Shown here piece by piece: positions 1 to 64,000 of a DNA stretch of 64,000 bases. The DNA is taken from the NCBI RefSeq assembly GCF_003574655.1, contig NZ_QNUM01000006.1:248001-312000 (forward strand), written 5' to 3'. Made by a program: the position numbers and the translations under genes. Below the pieces are notes generated by a model. The model was given only the letters and a program-made list of their open reading frames with translations. It did no database searches and was not told the origin of the DNA. This DNA comes from Cohaesibacter haloalkalitolerans (GTDB lineage: Bacteria; Pseudomonadota; Alphaproteobacteria; Rhizobiales; Cohaesibacteraceae). The number at the start of each line of letters is the position of its first letter. Within the stretch, counting starts at the first letter, position 1.

Positions 1-254
1 TCCTGGTCAACGGGGAAAGGAGCTCTCGGGGTGCTGGTGCTGCCATACGCCTGCGCCGTCTTCGCGTCGCGACTTTCTCGCCTCAGGCTCTGGACAAGCC
101 ATCAGTCGGGTTATACACCTTTTTGGGTTCCCGACCTTTTGCGGACTTTCCGTCTTCAAAATCAGCCCGCTCACCACGAATAACGCCGCAAGGATCGCTT
201 TGGGGTGTTGGTGGCGCGTCCATGTCTCACAAGAACCTGCAAGAGAATACTCTC

Positions 255-827
255 ATGTCCTTCCCGTCCCTACCACACCATACATTTTGCATGATCCGTC
301 ATGGGCAGACCACTGCCAACCGCGACTTCATCGTCGCTGGTGAAACCGATGTGCCCCTGTCTGATCTGGGCAGAGAGCAGGCAAGCCGGCTCGCCAGCCT
401 CAAATGGGAGCTGGAGACTGTCCTCTATGTCAGCCCCAAGACCAGAGCACAGGATACCTGCCGTCTGGCCTTCCCTGGTCGCAGTTTCGAAATTCATCAG
501 GATCTGCGTGAACGAAACTGGGGCGAGTTTGAGGGCAAGCTCGTCAGCGAGCTGCCATCCCGCCATGCTGAACCAAGGGACGGTGAAACGTGGGACACAC
601 TGGTTGCGCGGGTTCACAATGCAATCACCGAATGCTGCGCCAGAACGTCCTCCAGAACGTCCTCCAGCACGCCCTCGAGCCTGCCCGTCTTCGTCTGCCA
701 CGCCGGTGTGATCCGCGCTGTCATGAGCATGGCCGGGGTCGGTGCCGATGCGCCATCCGCCCCCAACGCCACGCCGCTGTTTTTCCGCTGGACCGGTGTG
801 GGCCATGAAATGGTCGAGCGGCTCTAG
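255..827 (+). CDS. Histidine phosphatase family protein (phosphoglycerate mutase-like)
   Basis: Cytosolic phosphatase of the histidine phosphatase superfamily; the substrate cannot be told from sequence. The signature RHGQT lies near residue 13 of the chosen product, providing the phospho-accepting His. A second catalytic His follows in a late VCHAGV motif, and the acid residue lies in the ERNWGEFEG stretch. At 190 aa it has the normal length of small CobC/PhoE/SixA-like members. The start at 255 is chosen because homology begins there and AGAGAA lies just upstream; the frame stays open to 123, so a longer protein starting at 222 is possible. A Ser/Thr-rich linker (TSSRTSSSTPSS) is encoded by a short tandem repeat at 640-675. 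It stands alone and converges on the uxuB operon. Confidence 0.85.
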   Translation: MSFPSLPHHTFCMIRHGQTTANRDFIVAGETDVPLSDLGREQASRLASLKWELETVLYVSPKTRAQDTCRLAFPGRSFEIHQDLRERNWGEFEGKLVSELPSRHAEPRDGETWDTLVARVHNAITECCARTSSRTSSSTPSSLPVFVCHAGVIRAVMSMAGVGADAPSAPNATPLFFRWTGVGHEMVERL

Positions 828-839
828 AGCGCAAAAGGA

Positions 840-863
840 AATGGCAGCCCTCGGGCTGCCATT
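840..863. terminator. Hairpin terminator between convergent genes
   Basis: Perfect 11-bp arms (AATGGCAGCCC and GGGCTGCCATT) separated by two bases. The pyrimidine-rich tail TTTCCTTTT is on the minus-strand side, so it best terminates the operon ending with uxuB. It may also stop transcription from the phosphatase gene. Confidence 0.65.
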
Positions 864-910
864 GTAATCTGGTATCAATCGTCAAGGAAGTTGCTGTCGC
901 CTCGCGGGTC

Positions 911-2371
911 CTAGGCGAGCGATGCAACAGCTGCTTTGACGCCCTTTTCCCGGAGGGCCTGATAGGCCTCGATCAGGGCCGCCTGCAATGGGGCACTCTT
1001 GGCCAGCTCATCAGGGAAAACACCGGATTTCTGCATCAGGCCGCTGACGATGGACTCTGCGCTGTCGCCGCTGGCGAGCACCTTGAGCTTGTCAGCGAGC
1101 GGATCCCGCACATCAATCGGCTGACCCTCAAGGTCGGTCCCGCTCACATAGATCATCCAGCCTGCCACCAGCAGGGCCAGCCGCGGGTAGGGCGTGCCAG
1201 CCTTGAGGTGATAGACGATGGATTCCAGCGCCCGCTGAGGCAGTTTCTGGCTGCCATCCATGGCAATCTGCCAGGTGCGATGGCGAATGTTGGGGTTGCA
1301 ATAGCGCCCGATCAGGGCGTCGGCATAGTCGCCAAGATCAACCCCTTCCGGTGCTTCAAGCGTCGGTGCCTGCTCCTTGACCATCAGGTCGTGTGCCGCT
1401 TTTTTGTAGGCTGCGTCGCCCATGGTGTCGGCAATGGTCTTATAGCCGCCCAGATAGCCAAGATAGGCAAGGAAGGAGTGCGAACCGTTGAGCATGCGCA
1501 GTTTCATGTTCTCATAGGGCAGCACATCCTTGGTGAAGGTCGCTCCGGCCAGATTCCAGTCTGGCCGACCCGAGACAAAATCATCCTCGATGACCCACTG
1601 GCGGAACGGTTCGCAGACGATCCCTGCCGGGTCGGCATAGCCAGCGCAAGTGGCCAGAACCTGATGGCTCTCCTCGGTCATGGCTGGCACGATGCGATCA
1701 ACCATGGTGGAGGGGAAACGGGCTTCACCCTCGATCCATGCGGCAAGCTCCGCGTCCACGGCGCGGGCAAAGTCGAGTACCGCCCGCCGCGTCATGTGGC
1801 CGTTGGAAGGCAGGTTGTCGCAGGAGAGGATGGTGAAGGGCTTCTTGCCCTCTGCCTTGCGTCGGGCAAGACCGGCAACCAGCGTTCCGACAACGGTCTT
1901 GGGGGCTTGCGGATTGGCCAGATCGGCCTTGACCATCGGGTTCTCGAAGTCAAGTCCGCCGTTGGCGGCCAGTGTATAGCCCTTTTCCGTCACGGTGATC
2001 GAGACCAGCTCGATGGCATCCTCGGAAATGGCCGCGATGATGCCCTCAGGTCCCGCATTGGCCATGTGCCGGTGGTCGATCACCGAGCCGACGATCCGGG
2101 CGTCCTGGGCCTCTGCGCCATTTTCAACCACGGTGTAGAGATAGCCACGTTCCGCCAGACCGTCGAGCAGGGCGGTTGGGCCCATCAGTTCGATCTCGCG
2201 ATAGGCCCAGTCGGTTTTGCCCATGCCGATCAACTGATCGGTATAGACGGCCTGATGGGCGCGGTGAAAGGCGCCAAAGCCGATATGGCACATGCGCACG
2301 GTGAGCTTGTCCCGGTCATAGGCGGGGCGTTTGACGGTATCCTTGGCTGCACTGAAAATGTTTGAGGTCAT
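911..2371 (-). CDS. uxuB: Mannitol dehydrogenase family oxidoreductase, probable D-mannonate oxidoreductase (fructuronate reductase)
   Basis: NAD-dependent polyol/aldonate dehydrogenase. The inferred reaction is reduction of D-fructuronate to D-mannonate in hexuronate catabolism. The N-terminal Rossmann part carries CHIGFGAFHRAH (residues 28-39). The middle has SCDNLPSNG, and the catalytic region KLRMLNGSHS lies near residues 290-300, as in long-chain mannitol dehydrogenases. The 486-aa length equals that of Escherichia coli UxuB. Family members also oxidise mannitol or arabinitol. The fructuronate assignment rests on the neighbouring uxuA, hexuronate-type TRAP system and GntR regulator. It is the last gene of the minus-strand operon, 149 bp after dctM, with a hairpin in that gap. 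Confidence 0.85.
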   Translation of the reverse strand: MTSNIFSAAKDTVKRPAYDRDKLTVRMCHIGFGAFHRAHQAVYTDQLIGMGKTDWAYREIELMGPTALLDGLAERGYLYTVVENGAEAQDARIVGSVIDHRHMANAGPEGIIAAISEDAIELVSITVTEKGYTLAANGGLDFENPMVKADLANPQAPKTVVGTLVAGLARRKAEGKKPFTILSCDNLPSNGHMTRRAVLDFARAVDAELAAWIEGEARFPSTMVDRIVPAMTEESHQVLATCAGYADPAGIVCEPFRQWVIEDDFVSGRPDWNLAGATFTKDVLPYENMKLRMLNGSHSFLAYLGYLGGYKTIADTMGDAAYKKAAHDLMVKEQAPTLEAPEGVDLGDYADALIGRYCNPNIRHRTWQIAMDGSQKLPQRALESIVYHLKAGTPYPRLALLVAGWMIYVSGTDLEGQPIDVRDPLADKLKVLASGDSAESIVSGLMQKSGVFPDELAKSAPLQAALIEAYQALREKGVKAAVASLA

Positions 2372-2465
2372 GACACAAACTCTTGTGTTGAAAGGCCCGC
2401 CAGACAGAAAGCTATCGCTTCAGGGCTGCGGGCCGGAATGAAAGTCGGCGAATGGACAGAAGGCA

Positions 2466-2493
2466 GGCCGCCGTGAAGGTCAATACGGCGGCC
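2466..2493. repeat. Intra-operon inverted repeat between dctM and uxuB
   Basis: Perfect 9-bp arms GGCCGCCGT and ACGGCGGCC with a 10-nt loop. It lies in the 149-bp gap between two co-oriented genes. No U-run follows, so it is more likely an mRNA-stabilising or processing hairpin, or a weak attenuator, than a full terminator. Confidence 0.55.
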
Positions 2494-2520
2494 CGATGTT
2501 ACAAGGCCGGTACGGCTATC

Positions 2521-3801
2521 CTAGCCGAAGGCCCAGTTGGGCAGGAAGAGCGCCAGATCCGGAACGAACAGCAAAAGCAGCACCAGACACAGGATGGCCA
2601 GCATGAACGGCAGACTCTCCTTGATGTATTCATCAACCGGTGTATCCAGCAGGCTGCAGACCGTGAACATGGCCACGCCAACCGGCGGCGTCATCGAACC
2701 GAAGGTGACGATTGTCATCATCAGGATGCCGAAGTGGACCGGATCCACCCCGGCGCTCTTGATCACCGGCACGAAGATCGGCGTCAGCAGCAGCACCAGA
2801 ATGGTGCTCTCGAAGAACAGGCCCGAGATCAGCAGGAAGAGCAGGATGACACCGACCACCAGATGCGGTTCGGACAGGGAGTGGAGCAGGAAGCCTGCAA
2901 CGCTCTGGGGTACCTGCATGAAGATGATGGCAAAGCCGATCATGCCGCTCATCAGGATGATCAGCATGATCATGCCGATATCGGAAAGGGCGTGGCCAAA
3001 GGCCCGCTTGATGGCCTCGAAGGTCATCACACGGTGCGCAAAGCGGCCGATGAGAATGGCGTAGACCACCGCAAAGGCCCCCACTTCCGATGGCGTGAAG
3101 ATGCCGCCGCGGATCGAGATGATCAGCAGGACCGGGAACAGCAGCGCCCATTTGGCGTCCCATGCTGCCCTGCCCACTTCACCAAAGGTCGGCTTGGAGG
3201 CCGCTTCGATGACATAGTTGCGCCGTTTGGCAATGGCATAGGCCGCAACCATCAGGAACAGCATCATCAGAAGCCCCGGGACGACCCCGGCCAGAAACAG
3301 CCGGCCAATGGAAACCTGCCCGACATAGCCATAGAGAATGAGGCCGATGGATGGGGGAATGGTTGCCGTGATCAGCGAGGAGAGGGCAATGACCGAGGCG
3401 GTATAGCCCTTGGAATAGCCGTTCGAGAGCATCTGCGGGCCAAGAACGCGGGCTTCCATGGCCGCGTCAGCCACCGCCGAGCCGGACACGCCGCCCATCA
3501 GCGTGGACAGGAAGATCGACACCATAGCCAGCCCGCCGGACATCCAGCCCAGTGTGGCCTTGGAGAAGCGGAACAGGCGGTCGGTGATGTCGCTTTCATT
3601 CATCAGGTGACCGGCGAGCACGAAGAAGGGCACCGCCAGCAATGGGAAGCTCTGGGAGACGGTGGCGATCTTCTGTACGCCGATGGAAATCGGCATGATG
3701 TCCGAAGTCAGGAAGAAGACGAAGCCGGAAATGCCAATGGCAAAGGCAACCGGGGCGCCCAGTATCATCAGCACGGCGAAAATGATTGCAATCAATGCCA
3801 T
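2521..3801 (-). CDS. dctM: TRAP transporter large permease (DctM family), hexuronate locus
   Basis: Large membrane subunit of a tripartite ATP-independent periplasmic transporter, which forms the ion-coupled translocation channel. It has 426 residues, the usual DctM length. Hydrophobic segments run throughout, with typical DctM motifs: PFFVLAGHLMNES near residue 60, GGVSGSAVADAAM near residue 110 and IPPSIGLILYG near residue 155. It is 3 bp downstream of the small permease gene and shares an operon with the binding protein, a GntR regulator and uxuB. The substrate is therefore inferred to be a hexuronate or aldonate such as glucuronate, fructuronate or mannonate. Confidence 0.92.
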   Translation of the reverse strand: MALIAIIFAVLMILGAPVAFAIGISGFVFFLTSDIMPISIGVQKIATVSQSFPLLAVPFFVLAGHLMNESDITDRLFRFSKATLGWMSGGLAMVSIFLSTLMGGVSGSAVADAAMEARVLGPQMLSNGYSKGYTASVIALSSLITATIPPSIGLILYGYVGQVSIGRLFLAGVVPGLLMMLFLMVAAYAIAKRRNYVIEAASKPTFGEVGRAAWDAKWALLFPVLLIISIRGGIFTPSEVGAFAVVYAILIGRFAHRVMTFEAIKRAFGHALSDIGMIMLIILMSGMIGFAIIFMQVPQSVAGFLLHSLSEPHLVVGVILLFLLISGLFFESTILVLLLTPIFVPVIKSAGVDPVHFGILMMTIVTFGSMTPPVGVAMFTVCSLLDTPVDEYIKESLPFMLAILCLVLLLLFVPDLALFLPNWAFG

Positions 3802-3804
3802 GGG

Positions 3805-4335
3805 TCAGTCCTCCATGGTGTTGGCTTGGTCGGCTTCCGGTTCGGAACCGCCGGTGCGTGTGAACACCAGACGCTCCCTTTTGCCGCCGGAGCGCCAGGA
3901 CAGAGCCATGTTGGAAAGAATGGAAACGGATAGCAGGATCGATCCGACCGGCACCGAAATGGTCACCCAGGCATAGGACAGGCCGGAATCGCCGAACACC
4001 CGCTGCCAGTTGAGCATGGTCAGCTTGTAGCCCTCATAGGCCAGCACCAGCAGGAAGGCGATGAACAGCAGTGCCAGCGCGGATTCGATGAGACGGCGCG
4101 TAGCAAAGGGGAACAGGCGGACCAGAAAGTCGACACCCAGATGCACCCGCTCGCGCATGGCGCGGGTTGCGCCCAGAAAGCACAGCCAGATGAACAGCAT
4201 CTGGGCAAGGTCGACCGACCAGATCAGCGGATGGCCAAAGAAGCGCATCACAGCTGCGATGAAGACCAGAAACGTGATGATCGCCAGCAGGATCGCCCCG
4301 ACGGCATATTCGATTTTTCCCAGAAAGCCCGGCAT
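3805..4335 (-). CDS. dctQ: TRAP transporter small permease (DctQ family), hexuronate locus
   Basis: Small four-helix membrane subunit that pairs with the DctM protein encoded 3 bp downstream. The 176-aa product begins MPGFLGKIEYAVGAILL. Four hydrophobic segments are visible, and the loop RAMRERVHLGVDFLVRLFP before helix 3 is typical of DctQ. The reading frame stays open to 4497, but those 54 extra residues are polar and look unlike the family, so the start at 4335 is preferred. A GAGG lies about 8 nt upstream. The true start remains somewhat uncertain. Confidence 0.85.
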   Translation of the reverse strand: MPGFLGKIEYAVGAILLAIITFLVFIAAVMRFFGHPLIWSVDLAQMLFIWLCFLGATRAMRERVHLGVDFLVRLFPFATRRLIESALALLFIAFLLVLAYEGYKLTMLNWQRVFGDSGLSYAWVTISVPVGSILLSVSILSNMALSWRSGGKRERLVFTRTGGSEPEADQANTMED

Positions 4336-4514
4336 GACGGCCTCGCTAGTTTGCCCATTCCTCCGGTGGGGGACAGTCGAGAAATGGCGCGGATTGTCGT
4401 TGGCATGCGCAGCCTCACTCCGGTCTCGGATAGGCAGGGAATGCGCTTGAGACGGTGGCTGCGACATCAGGTGGTCGCAGGGAACCCCGGCGACCACCTC
4501 CGTCGGTCAGACCA

Positions 4515-5495
4515 TTATTCGGCAGCCATGGCGCGCAGCTTGTCGCGCAGGTCGCCGTAGCCAAGATCGTCATAGACCTTTGCCGTTGCTTCCCGGAATG
4601 GCGTGACGTCGATTTCGCGAACCTGAACGCCCTTGTCCTTCAGCTCTTTTTCGATGCTGGCAAAGGAATCAAGCGTACCATAGGAGCCAATGTCGCCAGC
4701 CTTGAGCGCTTCGTCACGCAGAACCTTCTGCAGGTCTGCTGGCAAGCTGTCGTACCACTCGGCCGAGGTGACCATACCGGTGATCAAGTTGATGTGACCG
4801 GTCTTGGTGACATATTTGATCACTTCATCAAGCTTTGCGCCGACGATGGCAGGCAGCTGGGCTTCAGCCGCGTCGATCACGTTGGCAGAGAGAGCGGAGT
4901 AGACCTCGCCCCATGGCATCGGGGTCGGGGTTGCTCCCATGGCAGCGATGGTGCCGGTCCAGACCGGGGCACCCGGTGTGCGCATGCGAATGCCGTTGAG
5001 ATCGGCAGGAACATTGACTTCCTTGTTGGTCAGCAGATGCCGTTCACCCTGCCACCAGTTGAAGGAGAGGATCTGATGGCCCGAAGAGTCATGCAACTTC
5101 TTGACCCATTCCTCGAACAGGTCGGACGTTACCACCTTGCGGATGCCTTCGTAGCCGGACGCAAGGAATGGAGCGCCAAGCACACCGAGTTCCTTCTGGA
5201 ATACGGCCAGACGGCCACCGTCAACAACCACCGCCACCGGAGCACCGGCGCGGGCCTGCTCCAGCACGTCTTCATCAGGGCCCAGTTGCGAGTTCGGGAA
5301 CAGCTTGACTTCCATGCGGCCGTCCGATGCCTTGGCAACATTCGCCTGAAAGGCCTCAAGACCCTTGTAAATCGGGTCAGTCGTGGCAAGCGCAGTATTG
5401 ATGCTCAAGGTATAGTCAGCCGCCATGGCAGCGGTTCCGACAAAGCTGGCAATCGCGCCAGCCAATAGGGTCTTGCTAAAAGCCGAAAATGACAT
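4515..5495 (-). CDS. dctP: TRAP transporter substrate-binding protein (DctP family), hexuronate locus
   Basis: Periplasmic solute receptor of the TRAP system encoded just downstream. It has 326 aa with a Sec signal peptide, probably cleaved after AAMA near residue 25. The DctP substrate-binding Arg is expected in the GIRMRTPGAPVW segment near residue 170. The order regulator-P-Q-M-uxuB, with uxuA divergent, makes a hexuronate or mannonate the likely ligand. The gap of about 180 bp to the small permease is consistent with higher expression of the receptor than of the membrane subunits. The ligand itself is inference. Confidence 0.9.
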   Translation of the reverse strand: MSFSAFSKTLLAGAIASFVGTAAMAADYTLSINTALATTDPIYKGLEAFQANVAKASDGRMEVKLFPNSQLGPDEDVLEQARAGAPVAVVVDGGRLAVFQKELGVLGAPFLASGYEGIRKVVTSDLFEEWVKKLHDSSGHQILSFNWWQGERHLLTNKEVNVPADLNGIRMRTPGAPVWTGTIAAMGATPTPMPWGEVYSALSANVIDAAEAQLPAIVGAKLDEVIKYVTKTGHINLITGMVTSAEWYDSLPADLQKVLRDEALKAGDIGSYGTLDSFASIEKELKDKGVQVREIDVTPFREATAKVYDDLGYGDLRDKLRAMAAE

Positions 5496-5524
5496 CTATT
5501 CCTCCCAGTCATTGGCGATGGGGA

Positions 5525-6229
5525 TCAACCGTCCCCGGGTTCAAACAGTTCAGGTTTTTCTTTGGCAATTTGAGGAAGATCCGTGAGGATCCTTCTCAGA
5601 TGGGACCGCATGGCAGCCTCCGCTGCTGCGGTATCGTGGGCAGCAATCGCCGAGACGATGGCACTGTGCTGCTCCAGCAATTTCGCGGTATTGTGATCCA
5701 CAAGAGAGAGATAGCGGACGCGGTCCATCTGGGCTTTCTGGCTCTGCACCACGGCCCATGCGCCCGTCTTGCGAGCGGCCTCGGCAAGGGTCTGATGGAA
5801 CAGTTCGTCCAGCAGGATGAAGGCATCCGGGTCTTCCGTTTCGACCGCCTTCCTCTGATGCTCGATCTGCCTTGCCAGCTCTCTGTCCACCGCCTCGTCA
5901 TGCTCTTCGGCAACCAGCCGTACAATGTCTGCCTCAATGGCTTCGCGTACGAAGCGGGCATCCATCACGGCATTGGGAGAGATCTTTTTCACAAAGCTGC
6001 CGCGGTTGGGCAGGATGTCGAGCAGGCCTTCGTTGGCCAGCTTGATGAAGGCTTCCCTCACGGGCTGGCGGGAAACGGCAAAGGCAGAGGCCCATTCGGC
6101 CTCCGACATGCGGCTGCCCGGCGTGAGCTGATTGCGAATGATCTGTTGGCGCAGGATCGCATGAATCTGCGGTGCCACCGGCAAGCGCAGATCTATTTCC
6201 CGTTGCTCCAACCCATCAAGCAGTGACAT
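5525..6229 (-). CDS. GntR-family regulator with FCD domain, hexuronate operon
   Basis: DNA-binding regulator of 234 aa. The N-terminal winged helix-turn-helix spans roughly residues 20-85 (LTPGSRMSEAEWA, then VSRQPVREAFIKL). The C-terminal all-helical FCD ligand domain has the metal-binding D/H pattern (DELFHQTLAEAA, HSAIVSAIAAHD). It is the first gene of the minus-strand TRAP-uxuB operon and divergent from uxuA. The role is UxuR/ExuR-like control of both units, with a hexuronate intermediate as the likely effector. Candidate operators are the direct repeats at 6250-6275. The assignment as a repressor is inference. Confidence 0.9.
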   Translation of the reverse strand: MSLLDGLEQREIDLRLPVAPQIHAILRQQIIRNQLTPGSRMSEAEWASAFAVSRQPVREAFIKLANEGLLDILPNRGSFVKKISPNAVMDARFVREAIEADIVRLVAEEHDEAVDRELARQIEHQRKAVETEDPDAFILLDELFHQTLAEAARKTGAWAVVQSQKAQMDRVRYLSLVDHNTAKLLEQHSAIVSAIAAHDTAAAEAAMRSHLRRILTDLPQIAKEKPELFEPGDG

Positions 6230-6249
6230 GTGCTATCCTCCAATTGAAA

Positions 6250-6275
6250 ACCACCATACCGGTCTACCACCATAC
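6250..6275. promoter_or_regulatory. Tandem direct repeats, candidate GntR operator
   Basis: Two identical copies of ACCACCATAC at 6250-6259 and 6266-6275, a 16-bp period. They lie in the 231-bp divergent region between the GntR gene and uxuA, 21 bp upstream of the regulator start. The position suits autoregulation. Binding by the local regulator is inferred. Confidence 0.45.
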
Positions 6276-6460
6276 TTGTCAACCGGGATTTCCTGTGCTA
6301 ATGATCAAGTCATCACACGGCGACGTGGCGCAGTTTGGCAAAGTCTGAAAGTGCGTCCTTGTAGCCGGTTTTGGTCGGCCATGCGCCCCATTTCTCACAC
6401 CCTTGTGGAGAGGGCCTGTGAAAGAGGCGGCGCCAAAAAGATAAATACGGGAGGCAGCAG

Positions 6461-7660
6461 ATGCGTCAGACATGGCGTTGGTTCGGTCCGCAGGACCGGG
6501 TGGGAATTGAAGACATGCTGCAAGCCGGGGTGGAAGGGGTCGTCAGCGCCCTGCATCACATTCCGACAGGCGATGTCTGGAGTCCTGAAGAAATCGCGGC
6601 GCGCCAAATGCTTATTGCTCACAAAAAGGACGGCACGCCGTCCGGTCTCGCCTGGGAAGTTGTCGAAAGCCTGCCGGTGTCCGAAGACATCAAGAAGCAG
6701 AAGGGCAACTGGCGCACCCATATCGAGAATTACAAGCAAAGCATGCGCAATCTGGCCGCCGCCGGGATCGAGATCATCTGCTACAACTTCATGCCGGTGC
6801 TGGACTGGACGCGCACGGATCTGACCTACCGCCTTTCAACCGGCGCGACCTGCATGCGCTTCGATCTCATCGACTTTGCCGCTTTCGACCTGTTCATCCT
6901 TGAGCGCAAGGGGGCTCATGAGGACTTCCCCCAGGCGGTGATCGAAGAGGCCCGCGAGCGTTTTGCCCGTCTGGATGAGGCTGGGCGCGAGCTTCTGGCC
7001 GGGTCGATCATCTATGGCCTGCCGGGCGACGCTGAAGCGCCGTCGATGGATCGGGTGCGGGCCAATCTCGCCGAATATGACAATATCTCGCAAGACCAGT
7101 TACGCACCCATTTCGTTGCTTTCCTTGAAGAAGTGGCTCCCGTCGCCCAGACCCTCGGTCTGCGCCTCTGCTGCCATCCGGATGACCCGCCCTTCGGCCT
7201 GCTCGGTCTGCCGCGGATCATGTCCACGGAAGCGGACTACAAATACCTCATGGACGCGGTCGACATCCCTGCCAACGGCATCACCCTGTGCTCGGGCTCG
7301 CTGGGCGCCCGCCCGGACAATGATCTGCCCGGCATGATGCAGCGGCTCGGTGATCGGGTGCATTTCCTGCATCTGCGTAACGTGACGCTGGAAAGCGCCG
7401 CCATCAAGGGTTCCTTCTACGAGTCGGAGCATCTGGGCGGCAATGTCGACATGGTCGCGCTGATGCGGGCAGCCCTTGACGAGGAAGCCAAACGCAAGGC
7501 CGCCGGTCGCGCAGATTGGTCCATCCCGCTGCGCCCGGATCATGGTCTCGACATTCTTGACGACCAGAAGCGCAAGGCGCAGCCGGGCTATCCGGCAATT
7601 GGCCGCCTCAAGGGGCTGGCCGAGTTGCGCGGCATCATGACCGCGCTTCAGCACGCCTGA
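6461..7660 (+). CDS. uxuA: Mannonate dehydratase
   Basis: Converts D-mannonate to 2-keto-3-deoxy-D-gluconate in the hexuronate (Ashwell) pathway, in the cytosol. It has 399 aa, close to the usual length of about 395. The start MRQTWRWFGPQDRVGI is characteristic. Metal/substrate residues are visible in CCHPDDPPFGLLGLPR (near residues 236-251), SLGARPDND, HLRNV and RPDHG (near residue 359). The start follows GGGAGG by about 6 nt. It is transcribed alone, divergent from the TRAP-uxuB operon, and ends at a strong terminator at 7708-7736. Hexuronate isomerase, KDG kinase and KDPG aldolase are not in this window. Confidence 0.95.
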   Translation: MRQTWRWFGPQDRVGIEDMLQAGVEGVVSALHHIPTGDVWSPEEIAARQMLIAHKKDGTPSGLAWEVVESLPVSEDIKKQKGNWRTHIENYKQSMRNLAAAGIEIICYNFMPVLDWTRTDLTYRLSTGATCMRFDLIDFAAFDLFILERKGAHEDFPQAVIEEARERFARLDEAGRELLAGSIIYGLPGDAEAPSMDRVRANLAEYDNISQDQLRTHFVAFLEEVAPVAQTLGLRLCCHPDDPPFGLLGLPRIMSTEADYKYLMDAVDIPANGITLCSGSLGARPDNDLPGMMQRLGDRVHFLHLRNVTLESAAIKGSFYESEHLGGNVDMVALMRAALDEEAKRKAAGRADWSIPLRPDHGLDILDDQKRKAQPGYPAIGRLKGLAELRGIMTALQHA

Positions 7661-7707
7661 CGATTGGCCGGTATCTGGCCCGTAATCAGAAAATGAAAAG
7701 CAGACTG

Positions 7708-7736
7708 AGGCCGACCGTGTGTCGGCCTTCTTTTTT
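7708..7736 (+). terminator. Rho-independent terminator after uxuA
   Basis: Arms AGGCCGAC and GTCGGCCT with a 5-nt loop (CGTGT), followed by TCTTTTTT. It isolates uxuA from the next gene. Confidence 0.9.
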
Positions 7737-7891
7737 GCGCGTCTGGCCACCTGTTCTGATTGTCCCGTGCCCCGATTGTGATGGGCATGGATGGGAAAAC
7801 AACGCCTTGCCCTGTTGACACCATGGTGTCCTGTGCGGTCTGTTGCTGGAAAAACAACCGGAAAACAAATCCAGCCAGAAGGAACCAAGTG

Positions 7892-9070
7892 GTGACCCCC
7901 GTAGACATGAATGAGCATCTTGTGCTCGACCATCTCGAAGTCGGATTCGATATTCCGGCCCGCCCCGGCATGAAGGAAGCCGACATCCAGACCCCGTGTC
8001 TTGTCCTCGATCTCGATGCCCTTGAGAGCAATATCCGCAAGATGGGCGATTACATCAAGGCCCATGGCATGCGCCATCGCCTGCATGGCAAGATGCACAA
8101 GTCGCTGGATGTGGCAAAGCTTCAGATGGAGCTTGGCGGCGCCTGTGGCGTCTGCTGCCAGAAGGTTTCAGAGGCTGAGGTCTTCGCCCGTGGAGGTATC
8201 GCGGATGTGATGGTATCCAACCAAGTGCGCGACCCGCACAAGATCGATCGTCTTGCCTGCCTGCCCAAGCTTGGAGCCCGCACCCTCGTCTGTGTCGATG
8301 CACTGGACAATGTGGCGGAGTTGTCAGAGGCTGCCCGCCGCCATGAAACCGAGATCGAGTGCCTTGTCGAGATCGATTGCGGTGCCAATCGCTGCGGTGT
8401 GACCGAGGCGTCGGACGTGGTGGCCTTGGCAAGCGCCATCGACCGGGCGCATGGGCTGCGCTTTGCCGGTCTTCAGGCCTATCAGGGCGCAATGCAGCAT
8501 CTGCGCAGCTATGACGAGCGCAAGGCCAAGGTCGATGTGGCGGTGGCAATGGTCAAGGATTGTCTGGCGGCGCTGGAAGAAGCGGGTCTGTCCTGTGATA
8601 TCGTTGGCGGCGGTGGCACCGGATCCTACTATTTTGAATCCACCTCCGGCGTCTACAATGAGCTGCAATGCGGCTCCTATGCCTTCATGGATGCCGACTA
8701 CGGGCTCAACCTTGATGAACAGGGTCGGCGCATTGATGATGGCGAGTGGCAGAATGCGCTGTTCCTGCTGACCTCGGTGATGAGCCACGTCAAGGCTGAT
8801 CGGGCGATTGTCGACGCCGGTCTCAAGGTGCAGTCGGTCGACAGCGGCCTGCCAGTGGTGCATGGCCGGACGGATGTTACCTATCTGGAATGTTCCGACG
8901 AGCATGGCACCATCGCCGATCCGAACGGCGTACTCCGGATCAACGAGAAGTTGCGTCTTGTTCCCGGCCATTGCGATCCGACCTGCAACATCCACGACTG
9001 GTATGTGGGCATACGCAATGGCGTGGTCGAAACCCTCTGGCCGGTGTCGGCCCGCGGCAAGGCTTACTAA
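7892..9070 (+). CDS. DSD1-family PLP-dependent enzyme (D-3-hydroxyaspartate / D-threonine aldolase-like)
   Basis: Fold-type III PLP enzyme of about 392 aa. Family members are metal-activated and act on D-beta-hydroxy amino acids, as aldolases (D-threonine, D-3-hydroxyaspartate) or dehydratases (D-serine). The PLP lysine is in RLHGKMHKS near residue 54. A glycine-rich phosphate-binding segment is IVGGGGTGSYY. The C-terminal metal motif GHCDPTCNIHDW is intact. Several starts are possible; GTG 7892 is chosen because AGAAGGA sits about 8 nt upstream, while ATG 7907 lacks a close ribosome site. It follows the uxuA terminator and converges on the sigma54 activator gene, with 6 bp between the stop codons. 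Its exact substrate is unknown. Confidence 0.8.
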   Translation: MTPVDMNEHLVLDHLEVGFDIPARPGMKEADIQTPCLVLDLDALESNIRKMGDYIKAHGMRHRLHGKMHKSLDVAKLQMELGGACGVCCQKVSEAEVFARGGIADVMVSNQVRDPHKIDRLACLPKLGARTLVCVDALDNVAELSEAARRHETEIECLVEIDCGANRCGVTEASDVVALASAIDRAHGLRFAGLQAYQGAMQHLRSYDERKAKVDVAVAMVKDCLAALEEAGLSCDIVGGGGTGSYYFESTSGVYNELQCGSYAFMDADYGLNLDEQGRRIDDGEWQNALFLLTSVMSHVKADRAIVDAGLKVQSVDSGLPVVHGRTDVTYLECSDEHGTIADPNGVLRINEKLRLVPGHCDPTCNIHDWYVGIRNGVVETLWPVSARGKAY

Positions 9071-9076
9071 TCCGGA

Positions 9077-10984
9077 CTAGTTGGGCAGCATGCCTTGCGG
9101 CTTGCTGTCCTTGCCAAGCCAGCGCTTGACCGTGTTGCGGTCGATCGAGAGCCGCTGCGCCGTTCTGGTTATGTTGCAATTCTCCTGCTTGAAGATCTGG
9201 TTCACCTTGGCGGCGATCATGTCGTCGAGGGTTGCGCCCTCAAGCATGGCCGCTTCTGGTGCCGCAGACGCCCGCCCCATCTGATGCAGCTCGCTGGAGA
9301 GCAGCGGCATGTCGAAATCATGCAGACTCTGCAAGGTGGCAAATTTCTCGGCGCAATTCTCCAGCTCGCGGACATTGCCTGGCCAGCCATAATGACGCAA
9401 CTCCTTGAGCAGCTTGCCCGACAGCGGTGGAACGGGAATGGATTGCTGCCGACAGGCTTTTTCAAGAAACTTCGCGAACAGCAGTTCCGGGTCGCCCCTG
9501 CGGTCGCGCAGCGGCGGGATCTTGAGGTCCAGAACGTTGAGCCGGTAGAACAGGTCGGCGCGCAGTCGACTGTTCCTGATGGCCTCGACCGGGTTCTTGT
9601 TGGTGGCGGCAATGATCCGCACCTTGATCGGAATGAGCTTGTTGTCACCGACCCGCATGATTTCACCCGTCTGCAGCGCGCGCAAAAGCTTGGCCTGCAG
9701 GAAGACATCCATCTCTGTCAGTTCATCAAGGAACAGAGTACCTTCGTGGGCCAGCTCGAACAGGCCGATCTTGCCCGAGCGCGACGCGCCGGTGAAGGCG
9801 CCTGCCGCGTAGCCGAACAGCTCGCTTTCCAGCAGATTACCGGGCAGGGCGGCGCAGTTGACGGCAACAAACGGCCCGTTCGACAGCGTCCCTGCATTGT
9901 GGATCGACTGGGCAAACAGCTCCTTGCCCGTGCCGGTTTCGCCGACGATCATGATGTTGCTGGCGGTGCGGCTATAGAGCTGGGCCATCTCGACCAGCCG
10001 CTTCATTTCCTGACAGTGATAGAGAATGTTGTCGAAGGTGTATTTGGCATAGAAACCGCTCTCGCTCAGCTTCTTGCGGATCAGGTTGCCCGCGTCCTGA
10101 ATCTTCTGCACCGGCTGGAAGAGAATGACCGAAGCATTGTCGGACAGCTTTGCCGAGGAAACCGGAATGTGGTCGAGTGCCAGCTTGTCGTCGTTGCAGG
10201 TGACGATCATGTTGCGGGCATGGGTCTTCTTGCGCAGGGCCTTGCTCAGTTCCGGTGTATTGAAAAAGCCTGCGATATTGGCGCCCAGCAGTTCGTCGCG
10301 CGGATGGGCCAGAATGGTGCAGCCCTGCTTGTTGATCTCCTCGATCCTGCCTTCGCTGTTGACCAGAACCGCGCCGTCCCGCGTGCAGTCGAGCACCGCC
10401 TCCAGCTTCTTTTCGGCCATGAAATAGCGATTGAGATTCTTGTAGACCAGCATTGCCCGTTCGAAGGCATCGACAATGGTTTCCATGCTGGATTCGATCA
10501 GATAGGCATTGAGCCCCTTGGATTTGGCCCATTCGAAGGCCACCGCGTCGCCGATGACCACGTCCGGCTTCCACTGCACCAGCATGTCCATCCGCTCCTG
10601 AAAGCTCTCCTTCTCGCGCAATTCGAACGACCGGTAATTGCGGGCAAGCGTGGTGCAGATCGGCGTCACCATGTTGATCAGCGGCGCAAAACCGACGATA
10701 CCAACCCGGCTTTGCTCCGTCGTTTCCTTGAAGACAAAGGCGAGGGTGCGCTGGACAGAGGCCTCCACCTCGATCACCTCCACATTGAGCGCCTTGCGGA
10801 TCATTCGCGCCGTACCTCCCCGGCTGATGATGATCTTTGCGCCTTCATCAAGCGCCCGCTTGGCAGCCTTCACGCCCTGATGCAGGTCGCCCAGATAGGC
10901 TTTTGCCGGATAATTGGATGTATCGATAATGCTCTGCGCCTTGAGCCTGATCTGCTCGAAAGGCGCGATAAACGCGATAACCAT
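9077..10984 (-). CDS. Sigma54-dependent activator with PrpR_N, PAS, AAA+ and Fis-type HTH domains
   Basis: Enhancer-binding protein of 635 aa. The PrpR_N sensory domain (about 1-175) is a periplasmic-binding-like fold that senses small acids or sugar catabolites. A PAS domain follows (about 190-295). The AAA+ domain has Walker A GETGTGKE (348-355), the sigma54-contacting GAFTGA loop (395-400) and Walker B GTLFLDE (415-421). The C-terminal Fis HTH contains [16 protein letters not shown]. All activating elements are intact. The gene is divergent from the ABC importer operon. The 254-bp gap holds a palindrome and a consensus sigma54 promoter, so it very probably activates that operon in response to a metabolite of the same pathway. 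Confidence 0.95.
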
Positions 10985-11050
10985 GACCTGATCTCCCCCT
11001 CTGGTCGAACGGAAGTATGCGGGTCAAATGGCAGAATTGCAACGAAGTGC

Positions 11051-11067
11051 TGATGCGATACGCATCA
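11051..11067. promoter_or_regulatory. Palindromic upstream activating site for the sigma54 activator
   Basis: Perfect inverted repeat TGATGCG-ATA-CGCATCA centred about 100 bp upstream of the -24 element, a normal distance for an enhancer-binding protein site. A further half-site CGCATC is at 11110-11115. Recognition by the adjacent activator is inferred from position and symmetry. Confidence 0.7.
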
Positions 11068-11154
11068 ACAATTAGTGCAAAACAGCGCAATCGCTTTTTA
11101 GACGAAAATCGCATCTCTCAAAAATAATATTTATAATTCAATAGCTTAATTCGG

Positions 11155-11170
11155 TGGCACGCGAATTGCA
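11155..11170 (+). promoter_or_regulatory. Sigma54 (-24/-12) promoter of the ABC importer operon
   Basis: TGGCACGCGAATTGCA matches the consensus TGGCACG-N4-TTGC(A/T) at every fixed position, with exact GG-to-GC spacing. It lies 69 bp upstream of the start codon of the substrate-binding protein gene. It sits beside a divergent sigma54 activator gene and downstream of a palindrome. Confidence 0.92.
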
Positions 11171-11238
11171 AAATTTCCGTTAAGGCGCATCAAGAACGTC
11201 ATTGCTTTTACGAAGTTGAAATGAGAGGAGACAACTGA

Positions 11239-12858
11239 ATGAAAAAGGATCTTTTCAAAGTCCTTGTGCTCGGGCTTGCAGTGCTCGGGCTGACACCGCT
11301 GCAAAGCGGTCAGGCATCGGCCGAAGGCGGTCAGGTGCTGAACATTGCCCACCCCGTTTTGCAGCAGAACTGGTCGCCCCTTCAGGGAGGAGGACATTCG
11401 GCCCGCTGGCAATCACTGAGCTGGGCTGCCCCAATGTATTTCGACAAGGACGGCAAGCTGACCCCTTACGTTCTGTCCAGCGTCGAGTCTGATGACAGCT
11501 ATGTCAACTGGACCCTGCACGTCAATCCGGATGCCGTATGGTCTGATGGCTCCAAGATTACCGCCAAGGATGTGGTCGGCACCTGGAATCTGTCCGCTCG
11601 CCCGGCAACCAAGCATGCGCGCGTCAACCTGTTCCTGGGCGGTGTTGACGGCTTCAACGATGTTGTTGTCGGCAAGGCCAAGGACATGACCGGCCTGACG
11701 ATCACCGATGACGCGACCATTGCCGTCAAGCTCGCAAGCGCCGACCCGATCTTCGATCAGAAAATCGCAACAGCCCTGATCGCACCGGTCAAGATTTCCC
11801 AGGCTGAAGATGAAAGCGGCAACGAAAAGGCCGACTGGTGGATGCCTCAGAATGGCGTGGTTGTTTCCGGACCGTTCATGCCTGAAACCATGGACCTCGA
11901 CCAGGGCATTCTGACCCTTGTCCCGAACCCCAACTTCTTCGGCCCGAAGCCGAAGCTGGAAAAAATCGTCCTGACCACCGTGGCTGACGCCAGCACCGCA
12001 ACCCTGATGCTGAAACGCGGCACGATGGATGCCCACACCGAGCTCATCACGCCAACCATCATTCAGGATCTTGGCGCCGACTTCCTCGGTGGCCCGGCTC
12101 TGGCCAAGGGCCAGCAGTTCTGGATCAACGCCAAGAAACCTCCGATGGATGACATCAATGTCCGCAAGGCACTGATCATGTCCATCAATCCGGAAGAACT
12201 TGCCCTTGCAGCCTTCCCTGATGGCCCGTTCACCGTCGCCAGCCAGATCCTCAACAAGGTTCCTGGCGTCGACCCGGACTTCAAGAAATATCCTTATGAT
12301 CCGGAAGGTGCCAAGGCCGCCCTTGCTGCATCCAAATACAAGGATGCCGGCCGCCTGCCGAAAATCATGTTCGTCGGTATTTCCACCCCGACCCATGAAG
12401 CTGCTGCCCAGTATATCGCTGAACAGTGGCGCAAGATCCTTGGCATTCAGGGCATCGAAATGAAACCTGCCATCGAAACCTATTCCGGCCCGGACCAGAA
12501 GAGCGTTCAGATCTTCCGTGACGACGTCGGTACCCGTGTTCCCGATGCGGTTTCCTACCTGATGGGCTCGATCTATTCGAAGTCCGGTAACGCCCGCAAC
12601 AAGCTGGGTGGTTACGAAAACGCCAAGATTGATGCCATGCTCGAAGAAGCATCCGTCAAGGGTGTGAAAGATCCGGACCGCATCAAGCTTGCACAGGAAG
12701 CACAGCGTCTCTTCCGTGAAGACTGGGTCTACATTCCTTACTACTACGACGTGATGTCGAAATGGGCCATGCCTTGGGTCCAGAATTTCGACAAGAACGA
12801 TGACTGGCAAGTCATCGAACCCTGGAATGTGACCATCGACGAAGCAAAACGTCCGTAA
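11239..12858 (+). CDS. ABC transporter substrate-binding protein (SBP_bac_5, Dpp/Opp type)
   Basis: Periplasmic receptor of a dipeptide/oligopeptide-type ABC importer, 539 aa, with a Sec signal peptide (MKKDLFKVLVLGLAVLGL, cleavage near QASA). Family features include YVNWTLHVNPDAVWSDGSKITAKDVVGTW-like blocks (about residues 91-120) and WMPQNGVVVSGPF. Cluster 5 receptors bind peptides but also opines, nickel chelates and oligosaccharides. The neighbouring sialidase-like protein, sugar-acid kinase and aldolase argue for a carbohydrate ligand here, which is inference. It is the first gene of the sigma54-driven operon, with AGGAG before the ATG. Confidence 0.93.
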   Translation: MKKDLFKVLVLGLAVLGLTPLQSGQASAEGGQVLNIAHPVLQQNWSPLQGGGHSARWQSLSWAAPMYFDKDGKLTPYVLSSVESDDSYVNWTLHVNPDAVWSDGSKITAKDVVGTWNLSARPATKHARVNLFLGGVDGFNDVVVGKAKDMTGLTITDDATIAVKLASADPIFDQKIATALIAPVKISQAEDESGNEKADWWMPQNGVVVSGPFMPETMDLDQGILTLVPNPNFFGPKPKLEKIVLTTVADASTATLMLKRGTMDAHTELITPTIIQDLGADFLGGPALAKGQQFWINAKKPPMDDINVRKALIMSINPEELALAAFPDGPFTVASQILNKVPGVDPDFKKYPYDPEGAKAALAASKYKDAGRLPKIMFVGISTPTHEAAAQYIAEQWRKILGIQGIEMKPAIETYSGPDQKSVQIFRDDVGTRVPDAVSYLMGSIYSKSGNARNKLGGYENAKIDAMLEEASVKGVKDPDRIKLAQEAQRLFREDWVYIPYYYDVMSKWAMPWVQNFDKNDDWQVIEPWNVTIDEAKRP

Positions 12859-12934
12859 AGGACGGCGAACCTGGGCGGGTTGTGGTGGTCTCACTTCCCG
12901 TCCTCTTTTCCCGAATTTGCAAGGATGACTTGAT

Positions 12935-13891
12935 ATGGGACGCTACATCTTATTCCGACTACTGAAGTGGATTCCCTCGGTATTTATTCTTCTTCTGTTG
13001 ATCTACGCTCTCGTGTTCTTTGGAGCCGGCGATCCGATCAAGCTTATCTTCCTGCAGGCTCCGGGCGACGTGGCCTATGATCCGGACAGAGTGGAAGCCA
13101 TCAGGGATGCCGCAGGGCTCAACCGACCCTTCCTGGTTCAGTTCATCGACTATCTTGGTAATATCGCGCACGGCAATTTCGGCAACTCGCTGGTGTCCGG
13201 TCGCTCCGTCAACTCGATGATCAGTGCAGCGCTGCCGGTGACCCTCAAGATTGGTCTCACCGCGATTTTCCTGCTCTCCATCATCGGCATCATTCTCGGT
13301 GTGATCGCCGCGCTCAACCAGAACAAGCTGCTGGACAACCTCATCGTCGGTTTCGCCCTGATCGTCTGGGGCATTCCGGTGTTCGTTGCCGGTCCGTTGA
13401 TCATCGTCTTTCTGGTGCTCGTCATGGACATGGATGTGCCCTATGGCTGGAGTGGCCTGTTCAGTTTCAAAGTGATCGTCCCCCTACTGGTTCTCGGACT
13501 GAACCCCATGGCCCTGATCATTCGCCAGGCGCGCGCCGGTGTGCTTGAAGTGCTCAGCGAAGATTATGTGCGCACCGCCCGTGCCAAGGGCATTCCGAAC
13601 TATCAGGTCGTGGTCAAGCATATCATGCGGCCGGTGCTGACCCCCGTTGTCAGCCAGATCGGCCTTCTGGTGATTGCCACGCTCAACAACTCCATTCTCA
13701 TCGAAAAGGTCTTCGGATTGCCCGGCCTTGGCCGCCTGACCGAAACGGCGATCAAGACATCGGATTATCCGGTCATCCTTGCCATCGTGCTGATCTTCTC
13801 GACGGTGGTCATGGCCTCCAACCTGCTGGTCGACATTTCCTATCCGATGCTCGATCCCCGCGCTGCAGCCAAAAAGACAGGAGACGAATAA
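12935..13891 (+). CDS. ABC transporter permease, DppB type
   Basis: Inner-membrane permease of 318 aa with about six transmembrane helices. The N-terminal helix FILLLLIYALVFFGAGDPI is typical of DppB/OppB. The EAA-loop equivalent DYVRTARAKGIPNYQVVVKHIMRP (near residue 210) contacts the ATPases. It starts 76 bp after the receptor gene, and its stop codon overlaps the next start (TAATG at 13889-13893), which suggests coupled translation with its partner permease. It forms the heterodimeric channel of the sigma54-controlled importer. Confidence 0.93.
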   Translation: MGRYILFRLLKWIPSVFILLLLIYALVFFGAGDPIKLIFLQAPGDVAYDPDRVEAIRDAAGLNRPFLVQFIDYLGNIAHGNFGNSLVSGRSVNSMISAALPVTLKIGLTAIFLLSIIGIILGVIAALNQNKLLDNLIVGFALIVWGIPVFVAGPLIIVFLVLVMDMDVPYGWSGLFSFKVIVPLLVLGLNPMALIIRQARAGVLEVLSEDYVRTARAKGIPNYQVVVKHIMRPVLTPVVSQIGLLVIATLNNSILIEKVFGLPGLGRLTETAIKTSDYPVILAIVLIFSTVVMASNLLVDISYPMLDPRAAAKKTGDE

Positions 13892-14844
13892 TGACGGACA
13901 ATACGCTTGAGCTGCAACAGGAAGAGAAACAGTTCAGTCTGGCCAAGGATGCCTTTGACCGGCTGATCGCCAACAAGCTGGCTCTGGTCGGCATGTTGCT
14001 GGTGGTGTTCCTGTTCTTCATCGCCATCTTCGGCCCCTACATCACGCCATACGATTTCCTCTCGCAGGATCTCATGGCGCGCAATCAGGCGCCGTCCTGG
14101 GCGCACTGGTTCGGCACTGACGACCTTGGCCGCGACATCATGAGCCGCGTCATCTATGGTGCCCGGACGGCGGTGATCGTCGCCTTTTCGACCACCTTTC
14201 TCAGCCTGATCATCGGCATCTTCATGGGCTCGCTCGGTGGCTATTTCGGCGGCAAGGTCGACGGTTTCATCGTCTGGCTCATCGACATCACCATGTCGGT
14301 GCCATCACTGCTGCTGGTGATCGTCATCAACGTCTCCATGAAACCGCGGCTTGTGAACTGGATGGATGAACAGTTCCTGCTGACGGGCAACGAATTCTAT
14401 CGCAACACCATTCTGGTCGACTTCGTGCTGGTGTTCGGCTCGCTGGCTCTCATCAAATGGCCAAAGGCTGCCCGCATCATTCGCGGCCAGATCATGTCGG
14501 TGCGCAACAAGAACTATGTTCTGGCTGCCGAAGCCATCGGCGTTCCAACCACCAAGATCGTCATGAAATATGTCATTCCCAACTCCATCGGCCCGATCAT
14601 CGTCTATATCAGCGCTGCTCTCGGCGAGGCCATGGTATTTGAATCGTCCTTCTCGTTCCTCGGTGTCGGCGTGCGTCCTCCAATCCCCAGCTGGGGCAAC
14701 ATGATCTCGGACGGACTGCGTGTCTGGCAGCTCTATCCGCACATTCTCGCAGCGCCTGCCGCAGTGCTCGCTCTGGTCACCATCGCCTTCAGTTTCCTTG
14801 GCGACGGCCTCAACGATGCACTCAACCCACGGCAATGGAAATAG
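13891..14844 (+). CDS. ABC transporter permease, DppC type
   Basis: Second channel subunit, 317 aa. The cytoplasmic N-terminal tail precedes helix 1 (LALVGMLLVVFLFFIAIFGPY). The DppC signature HWFGTDDLGRDIMSRVIYGAR is near residues 71-91. The ATPase-coupling loop KNYVLAAEAIGVPTTKIVMKYVIPN is near residue 210. The C-terminus GDGLNDALNPRQWK is typical of the family. A stretch around residues 145-180 is longer than in E. coli DppC, giving 317 aa against about 300. It overlaps the upstream permease stop codon and is followed by the ATPase genes. Confidence 0.93.
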   Translation: MTDNTLELQQEEKQFSLAKDAFDRLIANKLALVGMLLVVFLFFIAIFGPYITPYDFLSQDLMARNQAPSWAHWFGTDDLGRDIMSRVIYGARTAVIVAFSTTFLSLIIGIFMGSLGGYFGGKVDGFIVWLIDITMSVPSLLLVIVINVSMKPRLVNWMDEQFLLTGNEFYRNTILVDFVLVFGSLALIKWPKAARIIRGQIMSVRNKNYVLAAEAIGVPTTKIVMKYVIPNSIGPIIVYISAALGEAMVFESSFSFLGVGVRPPIPSWGNMISDGLRVWQLYPHILAAPAAVLALVTIAFSFLGDGLNDALNPRQWK

Positions 14845-14875
14845 CGACACAACGAACAGCTAAAGGGAGGGCGCT

Positions 14876-15895
14876 TTGACCAAACTTTTGGAAGTGAAAA
14901 ACCTGCACACGCGCTTCAAGGTGCGCAATGGTTATCTTTATGCCGTGAACGGTGTTTCCTTTACCCTCGACAAGGGGGAAATGCTCGGGGTGGTCGGCGA
15001 ATCCGGATGCGGCAAGAGCGTGTCCATGATGAGCCTCATCAGGCTGCTACCACCCGCGGCCCAGATCACTGAAGGTGAGGTGCTGCTGGAAGGCCAGGAT
15101 CTGGCCAAGGCCAGTGCCAGCGAGATCAACACCGTGCGCGGCTCCAAGGTCGGGATGATCTTTCAGGATCCCATGACCTCGCTCAATCCGTTCATGAAGA
15201 TCGGTGCGCAGCTCTGCGAAGGCATCATGTATCACAAGAAGATGAGCCGGGCAGAGGCCATGAAACAGGCCGCCAAATATCTGGATCTGGTGGGTATTTC
15301 CAACAGCGAACATCGCTTGCACGAATATCCCCATCAGCTCTCGGGCGGCATGCGTCAGCGCGTGATGATTGCCATGGCGCTGCTCGGGGAGCCGGAACTG
15401 GTGATCGCCGACGAGCCGACAACGGCGCTGGACGTGACCATTCAGGCCCAGATCGTGGAACTGGTCAAGGAACTGCGTGAAAAGCTAAACATGTCGATCA
15501 TCTGGATCACCCACGACCTCAGCCTGCTGGCCGGCATGGTGGATCGCATCATGGTGATGTATGGCGGCAGCGTGGTGGAAGAGGCCCCGATCGACGAGAT
15601 CTACAAAAACCCGCGCCACCCTTATACCATTGGTCTGCTCAAGTCGATTCCGAGCATCAACACCGTGGCAGGTAGCCGGTTGCCATCCATTGCCGGAGCA
15701 CCGCCAAACCTGTTCGTGGAGCCGCAAAGCTGTCCGTTCGCGCCCCGTTGCGCCTACCGTCAGGAGCGCTGCACCAGGGAGATCCCACCTCTTGAGCCGG
15801 TGGCCGACGATAGTGCCCATCCCAAACACCGCATAGCCTGTTGGGTCGATGTCACCAAGGTGAATGCAGAGCCAAAAGAGGGGAGCGTGCTATGA
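14876..15895 (+). CDS. ABC transporter ATP-binding protein, DppD type (TTG start)
   Basis: Cytosolic ATPase of 339 aa. Walker A is GESGCGKS (residues about 42-49), the ABC signature LSGGMRQR follows near residue 155 and Walker B is LVIADEPTTALD. The C-terminal oligopeptide_C region has the cysteine cluster SCPFAPRCAYRQERC that many DppD/DppF-like ATPases use for an iron-sulfur or structural site. The reading frame begins with TTG at 14876, preceded by AAGGGAGGG at good distance; no ATG suits the N-terminal homology. The stop codon overlaps the next start. Confidence 0.93.
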   Translation: MTKLLEVKNLHTRFKVRNGYLYAVNGVSFTLDKGEMLGVVGESGCGKSVSMMSLIRLLPPAAQITEGEVLLEGQDLAKASASEINTVRGSKVGMIFQDPMTSLNPFMKIGAQLCEGIMYHKKMSRAEAMKQAAKYLDLVGISNSEHRLHEYPHQLSGGMRQRVMIAMALLGEPELVIADEPTTALDVTIQAQIVELVKELREKLNMSIIWITHDLSLLAGMVDRIMVMYGGSVVEEAPIDEIYKNPRHPYTIGLLKSIPSINTVAGSRLPSIAGAPPNLFVEPQSCPFAPRCAYRQERCTREIPPLEPVADDSAHPKHRIACWVDVTKVNAEPKEGSVL

Positions 15896-16917
15896 CTGTC
15901 GCTGCCAAGCAACCATTGGTCAAGGTGAAGAACCTCGTCAAATATTTTCCCATCAAGATCGGCGCTTTCGGAAGTGAGAAGGCGGTGGTGCATGCGATTG
16001 ATGATGTCAGTTTCGATATCTTCAAGGGTGAAACCCTGGGGCTCGTAGGGGAGTCCGGATGCGGCAAATCGACAACTGGCTACACCATTCTGCAGATCTA
16101 CCGCTCCACGTCCGGAAGCGTCGAGTTTGAAGGGGTTGATCTTGCAAGCCTCTCGAAGAGTGAGCTGCGCGCCATGCGCAAGAAGGCGCAGATCGTCTTT
16201 CAGGACCCCTATTCAACCCTCAACCCGCGCATGACCATCGGCGAAGCGCTGGCCGAGCCGATGAAGGTCCACAAGATCTATCCGGAAAAGGAAATCCCCG
16301 GCAGGATCGCCCAGCTCATCCGCGATGTGGGGCTCAATCCCAACGTGGCCAACCGCTATCCACATGAATTCTCCGGTGGTCAGCGCCAGAGGATCTGCAT
16401 TGCCCGGGCGCTTGCCTGCAATCCCGAGTTCATCGTCTGCGATGAACCGATCTCGGCGCTCGACGTGTCGATTCAGGCCCAGATCATCAACCTGCTGATG
16501 GACATTCAGGACAAATACAATCTGACCTATCTGTTCATCGCCCATGACCTGGCCGTGGTCCGCCACATCAGCGACCGGATCGCCGTCATGTATCTGGGCA
16601 AGATCATGGAGATTGCCGACAAGGCGGAACTGTTCCGGCGGCCGATGCATCCCTATACCAAGGCCCTGCTTTCGGCGGTACCGGAAGCCGATCCGGACGT
16701 TGAGCGCCAGCGCAAGCGGGTGATCCTCAAGGGCGATGTTTCCAACGCCATCGATCCGCCGAGCGGCTGCCGGTTCCACCATCGTTGCGCCTATGCGACG
16801 GACGCCTGCGCCCAGTCGGTGCCGGAGCTTGAGGACCACGGTGAAGGTCATCAGGTCGCCTGCCTGCGCCTTGACGAGATTGCCCTGGAAGAGACGTTGG
16901 AGCCCGCCGAAGCCTGA
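15892..16917 (+). CDS. ABC transporter ATP-binding protein, DppF type
   Basis: Second ATPase of the importer, 341 aa. Walker A is GESGCGKS (near residue 57), the signature FSGGQRQR lies near residue 160 and Walker B is FIVCDEPISALD. The C-terminus has the cysteine pattern CRFHHRCAYATDAC. The start at ATG 15892 overlaps the preceding stop codon (ATGA) and gives the expected N-terminus; the frame is open further upstream but within the previous gene. It completes a full receptor-permease-permease-ATPase-ATPase importer. Confidence 0.93.
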   Translation: MTVAAKQPLVKVKNLVKYFPIKIGAFGSEKAVVHAIDDVSFDIFKGETLGLVGESGCGKSTTGYTILQIYRSTSGSVEFEGVDLASLSKSELRAMRKKAQIVFQDPYSTLNPRMTIGEALAEPMKVHKIYPEKEIPGRIAQLIRDVGLNPNVANRYPHEFSGGQRQRICIARALACNPEFIVCDEPISALDVSIQAQIINLLMDIQDKYNLTYLFIAHDLAVVRHISDRIAVMYLGKIMEIADKAELFRRPMHPYTKALLSAVPEADPDVERQRKRVILKGDVSNAIDPPSGCRFHHRCAYATDACAQSVPELEDHGEGHQVACLRLDEIALEETLEPAEA

Positions 16918-17057
16918 CGCGGCTCCATCAAGGGACCCAATCGCAAGATGATCGCACGGACGGAGGCCGCCATTCTTTCGCCCGTGCCCGAGATCCGTTT
17001 ATGCCTTTTCGCCATCGCCTCAGGTGGCGGCAATCAAGTAGCCAGCCAGGTGAAACC

Positions 17058-18131
17058 ATGAAAATTGTTGAAAGCAGAGCCATCCCGACCCCTTGCCTGA
17101 GCAATCATGCCTCCAACCTCATGGAGCTGGAGAATGGCGATCTCCTGTGCACCTGGTTCGGGGGCAGCATGGAAGGCTCGTCGGACATCAGCATCTATCT
17201 CTCCCGCTTCGACAAGGCGGCCGGTGCCTGGAGCGAAGCGGTCAAGATGAGCGATGACGAGGATCGCTCCGAGCAGAACCCGGCGCTGTTCCGCCATCCA
17301 TCCGGTCAGATCTGGCTGCTTTATACTGCCCAGTTGAAGACCGATCAGGGAACGGCGATTGTCCGCATGCGCCGCTCGGACGATGACGGCACAAACTGGG
17401 GGCCTATCGAGACGCTGTTCGACCGGGAAGGCACCTTCATCCGCCATCCGCCGGTGGTCAACCCGGATGGCAAGCTGTTGCTGCCGATCTGGTTCTCCAG
17501 CATGAAGAACGCCTTTGGTGATGACCGCTCGCTGGTGCAGATCTCCGGGGATGGCGGTGTCAGCTGGGCGCTGCAAGAGGTGCCCCACAGCGAGGGCTGT
17601 GTCCATATGAACATCATGCCCAGTTGCCGGGTGGCCTTCTATCGCCGCCGTCGGGCCGACAATATCTTCCGCTCCGTCTCCAGCGACGGCGGTCTCAACT
17701 GGTCGGTGCCGGAAGCAACACCGCTGCCCAACAACAACTCCTCCATTCAGGCGCTCGAGTGTTCGGATGGTCGTCTGCTGATCATCTACAATCATATCCG
17801 CGCCGCAGGCCGCGACAGCGAAAGCCCGGTGCCACCGTGGGTTCAGGACAAGCAGGCCTTTCTGGCTGAATGCGACGTGACCGAGAACAGTGCCATCTGG
17901 GGCGTGCCACGCAATCCGCTGATCATCGCCAGCTCCATGGATCTCGGCAAGAGCTGGACCGAGGAACTGGTGGTCGAGGAAGACGCCCATCTGCTCTCTG
18001 CCCATGACAAGAAAGGCGCGTTTCGAGGCGACTATTCCTATCCGTCGATCATCGAGACATCCGATGGCCGGTTGCAGATCAGCTACTCCTATCTGCGCGA
18101 CTATATCAAGCATGTCACGCTGACACTGTGA
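17058..18131 (+). CDS. BNR-repeat sialidase-like protein (exo-alpha-sialidase superfamily)
   Basis: Six-bladed beta-propeller protein of 357 aa. Asp-boxes are visible at SDDDGTNW (107-114), SGDGGVSW (163-170) and SSDGGLNW (208-215), with a weaker one, SSMDLGKSW, near 298. Related bacterial sequences are annotated as sialidases or neuraminidases. No signal peptide is present, so it would act in the cytosol on imported material, unlike secreted sialidases. The start at 17058 is chosen over 17001 because family similarity begins with MKIVESRAIPTPCLSNHASN. It lies between the importer and the kinase/aldolase genes, so it probably processes the imported compound. The glycosidase activity is not proven. 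Confidence 0.78.
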   Translation: MKIVESRAIPTPCLSNHASNLMELENGDLLCTWFGGSMEGSSDISIYLSRFDKAAGAWSEAVKMSDDEDRSEQNPALFRHPSGQIWLLYTAQLKTDQGTAIVRMRRSDDDGTNWGPIETLFDREGTFIRHPPVVNPDGKLLLPIWFSSMKNAFGDDRSLVQISGDGGVSWALQEVPHSEGCVHMNIMPSCRVAFYRRRRADNIFRSVSSDGGLNWSVPEATPLPNNNSSIQALECSDGRLLIIYNHIRAAGRDSESPVPPWVQDKQAFLAECDVTENSAIWGVPRNPLIIASSMDLGKSWTEELVVEEDAHLLSAHDKKGAFRGDYSYPSIIETSDGRLQISYSYLRDYIKHVTLTL

Positions 18132-18191
18132 CGCCGCATGGAGGGAGCTGACGCGGCGGGTATCCGGTCGTGTGAGAGGGAACGGAAAGAA

Positions 18192-19496
18192 ATGTGGGGG
18201 GCAATCGTGAAACAGGATCGCAAACTGGCCATCATCGCAGATGACTTCACCGGCGCAGGGGATGCCGGGGTTCATTTCTCCAGCCTGGGCAAGGAGATCA
18301 GGTTGCTTCTCGACTTTTCCTCCCTGCATGTCTCGTCCCTGCCTGACGACAGCCTGTTTGATGGCAACATCTCGATCAATTGCGAAACCCGCTTTCTGGC
18401 GCCGGACAAGGCTGCCAGCGTTGTAGCCGATGTCATCGCCACCTGCCGAAGCCGGGGTTATGATCGCTTCTACAAGAAGATCGACTCCACCATGCGCGGC
18501 AATCCCGGCGCGGAAATCGAGGCGGCCCTGAGGGCAACCGGAAAGGCGGCAGCGCTCATTTGCACGGCCATGCCGGAAACCGGGCGCACCGTTCGCGATG
18601 GCAGGATCTATCTTTCGGATATTCCCCTGCATGAAACCGACATCGGCAAGGACCCCTTCCACCCGCTGGCGAGTTCCGACATCGCCGACATGCTCGCGGA
18701 ACAGACGCGCTTCAAAGCGGCTCGGCTGACCCTGTCCGACATTGCTGCCGGGGATGATGCCCTGATGCAGACCATCAACGCCCATATCGCGGCAGGCTGC
18801 CGGATGCTCATTGCCGATGCTTCCGACGATAGTCATCTTTTCGCACTTGCGCGGGCTGCAATGGCGGTGGATTGCCTGCCGGTCGGCGCCGGTGGCTTTG
18901 CACGGGCCATGGCCAGCTCTCTGTCTCTGGGGGGAAGCTTCGAGCCCGAGACCGAGAGCCCTCAGCTTGAAGGACCGTTGCTCGCCATTGTCGGCAGCCT
19001 TGCAAAATCATCCCAGCGGCAAGCCGATGTGGCGGCCACAGAGGGCGGCTATCGCACATTCTATCTATCGCCGCGTGCCAGCCTTGACGACATCGCCGTG
19101 CTCTGCGCCACCGTATGCGAGACGGAAAAGGCGACACCGGACGCGGTTTTGCTGCGCATCGACAACACCGGGGTTACCCCGCGCATCAGCAAGGAGGAGG
19201 GCGCGCGCATCGCTGCACTCGTCGGCGAGGCAGCTCTGGCGCTTTGCCGGGCCTATCCTTTCAAGACGGTTTTCAGTACTGGCGGTGAAACGGCAATCGC
19301 CGTTGCCAATGCTCTCGGCATTCCGGCGATCGATCTCACCGCCGAACTGTTGCCCGGTGTCGTTCTCGGTGCCTGCTCGTCCGACCGGGTGGGTGTGACC
19401 CGGTTCATCTCGAAGGCAGGGGGCTTTGGTGATGATCGGGTTCTTCTGGATATCAAGACCCATCTGATTTCTCACTCCAAGCAAAGACCGACATGA
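18192..19496 (+). CDS. Four-carbon acid sugar kinase family protein (DUF1537/OtnK-like)
   Basis: ATP-dependent sugar-acid kinase of about 434 aa. The N-terminal domain begins with the hallmark IADDFTGAGDAGVHF, and YDRFYKKIDSTMRGNPG follows. The C-terminal nucleotide-binding domain has VFSTGGETAIAVANALG. Characterised members phosphorylate C4 acids such as erythronate, threonate or 2-oxo-tetronate. Their usual partners (PdxA2, OtnC aldolase) are missing here and a DapA/NanA-type aldolase follows instead, so the substrate may differ. The start is ambiguous: ATG 18192 follows GGAAAG, while GTG 18207 is also possible. The 3' end overlaps the next gene. Confidence 0.85.
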   Translation: MWGAIVKQDRKLAIIADDFTGAGDAGVHFSSLGKEIRLLLDFSSLHVSSLPDDSLFDGNISINCETRFLAPDKAASVVADVIATCRSRGYDRFYKKIDSTMRGNPGAEIEAALRATGKAAALICTAMPETGRTVRDGRIYLSDIPLHETDIGKDPFHPLASSDIADMLAEQTRFKAARLTLSDIAAGDDALMQTINAHIAAGCRMLIADASDDSHLFALARAAMAVDCLPVGAGGFARAMASSLSLGGSFEPETESPQLEGPLLAIVGSLAKSSQRQADVAATEGGYRTFYLSPRASLDDIAVLCATVCETEKATPDAVLLRIDNTGVTPRISKEEGARIAALVGEAALALCRAYPFKTVFSTGGETAIAVANALGIPAIDLTAELLPGVVLGACSSDRVGVTRFISKAGGFGDDRVLLDIKTHLISHSKQRPT

Positions 19497-20443
19497 TGGA
19501 AGATCTCTCGCACATCGCTGTCAGGGCGACCGACAGCACAGAGGAAACCAACAGCGGATCAAGGCAGCTGACGCCCTTTGTTTCTATCGTCACCTGCTTC
19601 AATAGGGATGATACGATCAACTACTCTGCCGTACGCAATCAGGTGCGCCGCCAGATCAGTTTTGGCAACAATATTCTGGTAAGTGACACACTGGGGGATT
19701 TTACCTGTCTGACCCATGCTGAAAAGGTGCGCCTGTGCGCAGAAGTCGTCGAGGAAGCCGACGGGCGGGTGGAGGTCTGGGCCAATATCGGCATGCCGTC
19801 CACCTATCAGGCGATCCTGATCGGGAAGGATATCGCCGAACTCGGCGTTGACGGCATGACGGTTCTGGCGCCCTATTTTGTCGATTGCCCCGATGAGGAT
19901 GTCGTCCTGCATTACAACAAGGTCGCCGACAGTCTGGAAGTGCCGATCTGTCTTTACAACGCACCCGCGCTCACCATGCGGGCGCTATCGCTCGATGTTG
20001 TCCGCACACTCGCGGCGCATGACAATATTGTCGGCATCAAGGACGACGGCGCGGACCGGGAGCGGATGCTCGCCTATCTGGCCTTCGTTCGCAGCCGTCG
20101 TGACTTCGCGCTCTACGCTGGTAACGACACCCTGATCCTTGAGGCGCTGATGCATGGTGCCGCAGGCTGCATGTCGGATCTTGGCAACATATTGCCCCGA
20201 ACACTCAACACCCTGTGCCTGATGTTTGCCAACGGCAGCAACCGGGAAGCCGCCAAATGGCAGGCGCTGTTGGGGGAACTCCATGGGGATCTGTCGTCTC
20301 TTGGCAATCTGCCCATGCGGATCAAGCAGTTGCTGTATCTCATGGACAACAGCGTCGGAACCGGCAGACAGCCGAGCCCCAGACCGACCGATGATGAGGA
20401 AAAGCGCCTGTCGGCGTTGATCGAGAAATATCAGATCTTCTGA
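19493..20443 (+). CDS. Dihydrodipicolinate synthase / N-acetylneuraminate lyase family aldolase
   Basis: Class I pyruvate-type aldolase/lyase of 316 aa with a TIM-barrel fold. The Schiff-base lysine is Lys183 in GIKDDG, and YNAP carries the family tyrosine near residue 155. The usual GTTGE pyruvate-binding motif is replaced by SDTLGDF near residue 64, so it is divergent from true DapA and NanA. Its start overlaps the stop of the sugar-acid kinase gene (ATGATGG at 19493), so the two are translationally coupled. It probably cleaves or dehydrates the product of the pathway served by the ABC importer. It is the last gene of the operon, before a hairpin at 20463-20486. Confidence 0.85.
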   Translation: MMEDLSHIAVRATDSTEETNSGSRQLTPFVSIVTCFNRDDTINYSAVRNQVRRQISFGNNILVSDTLGDFTCLTHAEKVRLCAEVVEEADGRVEVWANIGMPSTYQAILIGKDIAELGVDGMTVLAPYFVDCPDEDVVLHYNKVADSLEVPICLYNAPALTMRALSLDVVRTLAAHDNIVGIKDDGADRERMLAYLAFVRSRRDFALYAGNDTLILEALMHGAAGCMSDLGNILPRTLNTLCLMFANGSNREAAKWQALLGELHGDLSSLGNLPMRIKQLLYLMDNSVGTGRQPSPRPTDDEEKRLSALIEKYQIF

Positions 20444-20462
20444 TTTGGCTGAAAGTCATTGA

Positions 20463-20486
20463 GGCTCCGGAGGAAACCCCGGAGCC
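20463..20486. terminator. Hairpin between convergent genes (weak terminator)
   Basis: Perfect 8-bp arms GGCTCCGG and CCGGAGCC around an 8-nt loop. It sits between the aldolase stop and the end of the convergent ligase gene. No U-run follows on either strand, so efficiency is doubtful. Confidence 0.5.
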
Positions 20487-20540
20487 CAAAGGCTGGTCCC
20501 ATCTGGTCCAATCGTGTCTCCGTGGGCCAGCCGCAACAGT

Positions 20541-22487
20541 CTACTTGCTGGCTTGACCGATGCGGCTCACCAGAACCGCCATCAGGCGCTGATAGAGGTC
20601 GGGCCCCAGCACATCATCCTCGATGCCGTAGTCGATACTCGGGTTGTCGTTGATCTCGATGATGCATGGTCCTTTCGGCGTTTCCTTGATGTCCACACCA
20701 TAGAAGCCATTGCCGATGAGGCGGGTGCCGCGGATGGCCGTTTCGACCACCTCTGGCGGCACGGCGGAAATGGGCATGGTTTCTGAATCTCCGGACTGGA
20801 TCGAGCCGTCGGTCTCGTATTCGTAGATTTTCCAGTTGCCGCTGACCATGTAATATTTGCAGGCATAAAGCGCCTCGCCATCAAGCACGCCAATGCGCCA
20901 GTCAAAGTCGGTCGGCATGAACTCCTGAATCATCAACAGGTCCGTCTTGCGGAACAGCGACTTGCTGAGGTCGTTGAGCTCTTCGCGGCTGGAAACCTTG
21001 TGAACCCCTTTCGAGAAGCAGCCATCCGGGATCTTCAGGATGCCGGGGAATTCGAACGAGGCAGCCAGCTCCTTGAGCCGCGGCTTGTCAAAGATCGTGG
21101 TTTGCGGTGTCAGGATCCTGTTCGACTTGAGCAACTCGGCCAGATAGATCTTGTTGGTGCAGCACAGGATCGAATGCGGATCATCAATCACCGGCATGCC
21201 TTCACGCTGGGCCCGTTTGGCAAAGCGATAGGTGTGGTGGTTGAGCGCCGTCGTTTCGCGAATGAACAGGGCGTCGAACTCCAGCAGCCGTCCGAAATCC
21301 TTTGCGGTGATGAATTCTGCCCGCGCATCCACCTTCTCCGCTGCGGCGGCGAAGGCTTCCAGTGCCTTGGCATCGCTCGGAGGGCTCTCTTCATCCGGGT
21401 TGGCCAGAATGGCCACGACGGCGGAAGGCAGCTTCTTGATCGATGGCTTGGGCAGGCTGCCCTTGAGGAAGGCCTTGAGGGCGGCTTGGAAGCGTGGTTG
21501 CTCCTCTTCGGTCAGTTTGTGAATGGCAACCGCCTCGATTTCCTTGATCTTGAACTTCGGCTCGGCCTGCAGGTTGATGCGGATGATCGGGCAACGGAAC
21601 AGATCGAAGGCCTTCTTGCCAACCTCGCGGAACCGACGGTCGGCAGTGCGGCCGAAATAGACATCGATGGCAGCCGGGAAATTCTTGTCCTGCATGCTGT
21701 CGAGCATGTGGTCAAGACGCAGCAGCGCCTGCCGGTGGATGCGCTTCCAGTTGATATCGAGCAGGGCGTCCGCTTCCGGCAGGCAGCGTTCCTTGCGCGC
21801 TTCAGCCAACAGGCTGCAATAATAGCCGAGCGACAGCGGCTCGTAGGAGCGCGACAGGTTGATGACGCGGCGTCCGGGAACCCCATGTTCAAGGGCAAGA
21901 TACTGGCGGACCGTCATCACCAGCGAGCCATTCGGCGGGGTTTCCAGATCGGCGAGGTGATCAACCAGAATGATCGGCAGGCGGGTACGGTTCGCCGGTT
22001 TGGAGCCTTGCGGCAGATGGTCGAGAATGCGCACGAGGCGAAGGCCGTCGGCTCCGTCTTCATAGTAGCCCGGCAAGGCTTCTTCCGGCACAAAACCATA
22101 GCGCTGATAAAGGCTGATGGCCTTGCTGTTGTCTGCCCGCACTTCCAGTGAGAGGCGGTCGCATTGCAGTTCCTTGGCAATCGCCTCCGAGCCACCCAGC
22201 AGCTGCGAGCCGACCCCGCGTCCCCGGGCATCCGGTTCGACCGCGATAGAATAGAGACGCGCAACGGAAGTGCTCTGGCGCATCAGGATCAGCGCATAGC
22301 CGAGTAGATTGGCTTCTTCGTCAACGGCCACGATCAGGCGCGCCGTATCCGTCTTGATGAAGGAGGAGAAGGAGCGGCGGTTGATGATGTCCGTTGAAAA
22401 ACACCGTTCTTCAAGGGCAACGAGCTGTTGCAGGTCATCCATGTTCGCAGGGCGAATAAGGATCTGGGTAAGGGAATGAGATGCCAT
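20541..22487 (-). CDS. GNAT acetyltransferase - RLAN - RimK-type ATP-grasp fusion protein
   Basis: A 648-aa multidomain enzyme. Residues about 8-150 form a GNAT N-acetyltransferase with the acetyl-CoA motif VEPDARGRGVGSQLL and SLYQRYGFV. Residues about 165-370 match the RLAN domain found before some RimK enzymes (ILVDHLADLETPPNGSLVMT). Residues about 400-645 form an ATP-grasp ligase with LKIPDGCFSKGV, MIQEFMPTDFDWRIGVLDG and the Mg-binding IEINDNPSID. The architecture predicts amide or peptide bond formation on an amino-acid or peptide substrate plus N-acetylation. No precursor peptide or partner ligase is adjacent. The start at 22487 is chosen because AGAGGG precedes it; the frame extends to 22574. 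Confidence 0.85.
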   Translation of the reverse strand: MASHSLTQILIRPANMDDLQQLVALEERCFSTDIINRRSFSSFIKTDTARLIVAVDEEANLLGYALILMRQSTSVARLYSIAVEPDARGRGVGSQLLGGSEAIAKELQCDRLSLEVRADNSKAISLYQRYGFVPEEALPGYYEDGADGLRLVRILDHLPQGSKPANRTRLPIILVDHLADLETPPNGSLVMTVRQYLALEHGVPGRRVINLSRSYEPLSLGYYCSLLAEARKERCLPEADALLDINWKRIHRQALLRLDHMLDSMQDKNFPAAIDVYFGRTADRRFREVGKKAFDLFRCPIIRINLQAEPKFKIKEIEAVAIHKLTEEEQPRFQAALKAFLKGSLPKPSIKKLPSAVVAILANPDEESPPSDAKALEAFAAAAEKVDARAEFITAKDFGRLLEFDALFIRETTALNHHTYRFAKRAQREGMPVIDDPHSILCCTNKIYLAELLKSNRILTPQTTIFDKPRLKELAASFEFPGILKIPDGCFSKGVHKVSSREELNDLSKSLFRKTDLLMIQEFMPTDFDWRIGVLDGEALYACKYYMVSGNWKIYEYETDGSIQSGDSETMPISAVPPEVVETAIRGTRLIGNGFYGVDIKETPKGPCIIEINDNPSIDYGIEDDVLGPDLYQRLMAVLVSRIGQASK

Positions 22488-22879
22488 GGAATGCCCTCTC
22501 AAAGACGGTTGAAAAGGAGCCCACGCAATCATGCCTTGAGGCAGGTGGGGGCGAAGGGTCGTATATACCTGCAAAGGTGGTTTGGATACTCAAAATTGCA
22601 AGCGCCAAACGAATTTATGAGAGCCTATCATACAGGCTTTTCCACAGATGCCAAAGCCTCGGCAAGCAAGCCTGATCATGGGCCCGCAACCCGCGCAGGA
22701 ATTGCTCCATTCTGCCGCATTGACAAAGCCGAATGCAGGCGCTGAAACAGTGTAAATGCGACAGTTTGGCTCAGCTTCTACCGCAAGATTGCTGCCAGAG
22801 GCCCTGGTCAGGAGCGGGTGTCTGGGGAGGACTTTCGGCCACCAGCATCTGTCGGGATGCGCCTTGCGACTTTGCGTGA
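22488..22879. other. Intergenic region between the ligase and TetR genes
   Basis: A 392-bp gap between two minus-strand genes. I see no convincing coding region, tRNA or strong terminator in it. It must contain the promoter and leader of the GNAT-RLAN-RimK gene and the 3' end of the TetR transcript. Confidence 0.5.
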
Positions 22880-23566
22880 TCAGGTTTTCGGCCTAACCGA
22901 AGAGATGACACAGTCCACGATGTGGTCACGCAGGGCGATCTGCCCCTCTTCGGTGAACAGGTCGTTGCCGAAGATGTTGGAAAAGGTCGCCCGGTTTGAG
23001 ACATTGAAAAAGGACAGGGCACTGATCTCCCAGTGCAGCTCGAGAGGTGAAAGGCCCGCCCGGAAGACGCCGTCCTTCTCTCCCGCAGCACAGATTCGGC
23101 TGAGCTGTTTGATGACTTTTGTGTTGGTCATGTGCAGTGACGAGCTTTGCCGCATGTATTGTCCGTTTAGGATATTCTCGTTCATGACGAGGCGGATGAA
23201 ATCCTCATTGCGCCGATGGTGATCGAAGGTGAATTCTACAAGTTTTACAAGAGCATCAAGTGGAGGAAGGCCATCAAGATTGAGCTCTTCCTCAGCCTCG
23301 CGGACGCTTCGGTAGGCCTCTTCCAGCACTGCGCGATAAAGCCCTTCCTTGTCGCCGAAATAATAGAAGATCATGCGGCGTGACGTCTGGATCCTGTCGG
23401 CAATATCCTTGACGCGCGTACCTGCCAGACCGTTCTTGGCGAACTCTGACGTCGCTTCGCGCAGGATATCGGCGCGGACGGCTTCGGGATCCTGCTTCCA
23501 CGAGCGGATGCGATTCTGCGTTTGGTGCGCTGTGTCTGCCATGGTCTTTTTCAGCTTCGACTTCAT
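22880..23566 (-). CDS. TetR-family transcriptional regulator of the quinate/shikimate locus
   Basis: Regulator of about 228 aa. The N-terminal TetR helix-turn-helix is clear (GTRVKDIADRIQTSRRMIFYYFGDKEGLYRAV, split over residues about 44-75). The C-terminal ligand domain has HRRNEDFIRLVMNENILNGQYMR. It is divergent from the shikimate/quinate dehydrogenase and TRAP genes, so it probably controls them in response to an aromatic or hydroaromatic acid. The start is uncertain (23566, 23542 or 23599 are all possible and none has a strong ribosome site). A dyad at 23664-23689 in the divergent promoter is a candidate operator, and a related half-site precedes quiC. Confidence 0.88.
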   Translation of the reverse strand: MKSKLKKTMADTAHQTQNRIRSWKQDPEAVRADILREATSEFAKNGLAGTRVKDIADRIQTSRRMIFYYFGDKEGLYRAVLEEAYRSVREAEEELNLDGLPPLDALVKLVEFTFDHHRRNEDFIRLVMNENILNGQYMRQSSSLHMTNTKVIKQLSRICAAGEKDGVFRAGLSPLELHWEISALSFFNVSNRATFSNIFGNDLFTEEGQIALRDHIVDCVISSVRPKT

Positions 23567-23663
23567 CGTTTGGTCGCTAACTATTGTTGATCTCGTCAAA
23601 AATGTCCACCCGTCCGGCTGTCAACTAAAGGGGGGTTGACGAAATTATCCGCTTGGAACAAAG

Positions 23664-23689
23664 TGTGCCATAATTAACCGAATGGTACA
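23664..23689. promoter_or_regulatory. Dyad in the TetR / dehydrogenase divergent promoter, candidate operator
   Basis: TGTGCCAT-N10-ATGGTACA is an inverted repeat with one mismatch. It lies 45 bp upstream of the dehydrogenase start and about 100 bp from the TetR start. The half-site TGGTACA recurs in the palindrome before quiC at 33841-33860. Binding by the TetR protein is inferred. Confidence 0.5.
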
Positions 23690-23733
23690 ATGCAGTGTCA
23701 TCCTGCCTGGCGGGATGAAAAGGGAGGAACTGC

Positions 23734-24627
23734 ATGATGCAAGGCAAACACACCGCCGTCATTCCGGAGCGCGTCAATATCGGGCTGATCGGTTGTGGTA
23801 TAGGCAAGTCTCGAACCCCGGCCATGCACATGGCAGAGGCGAAGGCGCAGGGGTTTGACTGCGACTACAGTCTGCTCGACATGGATGACGAGAGCCGTGC
23901 CGGTCTCTCTCTGGCCAACATGCTCGACCTTGTCGAGAAAGCTGGCTTTGCCGGTGTGAACGTGACCTATCCCTACAAGATGAAGGTCATATCTCATCTC
24001 GACGAGCTTTCAGACAACGCCCGCATGGTGGGAGCGGTCAACACCGTGGTGTTCAGGGATGGCAAGCGCATAGGCCACAACACCGATCTTTGGGGGTTTT
24101 CCGAAAGCTTCCGTCGCGGTCTGGTCGGGGCAAACTGGGATGACGTGCTGTTGATCGGTGCCGGTGGCGCCGGAGTTGCAGTCGCCCATGCACTGGTACA
24201 ATGTGGTGTAAAGACCCTGTCCATCCACGACATGGATCTTGGCAGGGCGGATGATCTGGTGGATCATCTCAAAAGGACGTGGCCGGATATGAACGCCCAT
24301 GCGGTGGCTTCCCTGGACGGGCTGTTTTCTTCAAAGCGCCCTGATGGTGTGGTCAATGCCACCCCGATGGGCATGGCCAAGCTGCCCGGATCGGCTATGC
24401 CGGTCGACTATCTGAATGACCAGATGTGGGTGGCCGATATTGTTTATTTTCCGCTGGAAACCCAGCTTCTCAAGGACGCGCGTGCCTGCGGTTGCCGCAC
24501 ACTGCCCGGGTCGGGAATGGCTGTTTTCCAGGCAGTGCGCGCCTTTGAACTTTTCACGGGCCTGCCCGCAGATCCCGCAAGGATGAAGGAGACGTTCGAT
24601 ACGTTTGATTTAATACCGAGCAATTGA
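23734..24627 (+). CDS. Shikimate/quinate dehydrogenase family protein (AroE-like)
   Basis: NAD(P)-dependent dehydrogenase of 297 aa, predicted to oxidise quinate to 3-dehydroquinate and/or shikimate to 3-dehydroshikimate. Substrate and catalytic residues are visible: GKSRTPAMH (about 24-32), NVTYPYK (76-82, catalytic Lys82) and GHNTDLWG (114-121, Asp118). The nucleotide loop is IGAGGAGVAVAHAL. The KSRTP form is typical of catabolic quinate/shikimate dehydrogenases, while biosynthetic AroE usually has SxSPxxHN. It leads an operon with a TRAP transporter and is divergent from TetR; quiC lies 9 kb downstream. A strong ribosome site (GGGAGG) precedes the double ATG. Confidence 0.88.
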   Translation: MMQGKHTAVIPERVNIGLIGCGIGKSRTPAMHMAEAKAQGFDCDYSLLDMDDESRAGLSLANMLDLVEKAGFAGVNVTYPYKMKVISHLDELSDNARMVGAVNTVVFRDGKRIGHNTDLWGFSESFRRGLVGANWDDVLLIGAGGAGVAVAHALVQCGVKTLSIHDMDLGRADDLVDHLKRTWPDMNAHAVASLDGLFSSKRPDGVVNATPMGMAKLPGSAMPVDYLNDQMWVADIVYFPLETQLLKDARACGCRTLPGSGMAVFQAVRAFELFTGLPADPARMKETFDTFDLIPSN

Positions 24628-24657
24628 TGCTGAACGCTTATTAGGGAGGAGAATAAT

Positions 24658-25668
24658 ATGACGTTCAAAATTGGAAGGAAGCTTGTTACTGCTGCTGTGA
24701 TCTCACTTGGTCTGGCATCCGTCGCAAGCGCACAAACAATACGCCTGGCTCACGTAGATCCTGATGAATGGACAGCCTCGAAGAAGGGTGCAGCTGCGCA
24801 TATTTTCAAGAATATCGTTGAAGGCGAAACAGGCCTCAAGGTCGAACTGTTCCCGGCCGGATCGCTGGGCAACGAGACCGAACTGGTCGGACAGGCTCAG
24901 GAAAACCTCACGCAGGTGGTTCTGGTTTCCGGTGCGATGTCCAAGATCTGCCCGGCGGCAGGTGTTCTGGACATTCCCTACACCTTCTCGTCGGCACCCG
25001 TCGCCTGGACCGTTCTGGACGGCGAATTCGGCAAGGCTCTGGCTGAGCATTGTCTCGAAAAGACCGGCCTTCGCACGCTTGCCTATGGCGAAACCGGCTT
25101 CCGCAACTTCACCAACGGCACCCGCGAAATTCGCAAGCCTGAGGACATGAAGGGCCTGAAATTCCGAGTCCAGCCAATTCCGCTCTATGTGGAAATGGTC
25201 AAGGGCCTTGGTGGCGAACCGACCCCGATTGCCTGGACGGAACTGCCAAACGCCCTGTCGACCGGTGTGGTTGACGGACAGGAAAACCCGGTTGGCGTGA
25301 TCTATAACAACGGTCTGCACAAGCTGCAGAAATACATGACCCTTGATGGCCACGTCTATGGGGCAGACTTCATTCTGATTTCCGATGAATTCTACCAGAG
25401 CCTCAGCCCTGCAGAACAGCAGGTCGTGACCAAGGCTGCCAAGGTTGCAGGCACCATGGGCCGCGCGATCCAGCAGTGGGGCACCGCCGAGGGCGTCAAC
25501 AAGGTGCAGCAGGAAGGCATGCAGGTCTATTCGCCGACCGCTGAAGAAATCGCTGCCTTTGCCGCCAAGGCTCAGCCAGCCGTTGTCGACTATCTGCGCA
25601 AGGAACTCGGCTCGGATGCCGAGTGGATCGATCGCCTCCAGAAGGCGGTTGATGAAGCATCCAAATAG
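24658..25668 (+). CDS. dctP: TRAP transporter substrate-binding protein (DctP), quinate/shikimate locus
   Basis: Periplasmic receptor of 336 aa with a signal peptide ending near ASA (residues 21-24). The binding-Arg segment is LKFRVQPIPLYVEM near residue 165, and the family motif VVDGQENP follows near residue 205. The ligand is inferred to be quinate, shikimate or a dehydro-derivative from the upstream dehydrogenase and downstream quiC. A GC-rich hairpin with a U-tract directly after the gene probably attenuates read-through into the permease genes, giving more receptor than permease. The ribosome site GGGAGGAG lies before the ATG. Confidence 0.92.
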   Translation: MTFKIGRKLVTAAVISLGLASVASAQTIRLAHVDPDEWTASKKGAAAHIFKNIVEGETGLKVELFPAGSLGNETELVGQAQENLTQVVLVSGAMSKICPAAGVLDIPYTFSSAPVAWTVLDGEFGKALAEHCLEKTGLRTLAYGETGFRNFTNGTREIRKPEDMKGLKFRVQPIPLYVEMVKGLGGEPTPIAWTELPNALSTGVVDGQENPVGVIYNNGLHKLQKYMTLDGHVYGADFILISDEFYQSLSPAEQQVVTKAAKVAGTMGRAIQQWGTAEGVNKVQQEGMQVYSPTAEEIAAFAAKAQPAVVDYLRKELGSDAEWIDRLQKAVDEASK

Positions 25669-25683
25669 GTAACTTTCCAGGTT

Positions 25684-25716
25684 GCCGGAGGTGGGGCCCC
25701 CTGCCTCCGGCCTTTT
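25684..25716 (+). terminator. Intra-operon attenuator after dctP
   Basis: Arms GCCGGAGG (25684-25691) and CCTCCGGC (25704-25711) are followed by C and TTTT. It sits between the receptor and small permease genes of one TRAP operon, where partial termination would adjust stoichiometry. Confidence 0.7.
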
Positions 25717-25756
25717 GTCCCAAAACAACAAGGCCAATAAGCAAGGAATACCTGTT

Positions 25757-26332
25757 ATGGATAGACTAAGCCGTTTCGCGCGCCGCATTTTCGCATTAGG
25801 CGCGGGGAGTTCAATGGCGCTCGTGTTTCTCGTTATCTTTGTCAATTCCGTCCGGCGCTATACGATAGGCAAGTCCATCGCCTGGGGTGAAGAGCTGCCG
25901 ATCTATCTGACAATCTATGGCGTCATGTTCGGAATCGCCTACGCCTACATGACCGACAGTCACATCCGCTTCGCCGTTTTCCTTGATATGCTGGAAGAGA
26001 AGATCAAGAGATTCGTGCTCATCGCCTGCGATCTGCTGACGGCGGCGACCGGTGTGACGCTGATTTTTGCAGGCCATGCCTTTGCCATGCGGCGAGGCAG
26101 TGTCGCCAGCTCTGGTCTGAAATCAACCGGCGACTGGCTGGCTCAGATCACCGGTATTCCGTGGCTTGAGTGGGTCGGCAAAGTCGGCACCTGGCAATAT
26201 GCGATCGTCCTTGGCGGGGCGATGCTCGCCATAGCAGCCATTTTGAGATTATCAGAACGCCTGTCCGCTCCGTCGAAGGCGAAGGAGCCCGTGGCACCGC
26301 TTGCTGCCCCGGCCGGAAAGGCTTCAACATGA
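25757..26332 (+). CDS. dctQ: TRAP transporter small permease (DctQ), quinate/shikimate locus
   Basis: Four-helix membrane subunit of about 191 aa. The helix 1 region is SSMALVFLVIFVNSVRRYTIG and the conserved WGEELPIYLTIYGVMFG follows. The start at 25757 (MDRLSRFARR) is chosen because AAGGA lies 9 nt upstream and homology starts there; the open frame to 25682 runs through the attenuator hairpin. The stop codon overlaps the start of dctM (ATGA at 26329). It pairs with the large permease to import the ligand of the preceding receptor. Confidence 0.9.
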   Translation: MDRLSRFARRIFALGAGSSMALVFLVIFVNSVRRYTIGKSIAWGEELPIYLTIYGVMFGIAYAYMTDSHIRFAVFLDMLEEKIKRFVLIACDLLTAATGVTLIFAGHAFAMRRGSVASSGLKSTGDWLAQITGIPWLEWVGKVGTWQYAIVLGGAMLAIAAILRLSERLSAPSKAKEPVAPLAAPAGKAST

Positions 26333-27603
26333 TCTACGCCATTTTTGTCGCCGGTCTGATGATCGGCCTGCCCATCGCCATCACCATTCTGGGCACGCTG
26401 CTGCTCTTCATGGCGATGAATGATGCGCCCTATACAATCCGGATCGTTGCAACCGAGATGTTCCGTGGCATCAACTCGTTCCCGCTGCTCGCCATTCCCC
26501 TGTTCGTGCTGGCAGGTGAAGTGATGAACGAAAGCGGTATCACCGGGCGGATCATTGCCTTTGCCAATGTTCTTGTCGGGCGCATGCGGGCTGGTCTGGC
26601 GCTGGTCAATATCTGGGCCTCGGTCATTTTCGCGGGATTGTCCGGCTCGGCGGTTGCCGACACCTCGGCGATTGGCCGCGTTTTCATTCCCGAGATGGAA
26701 AAGAACGGCTACAGCCGCGACTTTGCCGCCGCCATTACCGCAGCATCCTCGGTCATCGGGCCGATCATTCCCCCCTCGATTCCCGTTATCATCTATGCCC
26801 TGATTGTGTCCGGTGTTTCCGTCCCGGCGCTGTTTCTGGGTGGCATCGGCCCCGGCGTCCTGCTGGCCATTTTCCTGTCCATCTATGTGATGGCGACGGT
26901 GAAGAACGACACCGGATCGAAGTCTCTGGACATTGTCGAGGTTTCGCCGACCAAGGCGCTGCTGGGCGGCATCCTGCCCTTGCTGATGCCGGTGTTTGTG
27001 GTTGGCTCAATCCTGATGGGGGTCGTGACCCCCACGGAAGCGGCGTCCTTTGCCGTTGCCTATGCGCTGTTTCTGGGCGTGTTCGTTTATCACAACATCC
27101 CGTTTTCTGCCCTGCCTCGCATTTTCACGCGGGCGATGAAGGACAGCTCGGTCATTCTGGTGATCATCGCGGCCGTCAGCGCGGCAAACTGGCTTCTGAC
27201 CTATAACCGGGTGCCCAACACACTGACCGACTGGGTTCTGTCCAACGTCGATGGCAAGGTCGCCTTCCTCATTGCGATCAACTTCCTGTTCCTGTTTGTG
27301 GGGCTGTTTCTGGAAGGCACCGCAGCGATGCTGGTGCTGGTGCCGATTGTTCATCCGATTGCCGTGTCCCTTGGTGTGGATCCGACCCATTTCGGTATTG
27401 TCGTCATCTTCAACCTGATGATCGGGCTGATCACTCCGCCACTGGGGCTTTGCCTGTTCGTCGCCGAGGCCATAGCGAAGGTCGGGATGGTCAAGCTGAC
27501 GCGAGCGATCCTGCCGCTGTTCCTGGTCGAGGTTGTGGTGCTGTTCATCATCACCTTTGTGCCGCAAACCGTTACAACCCTGCCGCGGCTGTTCGGTTTC
27601 TAG
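26329..27603 (+). CDS. dctM: TRAP transporter large permease (DctM), quinate/shikimate locus
   Basis: Twelve-helix-class translocation subunit, 424 aa. Family motifs include PLFVLAGEVMNESGITGR near residue 60, GLSGSAVADTSAIG near residue 103 and IGPIIPPSIPVIIYAL near residue 142. The end of the protein has FNLMIGLITPPLGLCLFV. The start at 26329 overlaps the dctQ stop; upstream in-frame codons lie inside dctQ. Transcription ends at a terminator at 27647-27676 placed inside the 3' end of the convergent LysR gene. Confidence 0.93.
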   Translation: MIYAIFVAGLMIGLPIAITILGTLLLFMAMNDAPYTIRIVATEMFRGINSFPLLAIPLFVLAGEVMNESGITGRIIAFANVLVGRMRAGLALVNIWASVIFAGLSGSAVADTSAIGRVFIPEMEKNGYSRDFAAAITAASSVIGPIIPPSIPVIIYALIVSGVSVPALFLGGIGPGVLLAIFLSIYVMATVKNDTGSKSLDIVEVSPTKALLGGILPLLMPVFVVGSILMGVVTPTEAASFAVAYALFLGVFVYHNIPFSALPRIFTRAMKDSSVILVIIAAVSAANWLLTYNRVPNTLTDWVLSNVDGKVAFLIAINFLFLFVGLFLEGTAAMLVLVPIVHPIAVSLGVDPTHFGIVVIFNLMIGLITPPLGLCLFVAEAIAKVGMVKLTRAILPLFLVEVVVLFIITFVPQTVTTLPRLFGF

Positions 27604-27634
27604 GAAAGGGATCGCATAGCGCCCGGATGCGATA

Positions 27635-28555
27635 TCAATAGGGAGAAAGCCGCTTGCGCTCTGCAGCGGCTTTTTTCATTTCCCCGATGAGACACTTGAC
27701 CATCGCATCGGCAAAGATCGAACGCGGCTGGTCTGCGCTGAAAACCGCATAGGTGCGGAAACTGGTTGGTTCTGCAAGGCGGCGCACGATGATGCTGGGG
27801 TGCTGCTGCGGACCGGCCAGTGACAGCTCGTCCATGATCGCAACTCCAAGCCCCTGTGCCACGAGAGTGGAGACGGTCTGTCCTGTACGTGCCACGATGG
27901 AGTAGGAAACATCGAGACCGGCCTCGACAAAGGGGGCCATCAGCAGCTTGCCATAGGGGTCGGAAGGCTCGATTCCTACCAATCGCTCTCTTGCCAGATC
28001 ACGGACCGAAAGGTTTTCCTTGTCCCCCAAGGGGTGATTGGCCGGAAGAATCGCGAATAGCTGGCCGCTGTAGAGCGGCTGCACCGAGAGGCCCGGATGG
28101 TCGAGCTTGTAGCTCATGGCCACCAGTTCCCCTTTTTGCAGCAGCAGATAATCGATGGCTTCCTCGATCTTGATGGTGTTGAGGTGCAATTCGAGGCCGG
28201 GGAACTGTTCATGCAGTGCCCGCACGGCACTTGGCAGCACATGGTGGGCGATGGACGGAACGGCGCCGAAGGAGACGCACCGTTTCTCGCCCCGCTTGAG
28301 ACCATCAATGGCCTGATGCAGATTCTCGACGGCATGAAACACCGAGGCAATCTGCTCGAAGATGTCACGGGCCTCCTCGGTTGGTGTGTAGCGACCATAA
28401 ATTCGAGAAAACAGGCGGATACCGAGCTGGTCCTCGGTGTATTTCATCACCCGGCTGATCCCCGGTGCCGAGACGTTGAGCAGCTCGGCCGCCCCTTTGA
28501 CCGTTCCGGCCACCATGATGGCGCGAATGACTTCAATCTGGCGCAGGGTCAGCAT
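27635..28555 (-). CDS. LysR-family transcriptional regulator
   Basis: Regulator of 306 aa. The N-terminal winged HTH is clear (LRQIEVIRAIMVAGTVKGAAELLNVS, about residues 4-29) and is followed by the LysR substrate-binding domain (GAVPSIAHHVLPSAVRAL near residue 98). It is divergent from the HMG-CoA-lyase-like gene, so it probably activates the 28711-33721 catabolic operon with a pathway intermediate as inducer. The last residues (KKAAAERKRLSPY) are encoded by the same DNA that forms the terminator of the convergent TRAP operon. Confidence 0.92.
   Translation of the reverse strand: MLTLRQIEVIRAIMVAGTVKGAAELLNVSAPGISRVMKYTEDQLGIRLFSRIYGRYTPTEEARDIFEQIASVFHAVENLHQAIDGLKRGEKRCVSFGAVPSIAHHVLPSAVRALHEQFPGLELHLNTIKIEEAIDYLLLQKGELVAMSYKLDHPGLSVQPLYSGQLFAILPANHPLGDKENLSVRDLARERLVGIEPSDPYGKLLMAPFVEAGLDVSYSIVARTGQTVSTLVAQGLGVAIMDELSLAGPQQHPSIIVRRLAEPTSFRTYAVFSADQPRSIFADAMVKCLIGEMKKAAAERKRLSPY
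27647..27676. terminator. Bidirectional terminator overlapping the 3' end of the LysR gene
   Basis: Arms AAGCCGCT (27647-27654) and AGCGGCTT (27665-27672) with a 10-nt loop, followed by TTTT on the plus strand. It terminates the TRAP operon ending at 27603 and is translated as part of the LysR C-terminus. A second small dyad, ATCGCAT/ATGCGAT, lies just before it at 27611-27633. Confidence 0.8.
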
Positions 28556-28617
28556 CGGCTTGCTCCGTCCTAGGAAATTAACATTATGTTTGCTGATATA
28601 GCAGAATAGATATTTTT

Positions 28618-28641
28618 ATTTAATTATCCAAACGGTTAAAT
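28618..28641. promoter_or_regulatory. Dyad in the LysR divergent promoter, candidate LysR box
   Basis: ATTTAA-N12-TTAAAT, perfect 6-bp arms. It lies in the 155-bp gap between the LysR gene and the HMGL-like gene. The T-N11-A type symmetry suits a LysR recognition site. Binding is inferred from position. Confidence 0.4.
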
Positions 28642-28710
28642 TGAAGAGACAAGGTCTCGAATCCGGCCCAAAACCGGCAAAGAGAGCAGATGCCAACGGG
28701 GAGGGGAGGC

Positions 28711-29640
28711 ATGTTTGCGTTCGACGGAAGTGTTCTGATCGAAGACGAATTCCTGCGCGATGGCTTGCAGAACGAAAAGCGTCTGTTTTCTGTCGAAGAG
28801 AAGCTTGCGTTCCTCACCGATCTGGAAGCTGCCGGCGTCAGACGCATTCAGGTCGGTTCCTTCGTACACCCCAAATGGGTGCCGCAGATGGCCAACACGG
28901 ACGAGCTGTTTACGCGCCTTGAGCCCAGGGACGGCGTAACCTACACAGCACTCGTACTCAACGGAGCCGGCCTTGAGCGGGCTCTGGCTGTCGGGGTGAA
29001 GCATCTTTCCATATCCGTGTCAGCATCAGAGACCCATTCGCAGAAAAACACCAATCGATCCGTTGATGAAGGCCGCGCCGCAATCAGGCCGGTGATCGAG
29101 AAGGCCCTCAGCGAAGGCGTCATGGTGCGGGCCGGTATCCAGTCAGCGCTCGGCTGTGGCTTTGAGGGCCATATCGATCCTGATCGCGTATGCGAGATAG
29201 CACGCGATTTTGCCGCCTTGGGTGTGCAGGAAATCAACATCGCTGACACCGCCGGACTGTCGAACCCGCAGGCGGTCTATGCGCTCTGCAAACGCCTGCG
29301 CGAAGAGATTGCCGATGATGTCGCCCTGTCGCTGCATCTGCACGACACGCGCGGGCTCGGTATCGCCAATTTTGTCGCCGGTCTTCAGGCCGGAGTGCGG
29401 ATTTTCGATGCGGCCGTTGGGGGGCTCGGGGGATGTCCTTTCGTGCCCAAGGCCACAGGCAACATCGCGACTGAAGACGTGGCTTTCGCCTGCACTGAAA
29501 TGGGCATCGAAACCGGAATCGACTGGCAGATGCTCAAGGCCCCCGTCGAGCGGGCAGAAGCCATCCTGGAGCGGACGCTCCCGGGCCGCATGGCCCACAT
29601 GCCACCACCACCCTGGGCACAACTCTCGGAGGACAAGTGA
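28711..29640 (+). CDS. Hydroxymethylglutaryl-CoA lyase-like protein (HMGL/DRE-TIM family)
   Basis: DRE-TIM metallolyase of about 309 aa. Visible family residues are EFLRDGLQNE at the N-terminus (Arg and Asp of the active site), SVSASETHSQKN near residue 110, the metal-binding LHLHDTRG near residue 210 and the loop GGLGGCPFVPKATGNIATED with Cys242, the HMG-CoA lyase signature cysteine. It should cleave a 3-hydroxy-3-substituted acyl-CoA by retro-Claisen/aldol chemistry. The start at 28711 follows GGGGAGG; 28690 is also possible. It heads a four-gene operon with an isomerase, acylating ALDH and ThDP enzyme, so its true substrate is probably not leucine-derived HMG-CoA. Confidence 0.85.
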   Translation: MFAFDGSVLIEDEFLRDGLQNEKRLFSVEEKLAFLTDLEAAGVRRIQVGSFVHPKWVPQMANTDELFTRLEPRDGVTYTALVLNGAGLERALAVGVKHLSISVSASETHSQKNTNRSVDEGRAAIRPVIEKALSEGVMVRAGIQSALGCGFEGHIDPDRVCEIARDFAALGVQEINIADTAGLSNPQAVYALCKRLREEIADDVALSLHLHDTRGLGIANFVAGLQAGVRIFDAAVGGLGGCPFVPKATGNIATEDVAFACTEMGIETGIDWQMLKAPVERAEAILERTLPGRMAHMPPPPWAQLSEDK

Positions 29641-30485
29641 TGCGTGACTATTCCCTGGCCTATTTGACGGTTCCGGGCGTGACCCCGCCCGAACAGGTCG
29701 AAATTGCAGCAAAGGCAGGCTTCAGCCATGCCAGTTTCCGCCTGATACATCTCGGCGTCGCCGGCGAACCGGACATCAACCCGACCGATCCGGCCATCAT
29801 CAGGGCCACGAAGAAGGCGATGCAGGAGACCGGCATCCGCTGTATCGACGTGGAACTGGCCAAGATCCATCGCGATATCGACCCGGACAGCTTCCTGCCA
29901 GCCTTCGAGGCAGGGGCCGAGCTGGGGGCCACCCAGGTCATCTGCTCCGCATGGACCGACGTGCGTAACGACCGCGGCTATATCGTCGAGCAGTTCTCGC
30001 GCATCTGCTCCTTGGCCGAACCATTCGGGCTGACAATCAATCTTGAGTTTCCCGCCTTCTCGCGTTTGGCAACGCTGGACGAATGCGTGGAAATTCTGGA
30101 GCTGGCGGGCTGTCCCAATCAGGGGCTGCTGGTCGATACGCTCTATATGCATTTCAACAAGTGCCCGCTGTTTGCGCTGGAGCGCGTGCCCAGCGAGTGG
30201 ATCAATTTCCTCCATGTCTGCGATGCCGATGATGTCGCCTACACCAAGGACGAAATGATCCGCATTGCCCGCGACGCCCGCCTCTATCCGGGGGAAGGGG
30301 CCATTGATTTTTCCGTCATCAATTATCTGTTCCCAGACCTGCCGCTGTCCATCGAATTGCCCAATGCGGAGCGTTCGGCCAGCCTTGGTCATGAACAGCA
30401 TGCGCGTAACTGCCTCGAAGCGGCCAAGGCGGTCTTCGAGGGCGGCTCGCAGTTCGTCGATCAGCAGAACGGGTTGGCAGGCTGA
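29640..30485 (+). CDS. Sugar phosphate isomerase/epimerase family protein (xylose isomerase-like TIM barrel)
   Basis: AP endonuclease 2-like TIM barrel of 281 aa. Likely metal ligands include Glu in NLEFPAFSRL near residue 137, Asp in LLVDTLYMHF and HVCDADDV, and Glu in LSIELPNAE near residue 240. Family members are isomerases, epimerases or dehydratases of sugars and keto acids such as hydroxypyruvate. It overlaps the HMGL-like stop codon (TGATG) with GGAGG just upstream, so translation is coupled. The context suggests it interconverts a hydroxy-keto intermediate made or used by the lyase and ThDP enzyme. The substrate is unknown. Confidence 0.8.
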   Translation: MRDYSLAYLTVPGVTPPEQVEIAAKAGFSHASFRLIHLGVAGEPDINPTDPAIIRATKKAMQETGIRCIDVELAKIHRDIDPDSFLPAFEAGAELGATQVICSAWTDVRNDRGYIVEQFSRICSLAEPFGLTINLEFPAFSRLATLDECVEILELAGCPNQGLLVDTLYMHFNKCPLFALERVPSEWINFLHVCDADDVAYTKDEMIRIARDARLYPGEGAIDFSVINYLFPDLPLSIELPNAERSASLGHEQHARNCLEAAKAVFEGGSQFVDQQNGLAG

Positions 30486-30518
30486 CAGGCCGGTGAACAT
30501 ATTTTAGGGAGAGGAAAT

Positions 30519-31925
30519 ATGGCACGAGACATAACCGAACAGGAAAAGCAGACGGTCGCCGAGATGATTGCCCGCGCTCGCGTGGCGATGGAAGAGATCA
30601 AGGACTATGATCAGGCGCAGGTTGATCGTCTGGCTCAGGCACTGGGCTGGAACTGTGGCAACGAAAAGACCTTTGTCCGCATTGCTCAGATGGGGGTTGA
30701 TGAAAGCGGCATCGGCGATCGCGCTGGACGCGCGGGCAAACGCTTCAAGATCCTCGGTGTGCTGCGCGATGCGTTGCGCCAGAAATCCGTGGGCGTCATC
30801 GAGGTGGACGAAGCCAAGGGCATTACCAAGATCGCCAAACCGGCAGGTGTGATCGCCTCGCTCATTCCTACCACCAACCCCGAGCTGACTCCGCCGGTGA
30901 CCGGCATCTATGCCATCAAATGCAAGAATGCGGTGATCTTCTCGCCCCATCCGCGCGCAAAGAAGACCACCGCAGAGATGGTTCGCGTCATGCGCGAGAC
31001 CTGCAAGAAGCTTGGCGCTCCGGCCGATCTGTTCCAGTGCGTCGAAGAGCCCTCCATCCCGATGACCAACGAGCTTATGGCCGAATGTGACGTGACCTTT
31101 GCCACGGGCGGCAAGCCGATGGTGAAGGCGGCCTATTCCTCCGGCAAACCGGCCTACGGTGTGGGGGCGGGCAACTCCACCATGGTGATCGACGAGACCG
31201 CCGATATAGAAATTGCCGCCATGAACAGCCGCATCTCTAAGACCTCGGACTTCGGCTCAGGATGCTCGGCCGATGGCAACCTGGTCATTGCGGAACAGAT
31301 CTACGACGACATGAAAGCAGCCCTCATCAAGGAAGGCGGCTATCTGTGCAATGCCGAGGAAAAGGCAAAGATCCAGAATGCTCTCTGGACCGAGGAGGGA
31401 GGCCGTAGGGTCGAGACCGTAGCCATTTCCGCCCAGCGCATCGCCGAATTTGCCGGTTTCGAAATCCCTCAGGACCGCAAGTTCATCATGGTCGAACAGG
31501 AAGAAATCGGCAAGGAGCACAAATTCTCCGGCGAGAAGCTCTGTGTTGTCATGGCGCTCTACAAGTTCAAGGACTTCGACGAAGCCATGGCCAAGATTCG
31601 CGCCATCTATGAAGTCGGCGGCAAGGGCCATTCCTGCGGCATCTATTCCAACGATGACGACCGCATTCTTCAGCATGCGATGAATGCGCCGGTCAGCCGG
31701 GTCATGGTTCGCCAGCCGCAATCCAAGGCCAATGCGGGTAGCTTCGAAAACGGTATGCCGATGACGAGCTCCCTTGGCTGTGGCATCTGGGGCGGCAACA
31801 TCACCAACGAGAATGTCTCGCTGAAGCATTACATGAATGTCACCTGGGTCGCCCGCCCGATTCCGGCGGATCGTCCATCCGATGAAGAGCTGTTTGGCGA
31901 ATTCTACAACACGGAGACGATGTGA
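30519..31925 (+). CDS. Acylating aldehyde dehydrogenase, resembling sulfoacetaldehyde dehydrogenase (SauS-like)
   Basis: CoA-acylating aldehyde dehydrogenase of 468 aa. The N-terminal region (VGVIEVDEAKGITKIAKPAG) and the catalytic motif FGSGCSADGN (Cys249) match the SauS/EutE-like branch. The conserved TTNPELTPPVTGIYAIK contains the nucleotide-binding segment. It would convert an aldehyde, CoA and NAD(P)+ into an acyl-CoA. The closest named family I recognise is sulfoacetaldehyde dehydrogenase, but no sulfonate genes (xsc, sauT, sulfite exporter) are nearby, so the aldehyde is more likely the product of the ThDP enzyme encoded next. It is in the same operon; the stop codon overlaps the next start. 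Confidence 0.82.
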   Translation: MARDITEQEKQTVAEMIARARVAMEEIKDYDQAQVDRLAQALGWNCGNEKTFVRIAQMGVDESGIGDRAGRAGKRFKILGVLRDALRQKSVGVIEVDEAKGITKIAKPAGVIASLIPTTNPELTPPVTGIYAIKCKNAVIFSPHPRAKKTTAEMVRVMRETCKKLGAPADLFQCVEEPSIPMTNELMAECDVTFATGGKPMVKAAYSSGKPAYGVGAGNSTMVIDETADIEIAAMNSRISKTSDFGSGCSADGNLVIAEQIYDDMKAALIKEGGYLCNAEEKAKIQNALWTEEGGRRVETVAISAQRIAEFAGFEIPQDRKFIMVEQEEIGKEHKFSGEKLCVVMALYKFKDFDEAMAKIRAIYEVGGKGHSCGIYSNDDDRILQHAMNAPVSRVMVRQPQSKANAGSFENGMPMTSSLGCGIWGGNITNENVSLKHYMNVTWVARPIPADRPSDEELFGEFYNTETM

Positions 31926-33721
31926 TGAACGAGAACTCCGTTCCCAACAAGGAAAAGACCGTCGCGAGTCAACTGGTGGGCTATCTCGAAGCCCGAGGCG
32001 TTGCGCATGTCTTCGGCCTTTGCGGCCACACCAACATTGCGGTCCTAGCGGCTCTGGCTGACTCCAGCATCGAGTTCGTGACTGTGCGCCACGAACAGAT
32101 CAGTGCCCATGCCGCGGATGGCTACGCCCGTGTGACGGGCAAGGCCTCGGTTGTGCTGTCCCACCTGTCCCCCGGTCTGACCAACGCGGCCACCGGCGTG
32201 GCCAATGCCGCGCTCGACTGCACGCCGATGGTGGTGATTGCCGGCGACATCCCCAGTTACTATTACGGCAAGCACCCCCATCAGGAGGTCAACCTGCATG
32301 CCGATGGCGCGCAGTATGAAATCTATCGGCCCTTCGTGAAACGGGCCTGGCGTGTCGATACGCCGGAGCTTTTCCCCGAGATCATGGAGAAGGCCTTTGC
32401 GCTCGCCGAGAGCGGCCAGCCCGGCCCGGTTCTGGTCAACGTGCCGATGGACTTTTTCTCCGCAGAAATCGATCCGGCGCTCTGGCAGCGTCAGATCTCC
32501 AACACCAAGGCCCTCATCAAGCCGTCGATCGATGACGAAACGGCACGGGCCATCATCGAGCGGCTTGTCTCCGCCAAGAACCCGGTCATCTATGCCGGTG
32601 GCGGCGTCGCGCTTTCCCGCGCCTTTGACGAGCTGCGCGAACTGGTCGATCATCTTGATCTGCCGGTTGCCTATTCGTTGATGGGCAAGGGAGCCCTGCC
32701 GGACGATCATCCGCTGGTGCTCGGCATGACCGGCTTCTGGGGCACGCCGCTGACCAATCAGACCACGCTCAATGCCGACTGGGTTCTGGGGCTTGGCACG
32801 CGCTTCAAGGAAGCCGACTGCTCTTCCTGGTATCCCGAATTCACCTTCAATATCGGCGAAGGGGCGACAAAGCTCATTCACATCGATATCGAGCCGCAGG
32901 AAATCGGCCGCAACTATCCCACTGAGATCGGGGCCGTTGCCGACCTGAAATCCGCTTTGAAGGTATTGGTCCGCGTCGCAAGAGAGATGAAACCGGAAGG
33001 CATCGACCGTCCGGCGTTGCGCAAGACCATAGCAGACTTCCGGGCTGACTTTGCTGAATCCAATCGCGAAATGCAGCAATCCGATGCCTTCCCGATGATG
33101 CCGGAACGCATTCTGGCCGATCTGAGAGATGTGATGCCTGCCGATGCCATTCTCACCTCCGATGTGGGCTGGAACAAGAACGGCGTTGCCCAGCAATTTG
33201 ACATTCTGACGCCGGGCACGGCACTCATTCCGGGCGGCTTTGCCACCATGGGCTTTGGCCCGCCTGCCGCCATAGGCGCCAAGATCGCAGCGCCAGACAA
33301 GGTCGTTATCAGTCTAGTAGGCGATGGCGGCTTCGGCCAGAACCCTGCCGTGCTGGCCACTGCGGCGGAAATGAACCTGCCGGTCATCTGGGTTGTCATG
33401 AACAACAACGCCTTCGGCACTATCGCGGGGCTGCAACTGGCGCATTATGGTCTCAACTACGGCACGCTGTTTCCGAAGGCGAACTCGCCCGTCGACCAAT
33501 TGCCGGATTATGCCGCCGTCGCTCGTGCCTATGGCTGCGAAGGGGTACGCATCAAGACCGCTGCCGAGTTCAAGCCAGCCCTTGAAGCAGCCATTGCAAG
33601 CGGTCGCCCGACCGTCCTTGATGTGGCTATGATCAACAACCCGACCCCGACATCGGGTCACTGGAACATTCTCGACATCTATTCACCGCAAGGTGGCGTC
33701 GGGCACGTGGCAACCCACTGA
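31925..33721 (+). CDS. Thiamine diphosphate-dependent enzyme (acetolactate synthase / decarboxylase superfamily)
   Basis: ThDP enzyme of 598 aa with the three-domain PYR-central-PP layout. The activating glutamate is Glu57 in VRHEQISAHAADGYAR. The ThDP/Mg motif starts GDGGF (466-470) and runs to NNNAFGTI. Glyoxylate carboligase replaces the glutamate with Val, so this is not Gcl despite the similar length. The likely role is decarboxylation or carboligation of a 2-oxo acid, giving an aldehyde for the acylating dehydrogenase encoded just upstream. The start overlaps the dehydrogenase stop (TGATG), and the operon ends at a strong terminator at 33738-33781. Confidence 0.85.
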   Translation: MNENSVPNKEKTVASQLVGYLEARGVAHVFGLCGHTNIAVLAALADSSIEFVTVRHEQISAHAADGYARVTGKASVVLSHLSPGLTNAATGVANAALDCTPMVVIAGDIPSYYYGKHPHQEVNLHADGAQYEIYRPFVKRAWRVDTPELFPEIMEKAFALAESGQPGPVLVNVPMDFFSAEIDPALWQRQISNTKALIKPSIDDETARAIIERLVSAKNPVIYAGGGVALSRAFDELRELVDHLDLPVAYSLMGKGALPDDHPLVLGMTGFWGTPLTNQTTLNADWVLGLGTRFKEADCSSWYPEFTFNIGEGATKLIHIDIEPQEIGRNYPTEIGAVADLKSALKVLVRVAREMKPEGIDRPALRKTIADFRADFAESNREMQQSDAFPMMPERILADLRDVMPADAILTSDVGWNKNGVAQQFDILTPGTALIPGGFATMGFGPPAAIGAKIAAPDKVVISLVGDGGFGQNPAVLATAAEMNLPVIWVVMNNNAFGTIAGLQLAHYGLNYGTLFPKANSPVDQLPDYAAVARAYGCEGVRIKTAAEFKPALEAAIASGRPTVLDVAMINNPTPTSGHWNILDIYSPQGGVGHVATH

Positions 33722-33737
33722 ACCAATCCACCCACTT

Positions 33738-33781
33738 GAGTGTTTTGCGTTGAGCTTTCAACGTAAAACACTCTTTTTTTA
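33738..33781 (+). terminator. Strong rho-independent terminator
   Basis: A 16-bp stem with a single G-U wobble (GAGTGTTTTGCGTTGA with TCAACGTAAAACACTC), loop GCTT, followed by eight T. It ends the HMGL-ALDH-ThDP operon, so quiC needs its own promoter. Confidence 0.95.
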
Positions 33782-33840
33782 GTCCATTAGGCTGGTGCAT
33801 GGATTTGGGCTGTGCAGCGGTTAAATGGCGTGCTAGTTTC

Positions 33841-33860
33841 AATGTACTAGTTGGTACATT
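33841..33860. promoter_or_regulatory. Palindromic candidate operator upstream of quiC
   Basis: AATGTAC-TAGTTG-GTACATT, perfect 7-bp arms, 34 bp upstream of the quiC start codon. The half TTGGTACA resembles the arm ATGGTACA in the TetR divergent promoter at 23682-23689, hinting at co-regulation by the same TetR protein. Confidence 0.55.
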
Positions 33861-33893
33861 TATCTGTTGTTGCAACAGCTTGGGAGGGCTGCC

Positions 33894-35786
33894 ATGAAAA
33901 CATCGATTTCGACCGTCTCCATCGCCGGAGATCTCAGCGAGAAGCTGACCGCCATCGCGGCAGCCGGTTTTAACGGGATCGAAATTTTCGAGCAGGATTT
34001 CATCACTTTCGACGGTTCCCCCGAGACAGTCGGCAAGATGGTGCGGGATCATGGCCTGACCATTGATCTGTTGCAGCCGATGCGGGATTTCGAAGGCTTT
34101 TCCGGCCAGGCCCGGGTGCGAGCCTTCGACCGCGCCGAACGCAAGTTTGACCTGATGGAACAGCTTGGAACCGACCTTCTGCTGGTCAGCTCTTCCGACC
34201 ATCCCGAAGCGCTGGGGGGGATCGAACAGATCGCCGAGGATTTCCGCGAGTTGGGGGAGCGGGCTGCAAAGCGTGGCTTACGCATCGGCTACGAGGCCCG
34301 CGCCTGGGGCAAGGTCATTTCGGACTATCGTGACGCATGGGAAGTGGTGCGCATGGCCGGGCATGACTCGGTCGGCATCATTCTGGACAGCTTCCACATT
34401 CTCGCTCGCAACAATCCGCTCAATGCCATCCGCTCCATTCCGGGGCAGCGTATTTTCCATGTCCAGCTGGCCGACGCTCCGAAGATCGAGATGAATCTCG
34501 AATACTGGTCGCGCCATTTCCGCACCATGCCGGGCGAGGGGGAGCTGGACCTGCTGTCCTTCATGTCGGCGGTCGCGGCCACCGGCTACAAGGGGCCGAT
34601 AGCCCTTGAAATCCTCAACGACCAGTTCCGCAGTGGCCGACCGCGCGCCATTGCCGTGGACGGCCAGCGTTCGCTGCTCAACCTGATGGACAAGGTGCGC
34701 CATGCCGAGCCGCATCTGGCGCTCAATGTGCCCAAGATGCCGGCCCGCGAGCCGATCCGTGGCGTGGAGTTCGTTGAATTTGCGGCCAGTGACAAGGATG
34801 CTGGCAATCTGGCCACCATGCTGTCGGCACTGGGCTTTGTTGCCACTGCCAAACACATTGCCCGCGACGTCACGCTTTGGCAGCAGGGAGACATCAAACT
34901 GGTGGTCAACACCAGCAAGGAAGGCTTTGCACATTCCGCCTATGTCATGCATGGCCTGTCCGTGTGCGATATCGGCCTGCTGGTCGATGATGCATCGGCA
35001 GCAGCAGAACGCGCCCGCATTCTCGGTGCCAGTCCCTTCATGCAGAAGCGGCTCGTTGGCGAGCTGAACATTCCTGCCGTGCGCGGCGTTGGCGGCTCGG
35101 TGCTGCATCTGCTGGATCGCTCCAGTCCGCTGGCCAAGGTCTGGGCGGTGGAGTTTGAGCCATTGGAGCAGAATATCGACATTTCCGGTGTCGGGCTGAC
35201 GACGATCGACCATGTGGCGCAGGTGGTCAATGACGAGGACATGCAGACATGGACCCTGTTCTATGAGTCCATTTTTGCCCTCGACAAGACCCCGCTGGTC
35301 GATGTGTCGGATCCGAGCGGCTTTGTCCATAGCCGTGCGATCCAGAGTTCCGACGGTGCCTTCCGGCTGACCATGAATGGTGTGCAGACCCACCGTACAT
35401 TCGCAGGCCGCTTTGTTGCCGACAGCTCGGGCTCCTCCGTGCAGCATCTGGCCTTTGGCACGGCAGACCTTCTGGCAACCGCCGCCCGGTTGAAAGAGCG
35501 CGGTTTCGAGCCTTTGCCGATTTCAGAGAATTACTATGGCGATCTGGCGACCCGCTTCGATCTCGATGATGCCTTCCTCAAACAGTTGAGCCAGGCCAAT
35601 GTCTTTTATGACGAAGACGAAAACGGCGCCTATCTACAGCTCTACAGTCGCCCCTATGGCGATGGCTTCTTCTTCGAGATCGTCGAGCGGCGGGGCAACT
35701 ATCACAAATATGGTGCCCCGAATGCTGCCTACCGTACCGCCGCGCTCAAGCGGCTTTCGCGCCCGACCGGCATTCCGCGCAAGTAG
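33894..35786 (+). CDS. quiC: 3-dehydroshikimate dehydratase (TIM barrel - HPPD-like fusion)
   Basis: Converts 3-dehydroshikimate to protocatechuate, joining the hydroaromatic (quinate/shikimate) pathway to aromatic ring cleavage. The 630-aa two-domain build is that of bacterial QuiC1-type enzymes: a sugar-isomerase-like TIM barrel (about 1-290, starting KTSISTVSIAGDLSEKL, with YEARAW near residue 136) and a 4-hydroxyphenylpyruvate-dioxygenase-like VOC region (about 295-630, with TTIDHVAQVV and GYGDGFFFEIVERRG-type ends). Catalysis resides in the TIM barrel in known homologues. The start follows GGGAGG by 6 nt. It is transcribed as a single gene between two strong terminators, with a palindromic operator. 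Confidence 0.93.
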   Translation: MKTSISTVSIAGDLSEKLTAIAAAGFNGIEIFEQDFITFDGSPETVGKMVRDHGLTIDLLQPMRDFEGFSGQARVRAFDRAERKFDLMEQLGTDLLLVSSSDHPEALGGIEQIAEDFRELGERAAKRGLRIGYEARAWGKVISDYRDAWEVVRMAGHDSVGIILDSFHILARNNPLNAIRSIPGQRIFHVQLADAPKIEMNLEYWSRHFRTMPGEGELDLLSFMSAVAATGYKGPIALEILNDQFRSGRPRAIAVDGQRSLLNLMDKVRHAEPHLALNVPKMPAREPIRGVEFVEFAASDKDAGNLATMLSALGFVATAKHIARDVTLWQQGDIKLVVNTSKEGFAHSAYVMHGLSVCDIGLLVDDASAAAERARILGASPFMQKRLVGELNIPAVRGVGGSVLHLLDRSSPLAKVWAVEFEPLEQNIDISGVGLTTIDHVAQVVNDEDMQTWTLFYESIFALDKTPLVDVSDPSGFVHSRAIQSSDGAFRLTMNGVQTHRTFAGRFVADSSGSSVQHLAFGTADLLATAARLKERGFEPLPISENYYGDLATRFDLDDAFLKQLSQANVFYDEDENGAYLQLYSRPYGDGFFFEIVERRGNYHKYGAPNAAYRTAALKRLSRPTGIPRK

Positions 35787-35805
35787 AAACTGCCCTTAAC
35801 CCTTC

Positions 35806-35842
35806 AAGGCCCCCTTTTCCAGTCGGAGAAGGGGGCCTTTTT
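35806..35842 (+). terminator. Rho-independent terminator after quiC
   Basis: A 15-bp stem with one G-U wobble (AAGGCCCCCTTTTCC with GGAGAAGGGGGCCTT), loop AGTC, followed by a short T-run. It ends the quiC transcript. Confidence 0.92.
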
Positions 35843-35947
35843 CAGATCGAGGCAAGGGGCCCCCGGATGAGGTGCCCTCTCTTTGTCGCCGACGCCCGAT
35901 CGGCCAGCCCCTTCATGGCGGAAGAGACTGACCTTTCGGGAGGTAGT

Positions 35948-36913
35948 TCAGGCAAATCTGTAAAGCTTTGCCGGGTTGTCGACGAGAATCTTCTGGCGCA
36001 AGGCCGGATCAGCAGCCCAGACTTTCAACTGGTTGAAAACGCGCCCGTCATCGACATCGAACAACGGGGTGAGATCATGCGCCGTGCCACCGGCGGGAGC
36101 CTTGGCATTGGGGTGCGGCCAGTTCGATCCCCAAAGAATGTGGTCCGAATTGGCGGCAATCAGTTTCTCGGCCAGAGGATCGAAGACGGAGAGATTGTCT
36201 CTGTGCCCGCCCTTGATGGAGATCTTGACATAGGCCTTGCCCTTTGCCACCAGATCGACCATCGCGCCGAAGCCTGCCGGTTCGCTTTTGCCATCGGGTT
36301 GTGCGCCGCCGTAGTGGTCGAACACCACCATCTTGGGCAGAGTCCCGAGATAGTCATGCAGTGCTTCGATCATGGCCGGGTTGGTGTTGAGCTGCAGGTG
36401 CCAGTCCAGATCCGCGATCTGGCCAAGGGCGGCCTCGATCATGGCCTTCGCACGGTCCGGATCGTTGACCCCGCCAACCGACAGATTGAGGCGCACACCG
36501 CGGATGCCTATGGCATCCATTTCCGTCAGCTCGCGTTTGGTCGTCTCGTTATCGATGACGGCGACGCCACGGGCAGACCGGCCGAAATGCATCATGCCGA
36601 ACATGGTCGCAGCATTGTTGGCGCCATAGACACTGGGGGTCACAATGACCACCCGGTCAAGCCCGAGAGCCTTCATCATGGCTTCCAGCTCGTCCGGAGA
36701 GGCTTCTTCCGGGGTATAGGAGCGCTTTTCAAACATTGGGAAGGCTGTCTGCGATCCATGGATATGGACATGGCAATCGCAGGCCCCCTTTGGCATGTCG
36801 AATGCAAGTGTGGTCGAAGGCTGGGATGGCTTGGCCTCCGCCCCCCTTGCCAGGAAGGTGGCTCCGAGCCCGAGGCTGGCTGCCGTGATGGCAAATTGGC
36901 GTCTATTGATCAT
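35948..36913 (-). CDS. Periplasmic amidohydrolase-superfamily lactonase (2-pyrone-4,6-dicarboxylate hydrolase-like) with Tat-type signal
   Basis: Predicted 321-aa hydrolase of the Amidohydrolase_2/LigI branch. Residues 1-27 form a signal with a twin-arginine-like NRRQFAI followed by a hydrophobic stretch and AEA, suggesting Tat export. The catalytic domain begins CDCHVHIHG (His48, His50) and has VVFDHYGG near residue 187 and HILWGSNWPHPN near residue 255. LigI-type enzymes hydrolyse the lactone 2-pyrone-4,6-dicarboxylate and are cytosolic, so an exported form would open a lactone before uptake. The start at 36913 is chosen because the signal begins there and GGAGGAGAGAG precedes it. It is a single gene, convergent with quiC. 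Confidence 0.82.
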   Translation of the reverse strand: MINRRQFAITAASLGLGATFLARGAEAKPSQPSTTLAFDMPKGACDCHVHIHGSQTAFPMFEKRSYTPEEASPDELEAMMKALGLDRVVIVTPSVYGANNAATMFGMMHFGRSARGVAVIDNETTKRELTEMDAIGIRGVRLNLSVGGVNDPDRAKAMIEAALGQIADLDWHLQLNTNPAMIEALHDYLGTLPKMVVFDHYGGAQPDGKSEPAGFGAMVDLVAKGKAYVKISIKGGHRDNLSVFDPLAEKLIAANSDHILWGSNWPHPNAKAPAGGTAHDLTPLFDVDDGRVFNQLKVWAADPALRQKILVDNPAKLYRFA

Positions 36914-37425
36914 TCTCTCTCCTCCTTTTTCGAGAAATCGCGGGATTCCGAATTCTGGGCCAACGAGCAAGCTGGTTTACGCTGGCATGGAAACCGGAAA
37001 ACCGGGAAGTGTTTGTCGGCTGATGGCAAGTCTCCTCCGACCTGTCTGGATAGCTCAGCGACAGTCGATCTTAAAGGTATACCAAAATGGTATAATTATG
37101 ATTTGATGACTCACAAAAATTGAAAAATCAATATAAATGTACTCTAAAAATAGACTATAGACTCAAAATGTATACTTTAATGAAAAAGATCTGCGGTCGA
37201 AACGTTTCAGGCCCGACATCACGCATGGCCAATTGATTCTGAAAGTTGCAAGGGGATTGCGGCGCAATTGGATCTGGGATTCTCGTCTGATAGGGCGATT
37301 GAGTCGATGAAGCGCACGGGAGCCATGCAAGAAGAGTGAGGGATTGGCATTGACAATCGCGCGAACAATATCATATATGCGCACTATAATATAACACACT
37401 TACTATCTGGGAGTATCCGGTCGCT
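36914..37425. other. Divergent intergenic region between the lactonase and marR genes
   Basis: A 512-bp AT-rich region with no convincing gene. It holds the palindrome at 37076-37094, another GTATAC core at 37170-37175, and AT-rich alternating sequence (CATATATGCGCACTATAATATA) just before marR that may be its promoter/operator. Confidence 0.5.
37076..37094. promoter_or_regulatory. Palindromic operator candidate upstream of the lactonase gene
   Basis: GGTATACC followed by AAAATGGTATA. The outer dyad is TATACC-AAAAT-GGTATA (37078-37094), perfect 6-bp arms. It lies about 165 bp upstream of the lactonase start. A similar sequence, ATACCAAAAATGGATAC, overlaps the start of the 53128 dehydrogenase gene, which has a divergent GntR regulator. 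Confidence 0.5.
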
Positions 37426-37890
37426 ATGGACAAGAAGGAGGCTGAAGATCACGTGGGCTATCTGCTGTTTGACGTGTCTCGCCAATTCCGCAAACGATAT
37501 GAAGAGCAATCAAAGAACATCGGTCTGACGCTTCAGCAGTCCCGTGTCATTGGTTATCTTTTCCATCACCCCGACGGCCTCTCCCAGGCCACGCTGGCTG
37601 CCGCTGTGGACAGCGATCCGATGACAATCAGCGGCATATTGGACCGCCTCGAAAAGCGCGGTCTTGTTCAACGGGTTCAGGACCCATCCGACAGCCGCGC
37701 CAAGCTGGTGACGCTTCTGCCTGACGGCTGTGAGCATTTCAAGGCGGCGCGCTGCATCAGCCGAAAGCTGTTTGACGAGGTGCTCGACGACCTTGAAACC
37801 GGACATCGGGAGATCCTGATCAGCAGCCTCAAGCATATTCGAGACCGGTTGGTTGACGCGTCTCAAGAGAACAAGGAAACACAGGAATGA
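37426..37890 (+). CDS. MarR-family transcriptional regulator of the efflux operon
   Basis: Winged-helix regulator of 154 aa. The recognition region is GLSQATLAAAVDSDPMTISGILDRLEKRGLVQRV (split over residues about 49-82), with the wing DPSDSRAKLVTLLPDG. It is the first gene of an operon with a membrane-fusion protein and an MFS pump, and its stop overlaps the next start. The role is autoregulated control of efflux, released by a toxic ligand, as in EmrR/MprA. The extent of the regulon is inferred. Confidence 0.92.
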   Translation: MDKKEAEDHVGYLLFDVSRQFRKRYEEQSKNIGLTLQQSRVIGYLFHHPDGLSQATLAAAVDSDPMTISGILDRLEKRGLVQRVQDPSDSRAKLVTLLPDGCEHFKAARCISRKLFDEVLDDLETGHREILISSLKHIRDRLVDASQENKETQE

Positions 37891-39056
37891 ATGCGCGCAC
37901 CCCAGTGGTTGCTGAGAACGCGACCGAAGTTGAAGGCGATGCGTCCAATCCCGCGGACAAACATCGCATCAAGGAATCTGCCCCTGCGGTGGAAAGCCTG
38001 AAAGAGGAACGACCAAGACCAGCCCGCAAGAAACGGCCGGGCCGTCTGCTTGTCATGGTCTCCGTACCCCTGCTCATCCTGTTGGGTGGTCTCTGGGTGT
38101 GGCTGACCAGTGGTCGCTTCGAGGAAACCGACAACGCCTATGCGCAGCAGACAAAAATAGCCATATCTGCCGACGTTTCCGGACGGATCCAGACCGTCAG
38201 CGTGTCGGAAAACCAGAAGGTGAAGGCGGGAGATACGCTTTTCACGCTTGATCCGGAGCCCTTCCAGATCGCGGTTGACGAGGCTGAAGCAGACTTGAGC
38301 AAGGCACGTCTTGATGTCGAGCAGCTCAAGGTGAGCTTCCACACGGCGCAGGCCTCGCTTGCATCGGCTCAGGACAGCCTTCAGGTGCAGCAGGAGCTTT
38401 ATGACCGCCGGGCCATTCTGGCTGAAAAGGGCGTGACGTCCAACTCCACCCTTGATGAGCGGAAGCTGTCGCTGCTGTCTGCCAAGAATGCCGTAACGAC
38501 TGCGCAGAAGCAGGTGGAAAATGCACGCGCAGCCCTTGGTGGCAACCCTTCCATGCCGACCGACGAGCATCCGCTGGTCCGTACCGAAATGGCCAAGCTG
38601 GAGCTGGCCGAGCGCAATCTGGTCAAGACCACGATCAAGGCACCGAGCGCAGGTGTCATCTCCAAGATCGACAACATGAATGTCGGTCAGTTTGTCACGG
38701 CAGGCAGCTCTATGGCCAGCCTGTTCGAGGCAGACAAAACCTGGGTGGACGCAAACTTCAAGGAAACCCAGCTGGAAGGTATCGAGATCGGCATGCCGGT
38801 AGAGGTGACCTTTGACGCCTACCCGAGCACCCACTTCAACGGCAAGGTGTCCAGCATCAGTGCAGGCACCGGTGCCGAATTCGCCCTGATCCCGGCACAG
38901 AATGCCACTGGCAACTGGGTCAAGGTCGTCCAGCGCGTTCCCGTGCGTGTCGAACTGGACAAGACCCAACAGTCAGACAGATTGCGCTCCGGTTTGAGTG
39001 CTGTCGTCAGTGTCGATACGGGGCTGTCCGCATTCGACAAGCTTACGGCTCATTGA
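37887..39056 (+). CDS. emrA: HlyD/EmrA-family membrane fusion protein
   Basis: Periplasmic adaptor of a tripartite drug-efflux system, 389 aa. A charged N-terminal cytoplasmic tail precedes one membrane helix (residues about 52-71, LLVMVSVPLLILLGGLWVWL). The first lipoyl half VSGRIQTVSVSENQKVKAGD, a coiled-coil hairpin (about 120-215) and the second lipoyl half KAPSAGVISKIDNMNVGQFV follow. It overlaps the marR stop codon (ATGA). It should link the MFS pump encoded next with an outer-membrane channel that is not encoded here. Confidence 0.92.
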   Translation: MNARTPVVAENATEVEGDASNPADKHRIKESAPAVESLKEERPRPARKKRPGRLLVMVSVPLLILLGGLWVWLTSGRFEETDNAYAQQTKIAISADVSGRIQTVSVSENQKVKAGDTLFTLDPEPFQIAVDEAEADLSKARLDVEQLKVSFHTAQASLASAQDSLQVQQELYDRRAILAEKGVTSNSTLDERKLSLLSAKNAVTTAQKQVENARAALGGNPSMPTDEHPLVRTEMAKLELAERNLVKTTIKAPSAGVISKIDNMNVGQFVTAGSSMASLFEADKTWVDANFKETQLEGIEIGMPVEVTFDAYPSTHFNGKVSSISAGTGAEFALIPAQNATGNWVKVVQRVPVRVELDKTQQSDRLRSGLSAVVSVDTGLSAFDKLTAH

Positions 39057-39064
39057 GCCGAACC

Positions 39065-39100
39065 GATGAACCGGACGTATCCTGATGCGTCCGGTTCATC
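39065..39100 (+). repeat. Perfect 13-bp inverted repeat between emrA and emrB
   Basis: GATGAACCGGACG (39065-39077) and CGTCCGGTTCATC (39088-39100) around a 10-nt loop, ending 14 bp before the emrB start codon. No U-tract follows. The hairpin would sit directly upstream of the emrB ribosome site (AGGAAA), so it may control emrB translation or mRNA processing. Confidence 0.8.
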
Positions 39101-39114
39101 GCAGGAAACATCAC

Positions 39115-40635
39115 ATGGCACATTCCATTTCAGATTCTCAACCCGCAGTCGTTGTTGCCCATCGGGGCCTTCTGACCTTCGGCCTGATGCTGGCGACGAT
39201 CATGCAGGTGCTGGACACGACCATCGCCAATGTGGCACTGCCGCACATGTCGGCGTCGCTCGGTGCTGCGCAGCATGAGATCAACTGGGTCCTGACTTCC
39301 TATATCGTCGCTTCGGCCATTGCCACGCCTCTGACAGGCTGGCTCAGCGATCGCGTCGGCCAGAAGCCGCTGTTCCTGTTTGCGGTGGCTGGCTTTACCG
39401 TGGCCTCGGCGCTGTGCGGGATCGCGACGAGCCTTGGTGAAATGGTGGCCTTCCGCATTCTGCAGGGGCTGTGCGGAGCCATGATTGCGCCGCTGGCGCA
39501 GACCGTCATTCTCAATATCAACCCCAAGGAACGCCTCGCCCAGGCCATGGCCATCTATGGCATGGGGATCATGGTTGCGCCGATCATCGGGCCGACGCTC
39601 GGGGGCTGGCTCACCGAGAGTGTCAACTGGCGCTGGGTGTTTCTGGTCAACGTGCCGGTCGGGATTCTCTGCATCGTCATGCTGATGATCTACATGCCCA
39701 ATTCCGATGTCCGCAAACGCAATTTCGACTTCTTCGGTTTTGCAATGCTGGCGCTCGGGGTCGGCTCCCTGCAACTGATGCTTGACCGTGGCTCGGATAA
39801 CAACTGGTTTGAGAGCGTCGAGACCTGGATTGAACTGGGTCTGGTGGTTTCCGGCTTGTGGGTCTATCTGGTGCATTCGCTGACCACGAAGAACCCCTTT
39901 GTCGATCTGCGGATCTTCAAGGACTCGAACTTCGCCCTTGCCTCGGTCGTCATGTTCCTCATCGGCCTGTCGCTGTTCTCCGGCCTTGCCCTGTTGCCAC
40001 CGCTGCTGCAGAACTTCCTTGGCTATTCGGTTCTGTCTTCAGGCGAGCTGATGGCCCCTCGCGGCTTGGCCTCAATGGTGGCGATGATGATCGTCGGGCG
40101 CGCCAGCCATCGGGTTGATGCGCGGGTGATGATGGTGTTTGGAGCTCTGGTAATGACCTGGTCGCTCTGGATGATGACCGGCTTCAACCTGCAGATGGAT
40201 TCCTGGCTGATCATCGTGACCGGTGCTTTGCAAGGGTTTGGCATGGGCTTCATCTTCGTGCCGCTCTCGACCATGGCCTTCATGACGCTCTCTCCCTCAT
40301 TGCGCGGGGATGGCACCGCCATGTATGCCCTTGTGCGCAACATGGGGCAGGGGATCGGCGTTTCGATGGTATCGGCTGTTCTGACCAACATGATGCAGGT
40401 GAACCATGCCGAACTGGCCACACGCATCACGGCAACGTCCGATGCTGTCCAGTCCCATGCACCGGGCCTGCTTTCCGGTGCCGCGAGTACGGTTTACACC
40501 GTCAATGCGCTGGTCACGCAGCAGTCGGCCATTCTGAGCTATATCGATGACTTCTGGTTGATGGCCCTGCTCAGTCTGGTATCCATTCCCCTGCTGCTCC
40601 TTCTGCGCAAGCCAAAGGCGAAGGCGGGTCAGTAG
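39115..40635 (+). CDS. emrB: DHA2-family MFS multidrug efflux transporter (EmrB-like)
   Basis: Proton-driven drug exporter of 506 aa with about 14 transmembrane helices. The DHA2 signature LDTTIANVALPHMSASLG lies near residue 30, motif A is LTGWLSDRVGQKPLF near residue 72, and motif C-like MVAPIIGPTLGGWLTE follows near residue 158. The start at 39115 follows AGGA by 8 nt; the frame is open to 39085, inside the hairpin. It pairs with EmrA under MarR control. Substrates are unknown but are probably hydrophobic or phenolic toxins, given the aromatic-acid genes nearby. Confidence 0.93.
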   Translation: MAHSISDSQPAVVVAHRGLLTFGLMLATIMQVLDTTIANVALPHMSASLGAAQHEINWVLTSYIVASAIATPLTGWLSDRVGQKPLFLFAVAGFTVASALCGIATSLGEMVAFRILQGLCGAMIAPLAQTVILNINPKERLAQAMAIYGMGIMVAPIIGPTLGGWLTESVNWRWVFLVNVPVGILCIVMLMIYMPNSDVRKRNFDFFGFAMLALGVGSLQLMLDRGSDNNWFESVETWIELGLVVSGLWVYLVHSLTTKNPFVDLRIFKDSNFALASVVMFLIGLSLFSGLALLPPLLQNFLGYSVLSSGELMAPRGLASMVAMMIVGRASHRVDARVMMVFGALVMTWSLWMMTGFNLQMDSWLIIVTGALQGFGMGFIFVPLSTMAFMTLSPSLRGDGTAMYALVRNMGQGIGVSMVSAVLTNMMQVNHAELATRITATSDAVQSHAPGLLSGAASTVYTVNALVTQQSAILSYIDDFWLMALLSLVSIPLLLLLRKPKAKAGQ

Positions 40636-40664
40636 GATCGGAGTTTCGATCTCACGGCAAAGTC

Positions 40665-40684
40665 GCCGACCGCTTCCGGTCGGC
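40665..40684. terminator. Hairpin terminator between emrB and the convergent LysR gene
   Basis: GCCGACCG-CTTC-CGGTCGGC, perfect 8-bp stem with a stable tetraloop. A weak T-rich tail is present on each strand. It lies between two convergent genes. Confidence 0.7.
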
Positions 40685-40685
40685 G

Positions 40686-41573
40686 TCATTCCTTGGCAAC
40701 GCCATATTCGCCACAAAGCCTCGCCAGAAGCGCATGCAGTCGGTTGATGACCTCGCCACGCGGGGCGTTGAGGCGTTCGACAATGCCGATGCGCCGCGTG
40801 ATCTGTGGGGATCCGAAGGGCAATTTGACGAGCGCGGCGGCTTCCGGCGACTGGATTGCCGTATGCGGCACCACGGAAACCCCGAGCCCCTGCCGCACGC
40901 AGCTGACAATCGCGCCGATCGTATCGATTTCCGCGACATCCAGTGTGACCACGCCCAGTCGCGAAATCTCGGTGTCGATGAGATTCGCCAGCGGCACGTT
41001 GGTGGTAAATCTGACAAATGGATAGCTGCCGAGCAAATGGATTGAATCGCGCTCGGTTACTGTCTCCGGCGCAATTATCCATAGAGGCTCATGCAAAAAG
41101 GGACTCCACTTTAGTTGGGGGGGCAGACTCACATGCTCGGCCACGACCGCTGCATCGAGACGCCCCGCAGCAACGTCAGCGATCATCGAAGAGGAAAAGC
41201 CGACCCGCAAATTGATCTTCAAGGCGGGATAACGGTCGTGCATGACAACCACAGCTTGCGGCAACAGGTTGAGGGCGCTGGTGCGCACCGTACCGATGCG
41301 GATCGTGCCTGCGATCTTCTGCCCCTTGAGACTGGTGATCGCATTTTCTTCGAGATGTAAAATTTCTTTCGCCAATTCAAGGACCTGATACCCCTCGGCC
41401 GTCAGGCTGGGGGGGCGGGAGCGGCGCTCGAAGATCTTCACACTCAGCTCTGACTCAAGCGCCTGGATCTGCTGGCTGACGGCAGAGGGGGTGAGGCCCA
41501 CAACCTCTGCAGCCTTGGCAAAGGTGCGGTAGGAGGCAATTGCCACTAAAGTTTTAAGCTGTCGGGTATCCAT
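40686..41573 (-). CDS. LysR-family transcriptional regulator of the first RraA/Tct operon
   Basis: Regulator of 295 aa. The HTH is near the N-terminus (LKTLVAIASYRTFAKAAEVVGLTPSAVSQQIQALE, split over about 6-40) and is followed by a substrate-binding domain (GTIRIGTVRTSALNLLPQAV near residue 90). It is divergent from the 2-hydroxyacid dehydrogenase gene at 41759, with a 185-bp AT-rich gap. It probably activates the long uptake/catabolic operon in response to its substrate. Confidence 0.92.
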   Translation of the reverse strand: MDTRQLKTLVAIASYRTFAKAAEVVGLTPSAVSQQIQALESELSVKIFERRSRPPSLTAEGYQVLELAKEILHLEENAITSLKGQKIAGTIRIGTVRTSALNLLPQAVVVMHDRYPALKINLRVGFSSSMIADVAAGRLDAAVVAEHVSLPPQLKWSPFLHEPLWIIAPETVTERDSIHLLGSYPFVRFTTNVPLANLIDTEISRLGVVTLDVAEIDTIGAIVSCVRQGLGVSVVPHTAIQSPEAAALVKLPFGSPQITRRIGIVERLNAPRGEVINRLHALLARLCGEYGVAKE

Positions 41574-41758
41574 ATCACATCCAGTTTTTCTTAATCTAAT
41601 AACCAGAATTTTTCGCTTCCATAAAGATATTTTTTCTTACTACCATTTTGCCTAGAGGAGGGAGCGCGCATAACTGTTGGGAGGCAGGCGCGACACCAAT
41701 CTGAAAATTGAGAACTAAATCGCTTTCCGCGCCAGCGGGAAGGCGGGAGGATTTTACC

Positions 41759-42751
41759 ATGTCACAGACGATCCTTGTCACGGGACCGGATCTGGCGCCA
41801 GCAGCCCAGAAGCTTGTGCAAGAGCACGGCTTCGAGACGGTACACACCCCAGCCTATGCAGCCAGCGAGGTGATCGCTGACTTTCTGGTCAAGACCGATG
41901 CCGTTGCGGTGGTCTCCCGCATGGGCCGGATCGACGCCAATGTCATCGAAAGCGCACCATCCCTGCGGGTCATCTCCAAACACGGTGTCGGGGTCGATAA
42001 TATCGACGTCGCAGCAGCCGCAGCCAAAGGCATTCCCGTCCTCAAGGCGACGGGTGCCAATGCGGTTTCGGTTGCCGAACACGCCATCGCCCTGATGATG
42101 ACCGTGGTCAAGCGGATCCTTCCCCTTGATACCAGCTTGCGGCAGGGCCGATGGGAAAAGCCCGGCTTCAAGGGCAGAGAGCTTGCCGGATCTACGCTGG
42201 CTCTGATGGGCATGGGAGCGATTGCCCAGGAAACCGGTCGTATCGCGCGGGGCATCGGGCTCGATCTGGTCGGCTATGACCCCTACGCCCCGAATGAAGC
42301 CTTCGATGCTCTGGGTGTGAAGCGGGTTGCTCGGTTTGAAGAGCTTCTGGAACACGCCGATATCCTCAGCCTACATTGCCCGCTCAATGACCATACCCGC
42401 CAGATCATCAATGCCGAGAGCATTCGGCAGATGCCGCAAGGCAGCTACATCATCAATACGGCGCGCGGAGGGTTGATCGATGAGGACGCTTTGTTGTCTG
42501 CAGTCCAGTCCGGCCATCTGTCCGGCGCCGGCCTTGACACCTTTGCCGTCGAGCCGCCCGCCGAGGATCACCCGTTCTGGAAGGAGCCGCGCATTGTCGC
42601 AACGCCGCACATCGGTGGGGTGACCCGCGAGGCAAATGAACGCGTTGGCGTGCAGGCGGTAAGCGGAATTTTTCAGATTCTGAATGGCGAACCCGTCTCA
42701 AAGGACCGTTACGCCAACTGGAACCTGCTGGCGGAAGCCGGTCAGAATTAA
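41759..42751 (+). CDS. D-isomer specific 2-hydroxyacid dehydrogenase (copy 1)
   Basis: NAD-dependent dehydrogenase of 330 aa, phosphoglycerate-dehydrogenase-like, predicted to interconvert a 2-hydroxy acid and a 2-oxo acid. The Rossmann segment is LALMGMGAIAQETGR, in which the usual third Gly is Ala. Catalytic residues appear in NTARGGLIDEDA (Arg), FAVEPPAEDHPF (Glu) and TPHIGGVT (His). The start at 41759 follows GGGAGG; the frame is open to 41708. It is the first gene of the LysR-controlled operon and directly precedes the RraA-type aldolase. A paralogue begins the second module at 53128. Confidence 0.9.
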   Translation: MSQTILVTGPDLAPAAQKLVQEHGFETVHTPAYAASEVIADFLVKTDAVAVVSRMGRIDANVIESAPSLRVISKHGVGVDNIDVAAAAAKGIPVLKATGANAVSVAEHAIALMMTVVKRILPLDTSLRQGRWEKPGFKGRELAGSTLALMGMGAIAQETGRIARGIGLDLVGYDPYAPNEAFDALGVKRVARFEELLEHADILSLHCPLNDHTRQIINAESIRQMPQGSYIINTARGGLIDEDALLSAVQSGHLSGAGLDTFAVEPPAEDHPFWKEPRIVATPHIGGVTREANERVGVQAVSGIFQILNGEPVSKDRYANWNLLAEAGQN

Positions 42752-42771
42752 TCACATTTGGAGTAGACACA

Positions 42772-43446
42772 ATGGATATCGGATTTCGGATTTGCAAACG
42801 GGAGAGGGTTGCGCCGAAGGAGCTTGTCGAAGCCTATAAGAAGGTGCCGGTCGCAAATGTCTCGGACAGCATGTTCCGCATGACGGCTGGCGGGGCGTCC
42901 CTGCGTCCCATGCATGCCAGTGGGGGCATGGCCGGACCGGCGCTGACGGTCAAGGCCCGTCCGGGCGACAATCTGATGTTTCAGAAAGCCATCGATCTGG
43001 CCGAGCCCGGTGACATCATCGTGGTGGATGCCGGTGGCGATCTCACCAACGCCCTGATGGGCGAACTGATGCTCGCCTGGGCCATTCAGCGCGGCGTGGC
43101 CGGGTTCGTCATCAATGGTGCCATTCGTGACGTTGACGCCTTTGTTGCGACCAACCTGCCGACCTATGCTGCCGGTGTTTCCCATCGTGGCCCCTACAAG
43201 GATGGCCCCGGAGAGATCAATGTTCCGGTCAGCATCAACGGCATGGTCATCGAACCGGGCGACATCATCATCGGCGACTCCGACGGTGTGCTCGCCGTTC
43301 CGTTGGCTCATGCAGAGGAAATTCTCAAGAAGGCGCAGGCAAAGCACAGTGCGGAGACGCGTCAGCTGCAGAATATTTCTGAAGGAAAGAACGATCGCAG
43401 CTGGGTGGACGCTGCTCTCAAGGCAAAAGGCTGTATTCTCACTTAA
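42772..43446 (+). CDS. RraA-family aldolase/decarboxylase-like protein (copy 1)
   Basis: RraA-fold protein of 224 aa. In this family, LigK/HMG-aldolase members cleave 4-hydroxy-2-oxo acids such as 4-carboxy-4-hydroxy-2-oxoadipate or 4-hydroxy-4-methyl-2-oxoglutarate to pyruvate plus a second oxo acid, and also decarboxylate oxaloacetate. The metal/pyruvate site is intact: GELMLAWA near residue 98, NGAIRD with Arg119-Asp120, and SHRGPYKDGPGEI near residue 138. Context with a 2-hydroxyacid dehydrogenase and TTT importer supports an aldolase rather than the RNase E inhibitor role. Copy 2 is at 54156. Confidence 0.88.
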   Translation: MDIGFRICKRERVAPKELVEAYKKVPVANVSDSMFRMTAGGASLRPMHASGGMAGPALTVKARPGDNLMFQKAIDLAEPGDIIVVDAGGDLTNALMGELMLAWAIQRGVAGFVINGAIRDVDAFVATNLPTYAAGVSHRGPYKDGPGEINVPVSINGMVIEPGDIIIGDSDGVLAVPLAHAEEILKKAQAKHSAETRQLQNISEGKNDRSWVDAALKAKGCILT

Positions 43447-43478
43447 AACTGAATCAAACGCATGAAGGGAGGAGAATC

Positions 43479-44432
43479 ATGCAAAGGATTTTCAAGACAC
43501 TCGCGGTAGCCACCGCATTTGTGGCCGTGACGGGAACCGCCTATGCGGAATATCCAGACAAGCCGGTCAAGGTGATTGTCGGTTACTCCGCCGGCGGTGG
43601 CACGGATGTCATGGCACGCACCGTCGCACCATTTCTGGAAAAATATCTCGGCGATGGCGTCAGCATCGTTGTCAAGAACGTTCCCGGCGCCAGTGGCCAG
43701 ATCGGCGTGACCGAAGTGGCCAATTCAGACAAGGATGGCTACACGCTCGGCACCTATAACCTGCCCGGTATGATGGCCCGTACCCTTGACCGCAAGGCCG
43801 ATTATGATGCCAGCAGCTTCACCTATCTGGCCAACGTGGTCAACGATCCCAACGTGATCGTGACCTCCAAGAAAAGCGGCCTCGACACGATGGAAAAGCT
43901 GTTGGCCGAAGCCAAGGCCAATCCGCTTGCCATTACGGTCGGCATGTCCAGCCTTGGCGGTGACGACCACTTCCTGCTGAACAAGCTGCAGACCATGACC
44001 GGAACGGAATTCACCATCGTGCCTTTCCGTGGTTCGGCTCCGGCGCGTACAGCTCTGATGGGTGGCCATGTTGCCATGGGCATCCTCAATATCTCGGAAG
44101 TATCTGCATTCAAGGACGAAATCAACGTACTTGGTGTTGCTCTGGAAGAGCGTTCCGAATTTGCTCCAGACGTTCCGACCTTCAAGGAACAGGGTGTCGA
44201 TCTTGTCAATGGGTCCATGCGCGGCTTTGTTGCTCCTGCGGGTCTGCCTGATGATGTCAAGACAAAGCTGATTGCTGCGTTTGACAAGCTAAAGGACGAC
44301 GCCGAGTTCAAGGCTGCCATGAGCGCAACGGCAAATCCGGTCCAGGTTGTCACCGGCGACGCCTTTGAAGCTCTGAACGCCGATCTCCTCGATCTTGCAA
44401 AGAAAGTTTGGAAAGAGAGCCCCTGGCGTTGA
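43479..44432 (+). CDS. tctC: Tripartite tricarboxylate transporter substrate-binding protein (TctC, copy 1)
   Basis: Periplasmic receptor of the Bug/TctC family, 317 aa, with a signal peptide ending TAYA near residue 23. Family motifs are KPVKVIVGYSAGGGTDVMAR (residues about 28-47), the ligand loop GASGQIG near residue 70 and GFVAPAGLP near residue 250. It is followed by a hairpin attenuator and then TctB and TctA, completing a full transporter for a di- or tricarboxylate-type acid. A close paralogue (47512) lies downstream in the same operon. Confidence 0.92.
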   Translation: MQRIFKTLAVATAFVAVTGTAYAEYPDKPVKVIVGYSAGGGTDVMARTVAPFLEKYLGDGVSIVVKNVPGASGQIGVTEVANSDKDGYTLGTYNLPGMMARTLDRKADYDASSFTYLANVVNDPNVIVTSKKSGLDTMEKLLAEAKANPLAITVGMSSLGGDDHFLLNKLQTMTGTEFTIVPFRGSAPARTALMGGHVAMGILNISEVSAFKDEINVLGVALEERSEFAPDVPTFKEQGVDLVNGSMRGFVAPAGLPDDVKTKLIAAFDKLKDDAEFKAAMSATANPVQVVTGDAFEALNADLLDLAKKVWKESPWR

Positions 44433-44439
44433 TTTGAGC

Positions 44440-44468
44440 GGTGCGGGGGTAACCTCGCACCCCTTTTT
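44440..44468 (+). terminator. Intra-operon attenuator after tctC
   Basis: GGTGCGGGG-GTAA-CCTCGCACC, a 9-bp stem with one G-U pair, followed by CC and TTTTT. It lies between the receptor and membrane-subunit genes, the same arrangement as the attenuator after dctP at 25684. Confidence 0.8.
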
Positions 44469-44492
44469 GTTCCCACCAACGGAGCGTCTTGC

Positions 44493-44954
44493 ATGCATAA
44501 CAAATCCACACATCGGTTTCTACGCCCGGAGACGGTAACGGCCGTTTGCATTATCGTCGTTGCGGCGGGCTTTCTGATCCCGACAACTGAATTGGCTCCC
44601 CTTTCGGCGCTTCTGCCCGCAGCGATGCTTGTTGGCCTGATCCTGTTGGCCATCGCCATGATGATTTCGGATCAGCGCAAGGCCTCGGCCGGCGAAGAGG
44701 CCAAGCCTGTCGTCAAGTCTCCCAAACGGGTCTTTGGGGCCTTCTGTCTGATCGCGCTTTATTGCATCGCGGTCGATCTGATAGGCTTCTATCCGAGCAC
44801 GGCCATTTCCCTGCCGCTGGTCGCCTATATTTTCGGCTATCGCGATCTGCGCGGGCTGGCGATCGCAACAGTCATCGTTCTTGTCGCAATCTATCTGATC
44901 TTCAGTGTGTCGATGTCGCAGGAATTTCCAATCGGTCTTTTGTGGGCGGAGTGA
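44493..44954 (+). CDS. tctB: Tripartite tricarboxylate transporter small permease (TctB, copy 1)
   Basis: Small membrane subunit of 153 aa with four predicted helices (IIVVAAGFLIPTTELAPL, MLVGLILLAIAMMIS, FGAFCLIALYCIAVDLIGFYP, and a C-terminal helix near YLIFSVSM). This weakly conserved subunit is recognised mainly by length, helix pattern and its place between TctC and TctA. It starts 6 bp upstream of the tctA gene and has AACGGAG ahead of its ATG. Confidence 0.85.
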   Translation: MHNKSTHRFLRPETVTAVCIIVVAAGFLIPTTELAPLSALLPAAMLVGLILLAIAMMISDQRKASAGEEAKPVVKSPKRVFGAFCLIALYCIAVDLIGFYPSTAISLPLVAYIFGYRDLRGLAIATVIVLVAIYLIFSVSMSQEFPIGLLWAE

Positions 44955-44960
44955 GCTATC

Positions 44961-46469
44961 ATGTATTCTGATCTTATCCAGTCTCTGCCCGATGTTCTGG
45001 CCTGGGCCAATCTGGCCGCTCTCGTGATCGGCGTCCTGGCCGGCATCATCGTCGGTGCCATGCCGGGCCTGAGCGCGACCATGGCGATTTCGGTGCTGGT
45101 TCCCTTCACCTTTGGGCTGGAACCTCTGGTCGCCCTCGGCCTGATGGCCGGCATCTACAACGGCGCCATGTATGGCGGCGCCATTCCTGCTGTTCTGTTG
45201 CGCATTCCCGGCACCCCGGCGGCGGTGGCTACCACCTTTGATGGCTACCCGATGGCGCAGCGCGGCGAGGGCGGCTTTGCGCTTCAGGTGGCCGTCGTGT
45301 CCTCGGCTTTCGGCGGCGTGGCCAGTGCCTTTGCGCTGATGCTGTTGGCGCCTCCGCTGTCGCGTGTCACGCTGCTGTTTGGTCCTGCGGAAGTCTTCTG
45401 GGTGGCCGTCTTCGGCCTGTGCAGCATCATCTTCCTGCTGGGTGGCAATGTCGCCAAGGGTCTGATCAGCGCCTGCTTCGGTGTCTTTGTTTCAGTGGTC
45501 GGATCCGACCCGATCTTCGGCAACGACCGCTACACCTTTGATCGGCTGGAGCTGTTGGACGGTATTCACATCGTCATCCTGTTGGTCGGGCTCTATGCGT
45601 TGCCCCCTGTCATCGACCTTTTGGAAAGCCCGTTGAAAACGGAAAATTCAGCTGGCGATCATCTGGGCACCGAACCGATCTGGCGTACCTTTCCCCGGAT
45701 GCTCCGCTTCTGGAAGACATGGATCCGCTCGGCCCTGATCGGCATCTGGATCGGTATCCTGCCAGGGGCTGGTGGATCAATGGCCGCCTTCATGTCCTAT
45801 AACGAGGCCCGGCGCGCCAGCAAGACGCCCGAGACCTGGGGGCATGGCGAACCGGAAGGCGTGGCTGCGTCCGAGACTGCAAACAATGCCGACACGGCAG
45901 CCGCTCTCATTCCTGCCCTGACGCTCGGTATTCCGGGTACGGCGGTTGCTGCCATCATGCTCGGTGGCTTGCTGATCCATGGTTTGCAACCCGGCCCGAT
46001 GTTGTTCCGCAACAACCCGGACATCGTCTTCGGCTTCATGTGGCAATTCCTGTTCGGCGCCATCCTGCTGGTGTTCCTCGGCGGCTCTCTGGCAACCAAC
46101 AGCTTCGCCAAGCTGCTGAAGCTGCCGCGACCGCTGCTCGGCTCGGTCATCATCGTGCTGATGCTGATTGGCGTCTACTCGATCCACGGACGGATGTTCG
46201 ATGTCTATCTGATGCTCGGTTTCGGGGCCATTGGTTATGTCATGGACAAACTGAAGTTCCCGCTGCCCCCGGTGGTTCTGGGGCTGATCCTTGGCGGCTT
46301 CGCAGAGGAAAACCTGCGTCTTGCGCTGCGCATCGGTCGCGGTGACTGGATTGTGCTGTTCCAGAATGTCACCAGTCTGGTGCTGGTCGCCCTGACAGTT
46401 GCGGTTGTCGTCGGCCCGATGATCAAGAAGCGGATTGTCAAAGCCAGAAAAACGGAGGGCAAGGTCTAG
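44961..46469 (+). CDS. tctA: Tripartite tricarboxylate transporter large permease (TctA, copy 1)
   Basis: Large channel subunit of 502 aa with about 12 helices. TctA motifs include GIIVGAMPGLSATMAISVLVP (about residues 28-48), GIYNGAMYGGAIPAVLLRIPGTP near residue 65, GILPGAGGSMAAFMSY near residue 265 and TLGIPGTAVAAIMLGG near residue 325. It completes the TctCBA system with the two genes upstream. Its stop codon is 2 bp before the amidohydrolase start, so the operon continues. Confidence 0.95.
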   Translation: MYSDLIQSLPDVLAWANLAALVIGVLAGIIVGAMPGLSATMAISVLVPFTFGLEPLVALGLMAGIYNGAMYGGAIPAVLLRIPGTPAAVATTFDGYPMAQRGEGGFALQVAVVSSAFGGVASAFALMLLAPPLSRVTLLFGPAEVFWVAVFGLCSIIFLLGGNVAKGLISACFGVFVSVVGSDPIFGNDRYTFDRLELLDGIHIVILLVGLYALPPVIDLLESPLKTENSAGDHLGTEPIWRTFPRMLRFWKTWIRSALIGIWIGILPGAGGSMAAFMSYNEARRASKTPETWGHGEPEGVAASETANNADTAAALIPALTLGIPGTAVAAIMLGGLLIHGLQPGPMLFRNNPDIVFGFMWQFLFGAILLVFLGGSLATNSFAKLLKLPRPLLGSVIIVLMLIGVYSIHGRMFDVYLMLGFGAIGYVMDKLKFPLPPVVLGLILGGFAEENLRLALRIGRGDWIVLFQNVTSLVLVALTVAVVVGPMIKKRIVKARKTEGKV

Positions 46470-46471
46470 GC

Positions 46472-47494
46472 ATGGTGGCAGCAAGTCCTCACTTCAAGGT
46501 TCGCACGGACTGGCTCCAACAGGTGCGTGAAGAGGTAATCGATCCCGGCCAGCCGATCTTTGATTGCCATCACCACCTGTGGGATCGCCCCGAGGGGCGG
46601 TATCGTGCCGCCGAACTGGCAGAGGATGTCCACGATGGCCATGATATACGCGCCAGTCTCTATGTCCAGTGCCGGACCGGCTATCTGGAAGAGGGGCCGG
46701 AAGCCATGCGTCCCCTGGGGGAGGTGCACACCATTCTTGACTGGTGCCAGGCGCAACCTTTCCTGCCCGTGGGGCTTGTGGCCTTTGCCGATCTTCAGCT
46801 GGGCGATTCAGTGCGCCCGGTTCTCGAGGCGCTTGAGGCTGCTGGCAACGGGCGCATCGTCGGTGTCCGCAACACCACCGCCTGGCATCCGGATCCGGTC
46901 GTGCGGTCCAACCCGCGTCCTGCTCCTGAGGGGCTTTTGCGGACCCGATCCTTTCTGGAAGGGGCGCGTGCGGTGGCCAAAGCCGGGCTTTGTCTTGATA
47001 TCTGGGCCTATCAAAACCAGCTTGCCGAGGTGTTGGCGCTGGCGCGGGCCGTGCCGGAGCTCAACATTGTTCTGGACCATTGCGGTGGTCCACTGGGTAT
47101 CGGCCCCTGTCGCATGGATGATCCGGACAGCTTTGCCGATTGGCGCAACGCCCTCGCCGACCTTGCGGCTGAGCCCAATGTGATGATCAAGATCGGCGGG
47201 TTCGGCCTCAGCGTGATGGGCTACCGCTACGCCGATGCGGCCTGTCCACCGCAGTCTGACAGGCTTGCCGATGACTGGCGGCCGCATGTTGAGACCTGTC
47301 TTGACCTTTTCGGCTCCGGGCGGGCCATGTTCGAGAGCAATTTCCCGGTCGATAAGGGACAGTTCTCCTACAGGACCCTATGGAATGCCTTCAAGCGCCT
47401 TGCATCGGGGTGCGATGCCTGGGACAGAGACAATCTGTTCTGGCGCACTGCCGCTCGTTGTTACGGCATCGATGAAACTGTTTTCACGACATAA
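46472..47494 (+). CDS. Amidohydrolase-family (Amidohydrolase_2) lactonase-like protein
   Basis: Cytosolic metal-dependent hydrolase of 340 aa. The metal motif IFDCHHHLWDRPEGRY starts at residue 29 (His33-His35), NIVLDHCGGP is near residue 200 and the late MFESNFPVDKG resembles the conserved S-N-x-P/D of sugar lactonases. No signal peptide is present, unlike the LigI-like protein at 35948. Related enzymes open fuconolactone, rhamnonolactone or pyrone-dicarboxylate lactones. It lies between tctA and a second tctC gene, and an SMP-30 lactonase ends the operon, so lactone handling is a theme of the pathway. Confidence 0.82.
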   Translation: MVAASPHFKVRTDWLQQVREEVIDPGQPIFDCHHHLWDRPEGRYRAAELAEDVHDGHDIRASLYVQCRTGYLEEGPEAMRPLGEVHTILDWCQAQPFLPVGLVAFADLQLGDSVRPVLEALEAAGNGRIVGVRNTTAWHPDPVVRSNPRPAPEGLLRTRSFLEGARAVAKAGLCLDIWAYQNQLAEVLALARAVPELNIVLDHCGGPLGIGPCRMDDPDSFADWRNALADLAAEPNVMIKIGGFGLSVMGYRYADAACPPQSDRLADDWRPHVETCLDLFGSGRAMFESNFPVDKGQFSYRTLWNAFKRLASGCDAWDRDNLFWRTAARCYGIDETVFTT

Positions 47495-47511
47495 ACTGGG
47501 AGGAAATTGTC

Positions 47512-48462
47512 ATGAAAAGAACCTTTGCTGTCGCTGCGCTTCTGGCAGCTTCAACACTCGCCTTTCCTGCTCTGGCGGAATATCCGGAAAAGCCCATCGA
47601 AATTGTGGTTGGCTATTCGGCCGGTGGAGGAACCGACGTCATGGCCCGCGCCGTGGCCAAATATTTCGAGACCGCGCTCGGCAATGGCGCTTCCGTCGTG
47701 GTCAAGAACATGCCCGGAGCAGGGGGGCAGATCGGCTTTACCGAAGTTGCCAAGGCCAAGCCCGACGGCTACACGCTCGGCACCTTCAACCTGCCGGCCG
47801 CCCTGGCACTGACGTATGACAGAAAAGCGGATTATGACGCATCAAGCTTCACCTATCTTGCCAATTTCGTTGAGGACCCGAATACCGTTGTGGTCAGTGC
47901 CACGTCCGAGTTCGAGACGCTGGATCAGTTGCTCACGGCTGCCAAGGCCGACCCGGGCGCCATCACCATGGGCCTGTCTGCACTGGGGGGGAATGATCAT
48001 TTTGCCGCCAACATGATCTCGGATGCGGCCGGTGTCGAATTCACCCTTGTACCGTTCAAGGGTGCATCCATGGCGCGCACGGCCCTGATGGGACAGCATG
48101 TTGCAGCAGGTACCATGACGCTGAGCCAGACCGTATCCTTCAAGGATGATCTGCGCGTGCTGGCCGTTCTTTCCGACAAACGTTCGTCTTTCCGTCCGGA
48201 TGTGCCAACCGCCAGAGAACTTGGCTACGATGTCAAGATGTCATCGCTGCGCGGCATTGTTGCACCGGCCGGGCTACCCGCAGAGATCACTGAAAAGCTG
48301 CGCAAGGCATTGACCGACGTGAATGCCATGGAGGATTTCCAGTCCATGATGGCAAAGCAGGGCAATCCGATGTCCTTTGTCGCAGGCAAGGATTTCGAGG
48401 ATATCGCCACGCAACAGAACGAAGTTGCAAAAGGAATTTGGGAAAAGACCCCCTGGAGATGA
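47512..48462 (+). CDS. Second TctC-type substrate-binding protein in the operon
   Basis: Bug/TctC receptor of 316 aa, signal peptide ending PALA near residue 22. It is a paralogue of the 43479 receptor, sharing IVVGYSAGGGTDVMARAVA and RKADYDASSFTYLAN almost unchanged and ending in the same (K/E)xPWR. It has no TctA/TctB of its own directly beside it, so it may feed the upstream TctAB with a second ligand or act in sensing, as orphan Bug proteins do. A ribosome site (GGGAGGAAA) precedes it. Confidence 0.92.
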   Translation: MKRTFAVAALLAASTLAFPALAEYPEKPIEIVVGYSAGGGTDVMARAVAKYFETALGNGASVVVKNMPGAGGQIGFTEVAKAKPDGYTLGTFNLPAALALTYDRKADYDASSFTYLANFVEDPNTVVVSATSEFETLDQLLTAAKADPGAITMGLSALGGNDHFAANMISDAAGVEFTLVPFKGASMARTALMGQHVAAGTMTLSQTVSFKDDLRVLAVLSDKRSSFRPDVPTARELGYDVKMSSLRGIVAPAGLPAEITEKLRKALTDVNAMEDFQSMMAKQGNPMSFVAGKDFEDIATQQNEVAKGIWEKTPWR

Positions 48463-48541
48463 TACGCTGGCGGCGTGCTGCCGTGCCTGCGTCGTTAATT
48501 GTCCGAGAGGAGGAACTCTTCGGCAACCATTGGAGGAAATC

Positions 48542-49516
48542 ATGACATTCAAGACTATAGCAGCCATCGCATTGCTCATGGCGTCTAGCAGTTTCGTTCA
48601 GGCAAAAGAACTGACCGGATACACCTATTCAGCCGTCTCCACCACCGCCGCGGTCAAGGGGATGAACCGTATCAGCGAGCGCATTGCCGAGCAGACCGGT
48701 GGCGATCTGACGATCAAGGTGCATTTGGGCAAGACCCTTCAGATTGCATCGTCCGATATCACCCAGGCCGTGGGGGACGGCATTGTCGACTTCGCGGCAG
48801 ACTATTTCTTTTCCGGCAATGTTCCGATCGCCCGTGTGCTCAACCTGCCGATGCTGATCGAGAATGATGCGGAATGGAACAAGGCCTATGCCGCCATGGA
48901 ACCCATTCTGAAGGAGGCTTTCGGCAAGCAGGGCGTGACGTTGCTGGGCAGCTACCGCTATCCGCAGCAGATCATCTTCTCGACGTTCGAAGTCAACAGT
49001 CTGGCTGACCTCAATGGCCACAAGATACGTGTGACTTCCCCCGAGCAGGGCAAATTCGTTGAAGAGTTTGGCGGTGCTCCGATCACCCTGTCCGGCAGTG
49101 AAGTGCCAACCTCTCTTGAGCGTGGTGTCATTGAAGGCGTGCTGACGGCAAGTGCTGGCGGAGCCAAGAATTGGCACGAGTTCCTGCCATACAACTATCG
49201 TTTCCCGGTCAACTACGGCAACTCGATGATCATCGCCAATACCGATATCTTCGACGATCTGACCGAAGACCAGCAAAAGGCTCTGGCTGCGATCGTGCAG
49301 GAGGAAGGGGCGAAAATCACCGCTGAGTTCCTCGAGGATGAAGAAACGCAGAAGGCTTCCCAGAAGGCGGCGGGCATGACCATCGTTGAAGTAAAGGGCA
49401 GCGACGCCGCACTGGCGCGGGAAAAGCTGGCGCCATTCTGGGCCGAATGGGCCAAACAGAACGGCCCGGAGTATGAAGCGGCTCTGAAACTCGTTCGCGA
49501 AGCGATCGGTAAATAG
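48542..49516 (+). CDS. dctP: TRAP transporter substrate-binding protein (DctP), third system
   Basis: Periplasmic receptor of 324 aa with a signal peptide ending FVQA near residue 20. The DctP core has LNGHKIRVTSPEQGKFVEEF near residue 158 (binding Arg) and GVIEGVLTASAGGAKNW near residue 198. The start at 48542 follows TTGGAGGAAATC; the frame is open to 48377 but only inside the previous gene. It begins a TRAP cassette within the LysR-controlled operon, so this operon carries two different secondary uptake systems. The ligand is unknown. Confidence 0.92.
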   Translation: MTFKTIAAIALLMASSSFVQAKELTGYTYSAVSTTAAVKGMNRISERIAEQTGGDLTIKVHLGKTLQIASSDITQAVGDGIVDFAADYFFSGNVPIARVLNLPMLIENDAEWNKAYAAMEPILKEAFGKQGVTLLGSYRYPQQIIFSTFEVNSLADLNGHKIRVTSPEQGKFVEEFGGAPITLSGSEVPTSLERGVIEGVLTASAGGAKNWHEFLPYNYRFPVNYGNSMIIANTDIFDDLTEDQQKALAAIVQEEGAKITAEFLEDEETQKASQKAAGMTIVEVKGSDAALAREKLAPFWAEWAKQNGPEYEAALKLVREAIGK

Positions 49517-49518
49517 CC

Positions 49519-50037
49519 ATGCAGGACACTCACACTTCAGGGCCGGCTTCGGCTGGCCCTGTCTTCGATCTGATTGCCAGCCTGACAAAGTGGATCACGG
49601 GATTTGTCCTGGTTGCTCTGGTCTGTCTGGTGTTCAGCGAAACCTTGCTGCGGGGGCTGGCCAATATCTCTCTGGGCTTCGTAGAAGAAGTCACCGGCTA
49701 TTTTGTCGTCACATTGACGTTTCTGGGAGCGGCCCTTGCGTTGCGCTCCGAGACCTTGTTTCAGGTCCATTTTCTGTTCGACGCCGTGCCTGATGGCGCT
49801 CAGGTCTGGATGAAACGCTTTTTCGTGATCGTCTCGCTGATCGTATGTGCGATTCTGGCGATCAAGACACAGGATCTGGTGCTCAGTTCGCTGACGCGCG
49901 GCAAGTTTGCTCCGACGGTCCTGCACACTCCCCTCTGGATTCCCCAGACGATCATGCCCTTCGGCTTTTCCCTGATTGGCATCTTTCTGTTTGAAAAACT
50001 GCTCCTTGGTCGGCGCAAGAAAGAGGAGCGGAACTGA
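49519..50037 (+). CDS. dctQ: TRAP transporter small permease (DctQ), third system
   Basis: Small permease of 172 aa with four hydrophobic segments. The conserved FVEEVTGYFVVTLTFLGAALALRSE (split near residues 55-78) matches the DctQ core. It starts 2 bp after the receptor stop, and its own stop overlaps the dctM start (TGATG at 50035-50039). It works with the DctM protein to import the ligand bound by the 48542 receptor. Confidence 0.9.
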   Translation: MQDTHTSGPASAGPVFDLIASLTKWITGFVLVALVCLVFSETLLRGLANISLGFVEEVTGYFVVTLTFLGAALALRSETLFQVHFLFDAVPDGAQVWMKRFFVIVSLIVCAILAIKTQDLVLSSLTRGKFAPTVLHTPLWIPQTIMPFGFSLIGIFLFEKLLLGRRKKEERN

Positions 50038-51329
50038 TGGACGCAATTCTTGCCTTTGGTCTGTTGATCGGCCTCATCCTTGGCGGGATGTGGGTTCAAT
50101 TCGCTGTCGCTGGTGCAGGTCTGTTCTATGTCTGGTTGCTGAAAGGCTTTTCCGGGTGGAAAGCCCTTGGGATTGTCAGTTGGGGCGCGGCCAACAGCTT
50201 CACCATTGCCGCCATTCCGCTGTTTGTTCTGATGGCGGAAATCCTGCTGTGTTCAGGCCTGAGCACGCGCCTCTACAACGGTGTGGCCCCTTTCATTCGG
50301 CGCCTGCCGGGTGGACTGCTTCACACCAACATCGCCGGCAGCGGAATTTTCGCAGCCATTTCCGGCGGCAGTGCGCCAACGGCGGCAGCAATGTCAACGG
50401 TCGCGTTGCCGGAACTTTCCGCAAGGGGGTATGACAAGCGTCTTGTCGCCGGGTCGCTGGCTGCGGGCGGAACGCTGGGTATTCTCATCCCGCCATCGAT
50501 CACGATGATCATCTATTCGACCTTCACCGAAACGTCGATCGCGCGGCTGTTTGCGGCGGGCCTTCTGCCCGGCATCCTGCTCGCCATGCTTTACATGAGC
50601 TTCATCATGGTGCGGGTTCTGATCAACCCGAAGCTGGCACCAAAACAGACCGAACGTGCCTCCTCTGACGAGATTGTCCGCTCCTTCTTCGACATTTTTC
50701 CGTTCCTGTTGCTGATCTTCATCGTGCTTGGAAGCATCTATGGCGGTCTGGCAACGCCGACAGAAGCAGGAGCCGTTGGCGTGATCGGAGCCACCCTGAT
50801 CGCCGCACTCTACAAACGGCTCAGTCGGGAGCTGCTTGCAACGGCCCTCAAACGCACGGTGACAATGAGCGGCAATATTCTGTTCATCGTCTTCTGCTCC
50901 ATGATCTTTGCCTATGCCACGGCCCTGTCGGGGATTGGCGAGAGCCTTGTGGCTGTGCTGCAGGATGCCAACGTATCGCGCTTTGCCTTCCTGATCATCA
51001 TCATGGTGTTCTTTGCCATTCTGGGCTGCTTCATGGAAGGGCTTGGCATGATCGCGATCATCGTACCGGTGATCTTTCCTGCCCTTCAGGCTCTGGGCAT
51101 CGACCCGATCTGGTTCGGCGTGTTTGTGGTGATTCTTGTCGAGCTTGGCCAGATCACACCACCGCTCGGGGTCATCCTGTTCGTGGTGGCCAGTTCCTCC
51201 AAGGAGGTGAAGGTGGAAGACGTCATTCTTGGGACGATTCCGTTCTTCGGCATTATTCTGCTGTTCCTGTTGCTGCTGATCGCCTTCCCGCAGATCGCGC
51301 TGTTCCTTCCAACTTTGACATTGGGCTGA
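50037..51329 (+). CDS. dctM: TRAP transporter large permease (DctM), third system
   Basis: Large translocation subunit of 430 aa. Family motifs are IPLFVLMAEILLCSGLSTRLYNG near residue 60, FAAISGGSAPTAAAMSTVALPE near residue 104 and GTLGILIPPSITMIIYSTF near residue 142. Here the typical G-L-S-G-S-A is replaced by ISGGSAPTAA, as seen in one DctM subgroup. It overlaps the dctQ stop and is followed after 5 bp by the SMP-30 gene. Confidence 0.93.
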   Translation: MDAILAFGLLIGLILGGMWVQFAVAGAGLFYVWLLKGFSGWKALGIVSWGAANSFTIAAIPLFVLMAEILLCSGLSTRLYNGVAPFIRRLPGGLLHTNIAGSGIFAAISGGSAPTAAAMSTVALPELSARGYDKRLVAGSLAAGGTLGILIPPSITMIIYSTFTETSIARLFAAGLLPGILLAMLYMSFIMVRVLINPKLAPKQTERASSDEIVRSFFDIFPFLLLIFIVLGSIYGGLATPTEAGAVGVIGATLIAALYKRLSRELLATALKRTVTMSGNILFIVFCSMIFAYATALSGIGESLVAVLQDANVSRFAFLIIIMVFFAILGCFMEGLGMIAIIVPVIFPALQALGIDPIWFGVFVVILVELGQITPPLGVILFVVASSSKEVKVEDVILGTIPFFGIILLFLLLLIAFPQIALFLPTLTLG

Positions 51330-51334
51330 CTGAA

Positions 51335-52279
51335 ATGAAAAGCATCTTTCCTGAACCCGTCGTGATCGAGGCCGAGGTCTTCACGGAATTGCCCACCGAT
51401 CTCCGCCGTCCCGGAGTTCCCTCTTATTGGGCTTCCCGGAACAAGCGGGGGGCGACAGTGGACAGCTTCATTGAGGGGCCTTCCTTTGATCGGGCTGGCA
51501 ATCTGTGGTTCGTCGACATCCCGTTCGGACGTATCTTTCGTGCCGATCCGTCCGGGGCTGTCACCCAGATGGCTGAATTCGACGGGCAACCCAACGGTCT
51601 GAAGATCCACAGGGATGGCCGGATATTCATTGCCGACTATCAGAACGGCATTCTCAATCTGGACCCGGAAACCGGGGTCGTTACAACCGCGCTGAAAGAC
51701 TGCGATACGGAAGGCTTCAAGGGCTGCAATGATCTGCATTTTGGCAGGGATGGGGCGCTTTACTTTACCGATCAGGGCCAGACCGGCCTTCAGGATCCCA
51801 CTGGCAGGGTCTACCGCTGGATCCCGGGGACCGACACGCTGACCTGCCTGATTGACAAGGTCCCCAGTCCAAACGGTTTGGTGCTCGATCAGAATGAGCA
51901 CACGCTCTATCTGGCGGTGACCCGTGCCAATGCAGTCTGGCGACTGCCCCTGTCTCCAAGCGGTCGGGTCAACAAGGCAGGCCTGTTTCTTCAGTTCAAT
52001 GGTGGGCGAGCCGGACCGGATGGCCTGGCGTTGACGGCACAGAATGGTGTTGTCGTTTGCCAGACCGGTCTGGGGCTGGTCTGGGTGCATGATTCGCTTG
52101 GCCGTCCGGTCGCCGTTGTCCACTCACCACGGGGGTTGGGCACGACAAACTGTGCTTTTGGCGGGCCGGGCAACCGCTCCCTCTTCATCACCGAATCGGA
52201 TTCTGGGAGTATCCTGCGTGCCGATTTCCCTGAAGAACTAGGGATCTCTGGTGAACCGATGTTCGCCCATACCGACTAG
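51335..52279 (+). CDS. SMP-30/gluconolactonase family protein
   Basis: Six-bladed beta-propeller hydrolase of 314 aa, predicted to open a sugar-acid or dicarboxylic lactone in the cytosol. Divalent-metal residues are visible: FIEGPSFDRAGNLWFVD (Glu48), CNDLHFGRDGALYFTD (Asn near 131) and SPNGLVLD (Asn near 180), with a late GPDGLAL. No signal peptide is present. It is the last gene of the LysR-controlled operon and converges on the GntR gene. With the amidohydrolase at 46472 it gives the pathway two candidate lactonases. Confidence 0.9.
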   Translation: MKSIFPEPVVIEAEVFTELPTDLRRPGVPSYWASRNKRGATVDSFIEGPSFDRAGNLWFVDIPFGRIFRADPSGAVTQMAEFDGQPNGLKIHRDGRIFIADYQNGILNLDPETGVVTTALKDCDTEGFKGCNDLHFGRDGALYFTDQGQTGLQDPTGRVYRWIPGTDTLTCLIDKVPSPNGLVLDQNEHTLYLAVTRANAVWRLPLSPSGRVNKAGLFLQFNGGRAGPDGLALTAQNGVVVCQTGLGLVWVHDSLGRPVAVVHSPRGLGTTNCAFGGPGNRSLFITESDSGSILRADFPEELGISGEPMFAHTD

Positions 52280-52336
52280 CAGAGCCAGAGCACTCTCCTG
52301 CGCACATCGGTCAGGCGAACGACGTTTGTCAGTGGC

Positions 52337-53002
52337 TCAGACGCTGGAGAGTGTTTTCAACAGACTGATGCGCTGCATGCGTCCGCGCCTGACATGGCGT
52401 CGGGCGGCATCTTCGGCAGCGGTCGTGTTTCCATCCTCGATCGCCTGATAGATCTCTTCATGGTCCTTGAGCGACCAGGTGTTGTAGTCATATCGCCCTT
52501 GCGTTGTACCGCGGATCATGCCCGCGGAGACCAGAAGGATCTCGGCACTGCGCAGCAGATAGCGATTGCTGGCGATTTTGTATACACAACGATGGAAACG
52601 GTCATTGATATCGAGGAAATCAGTCTCATCGGTCGCTCCGCGGCGCTGTTCGTCCAGAATGCCGCGCAATTCGATCAGATCCTTCGTGGTTGCCTTCTTG
52701 GCTGACAGCTTGGCGGCAAGGCATTCAACGGCCTCGCGCATGTCATAAATCTCTTCGGCTCGTTCGATATCGATCGGCGCGACGATAATGCGTCCGCTTT
52801 CCACCGTTGTCAGAAATCCCTCGTTCAGAAGGCGACGAATGGCCTCGCGAGCAGGGGTGCGGCTGACCTGAAAGCGATCACATATCTCGGCTTCACTGAT
52901 GCGCTGGCCGGAAACAAAAGCACCATCACGCAGCAACTCTCGCACTTTTGCATACACTTGATCGCTCAGCGGTAGGTCTGTCAATTCCTGCTCTGATTGC
53001 AT
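52337..53002 (-). CDS. GntR-family regulator with FCD domain, second RraA/Tct module
   Basis: Regulator of 221 aa. The winged HTH spans about residues 10-75 (SGQRISEAEICDRFQVSRTPAREAI) and the FCD domain about 85-210, with metal-binding positions in DINDRFHRCVY and DHEEIYQAI. It is divergent from the second 2-hydroxyacid dehydrogenase gene and probably represses it in the absence of inducer. The 125-bp divergent gap contains GTATAC (53099-53104) and a dyad overlapping the dehydrogenase start codon, both candidate operators. Confidence 0.92.
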   Translation of the reverse strand: MQSEQELTDLPLSDQVYAKVRELLRDGAFVSGQRISEAEICDRFQVSRTPAREAIRRLLNEGFLTTVESGRIIVAPIDIERAEEIYDMREAVECLAAKLSAKKATTKDLIELRGILDEQRRGATDETDFLDINDRFHRCVYKIASNRYLLRSAEILLVSAGMIRGTTQGRYDYNTWSLKDHEEIYQAIEDGNTTAAEDAARRHVRRGRMQRISLLKTLSSV

Positions 53003-53096
53003 GCGTAAAAAACTCCCACGAATTCAACTGGATAAAAGATATACCCTTTCATCTGCAGATTGTAAATGTATTTTATGTTTGACTTTTATCCTAATA

Positions 53097-53135
53097 ATGT
53101 ATACGAAAAATACAAAGAATACCAAAAATGGATAC
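53097..53135. promoter_or_regulatory. Candidate GntR operator region upstream of the 53128 gene
   Basis: ATGTATAC near 53097-53104 and the imperfect dyad ATACC-AAAAAT-GGATAC (53119-53135), which covers the start codon at 53128. The second element resembles the palindrome at 37078-37094. Occupation would block initiation. The assignment is inference. Confidence 0.4.
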
Positions 53136-54147
53136 GGAATCGATGAGCGCTGAAAAGCAAAAAATTCTGGTCACGCGCAGCCGCATTGATAGCTCCGCTG
53201 TGGACCTGCTCAGTGAAAACGGCTTCGAATGCATCTTCTCGCCGCCTTACGCCAAGCCGGAAGAAGTCATTGAGACAGCCAAAAGCAACAATGTTTGTGC
53301 CATTATGGTCTCCCAGGGCAAGATCACCGACGCCGTCATCCGGGCGTCCGGCAATGTCAAGGTGATTGCCAAGCACGGCAGCGGGGTGAACAACATCAAT
53401 ATCGCCGCCGCCGAAAAGCTCGGTATTCCTGTATACAGGGCAGCCGGCGCCAACGCCCGAGCCGTGGCCGAGCACGCCATTGCCCTCATCCTGTCCCTGC
53501 GCAAATCCCTGCCCTATCTCTCCGATGCGACCAGAGGCGGCAATTGGCTCAAGGGGTCCTTTATCGGCAAGGATTTCGGCGGCACCAAACTGGGTCTCAT
53601 CGGCTTTGGTGCCATTGGCCGCGAAGTGGCCAGCATGGCCATGGGGCTGGGCATGGAAGTCTCCGCATTCGATCCGGCGCTTCTGGCCAATGGTGGGGCG
53701 TCCTGTCCAGAAGGGGTAACGGCCGTTGCCGACATGGACGACATCATCTGCAACTGCGACGTGATTTCCCTGCATTGCCCACTGGTTCCTGCAACCAGGC
53801 ATCTGGTGAACAGCGAATTCCTCAAGAAGATGCAGCCTCATGCGGCCATCGTGAACACCGCCCGGGGTGGCATGATCGACGAGGATGCTCTGGCTGATGC
53901 ACTGGCAAGCGGCGAGATCGCCGGAGCCGGCGTGGACAGCTTCGAACAGGAGCCGCCCGCTGCCGACGCCAAGCTTTTCAAGGCTCCCAATCTGATTGTT
54001 ACGCCTCATGCTGCCGGCCTTACGCCAGGGGCGGAGCGCAACATGGCGACCATGGCGGCCCGTTTCATCATTGACCATCTTGAAGGTCGGGAAATAAATC
54101 CCGCCTTTCTGGCAACTTCCGCCGCGCTCGGCGGTCTGCAAGAATAG
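53128..54147 (+). CDS. D-isomer specific 2-hydroxyacid dehydrogenase (copy 2)
   Basis: NAD-dependent dehydrogenase of 339 aa, paralogous to the 41759 product. It has a complete Rossmann motif LIGFGAIGREVASMA, and catalytic residues in NTARGGMIDEDA (Arg), FEQEPPAADA (Glu) and TPHAAGLT (His). Both copies also share KHG(V/S)GV(D/N)NI(D/N) before the Rossmann domain. The start may be 53128 or 53143 (MSAEKQ), where GGAATCG gives a better ribosome site. It opens the GntR-controlled module, is followed after 8 bp by the RraA gene, and probably makes the 2-oxo acid that RraA cleaves. Confidence 0.9.
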   Translation: MDTESMSAEKQKILVTRSRIDSSAVDLLSENGFECIFSPPYAKPEEVIETAKSNNVCAIMVSQGKITDAVIRASGNVKVIAKHGSGVNNINIAAAEKLGIPVYRAAGANARAVAEHAIALILSLRKSLPYLSDATRGGNWLKGSFIGKDFGGTKLGLIGFGAIGREVASMAMGLGMEVSAFDPALLANGGASCPEGVTAVADMDDIICNCDVISLHCPLVPATRHLVNSEFLKKMQPHAAIVNTARGGMIDEDALADALASGEIAGAGVDSFEQEPPAADAKLFKAPNLIVTPHAAGLTPGAERNMATMAARFIIDHLEGREINPAFLATSAALGGLQE

Positions 54148-54155
54148 GAGTAAAC

Positions 54156-54833
54156 ATGGCTGAAGGTTTCAGAATCAAGGAAAGTTGGGACCGGGTTGAC
54201 CCGGACCTGATTGCCCGCGCTGCCAAACTGCCAGTGTCCAACATCAGCGACGTCATGAATCGCCACACAGGGGCCCCTGCAAGTATGCGCCCCCGGCATC
54301 GTCAAGGCGTTCTCGCTGGCCCCGCCCTCACCGTCAGTGTCCGTCCTGGAGACAATCTGATGCTACACAAGGCCCTCGTCATGGCCCAACCCGGCGATGT
54401 GATCGTCGTCGACGCCGGTGGTGCGCTCGACAACGCCATCATGGGTGAACTCATGCTGGCTCGTGGCGTGGTTTCCAAGATTGCCGGTGTAGCCATCTGG
54501 GGCGCCGTCCGCGATCTGGAGAGCATCAGCAAACAGGATGTGCCCGTCTTCTCCAGCGGTATCAGCCACCGTGGCCCATACAAGGACGGCCCGGGCGAAA
54601 TCGGCTTCCCCATCGCAATCGGCAACATGATGGTCAATCCCGGTGATCTCATCGTTGGTGACTGGGACGGACTTGTCTGTCTGCCAAAGGACAGCGCTGC
54701 AGCAATTCTCGACCGTGCTGACAAGAAGCACGCTGCCGAAGAACGTCAATATCAGACCACCATTGAAGGCAAATACAATGGTGATTGGATTGACAAGAAT
54801 CTCAAGGAGCTCGGGTGCGAATTCATCGCATAA
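54156..54833 (+). CDS. RraA-family aldolase/decarboxylase-like protein (copy 2)
   Basis: RraA-fold protein of 225 aa, roughly half identical to copy 1 by eye. The site residues are conserved in the same register: GELMLARG near residue 98, WGAVRD with Arg119-Asp120, and SHRGPYKDGPGEI near residue 139. The predicted role is retro-aldol cleavage of a 4-hydroxy-2-oxo acid or decarboxylation of oxaloacetate. It lies between the dehydrogenase and tctC genes exactly as in the first module. Confidence 0.88.
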   Translation: MAEGFRIKESWDRVDPDLIARAAKLPVSNISDVMNRHTGAPASMRPRHRQGVLAGPALTVSVRPGDNLMLHKALVMAQPGDVIVVDAGGALDNAIMGELMLARGVVSKIAGVAIWGAVRDLESISKQDVPVFSSGISHRGPYKDGPGEIGFPIAIGNMMVNPGDLIVGDWDGLVCLPKDSAAAILDRADKKHAAEERQYQTTIEGKYNGDWIDKNLKELGCEFIA

Positions 54834-54896
54834 CGCCTGAGCCATCACGAAAACCAGACGATAGTCATCGATACTCAATAGGGAGGAACCTAATCG

Positions 54897-55862
54897 ATGT
54901 TTTCCAAATCACTCAAAACGGCAGCTGTCTTTTCGGCGCTCGTAGTTGCTGCGATTCTGCCTGTGAAAGCTGCTGACTTTCCAACCCGCGGCATTGAATT
55001 TGTAGCCGGGTACGGCCCTGGTGGCGGACATGACACCATGCTGCGCTCCATGGCAAAGATCATCCGCGAAACCAAGCTTGTCGACGCGTCCATCAACGTT
55101 GTCAACAAACCCGGCGGCGGCGGAGCCACCTCGCTTGGCTACCTCAGCAGCCACGCGGGCGACGGCCACTATCTGATGGCAGCCACCTCGTCCTTCATCA
55201 CCACGCCTCTGACAGCAGATGTTGGCCTGAGCTACAAGGATTTTACGCCGATCGCTCGTCTGGGTATCGACCCGACCCTTCTCGTCGTGCCGTCTTCGTC
55301 CCCCATCAAGAGCCTTGACGACATCAAGAATGCCGGTCGTGTGCTCAACGTTGCCGGTGGTGGCCGTGGGCAGATCGAACATATCGCAACCATCATGGTC
55401 TCCGAGGCCATGGGCGTGAAACTGAACTTCATCCCGTTCCAGGGCGATGGTGAAGTGGCCAGTGCATTGCTTGGCGGTCAGGTCGATTTTGCCATGATCA
55501 ACCCGGGTGCCGTGTCAGAGTTCATCAAGAGCGGTCGCATGACGGCCATTGCCATTTCCACCGAAGAACGCGCCGAAATGTTCCCGGACGTGCCGACCTT
55601 CAAGGAAAAGGGCTATGACGTGGTTGCTTCGGTCTTCCGTGGTGTCGTTGCTGCCAAGGATATTCCCGCAGAAGCCAAGGCCTATCTGACCGATCTGGTT
55701 GAACGCCTGCAGGCAACGCCGGAATGGAAAACCCAGTATCTGCAGCCGAACGGGATCATTGCTGGTTATCTCGATGCCGATGCCTTTGCTGCCTATCTGG
55801 AGCAGACCAACAACATCTATCAAACCAACCTGTCCAATCTTGGTCTTCTCAAGAAGAACTGA
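54897..55862 (+). CDS. tctC: Tripartite tricarboxylate transporter substrate-binding protein (TctC, copy 2)
   Basis: Periplasmic receptor of 321 aa with a signal peptide ending PVKA near residue 25. Typical TctC blocks are GIEFVAGYGPGGGHDTMLR near residue 31, GGGGATSLGYL near residue 73 and FRGVVAAKDIP near residue 247. It is more distant from the two receptors of the first operon than they are from each other, for example GHDTMLRS instead of GTDVMARA, so its ligand probably differs. The ribosome site GGGAGGAA precedes it, and its stop overlaps the next start. Confidence 0.92.
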   Translation: MFSKSLKTAAVFSALVVAAILPVKAADFPTRGIEFVAGYGPGGGHDTMLRSMAKIIRETKLVDASINVVNKPGGGGATSLGYLSSHAGDGHYLMAATSSFITTPLTADVGLSYKDFTPIARLGIDPTLLVVPSSSPIKSLDDIKNAGRVLNVAGGGRGQIEHIATIMVSEAMGVKLNFIPFQGDGEVASALLGGQVDFAMINPGAVSEFIKSGRMTAIAISTEERAEMFPDVPTFKEKGYDVVASVFRGVVAAKDIPAEAKAYLTDLVERLQATPEWKTQYLQPNGIIAGYLDADAFAAYLEQTNNIYQTNLSNLGLLKKN

Positions 55863-56317
55863 TGAACACAATGAAAACAACAGAAATCATATTTCTGGCA
55901 ATACTGGCGGCTTTTGCCGCCAGTCTTTCGATCGGTTCGATCGATCTGAAATATGCCGACGAATTCTCATTCGGCCCGGGGTTCATCCCGATGAACGTGG
56001 GTATTCTGCTGCTGGCGTGCTGTGTCTTTCAGGCTCTGAAAAGCTTTCTCAAGGGCAGACAGGCCAATGCTGAGGATCAGGATCACGAAGGTGAGGCACC
56101 CAACATCGCAGGTCTCGTGATTACCACGGGGATCATCGTTGTTGGTATCGCCGCCATGGCTTTGGGATCTGTTCTGGCACCGATCTTCGCAATGATCGTG
56201 CTGTTGTCCTGGCGCGTAGCCAATCATCCCATCGCCAACTCGCTGTTTGTCGGGGCCGCTACCACGGCCGTCATCTATGTCATCTTTGCCGTTTGGCTGA
56301 ACCTGCCGGTCATCTGA
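55862..56317 (+). CDS. tctB: Tripartite tricarboxylate transporter small permease (TctB, copy 2)
   Basis: Small membrane subunit of 151 aa with four helices (IIFLAILAAFAASLSIG, FIPMNVGILLLACCVFQAL, GLVITTGIIVVGIAAMALGSVLA, and a C-terminal pair near FVGAATTAVIYVIFAVWL). The start at 55862 overlaps the tctC stop (TGATG), so no attenuator can fit here, unlike in copy 1. It is recognised by position, size and helix pattern. Confidence 0.85.
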   Translation: MNTMKTTEIIFLAILAAFAASLSIGSIDLKYADEFSFGPGFIPMNVGILLLACCVFQALKSFLKGRQANAEDQDHEGEAPNIAGLVITTGIIVVGIAAMALGSVLAPIFAMIVLLSWRVANHPIANSLFVGAATTAVIYVIFAVWLNLPVI

Positions 56318-56348
56318 GCCGCAGAAAACTATCCACGGGACGAAAAGC

Positions 56349-57863
56349 ATGCTGGATTCGTTATCTCATCTGATGCTGGCGTTCACTGACGTCGCTACGC
56401 CGGAAAACCTGCTGCTGATCTTTGTTGCAGGTCTGATCGGTACGCTCGTTGGCGCTCTGCCCGGTCTTGGGCCGTCAGCCGGTATCGCTCTGATGATGCC
56501 TCTCACCTTCGGGATGAACCCGATCTCGGGTCTGTCCTTGCTGACCGGGGTTTACATGGGCACCATGTATGGCGGACGTCTGACTGCCATTCTCATCAAT
56601 ACGCCAGGTGACGCGCCTGCCATTGTGACAGCCATGGAAGGCTATCCGATGATGCAGAAGGGGCAGGGCGGCCAGGCACTTGGCATCTCGGCCATCGCTT
56701 CCTTTGTCGGCGGCATCTTCGGCTTGCTGATGCTCATCTTTTTTGCGCCGATCATCGCCGAATATGCCATCTTCCTCGGGCCTCCCGAATATTTCATGCT
56801 GATGCTGCTTGGTCTGAGCATGATCATTGTGCTGGCTGGTTCCGATCCGTTGAAGGCGCTGATTGCCACTGCGGCCGGGGTTCTGCTGAGCACGATCGGC
56901 AGTGACTATGTCTCCGGCAACGTCCGCTTTGCGGTTGTGCCTGAACTCATCGAAGGGGTCGACTTTGTTGCCGTCATCATCGGCCTGTTCGGCATCGGTG
57001 AGGTCCTGGTCAATGTCGAGGAACGCATCCGTCTGAACATGGGTAAGCCCAAGTTCAAGTTCAGCGAATTTATCCCTGGCTGGGCTGAGCTGAGGCATAT
57101 CAGCTTCCCGACGCTGCGCGGCTCCGTGATCGGCACGGCCATCGGTGTGTTGCCCGGTGCAGGGGCGACCATCGCCACCTTCATTGCCTATATCACCGAG
57201 AAGAAACTCTCCCGCCAACCCGACAATTTTGGCAAGGGAGCCTCTGAAGGTCTGGCAAGCCCGGAAGCTGCCAACAATGCGGCAGTTCCCGGTTCGCTCA
57301 TTCCGCTGCTCACTCTTGGCATTCCCGGCTCTGGTGGCACCGCCATCATGCTCGGCGCCCTGATCATGTTCGGCCTCAACCCGGGCCCGATGCTGATGAT
57401 CCAGTCAGCCGATATCGTCTGGGGCACCATCGCCGGTCTGACAATCGCCAACCTGTTTCTGCTGGCATCCAACATTCTGCTCATTCCGGTTTTCGTGAAT
57501 GCCTTGAGACTGATCCAGAACCACCTCAACGCGATCGTCGTTGCCTTCTGTCTGGTGGGGGCATTCTCCATCAACTACGGCACCTTCGATGTCTGGATTA
57601 CCGCCATTTTCGGGATCATCGGCTACCTGATGAAACGGTCCAACTACCCGACCGGGCCATTCATTCTGGCTCTGGTTCTTGCGCCTCTGGCGGAAAACTA
57701 CCTGCGCCAGTCGATCATGTTGGGGCAGGGATCCTGGGGGATCTTTGTACAGAAGCCTCTGACCATGACCTTTACGATCCTGGTTCTGGGGGTGGTTGCC
57801 TTTGGCCTCGCCAAGGCTCCCTTCACCAGCTATCTCCGCAAAAAGCGTCTGCAAGCAGCCTGA
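56349..57863 (+). CDS. tctA: Tripartite tricarboxylate transporter large permease (TctA, copy 2)
   Basis: Large channel subunit of 504 aa. Motifs are GTLVGALPGLGPSAGIALMMP near residue 32, GVYMGTMYGGRLTAILINTPGD near residue 65, GVLPGAGATIATFIAY near residue 263 and TLGIPGSGGTAIMLGA near residue 322. It completes the second TctCBA system and ends the GntR-controlled operon. A strong terminator follows at 57918-57976. Confidence 0.95.
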   Translation: MLDSLSHLMLAFTDVATPENLLLIFVAGLIGTLVGALPGLGPSAGIALMMPLTFGMNPISGLSLLTGVYMGTMYGGRLTAILINTPGDAPAIVTAMEGYPMMQKGQGGQALGISAIASFVGGIFGLLMLIFFAPIIAEYAIFLGPPEYFMLMLLGLSMIIVLAGSDPLKALIATAAGVLLSTIGSDYVSGNVRFAVVPELIEGVDFVAVIIGLFGIGEVLVNVEERIRLNMGKPKFKFSEFIPGWAELRHISFPTLRGSVIGTAIGVLPGAGATIATFIAYITEKKLSRQPDNFGKGASEGLASPEAANNAAVPGSLIPLLTLGIPGSGGTAIMLGALIMFGLNPGPMLMIQSADIVWGTIAGLTIANLFLLASNILLIPVFVNALRLIQNHLNAIVVAFCLVGAFSINYGTFDVWITAIFGIIGYLMKRSNYPTGPFILALVLAPLAENYLRQSIMLGQGSWGIFVQKPLTMTFTILVLGVVAFGLAKAPFTSYLRKKRLQAA

Positions 57864-57917
57864 GCCAACTGCGCGCCTGTCCCCGCCAGGCGATCAAGGG
57901 TCATCTTGCTTGAAACT

Positions 57918-57975
57918 CCGGGCCCTGTCGGTAAAGGTCACCAAGGTGATCACCCGACAGGGCCCGGTTTGTTTT
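57918..57975 (+). terminator. Terminator after the second tctA
   Basis: A 14-bp perfect stem (CCGGGCCCTGTCGG, 57918-57931, with CCGACAGGGCCCGG, 57954-57967). The 22-nt interior can form its own GGTCACC/GGTGATC hairpin. The tail is TTTGTTTT. It ends the second Tct operon. Confidence 0.88.
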
Positions 57976-58276
57976 GGCAATGTGTGGGGTGTTGCGTTGC
58001 CCGTTGCACCATTTTCGGAATATGCTGTCGCGTCAGGCTTTGCCAAGGCCCCATTTCTCCATTTTTGCGGCCAAGGCGATCGATGCGCAGCCCAAACACC
58101 GTGGGCACTCCCGGCAACATTCATGCCGGGGAGAGCCCATTCCAGCAGAACAGGGTGATCGTGCCCCTCTACCAGCAGATCGACTGACGAGCGCGCGTCG
58201 TCTGCGGTATCAGCTGCTTCCCCACACTACTGAACCATCAGCTATTTGATGACTTGAGACGTAAAGATACTGCGTA

Positions 58277-58304
58277 AAATATATTCATCAAATCGAATAT
58301 ATTT
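58277..58304. promoter_or_regulatory. Perfect dyad 1 in the histidine-kinase leader
   Basis: AAATATATTC-ATCAAATC-GAATATATTT, perfect 10-bp arms with an 8-bp spacer, about 285 bp upstream of the kinase start. It is a candidate binding site for a dimeric regulator; identity unknown. Confidence 0.55.
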
Positions 58305-58427
58305 GTGCCGATATATAAGTGTTTACCGTCTTTGGCATTGTTAAGAGCCATTAGTAATTGTTTCGGCGAGGAAATCTTACTGTTTAAGAGCCCGGCAACA
58401 ATGTATTTTTATGATTTAAGAAAATAG

Positions 58428-58461
58428 TTTTCTTGAAAAATTTTCGATAATTTCAAGAAAA
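58428..58461. promoter_or_regulatory. Perfect dyad 2 in the histidine-kinase leader
   Basis: TTTTCTTGAAA (58428-58438) and TTTCAAGAAAA (58451-58461), perfect 11-bp arms with a 12-nt spacer. It could be an operator or a leader-RNA hairpin, about 125 bp before the kinase start. The sequence is different from dyad 1. Confidence 0.55.
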
Positions 58462-58586
58462 ATATATATTTAAAAATGATTTAAATTGACGGACGTGTAT
58501 AGATATTTCACGTATCGAGTTAATTGTTTTTTATGTACACAAGTATAGATTGTTGACGTCGATCAAACTTTCTGGGGTTAACGGCA

Positions 58587-60944
58587 ATGGTCTATTCAAA
58601 TAGTCGAAAGGAATACCGAAGGAGTATTTCTACGCCTTTTTTGATCATTGCTGTGGGGCTGGTGCTGGCAACGTCCATCCTGGTTGGCTTCTGGCAGATC
58701 TGGAAGAATGATGAAACCAACATCGCCCATGAAGACGAGCGGCTGAATTTCGTTCTCCAACGCGTCATGAAGGATTTGTCGACGGTTGTCGAGGACACCG
58801 CCCGCAACGTCGTGATGCTGGCCGGAACGCCGCCGATCCAGGGTATATTGACCGCTCGCAGGAATAATTCCGTTGCTGAAATCGCCCGGATTGAAGAGGC
58901 TATCTGGAAAGACCGCCTGGCACAGATCTTTCTCTCGCTGGGAGAAAGCAACCGCAACCTGCTGCAGGTCCGTTTGATCGGTTTGGACGGCAAGGAAGCC
59001 ATCCGGGTCAACCGGATCGGCGAAACGGTCGTGCGTGCCTCCCCCAAAGAGCTGCAGGACAAGAGCCAGCATGCCTATGTGCAGCAGACCCTTGGCACAG
59101 CCAGAGGCAAGATCAAGTATTTCGGTATCGACTACAATCGTGAGCATGGTGAAATCGAGGAACCGCGCGTGTTCGTCATGCGCGTGGCAACGATGGCCTT
59201 TGGCAAGGATGACGAACCGCTTGGGATCATCGTTATCAACATCGACATGAGCCGTGTCATTGCCAAGATGATGGGGACGGTTCGAGCGCCCAAGCAATTC
59301 CTGCTGATCAACGAAAAGGGCACCTATCTGACGATGCCAGAAAGGAATGCGTCGGCAGCCACGATCCAAGCTCGCTTGCAGGTCTTCAAATCCAGATATC
59401 CAGATCTGGCAGCGCGCCTCGATAAAGGCTGGCGCGGTGGTGACAATGAAACCGTCCGCGTCAGGAATCAAAGCTTCATTGCGCGCATCGGTCAGATGCG
59501 TTTCGATTGGTCCGACCCGTCACACTACTTGCTTGCTGTCACCATGACGCCGATGAAGGAGCTCTTGGCGCAAAACCAGGAGATGCAGAGACAGGTTTTC
59601 CTGTTCACCGCTCTGCTGGCGCTGATTGGCGCCAATGTCGCCTATATGCTCACGCGTCATGTCGTCAAGCCGCTGCAGTTGCTGACCGATGCGGCGCGCC
59701 AGCTTTCCAGAGGCGCGACTGTGGACAGCCTGAAGGTGGACGGGCGCGACCGCCCCGATGAAATCGGTGTGCTGCTGCGCTCCGTCTATGAGATGGCGTC
59801 CAATCTCGAAGAGAAGCAGAAAAGCATGCGGGCGATTCTGACAACCGCCCAGAACCCTATCCTGATGATCAGCCGAAGAGGCATCATCCACAATGTCAAC
59901 GACGCGACAGAACAACTGTTTGGCTATTCGCGCGAGGAAATGGTCGGCCAGAATATTTCCATGCTCATGAACGAGCATGACAGAAAGCATCATGACAGCT
60001 ATCTGCAACGCCCATCCCTTCTCGGACCCGGCAAGATTCTGGATGGCGGGCGCGAAGTGCAGGCCGTATGCAAGGACGGCTCGACGGTGCCGATCCATCT
60101 GGCGGTCAGCAAGCTTCATATCAAGAACGAGCTCTTCTTTACCGGCATCATGACTGATCTCACCGAGTTGAAGAAGGTCGACAAGATGAAAAGCGAGTTT
60201 GTCTCCACGGTAAGTCATGAGCTGCGCACCCCGCTGACATCGATCAAGGGCGCGCTGGGGCTGTTGCGCAGCACTTCGGGTGAGGCCCTGCCGGACAGCG
60301 GCAGGAAGATGCTCGATATCGCCTATGCCAACTGTGAGCGTCTGTCCGTGCTGATCAATGACATTCTGGATATGGAAAAGATCGAGGCAGGCAAGCTGAC
60401 CTATGATTTTGCTCTGTTCGATCTGGTGGCTTTCCTTGCCGAGGTCATCGAGACCAACCGTGCCTACGCCGAGCAGGCCGGTGTGTCCTTTGTCTTCCAG
60501 AGTCTGCCAGACCCGATCATCATCTTTGCCGACCGGTGTCGACTGGAACAGGTGGTCACCAACGTGCTCTCCAACGCGGTGAAATATTCGCCCGGCGGAG
60601 CGCAGGTTGAAGTCTCTGCCTATGTCGAGGAAAGCAAGGTGCGGATCGCCGTTCGGGACCATGGCGAAGGCATACCGGAAGACTTCCACGACAAGATTTT
60701 CGGAAAATTTGCCCAGGCTGACTCTTCCGACACCCGAACCAGAGGAGGAACCGGCCTCGGGCTGGCCATATCGCGCGAAATCATCAAGGCGCACAGCGGC
60801 CAGATCGAGTTTGAATCCGCAGCGGGTGAAGGCACAACCTTTTTCATTACCCTGGATATCGCACCCGAAGACCAATCCTTCAACAGGGCGCAGCCCCCCG
60901 GTTTTCTGGCTGAACAGCTGGAAGACACGCGCCATATTGCATAG
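58587..60944 (+). CDS. Membrane sensor histidine kinase (extracytoplasmic sensor - HAMP - PAS - HisKA - HATPase)
   Basis: A 785-aa kinase. Helix 1 is near residues 12-34 and helix 2 near 332-352 (VFLFTALLALIGANVAYML). Between them is a periplasmic region of about 300 residues that looks like a double-Cache type sensor. HAMP (about 353-405) and PAS (about 412-530, with YSREEMVGQNISMLM) follow. HisKA carries SHELRTPL with phospho-acceptor His544, and the HATPase domain has GGTGLGLAIS near residue 720. It has no fused receiver. Downstream are a CheY-like receiver, an Hpt protein and a receiver-PAS protein, so it is the input of a split phosphorelay. The stimulus is unknown; small organic acids are common Cache ligands. 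Confidence 0.93.
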   Translation: MVYSNSRKEYRRSISTPFLIIAVGLVLATSILVGFWQIWKNDETNIAHEDERLNFVLQRVMKDLSTVVEDTARNVVMLAGTPPIQGILTARRNNSVAEIARIEEAIWKDRLAQIFLSLGESNRNLLQVRLIGLDGKEAIRVNRIGETVVRASPKELQDKSQHAYVQQTLGTARGKIKYFGIDYNREHGEIEEPRVFVMRVATMAFGKDDEPLGIIVINIDMSRVIAKMMGTVRAPKQFLLINEKGTYLTMPERNASAATIQARLQVFKSRYPDLAARLDKGWRGGDNETVRVRNQSFIARIGQMRFDWSDPSHYLLAVTMTPMKELLAQNQEMQRQVFLFTALLALIGANVAYMLTRHVVKPLQLLTDAARQLSRGATVDSLKVDGRDRPDEIGVLLRSVYEMASNLEEKQKSMRAILTTAQNPILMISRRGIIHNVNDATEQLFGYSREEMVGQNISMLMNEHDRKHHDSYLQRPSLLGPGKILDGGREVQAVCKDGSTVPIHLAVSKLHIKNELFFTGIMTDLTELKKVDKMKSEFVSTVSHELRTPLTSIKGALGLLRSTSGEALPDSGRKMLDIAYANCERLSVLINDILDMEKIEAGKLTYDFALFDLVAFLAEVIETNRAYAEQAGVSFVFQSLPDPIIIFADRCRLEQVVTNVLSNAVKYSPGGAQVEVSAYVEESKVRIAVRDHGEGIPEDFHDKIFGKFAQADSSDTRTRGGTGLGLAISREIIKAHSGQIEFESAAGEGTTFFITLDIAPEDQSFNRAQPPGFLAEQLEDTRHIA

Positions 60945-60953
60945 GAGACACCC

Positions 60954-61370
60954 ATGACCAAGGCTCTCGAACGGATCACATATGTAGAGGATGATCAGGA
61001 CATTCGCGCCATCGCCGAGCTTGCTCTTGGAGCACTCGGAGGCTATCAGCTCGACCTTTGCGAGAATGGCAAGGTTGCTCTGGAACGCGTGCCGGTCTTC
61101 CACCCTGACCTCATCCTGCTTGATGTGATGATGCCGGTCATGGACGGCACAGAAACACTCCGGACCCTCAAAAGCACGCCGGAACTTGCCGATATTCCTG
61201 TTGTTTTCATGACAGCCAAGGCTCAGCGCCATGAGGTGCAGGGGTATAAGGAGAGCGGCGCGGTCGATGTTATCGCCAAGCCGTTTGACCCGACCGATCT
61301 GCCTGCGCGCGTGATGAGGATCTGGGAACTCCATGGCCGTGACCATCAGATCGGGGAGACGATGTCATGA
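60954..61370 (+). CDS. Single-domain response regulator (CheY-like receiver)
   Basis: Receiver of 138 aa with no output domain. The acidic pair is VEDDQD near residue 12, the phospho-accepting Asp57 is in LILLDVMMP, and the conserved Lys is in AKPFDP near residue 108. It starts 9 bp after the kinase and overlaps the Hpt gene (ATGA at 61367). It probably acts as the first aspartate station, passing phosphate to the Hpt protein, though competition as a phosphate sink is also possible. Confidence 0.93.
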   Translation: MTKALERITYVEDDQDIRAIAELALGALGGYQLDLCENGKVALERVPVFHPDLILLDVMMPVMDGTETLRTLKSTPELADIPVVFMTAKAQRHEVQGYKESGAVDVIAKPFDPTDLPARVMRIWELHGRDHQIGETMS

Positions 61371-61795
61371 TCGAACGGTTGAGAGCCCTCATTACCCGTC
61401 ATTGCGAAACCCTGAGACGCGAGCTGGTGGAGATCGAGCTTAGCGTCGACACCTTGTGTCAGGACCCTGAGGCATCTGACGAGCTGAAAAGGCATGCGAT
61501 TGCCCGAAGTCACAAGCTGAAGGGTGGAAGCGGAACCATCGGTTTCAAGGACATCAGCGATTCGGCAGCACGGCTGGAGCGGCTGCTGAAGATGACGCTG
61601 GAGGCCTCCGGCCCTGTAGCAAATGAAACACTGAAGGAAATCAGGAAGGAGAAAGAGACACTCGCCTATCTTATTGGGGGAATCCGCCCCGAGCAATCGG
61701 GTCTCTTTGATGTGCAACTGCCGACGAGCGTGTCTTCTGGCCCCAACGGGCTTGCAGACCAAGACGGCCAGACCAAATTGAGGAGTGTGTCATAA
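61367..61795 (+). CDS. Histidine phosphotransfer (Hpt) domain protein
   Basis: Helical 142-aa protein with the Hpt motif ARSHKLKGGSGTIGF, placing the phospho-accepting His at residue 49. It overlaps the upstream receiver gene and the downstream receiver-PAS gene (TAATG at 61793), so all four relay genes are translationally coupled. It probably carries phosphate between the CheY-like receiver and the receiver-PAS-PAS protein. The C-terminal 30 residues are polar and look disordered. Confidence 0.88.
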   Translation: MIERLRALITRHCETLRRELVEIELSVDTLCQDPEASDELKRHAIARSHKLKGGSGTIGFKDISDSAARLERLLKMTLEASGPVANETLKEIRKEKETLAYLIGGIRPEQSGLFDVQLPTSVSSGPNGLADQDGQTKLRSVS

Positions 61796-63048
61796 TGCAA
61801 AATCTGCTGTCGGAAAGCCTTGCCTTCTCGGCAAGGGTGCAGCCCCTGAGAGACAAGCCCAAGGTTCTCATCGTGGATGATGACAGGGACCTGCTCGACA
61901 TGATTGGCCTGTTTGTTGAAATCGAAGGGTACGAGACAGAGCTGGTGGTCGATGGTGAATTGGCGTTGGAAGCCATCCAGAAAGACCCGCCAGATCTGAT
62001 GATCCTTGATCTGGTCATGCCCGGTATTGGCGGTTTCGAGGTTCTCTCAAGGCTTAAGAAGCTCATGCCCTCCCTCAACCTGCCGGTTGTCATGGTCACG
62101 GCGCTGGAAGAAAACTCTCTGCGCGTGGAAGCCCTGCAATCCGGTGTCGTTGACTATATCCAGAAGCCCGTCGATTTTGCCGTTCTGAGCGCCCGCATCC
62201 GCTCAGCCCTGATGGAACGGCGGATCCAGCGCAAGCTGGCCGAAGCCAATGCACGGCTTGAGGCCATTGTGGCGACAAGGACGCGCCAGCTGGAAGTCAA
62301 GAACGAGTATCTGACGGCCGTGCTGGACAACGCCCGTGATGGCATCATCGGCTGTGATGAAAGCGGCCTGCCGGCGATCTTCAACAAGAAGGCCAGCGAA
62401 ATGCTCGGTATCGAGAATTCGCTCAGCATGCTGATGCCCTATCTCAAGACCAACGAGATGTTCGAGGCTGATGGTGCGACACCGCTGGATTTGGGCACCA
62501 ATCCGCTGCAACTGGCGTTCGAGAATGAAAAGCTGGAAGAGTCGGACATTGTCATTGAGCGTTTCGGTGCCAAGCCGCGGATTGTGAACACCACCGGCAG
62601 CGCCATCCGCGATCAGGAAGGACACAAGATCGGTGCCGTCATTTCGCTCCGGGATGTGACCGAACAGCAAAAGCTGCAAAGCAAGGTTGGTCATTTGCGC
62701 CAGCGCTACGAAAAGCTGCTCGACAGTGTTCCGATGCCGTTGCACATCACTGATGAGCGGGGCTGCCTCCTTGAAGTCAACGAGCTGTGGCTGGAGGCCT
62801 TCGGCTATTCGCTGAGGGAAGTGCAGGGCGCGCATCTGGGCAATTTCCTGACCACCGAGTTCAAGCATCTGGCAGCTGAGACCGTGCGTGCGGCGATGAT
62901 CAACATGGGGCACACGAAGGATGTCAAATGCAAGATCAAGCATGCCGACGGGCGCATTCTGGAAGCGACTCTTGTCAGCCAGGCGGTTTATGACGGCAAG
63001 GGGGAGCTCAACCAGATCGTTGAATATATCACTGATCTGCAAGAGTGA
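61795..63048 (+). CDS. Response regulator with receiver, coiled coil and two PAS domains, no recognised output domain
   Basis: A 417-aa protein. The receiver (about 22-140) has VDDDRD and phospho-accepting Asp72 in LMILDLVMPG, with Lys in QKPVDF near residue 124. A heptad-like helix (about 145-180, RKLAEANARLEAIVATRTRQ) leads to PAS 1 (about 182-290) and PAS 2 (about 303-415, with FGYSLREVQGAHLGNF). It ends in a PAC-like YITDLQE without HTH, GGDEF, EAL, HisKA or phosphatase domain. It may act by protein contact or sense a ligand as well as phosphate. It is the last gene of the relay operon. Confidence 0.9.
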   Translation: MQNLLSESLAFSARVQPLRDKPKVLIVDDDRDLLDMIGLFVEIEGYETELVVDGELALEAIQKDPPDLMILDLVMPGIGGFEVLSRLKKLMPSLNLPVVMVTALEENSLRVEALQSGVVDYIQKPVDFAVLSARIRSALMERRIQRKLAEANARLEAIVATRTRQLEVKNEYLTAVLDNARDGIIGCDESGLPAIFNKKASEMLGIENSLSMLMPYLKTNEMFEADGATPLDLGTNPLQLAFENEKLEESDIVIERFGAKPRIVNTTGSAIRDQEGHKIGAVISLRDVTEQQKLQSKVGHLRQRYEKLLDSVPMPLHITDERGCLLEVNELWLEAFGYSLREVQGAHLGNFLTTEFKHLAAETVRAAMINMGHTKDVKCKIKHADGRILEATLVSQAVYDGKGELNQIVEYITDLQE

Positions 63049-63124
63049 TCGCTTGGGACGTGCCAGAAATTTCACGCCGATCTGCGGGACGCCTGATGAC
63101 CATTTCTGCTGTTTTCAGGCTCTA

Positions 63125-63180
63125 GTGCCAAATCAGGCGTGCCAAATCAGGCGTGCCAAATCAGGCGTGCCAAATCAGGC
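63125..63180. repeat. Four perfect tandem copies of a 14-bp repeat
   Basis: GTGCCAAATCAGGC is repeated exactly four times without spacers (63125-63138, 63139-63152, 63153-63166, 63167-63180). The last copy contains the stop codon of the minus-strand ROK gene (TCA at 63175-63177). It lies between two convergent genes. Perfect identity indicates recent slippage expansion. Confidence 0.95.
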
Positions 63181-64000
63181 GTGGTTGAACAGCATGTTCT
63201 GGTCGAGAAGGTAGCGGATGAACAGGGGAAGGCTGGCGCCACCCAGTGCCCGGGCCGGACTGCCAAGCGTGCCTTCCAGCACCACCGGCAGCTCGATGCC
63301 CTGCCAGTTGCGCTGGCTGATGGCGTCGCGAATCTTTTCCACCAATGCGTCCCGGACGCTGGCTGGCATGGTTCCGTCGACTATGGCCACTTCGAAGTCG
63401 ATGATGGCAGTCGCCGAAGCGATGGCGAGGGCAATATAATGCGCAGCCCTGTCGAGCCATTCCTCAAGAATGGCGCCAAGGTTGGTCCAGTCAAAGGATT
63501 GCTGCTGCAACAGGGTCGGGTCCAGTCCCTTTTCCTTCAGCATCTCCTCGAGAAAATAGAGCGAGGCAAAATCGATCAGCTGTTTGTCTTCGCCGTCGGG
63601 GCCGGGCATCGGCATCGAGGCAAGAGCCCCGGCATTGCGGGTGCGACCTGAATAGATGGAATTGTTGAGCGCCACTCCACCGCCCACGAAGGTGCCCACA
63701 AAGATATAGAGGGAATCGCTGAAGGCCATGCCGCGCCCGAAGGCGACTTCGGCTGAACAGGCTGCCGTGCAGTCATTCTGGGTGTAGGCGTTGAGGCCCG
63801 TGGCGCTTTCCAGTTCCTGGGCGATATCGAAAGTCTTCCAGACGTCCATCGTGCCTGCGGCGACACCCACCTTGTCTTCCCAGCTCCAGAGCTGGAATGG
63901 CAGGGCGATGCCGATTCCGGCGATCTTGTCCTGCTGGCCCGCGCCGATCTGCAGGCTCATGTCGCGCACCCCTTGGGTGGCGAAGGCCTTGACGAGATCC
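63175..64000 (-). CDS. ROK-family protein, C-terminal part (truncated by the window edge)
   Basis: The last 275 residues of a sugar-kinase/repressor-like ROK protein; the 5' end lies beyond 64000, and the frame is open to the edge. Recognisable features are the ASKHA-type core: IGIALPF, NDCTAACSAEVAFG and YIFVGTFVGGGVALNNSIYSG. The usual ROK zinc motif (GHxxxx...CxCGxxGCxE) after that loop is absent. The length and the missing motif suggest a transcriptional regulator of the NagC/XylR type, whose HTH would be off-window, rather than a glucokinase. The stop codon lies within a 14-bp tandem repeat. Confidence 0.82.
   Translation of the reverse strand, partial: DLVKAFATQGVRDMSLQIGAGQQDKIAGIGIALPFQLWSWEDKVGVAAGTMDVWKTFDIAQELESATGLNAYTQNDCTAACSAEVAFGRGMAFSDSLYIFVGTFVGGGVALNNSIYSGRTRNAGALASMPMPGPDGEDKQLIDFASLYFLEEMLKEKGLDPTLLQQQSFDWTNLGAILEEWLDRAAHYIALAIASATAIIDFEVAIVDGTMPASVRDALVEKIRDAISQRNWQGIELPVVLEGTLGSPARALGGASLPLFIRYLLDQNMLFNHA

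Follow-up and report, generated by a model that had tools for sequence, protein, structure and literature searches.

Quinate and shikimate are plentiful in plants; according to textbooks, bacteria break these acids down via protocatechuate and require O2 to do so. Some anaerobes reportedly degrade hydroaromatic acids without aromatic intermediates, as is said to have been described by Brune and Schink for decades; we know of no gene set for such anaerobic, non-aromatic degradation. In myo-inositol catabolism, IolA is CoA-acylating, and IolE carries out on inosose the same type of elimination as QuiC/AsbF on 3-dehydroshikimate. Cyclohexane-1,2-dione hydrolase (CDH), a ThDP-dependent enzyme, feeds 6-oxohexanoate metabolism. 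The roles of IolE, IolD and IolA in myo-inositol catabolism are given in a published account (PMC9430895).

Gene organization of the locus

The window, i.e. the whole stretch of DNA that was analysed, comprises 64,000 nt of Cohaesibacter haloalkalitolerans (assembly GCF_003574655.1, contig NZ_QNUM01000006.1, positions 248,001–312,000, forward strand). Four ORFs, all on the + strand, were confirmed within it. They encode an HMG-CoA-lyase-type (HMGL-type) lyase (28690–29640; PF00682/PRK05692), an AP_endonuc_2 TIM-barrel protein (29637–30485; PF01261), a predicted CoA-acylating aldehyde dehydrogenase (ALDH; 30519–31925; PF00171, SauS-like) and a ThDP enzyme (31922–33721; TPP_enzyme N, M and C domains). 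As a preliminary description of this DNA had claimed, the four genes are coupled, with stop/start overlaps of 4 nt between the first two (29637–29640) and the last two (31922–31925); the gap between the TIM-barrel and ALDH genes is 33 nt. The module start given there, 28711, falls within a genuine + strand ORF, but it is an internal in-frame ATG, the ORF itself starting at 28690.

The same description had placed the module in a quinate/shikimate locus, and the neighbouring genes bear this out. An AroE/QsuD-type quinate/shikimate dehydrogenase, the predicted entry enzyme (23734–24627, + strand), scored 387 bits against PRK12549 (cut-off 235) and 263 bits against the quinate/shikimate dehydrogenase (NAD+) model, below its cut-off of 515; the gene is conserved in the cluster of the related loci L035–L041 and L048. 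Divergent from it lies a TetR-type regulator gene (22880–23599, − strand; PF00440, PF17938), conserved in L035–L040. A TRAP transporter follows on the + strand: the solute-binding protein DctP (24658–25668; PF03480, TIGR00787), the small permease DctQ (25682–26332; assigned from its position and its conservation in L035–L040) and the large permease DctM (26329–27603; conserved in L035–L040, its ORF cluster corresponding to TIGR00786 dctM in L116), whose start was set at the ATG giving a 4-nt overlap with DctQ. A divergent LysR-type regulator gene (27635–28555, − strand; PF00126, PF03466) precedes the module. Directly downstream of the ThDP gene is a gene for a QuiC1-like 3-dehydroshikimate dehydratase (33867–35786, + strand) with a TIM barrel and an HPPD-like domain. 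Its product matches the solved QuiC1 structure 5hmq over nearly its full length (544 bits, residues 9–630) and scores 609 bits against the QuiC model NF042435, below the cut-off of 1200; a shikimate side branch is its predicted role.

Proposed pathway

The reading that we favour, and hold to be probable, is an O2-independent route that degrades quinate without an aromatic intermediate, follows the pattern of myo-inositol catabolism and ends in acetyl-CoA and 2-oxoglutarate; we infer the substrates, products and reactions of every step. The TRAP system would import quinate or shikimate, and the AroE/QsuD-type enzyme would convert quinate to 3-dehydroquinate. By IolE-like chemistry, the TIM-barrel protein would then strip H4 and OH5 from 3-dehydroquinate, giving the non-aromatic 1-hydroxy-3,4-dioxocyclohexane-1-carboxylate (step 1). 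The ThDP enzyme, a predicted cyclic 1,2-dione hydrolase, would add to C3 and hydrolyse the C3–C4 bond of the dione, as do IolD and CDH, to yield 2-hydroxy-2-(2-oxoethyl)glutarate, i.e. homocitrate semialdehyde (step 2). This would be oxidized to homocitryl-CoA by the acylating ALDH (step 3) and cleaved to acetyl-CoA and 2-oxoglutarate by the HMGL-type lyase, or by citryl-CoA lyase in many relatives (step 4). Overall, all seven carbons would enter central metabolism with a yield of 2 NAD(P)H, without O2 and without ATP, and shikimate would be served by the adjacent QuiC. The atoms of the pathway balance when derived by hand, and the same exercise carries (1R)-3-dehydroquinate into the R configuration, which is that known for homocitrate.

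The preliminary description had instead proposed the isomerization of a hydroxy-oxo acid, followed by ThDP-dependent decarboxylation to an aldehyde, which amounts to a start from an open-chain 2-oxo acid. The AroE and QuiC genes, the TIM fold and the histidine that the ThDP enzyme has in common with IolD and CDH agree better with dehydration of 3-dehydroquinate and hydrolytic ring cleavage, which here replace these two steps of the earlier scheme.

Conservation and distribution of the module

The whole gene order is repeated in six related genomes (L035–L040). In addition, we analysed 80 related loci, the best of a collection separate from that set: the TIM-barrel, ALDH and ThDP genes are contiguous in 63 of them, and ALDH and ThDP are neighbours in 76. 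The conserved order in the six genomes, and a core found in the majority of the 80 loci, indicate that the module is not a chance assembly, in agreement with the single coupled catabolic module claimed earlier; whether each gene has its own separate and unrelated context had been raised as well, and here the outcome favours the module.

An order-level search with the TIM barrel found relatives at 29–34% identity. Among the 20 regions examined, L035–L040 carry the whole module and L041 and L048 its citryl-CoA lyase form, while the remaining 12 matched neither the ThDP enzyme nor the ALDH. Matches to AroE and QuiC lie close by in L047 and L052, both from this last group. A plasmid search with the same protein returned 152 records, all below 60% identity (30–36% among the 30 listed). 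In a sample of 398 genomes of the phylum, with at most three ThDP candidates scored per genome, the ThDP gene was found at E≤1e-200 in five, the host included. The module, or its HMGL–ALDH–ThDP portion, also occurs in loci of the Desulfobulbaceae/Desulfofustis type (L120, L129, L136), with no QuiC within the locus stretch examined; no PF00775 dioxygenase was detected in five of the six genomes of this kind that were searched.

QuiC-like genes and transporters were each found in 62 of the 80 loci. AroE is present in just 33, whereas 45 contain oxidoreductase genes of clusters 8, 9 or 10, whose scanned representatives score under the cut-offs against the models of IolG and levoglucosan dehydrogenase. 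These counts, together with the likeness of the TIM fold to inositol enzymes, would agree with a pathway having the same ring opening and the same lyase end, whose natural substrate is another cyclohexane polyol acid or cyclitol derivative entering via Gfo/Idh/MocA oxidoreductases, quinate being incidental. We regard this as rather improbable in view of the AroE gene within the cluster in the window, L035–L041 and L048, and of the frequency of QuiC. As regards the quinate pathway itself, 3-dehydroquinate dehydratase genes are present in four loci; one of these, L127, also contains aroB, so the dehydratase genes may be biosynthetic and their support for the pathway is correspondingly weaker.

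The aldehyde dehydrogenase and the exchangeable lyases

The best NCBIfam match of the ALDH is SauS (NF047625; 480 bits, below the cut-off of 600). Among solved structures it is closest to acetylating ALDHs, to AdhE and to a CoA-acylating succinate-semialdehyde dehydrogenase, with the cysteine in register, which supports the earlier suggestion that an aldehyde is oxidized to an acyl-CoA in the penultimate step. Xsc models in turn match the ThDP enzyme, and a SauS-type ALDH acting with an Xsc-like enzyme would make up a sulfonate pathway. Such a pathway is hardly credible: the Xsc scores lie below the cut-offs of 620 and 676 (291 bits for TIGR03457, the latter), no sulfonate genes were recognised among the scanned neighbours, and AroE, QuiC and citryl-CoA lyase would be left without a role. 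Sulfonate catabolism, which the preliminary description had already discounted, was rejected on these curated cut-offs and the gene context.

The HMGL-type lyase scored 307 bits against PRK05692 (cut-off 246). Its RDGLQNE, HxHDT, GLGGCP and GNxATED stretches and a cysteine align with solved HMG-CoA lyases, in which the RDGLQ, HxHD, GLGGCP and GN motifs are presumably catalytic. The gene is present in 21 of the 80 loci, and a non-homologous citryl-CoA lyase in 46; none has both and 13 have neither. The replacement was identified with the equivalog model NF004864 (cut-off 261) in two proteins, those of L041 (429 bits) and L048 (432 bits); within the 46, L137 duplicates the L048 record, and the remaining 45 were assigned by tblastn to the L048 protein (59–75% identity). 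The ThDP tree requires three changes of lyase, two of them forced by well-supported branches. This mutual exclusion and the repeated swaps suggest that the cleaved acyl-CoA should be citryl-like, and they argue against HMG-CoA as the substrate; a 3-hydroxy-3-carboxyacyl-CoA would suit both lyases. The swap provides independent evidence for the retro-Claisen cleavage proposed in the preliminary description, and the module lyase is a predicted homocitryl-CoA lyase.

The TIM-barrel protein and the ThDP enzyme

The TIM-barrel protein scored 54.6 bits against PF01261 (cut-off 31.1), and its residues E137, D167, H193 and E240, which we take to be metal ligands as in the AP_endonuc_2 family, are conserved in 44 sequences; the IolE model TIGR04379 gave no match at E≤0.001. 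In fold it is nearest to Lmo2234, IolI and QuiC1, and it also resembles IolE and dehydroshikimate dehydratase, among other sugar isomerases. Our analysis predicts a dehydratase of 3-dehydroquinate. The best Foldseek match is an IolI protein, presumably an inosose isomerase, and 3-dehydroquinate is an alpha-hydroxyketone; both would agree with a ThDP enzyme acting as an acyloin lyase directly on 3-dehydroquinate to give a dialdehyde, the TIM barrel isomerizing the keto group before or after. This is very unlikely, as the second aldehyde would have no enzyme, the recurrent core of the 80 loci containing a single aldehyde dehydrogenase.

For the ThDP enzyme, hydrolytic C–C cleavage of a carboxylated cyclic 1,2-dione is predicted. 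The protein has three TPP_enzyme domains, scores as acetolactate-synthase-like in family models and reaches 222 bits against the IolD model TIGR04377, below the cut-off of 715; in a search of the host genome with this model it ranks first, the next gene scoring 191. The GH motif common to IolD and CDH is present: His36 (codon 32027–32029, + strand), which follows the second glycine of the GxxG motif, is in register with CDH His28. This histidine occurs in all 82 module rows (the window, the 80 loci and L162, a duplicate of the L070 record), in all 16 IolD rows with a letter at that position (a 17th is gapped), in CDH and in three of 14 others. According to PMC12247030, His28 of CDH was exchanged together with N484 in a variant of altered activity. 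Comparison of folds could not tell dione hydrolases apart from carboligases. In the ThDP tree, a 98/88 branch puts the module, three GH-type proteins of unknown function and IolD together, apart from the acetolactate-synthase-like rows, which were so labelled by their GYPGGAV motif; since long branches meet in this tree, little weight is placed on the split.

Dioxygenase content of the host genome

The host genome is without a recognisable protocatechuate dioxygenase. Searches with PF00775 and PcaH (TIGR02422) gave no match, while their controls were detected; in the LigA search no control was detected. The two LigB-family genes of the host encode 3,4-dihydroxyphenylacetate dioxygenase HpaD (461 bits, cut-off 316) and 4,5-DOPA dioxygenase (296 bits, cut-off 233).

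These results bear on the best form of the earlier decarboxylation scheme, in which 4-carboxy-4-hydroxy-2-oxoadipate, supplied by protocatechuate 4,5-cleavage, is turned into citrate semialdehyde by decarboxylation on the ThDP enzyme, the ALDH forms citryl-CoA and the lyase releases acetyl-CoA and oxaloacetate. It would account for the ALDH, for both lyases and literally for the name citryl-CoA lyase, the adjoining QuiC should yield protocatechuate, and the acetolactate-synthase-like scores of the ThDP enzyme agree with it. However, it requires a protocatechuate 4,5-dioxygenase, while the host has only the LigB-family genes named above and no Lig gene was found among the ten recurrent neighbour clusters with scanned representatives; it leaves the TIM barrel without a function, and HMGL, ALDH and ThDP genes occur in the sulfate-reducer loci with no QuiC in the stretch examined. 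We therefore consider it unlikely. The dioxygenase content of the genome disfavours a protocatechuate-dependent scheme.

Significance and comparison with known systems

Taken more broadly, the chances seem slightly better than even that this is a widespread undescribed pathway, in which the quinate ring is hydrolytically opened, with a 3,4-dione and homocitryl-CoA as intermediates on the way to acetyl-CoA and 2-oxoglutarate, with or without oxygen, shikimate possibly entering via a reversed 3-dehydroquinate dehydratase and two non-homologous lyases serving the last step. Literature searches, with most subscription journals and all preprints outside their coverage, found no description of it, and the pairings of homocitryl-CoA with quinate and of citryl-CoA lyase with dehydroquinate were found in no paper. 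If true, it would be a new breakdown route for a common plant compound, would extend known enzymology by a homocitryl-CoA lyase and a hydrolase of a carboxylated dione, and would mean that genes of many Rhodobacteraceae with labels such as sulfoacetaldehyde dehydrogenase, acetolactate synthase or citryl-CoA lyase need renaming. The module offers a complete, balanced, gene-by-gene hypothesis that is testable with purified enzymes.

With myo-inositol catabolism (IolG, IolE, IolD, IolA) the module would share a dehydrogenase, a TIM-barrel dehydratase giving a cyclic 1,2-dione, a ThDP hydrolase and a final semialdehyde dehydrogenase, all predicted here. Unlike in that pathway, the ring is carboxylated, there is no IolB, IolC or phosphorylation, the carbon would exit via a citryl/HMG-type CoA lyase, and the ThDP and TIM-barrel proteins fall outside the IolD and IolE families. 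CDH resembles the module ThDP enzyme in the proposed reaction, in ThDP dependence and in the histidine in register, but the two share 26–27% identity in structural alignments. The locus resembles classical quinate/shikimate catabolism (QuiA/QsuD, QuiB, QuiC) in its type of entry enzyme, a dehydrogenase, and in having a QuiC1-like gene within the operon, whereas the classical route requires an aromatic product and an O2-dependent dioxygenase, the latter not recognisable in the host genome. SauS is the closest curated family of the ALDH, which scores below the family cut-off. The module lyase has the motifs of HMG-CoA lyase, its substitute is a member of the citryl-CoA lyase family, and the proposed cleavage of homocitryl-CoA would be the reverse of the homocitrate synthase reaction.

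The four genes and their neighbourhood

Inspection of the window revealed the four ORFs of the preliminary description, all on the forward strand, together with both of its 4-nt overlaps; the sole revision concerns the lyase ORF, which can begin at 28690. A scan with family models identified an HMG-CoA-lyase-type protein (HMGL; 28690–29640; PRK05692, 307 bits versus a cut-off of 246), an AP_endonuc_2 (TIM) barrel (29637–30485; PF01261) and a CoA-acylating aldehyde dehydrogenase (ALDH; 30519–31925), whose best model was SauS (480 bits, below the cut-off of 600). The ThDP enzyme (31922–33721) scored 403 bits with the acetolactate synthase model, below the cut-off of 538, and none of the best 25 of 54 models exceeded its cut-off. 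The four genes almost certainly constitute a coupled catabolic module.

The upstream neighbours are genes for a TetR regulator, an AroE/QsuD-type dehydrogenase, a TRAP transporter and, in divergent orientation, a LysR regulator; a downstream gene encodes a protein matching the solved Pseudomonas QuiC1 (5hmq; 544 bits over residues 9–630). The activity of the dehydroshikimate dehydratases QuiC1 and QsuB resides, according to PMC7442255, in the N-terminal domain.

QuiC is adjoined by an amidohydrolase gene (35948–36970, reverse strand; PF04909; 146 bits with the 4-sulfomuconolactone hydrolase model, below the cut-off of 500), which had no tblastn match at that place in L035–L037 (L-numbers denote loci of related genomes), though other neighbours are kept there. 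Among these, behind the operon (37426–40635, forward strand), are genes assigned by reading to a MarR-like regulator and an EmrAB-like efflux pair; the pair could export an aromatic acid, e.g. protocatechuate.

Conservation of the module

The TIM barrel query gave a match (E≤1e-20) in 25 of 249 genomes of the order, among them 6 of the 8 same-genus genomes listed, including the genome under study. Twenty regions around such matches were read, each 20 kb long except for a single shorter one. Six (L035–L040) contained AroE, TRAP, HMGL, TIM, ALDH, ThDP and QuiC in the order of the window, three of them also with the LysR gene. L041 and L048 carried AroE, TIM, ALDH and ThDP without HMGL, and the remaining 12 had neither a ThDP nor an ALDH match. 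In L047 and L052, distant TIM relatives (31–33%) occur near AroE and QuiC matches, without ThDP or ALDH genes. In the phylum, the ThDP gene was detected at E≤1e-200 in five of 398 sampled genomes, one of them the genome under study.

When one genome per species was scanned with a profile, at least 598 pattern matches resulted, 572 of them encoding a relative; the 80 best-scoring loci were kept, an uneven sample with many Rhodobacteraceae. ALDH and TIM were present in 77 and 68 loci, ALDH and ThDP were adjacent in 76, and TIM-ALDH-ThDP were contiguous on one strand in 63. A QuiC-like gene was found in 62 loci, in 57 of them with ≥35% identity over 80% of its length. Transporter genes of the TRAP or tripartite kind were likewise found in 62, AroE in 33 (25 at ≥38%), Gfo/Idh/MocA oxidoreductases (three clusters) in 45, and AroE or these oxidoreductases in 63; such counts are lowered by contigs ending inside the cluster and may be raised by weak AroE and QuiC matches.

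A block of two Gfo/Idh/MocA oxidoreductases and a protein of ~220 aa adjoins the module in L120 (7376–10443), L041 (11022–14135) and others, even in Desulfofustis, and may supply another cyclitol. The oxidoreductases (clusters 8 and 9) occurred in 29 and 25 of the 84 loci clustered and the small protein (cluster 12) in 18, with no Pfam or NCBIfam match in the copies scanned. The DctM match of Rhodobium orientis L040 (11928–13198) and L070 consists of two adjoining pieces, as if split by a frameshift. In Bacterium UASB270 (L115, 8783–13166) the ALDH gene extends over two ORFs, and the ThDP gene is preceded by a tripartite transporter and an AroQ gene. In Aromatoleum toluolicum (L139, 5768–7575) the HPPD-like and barrel halves of QuiC are separate neighbouring ORFs beside the module.

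Exchange of the lyase

In L041 and L048 the place of HMGL is taken by a protein of the citrate synthase family, which reaches 429 and 432 bits, respectively, with the citryl-CoA lyase model (cut-off 261). Over the 80 loci, 46 carried citryl-CoA lyase (L137 being the L048 record, the other 45 assigned by tblastn matches of 59–75%), 21 HMGL (one of which, L128, has just 39% identity to the protein of the window), 13 neither and none both. Nine of these 13 are covered for a short distance only to one or both sides of the ThDP gene; in the other four (L074, L108, L115, L126) no lyase match was found within 10 kb on both sides. On the ThDP protein tree the lyase label needs three changes (bootstrap range 3–3), two of them imposed by well-supported branches. 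One example is L072, a locus with citryl-CoA lyase that is nested within the window's HMGL clade. Since two unrelated folds are exchanged at the same pathway place, the substrate chemistry should be common to both, and from these loci outside the window we strongly infer a tertiary 3-hydroxy-3-carboxyacyl-CoA, split into acetyl-CoA and a 2-oxo acid. The lyase thus probably acts on a citryl-type CoA.

The substrate

AroE and QuiC of the window suggest that 3-dehydroquinate and 3-dehydroshikimate are handled. A 3-dehydroquinate dehydratase was found in four loci (type I: L127, L134; type II: L115, L062). This support carries less weight than it seems to, because L127, a deltaproteobacterial MAG, has aroB (18686–19660, reverse strand; 350 bits versus a cut-off of 305) near the aroD and aroE of the module, with AroE scoring as the biosynthetic type (298 bits, cut-off 252), and AroQ of L062 lies 7.5 kb from the ThDP gene. 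AroE and AroD of L127 may serve aromatic biosynthesis, biosynthetic shikimate genes perhaps being mixed into the locus. In Desulfobulbaceae L120 (HMGL, TIM, ALDH and ThDP) and Desulfofustis L129 and L136 (HMGL, ALDH and ThDP, no TIM match within the short stretches covered), neither QuiC nor AroE was found within the stretches covered. On balance, quinate/3-dehydroquinate is the moderately favoured substrate.

A PF00775 search of the genomes of L115, L120, L127, L129, L135 and L136 (completeness not stated) gave one match, in L135, and none in the other five. The genome under study (99.85% complete) had no PF00775 or PcaH match, and its two LigB-family genes scored above the cut-offs of 3,4-dihydroxyphenylacetate dioxygenase (461 versus 316 bits) and 4,5-DOPA dioxygenase (296 versus 233 bits) and were assigned accordingly; it therefore lacks a recognisable protocatechuate dioxygenase.

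Proposed pathway

The chemistry was derived by hand. 3-Dehydroquinate bears C1(OH)(COOH), C3=O, C4-OH and C5-OH. Its dehydration by removal of H4 and OH5 would give 1-hydroxy-3,4-dioxocyclohexane-1-carboxylate (C7H8O5); QuiC/AsbF catalyse this type of elimination with 3-dehydroshikimate, and IolE with inosose. The C3-C4 bond of the dione would then be cleaved hydrolytically to give HOOC-CH2-CH2-C(OH)(COOH)-CH2-CHO (C7H10O6). Acylating oxidation of the aldehyde would form homocitryl-CoA, and retro-Claisen cleavage would release acetyl-CoA and 2-oxoglutarate. The lyase can work only if the aldehyde derives from C3, and this origin is therefore predicted. As substituent order and geometry at C1 are unchanged, R would stay R; homocitrate from homocitrate synthase has the R configuration.

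Ring opening is quite probable, rather than the ThDP-dependent decarboxylation of the preliminary description. Another ThDP family of the order (L159, L160, L161) shares the GH histidine of the module's enzyme, within a GHG motif; it is sister to that of the module on the tree and possibly comprises further dione hydrolases. The whole scheme as written is, with modest confidence, the best explanation. Its boldest form, a widespread hydrolytic opening of the quinate (possibly shikimate) ring via the 3,4-dione and homocitryl-CoA, with or without oxygen and with two exchanged lyases, is favoured by a narrow measure; the aroB of L127 slightly lowers our confidence in both.

A literature search, with most subscription journals and all preprints outside its scope, found nothing joining homocitryl-CoA with quinate, citryl-CoA lyase with dehydroquinate, or four of quinate, shikimate, TRAP transporter, protocatechuate and ThDP, and nothing on the route under broader topics. 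Each enzyme comes from a known superfamily, and what would be new is the pathway as a whole, the logic of which is that of inositol catabolism.
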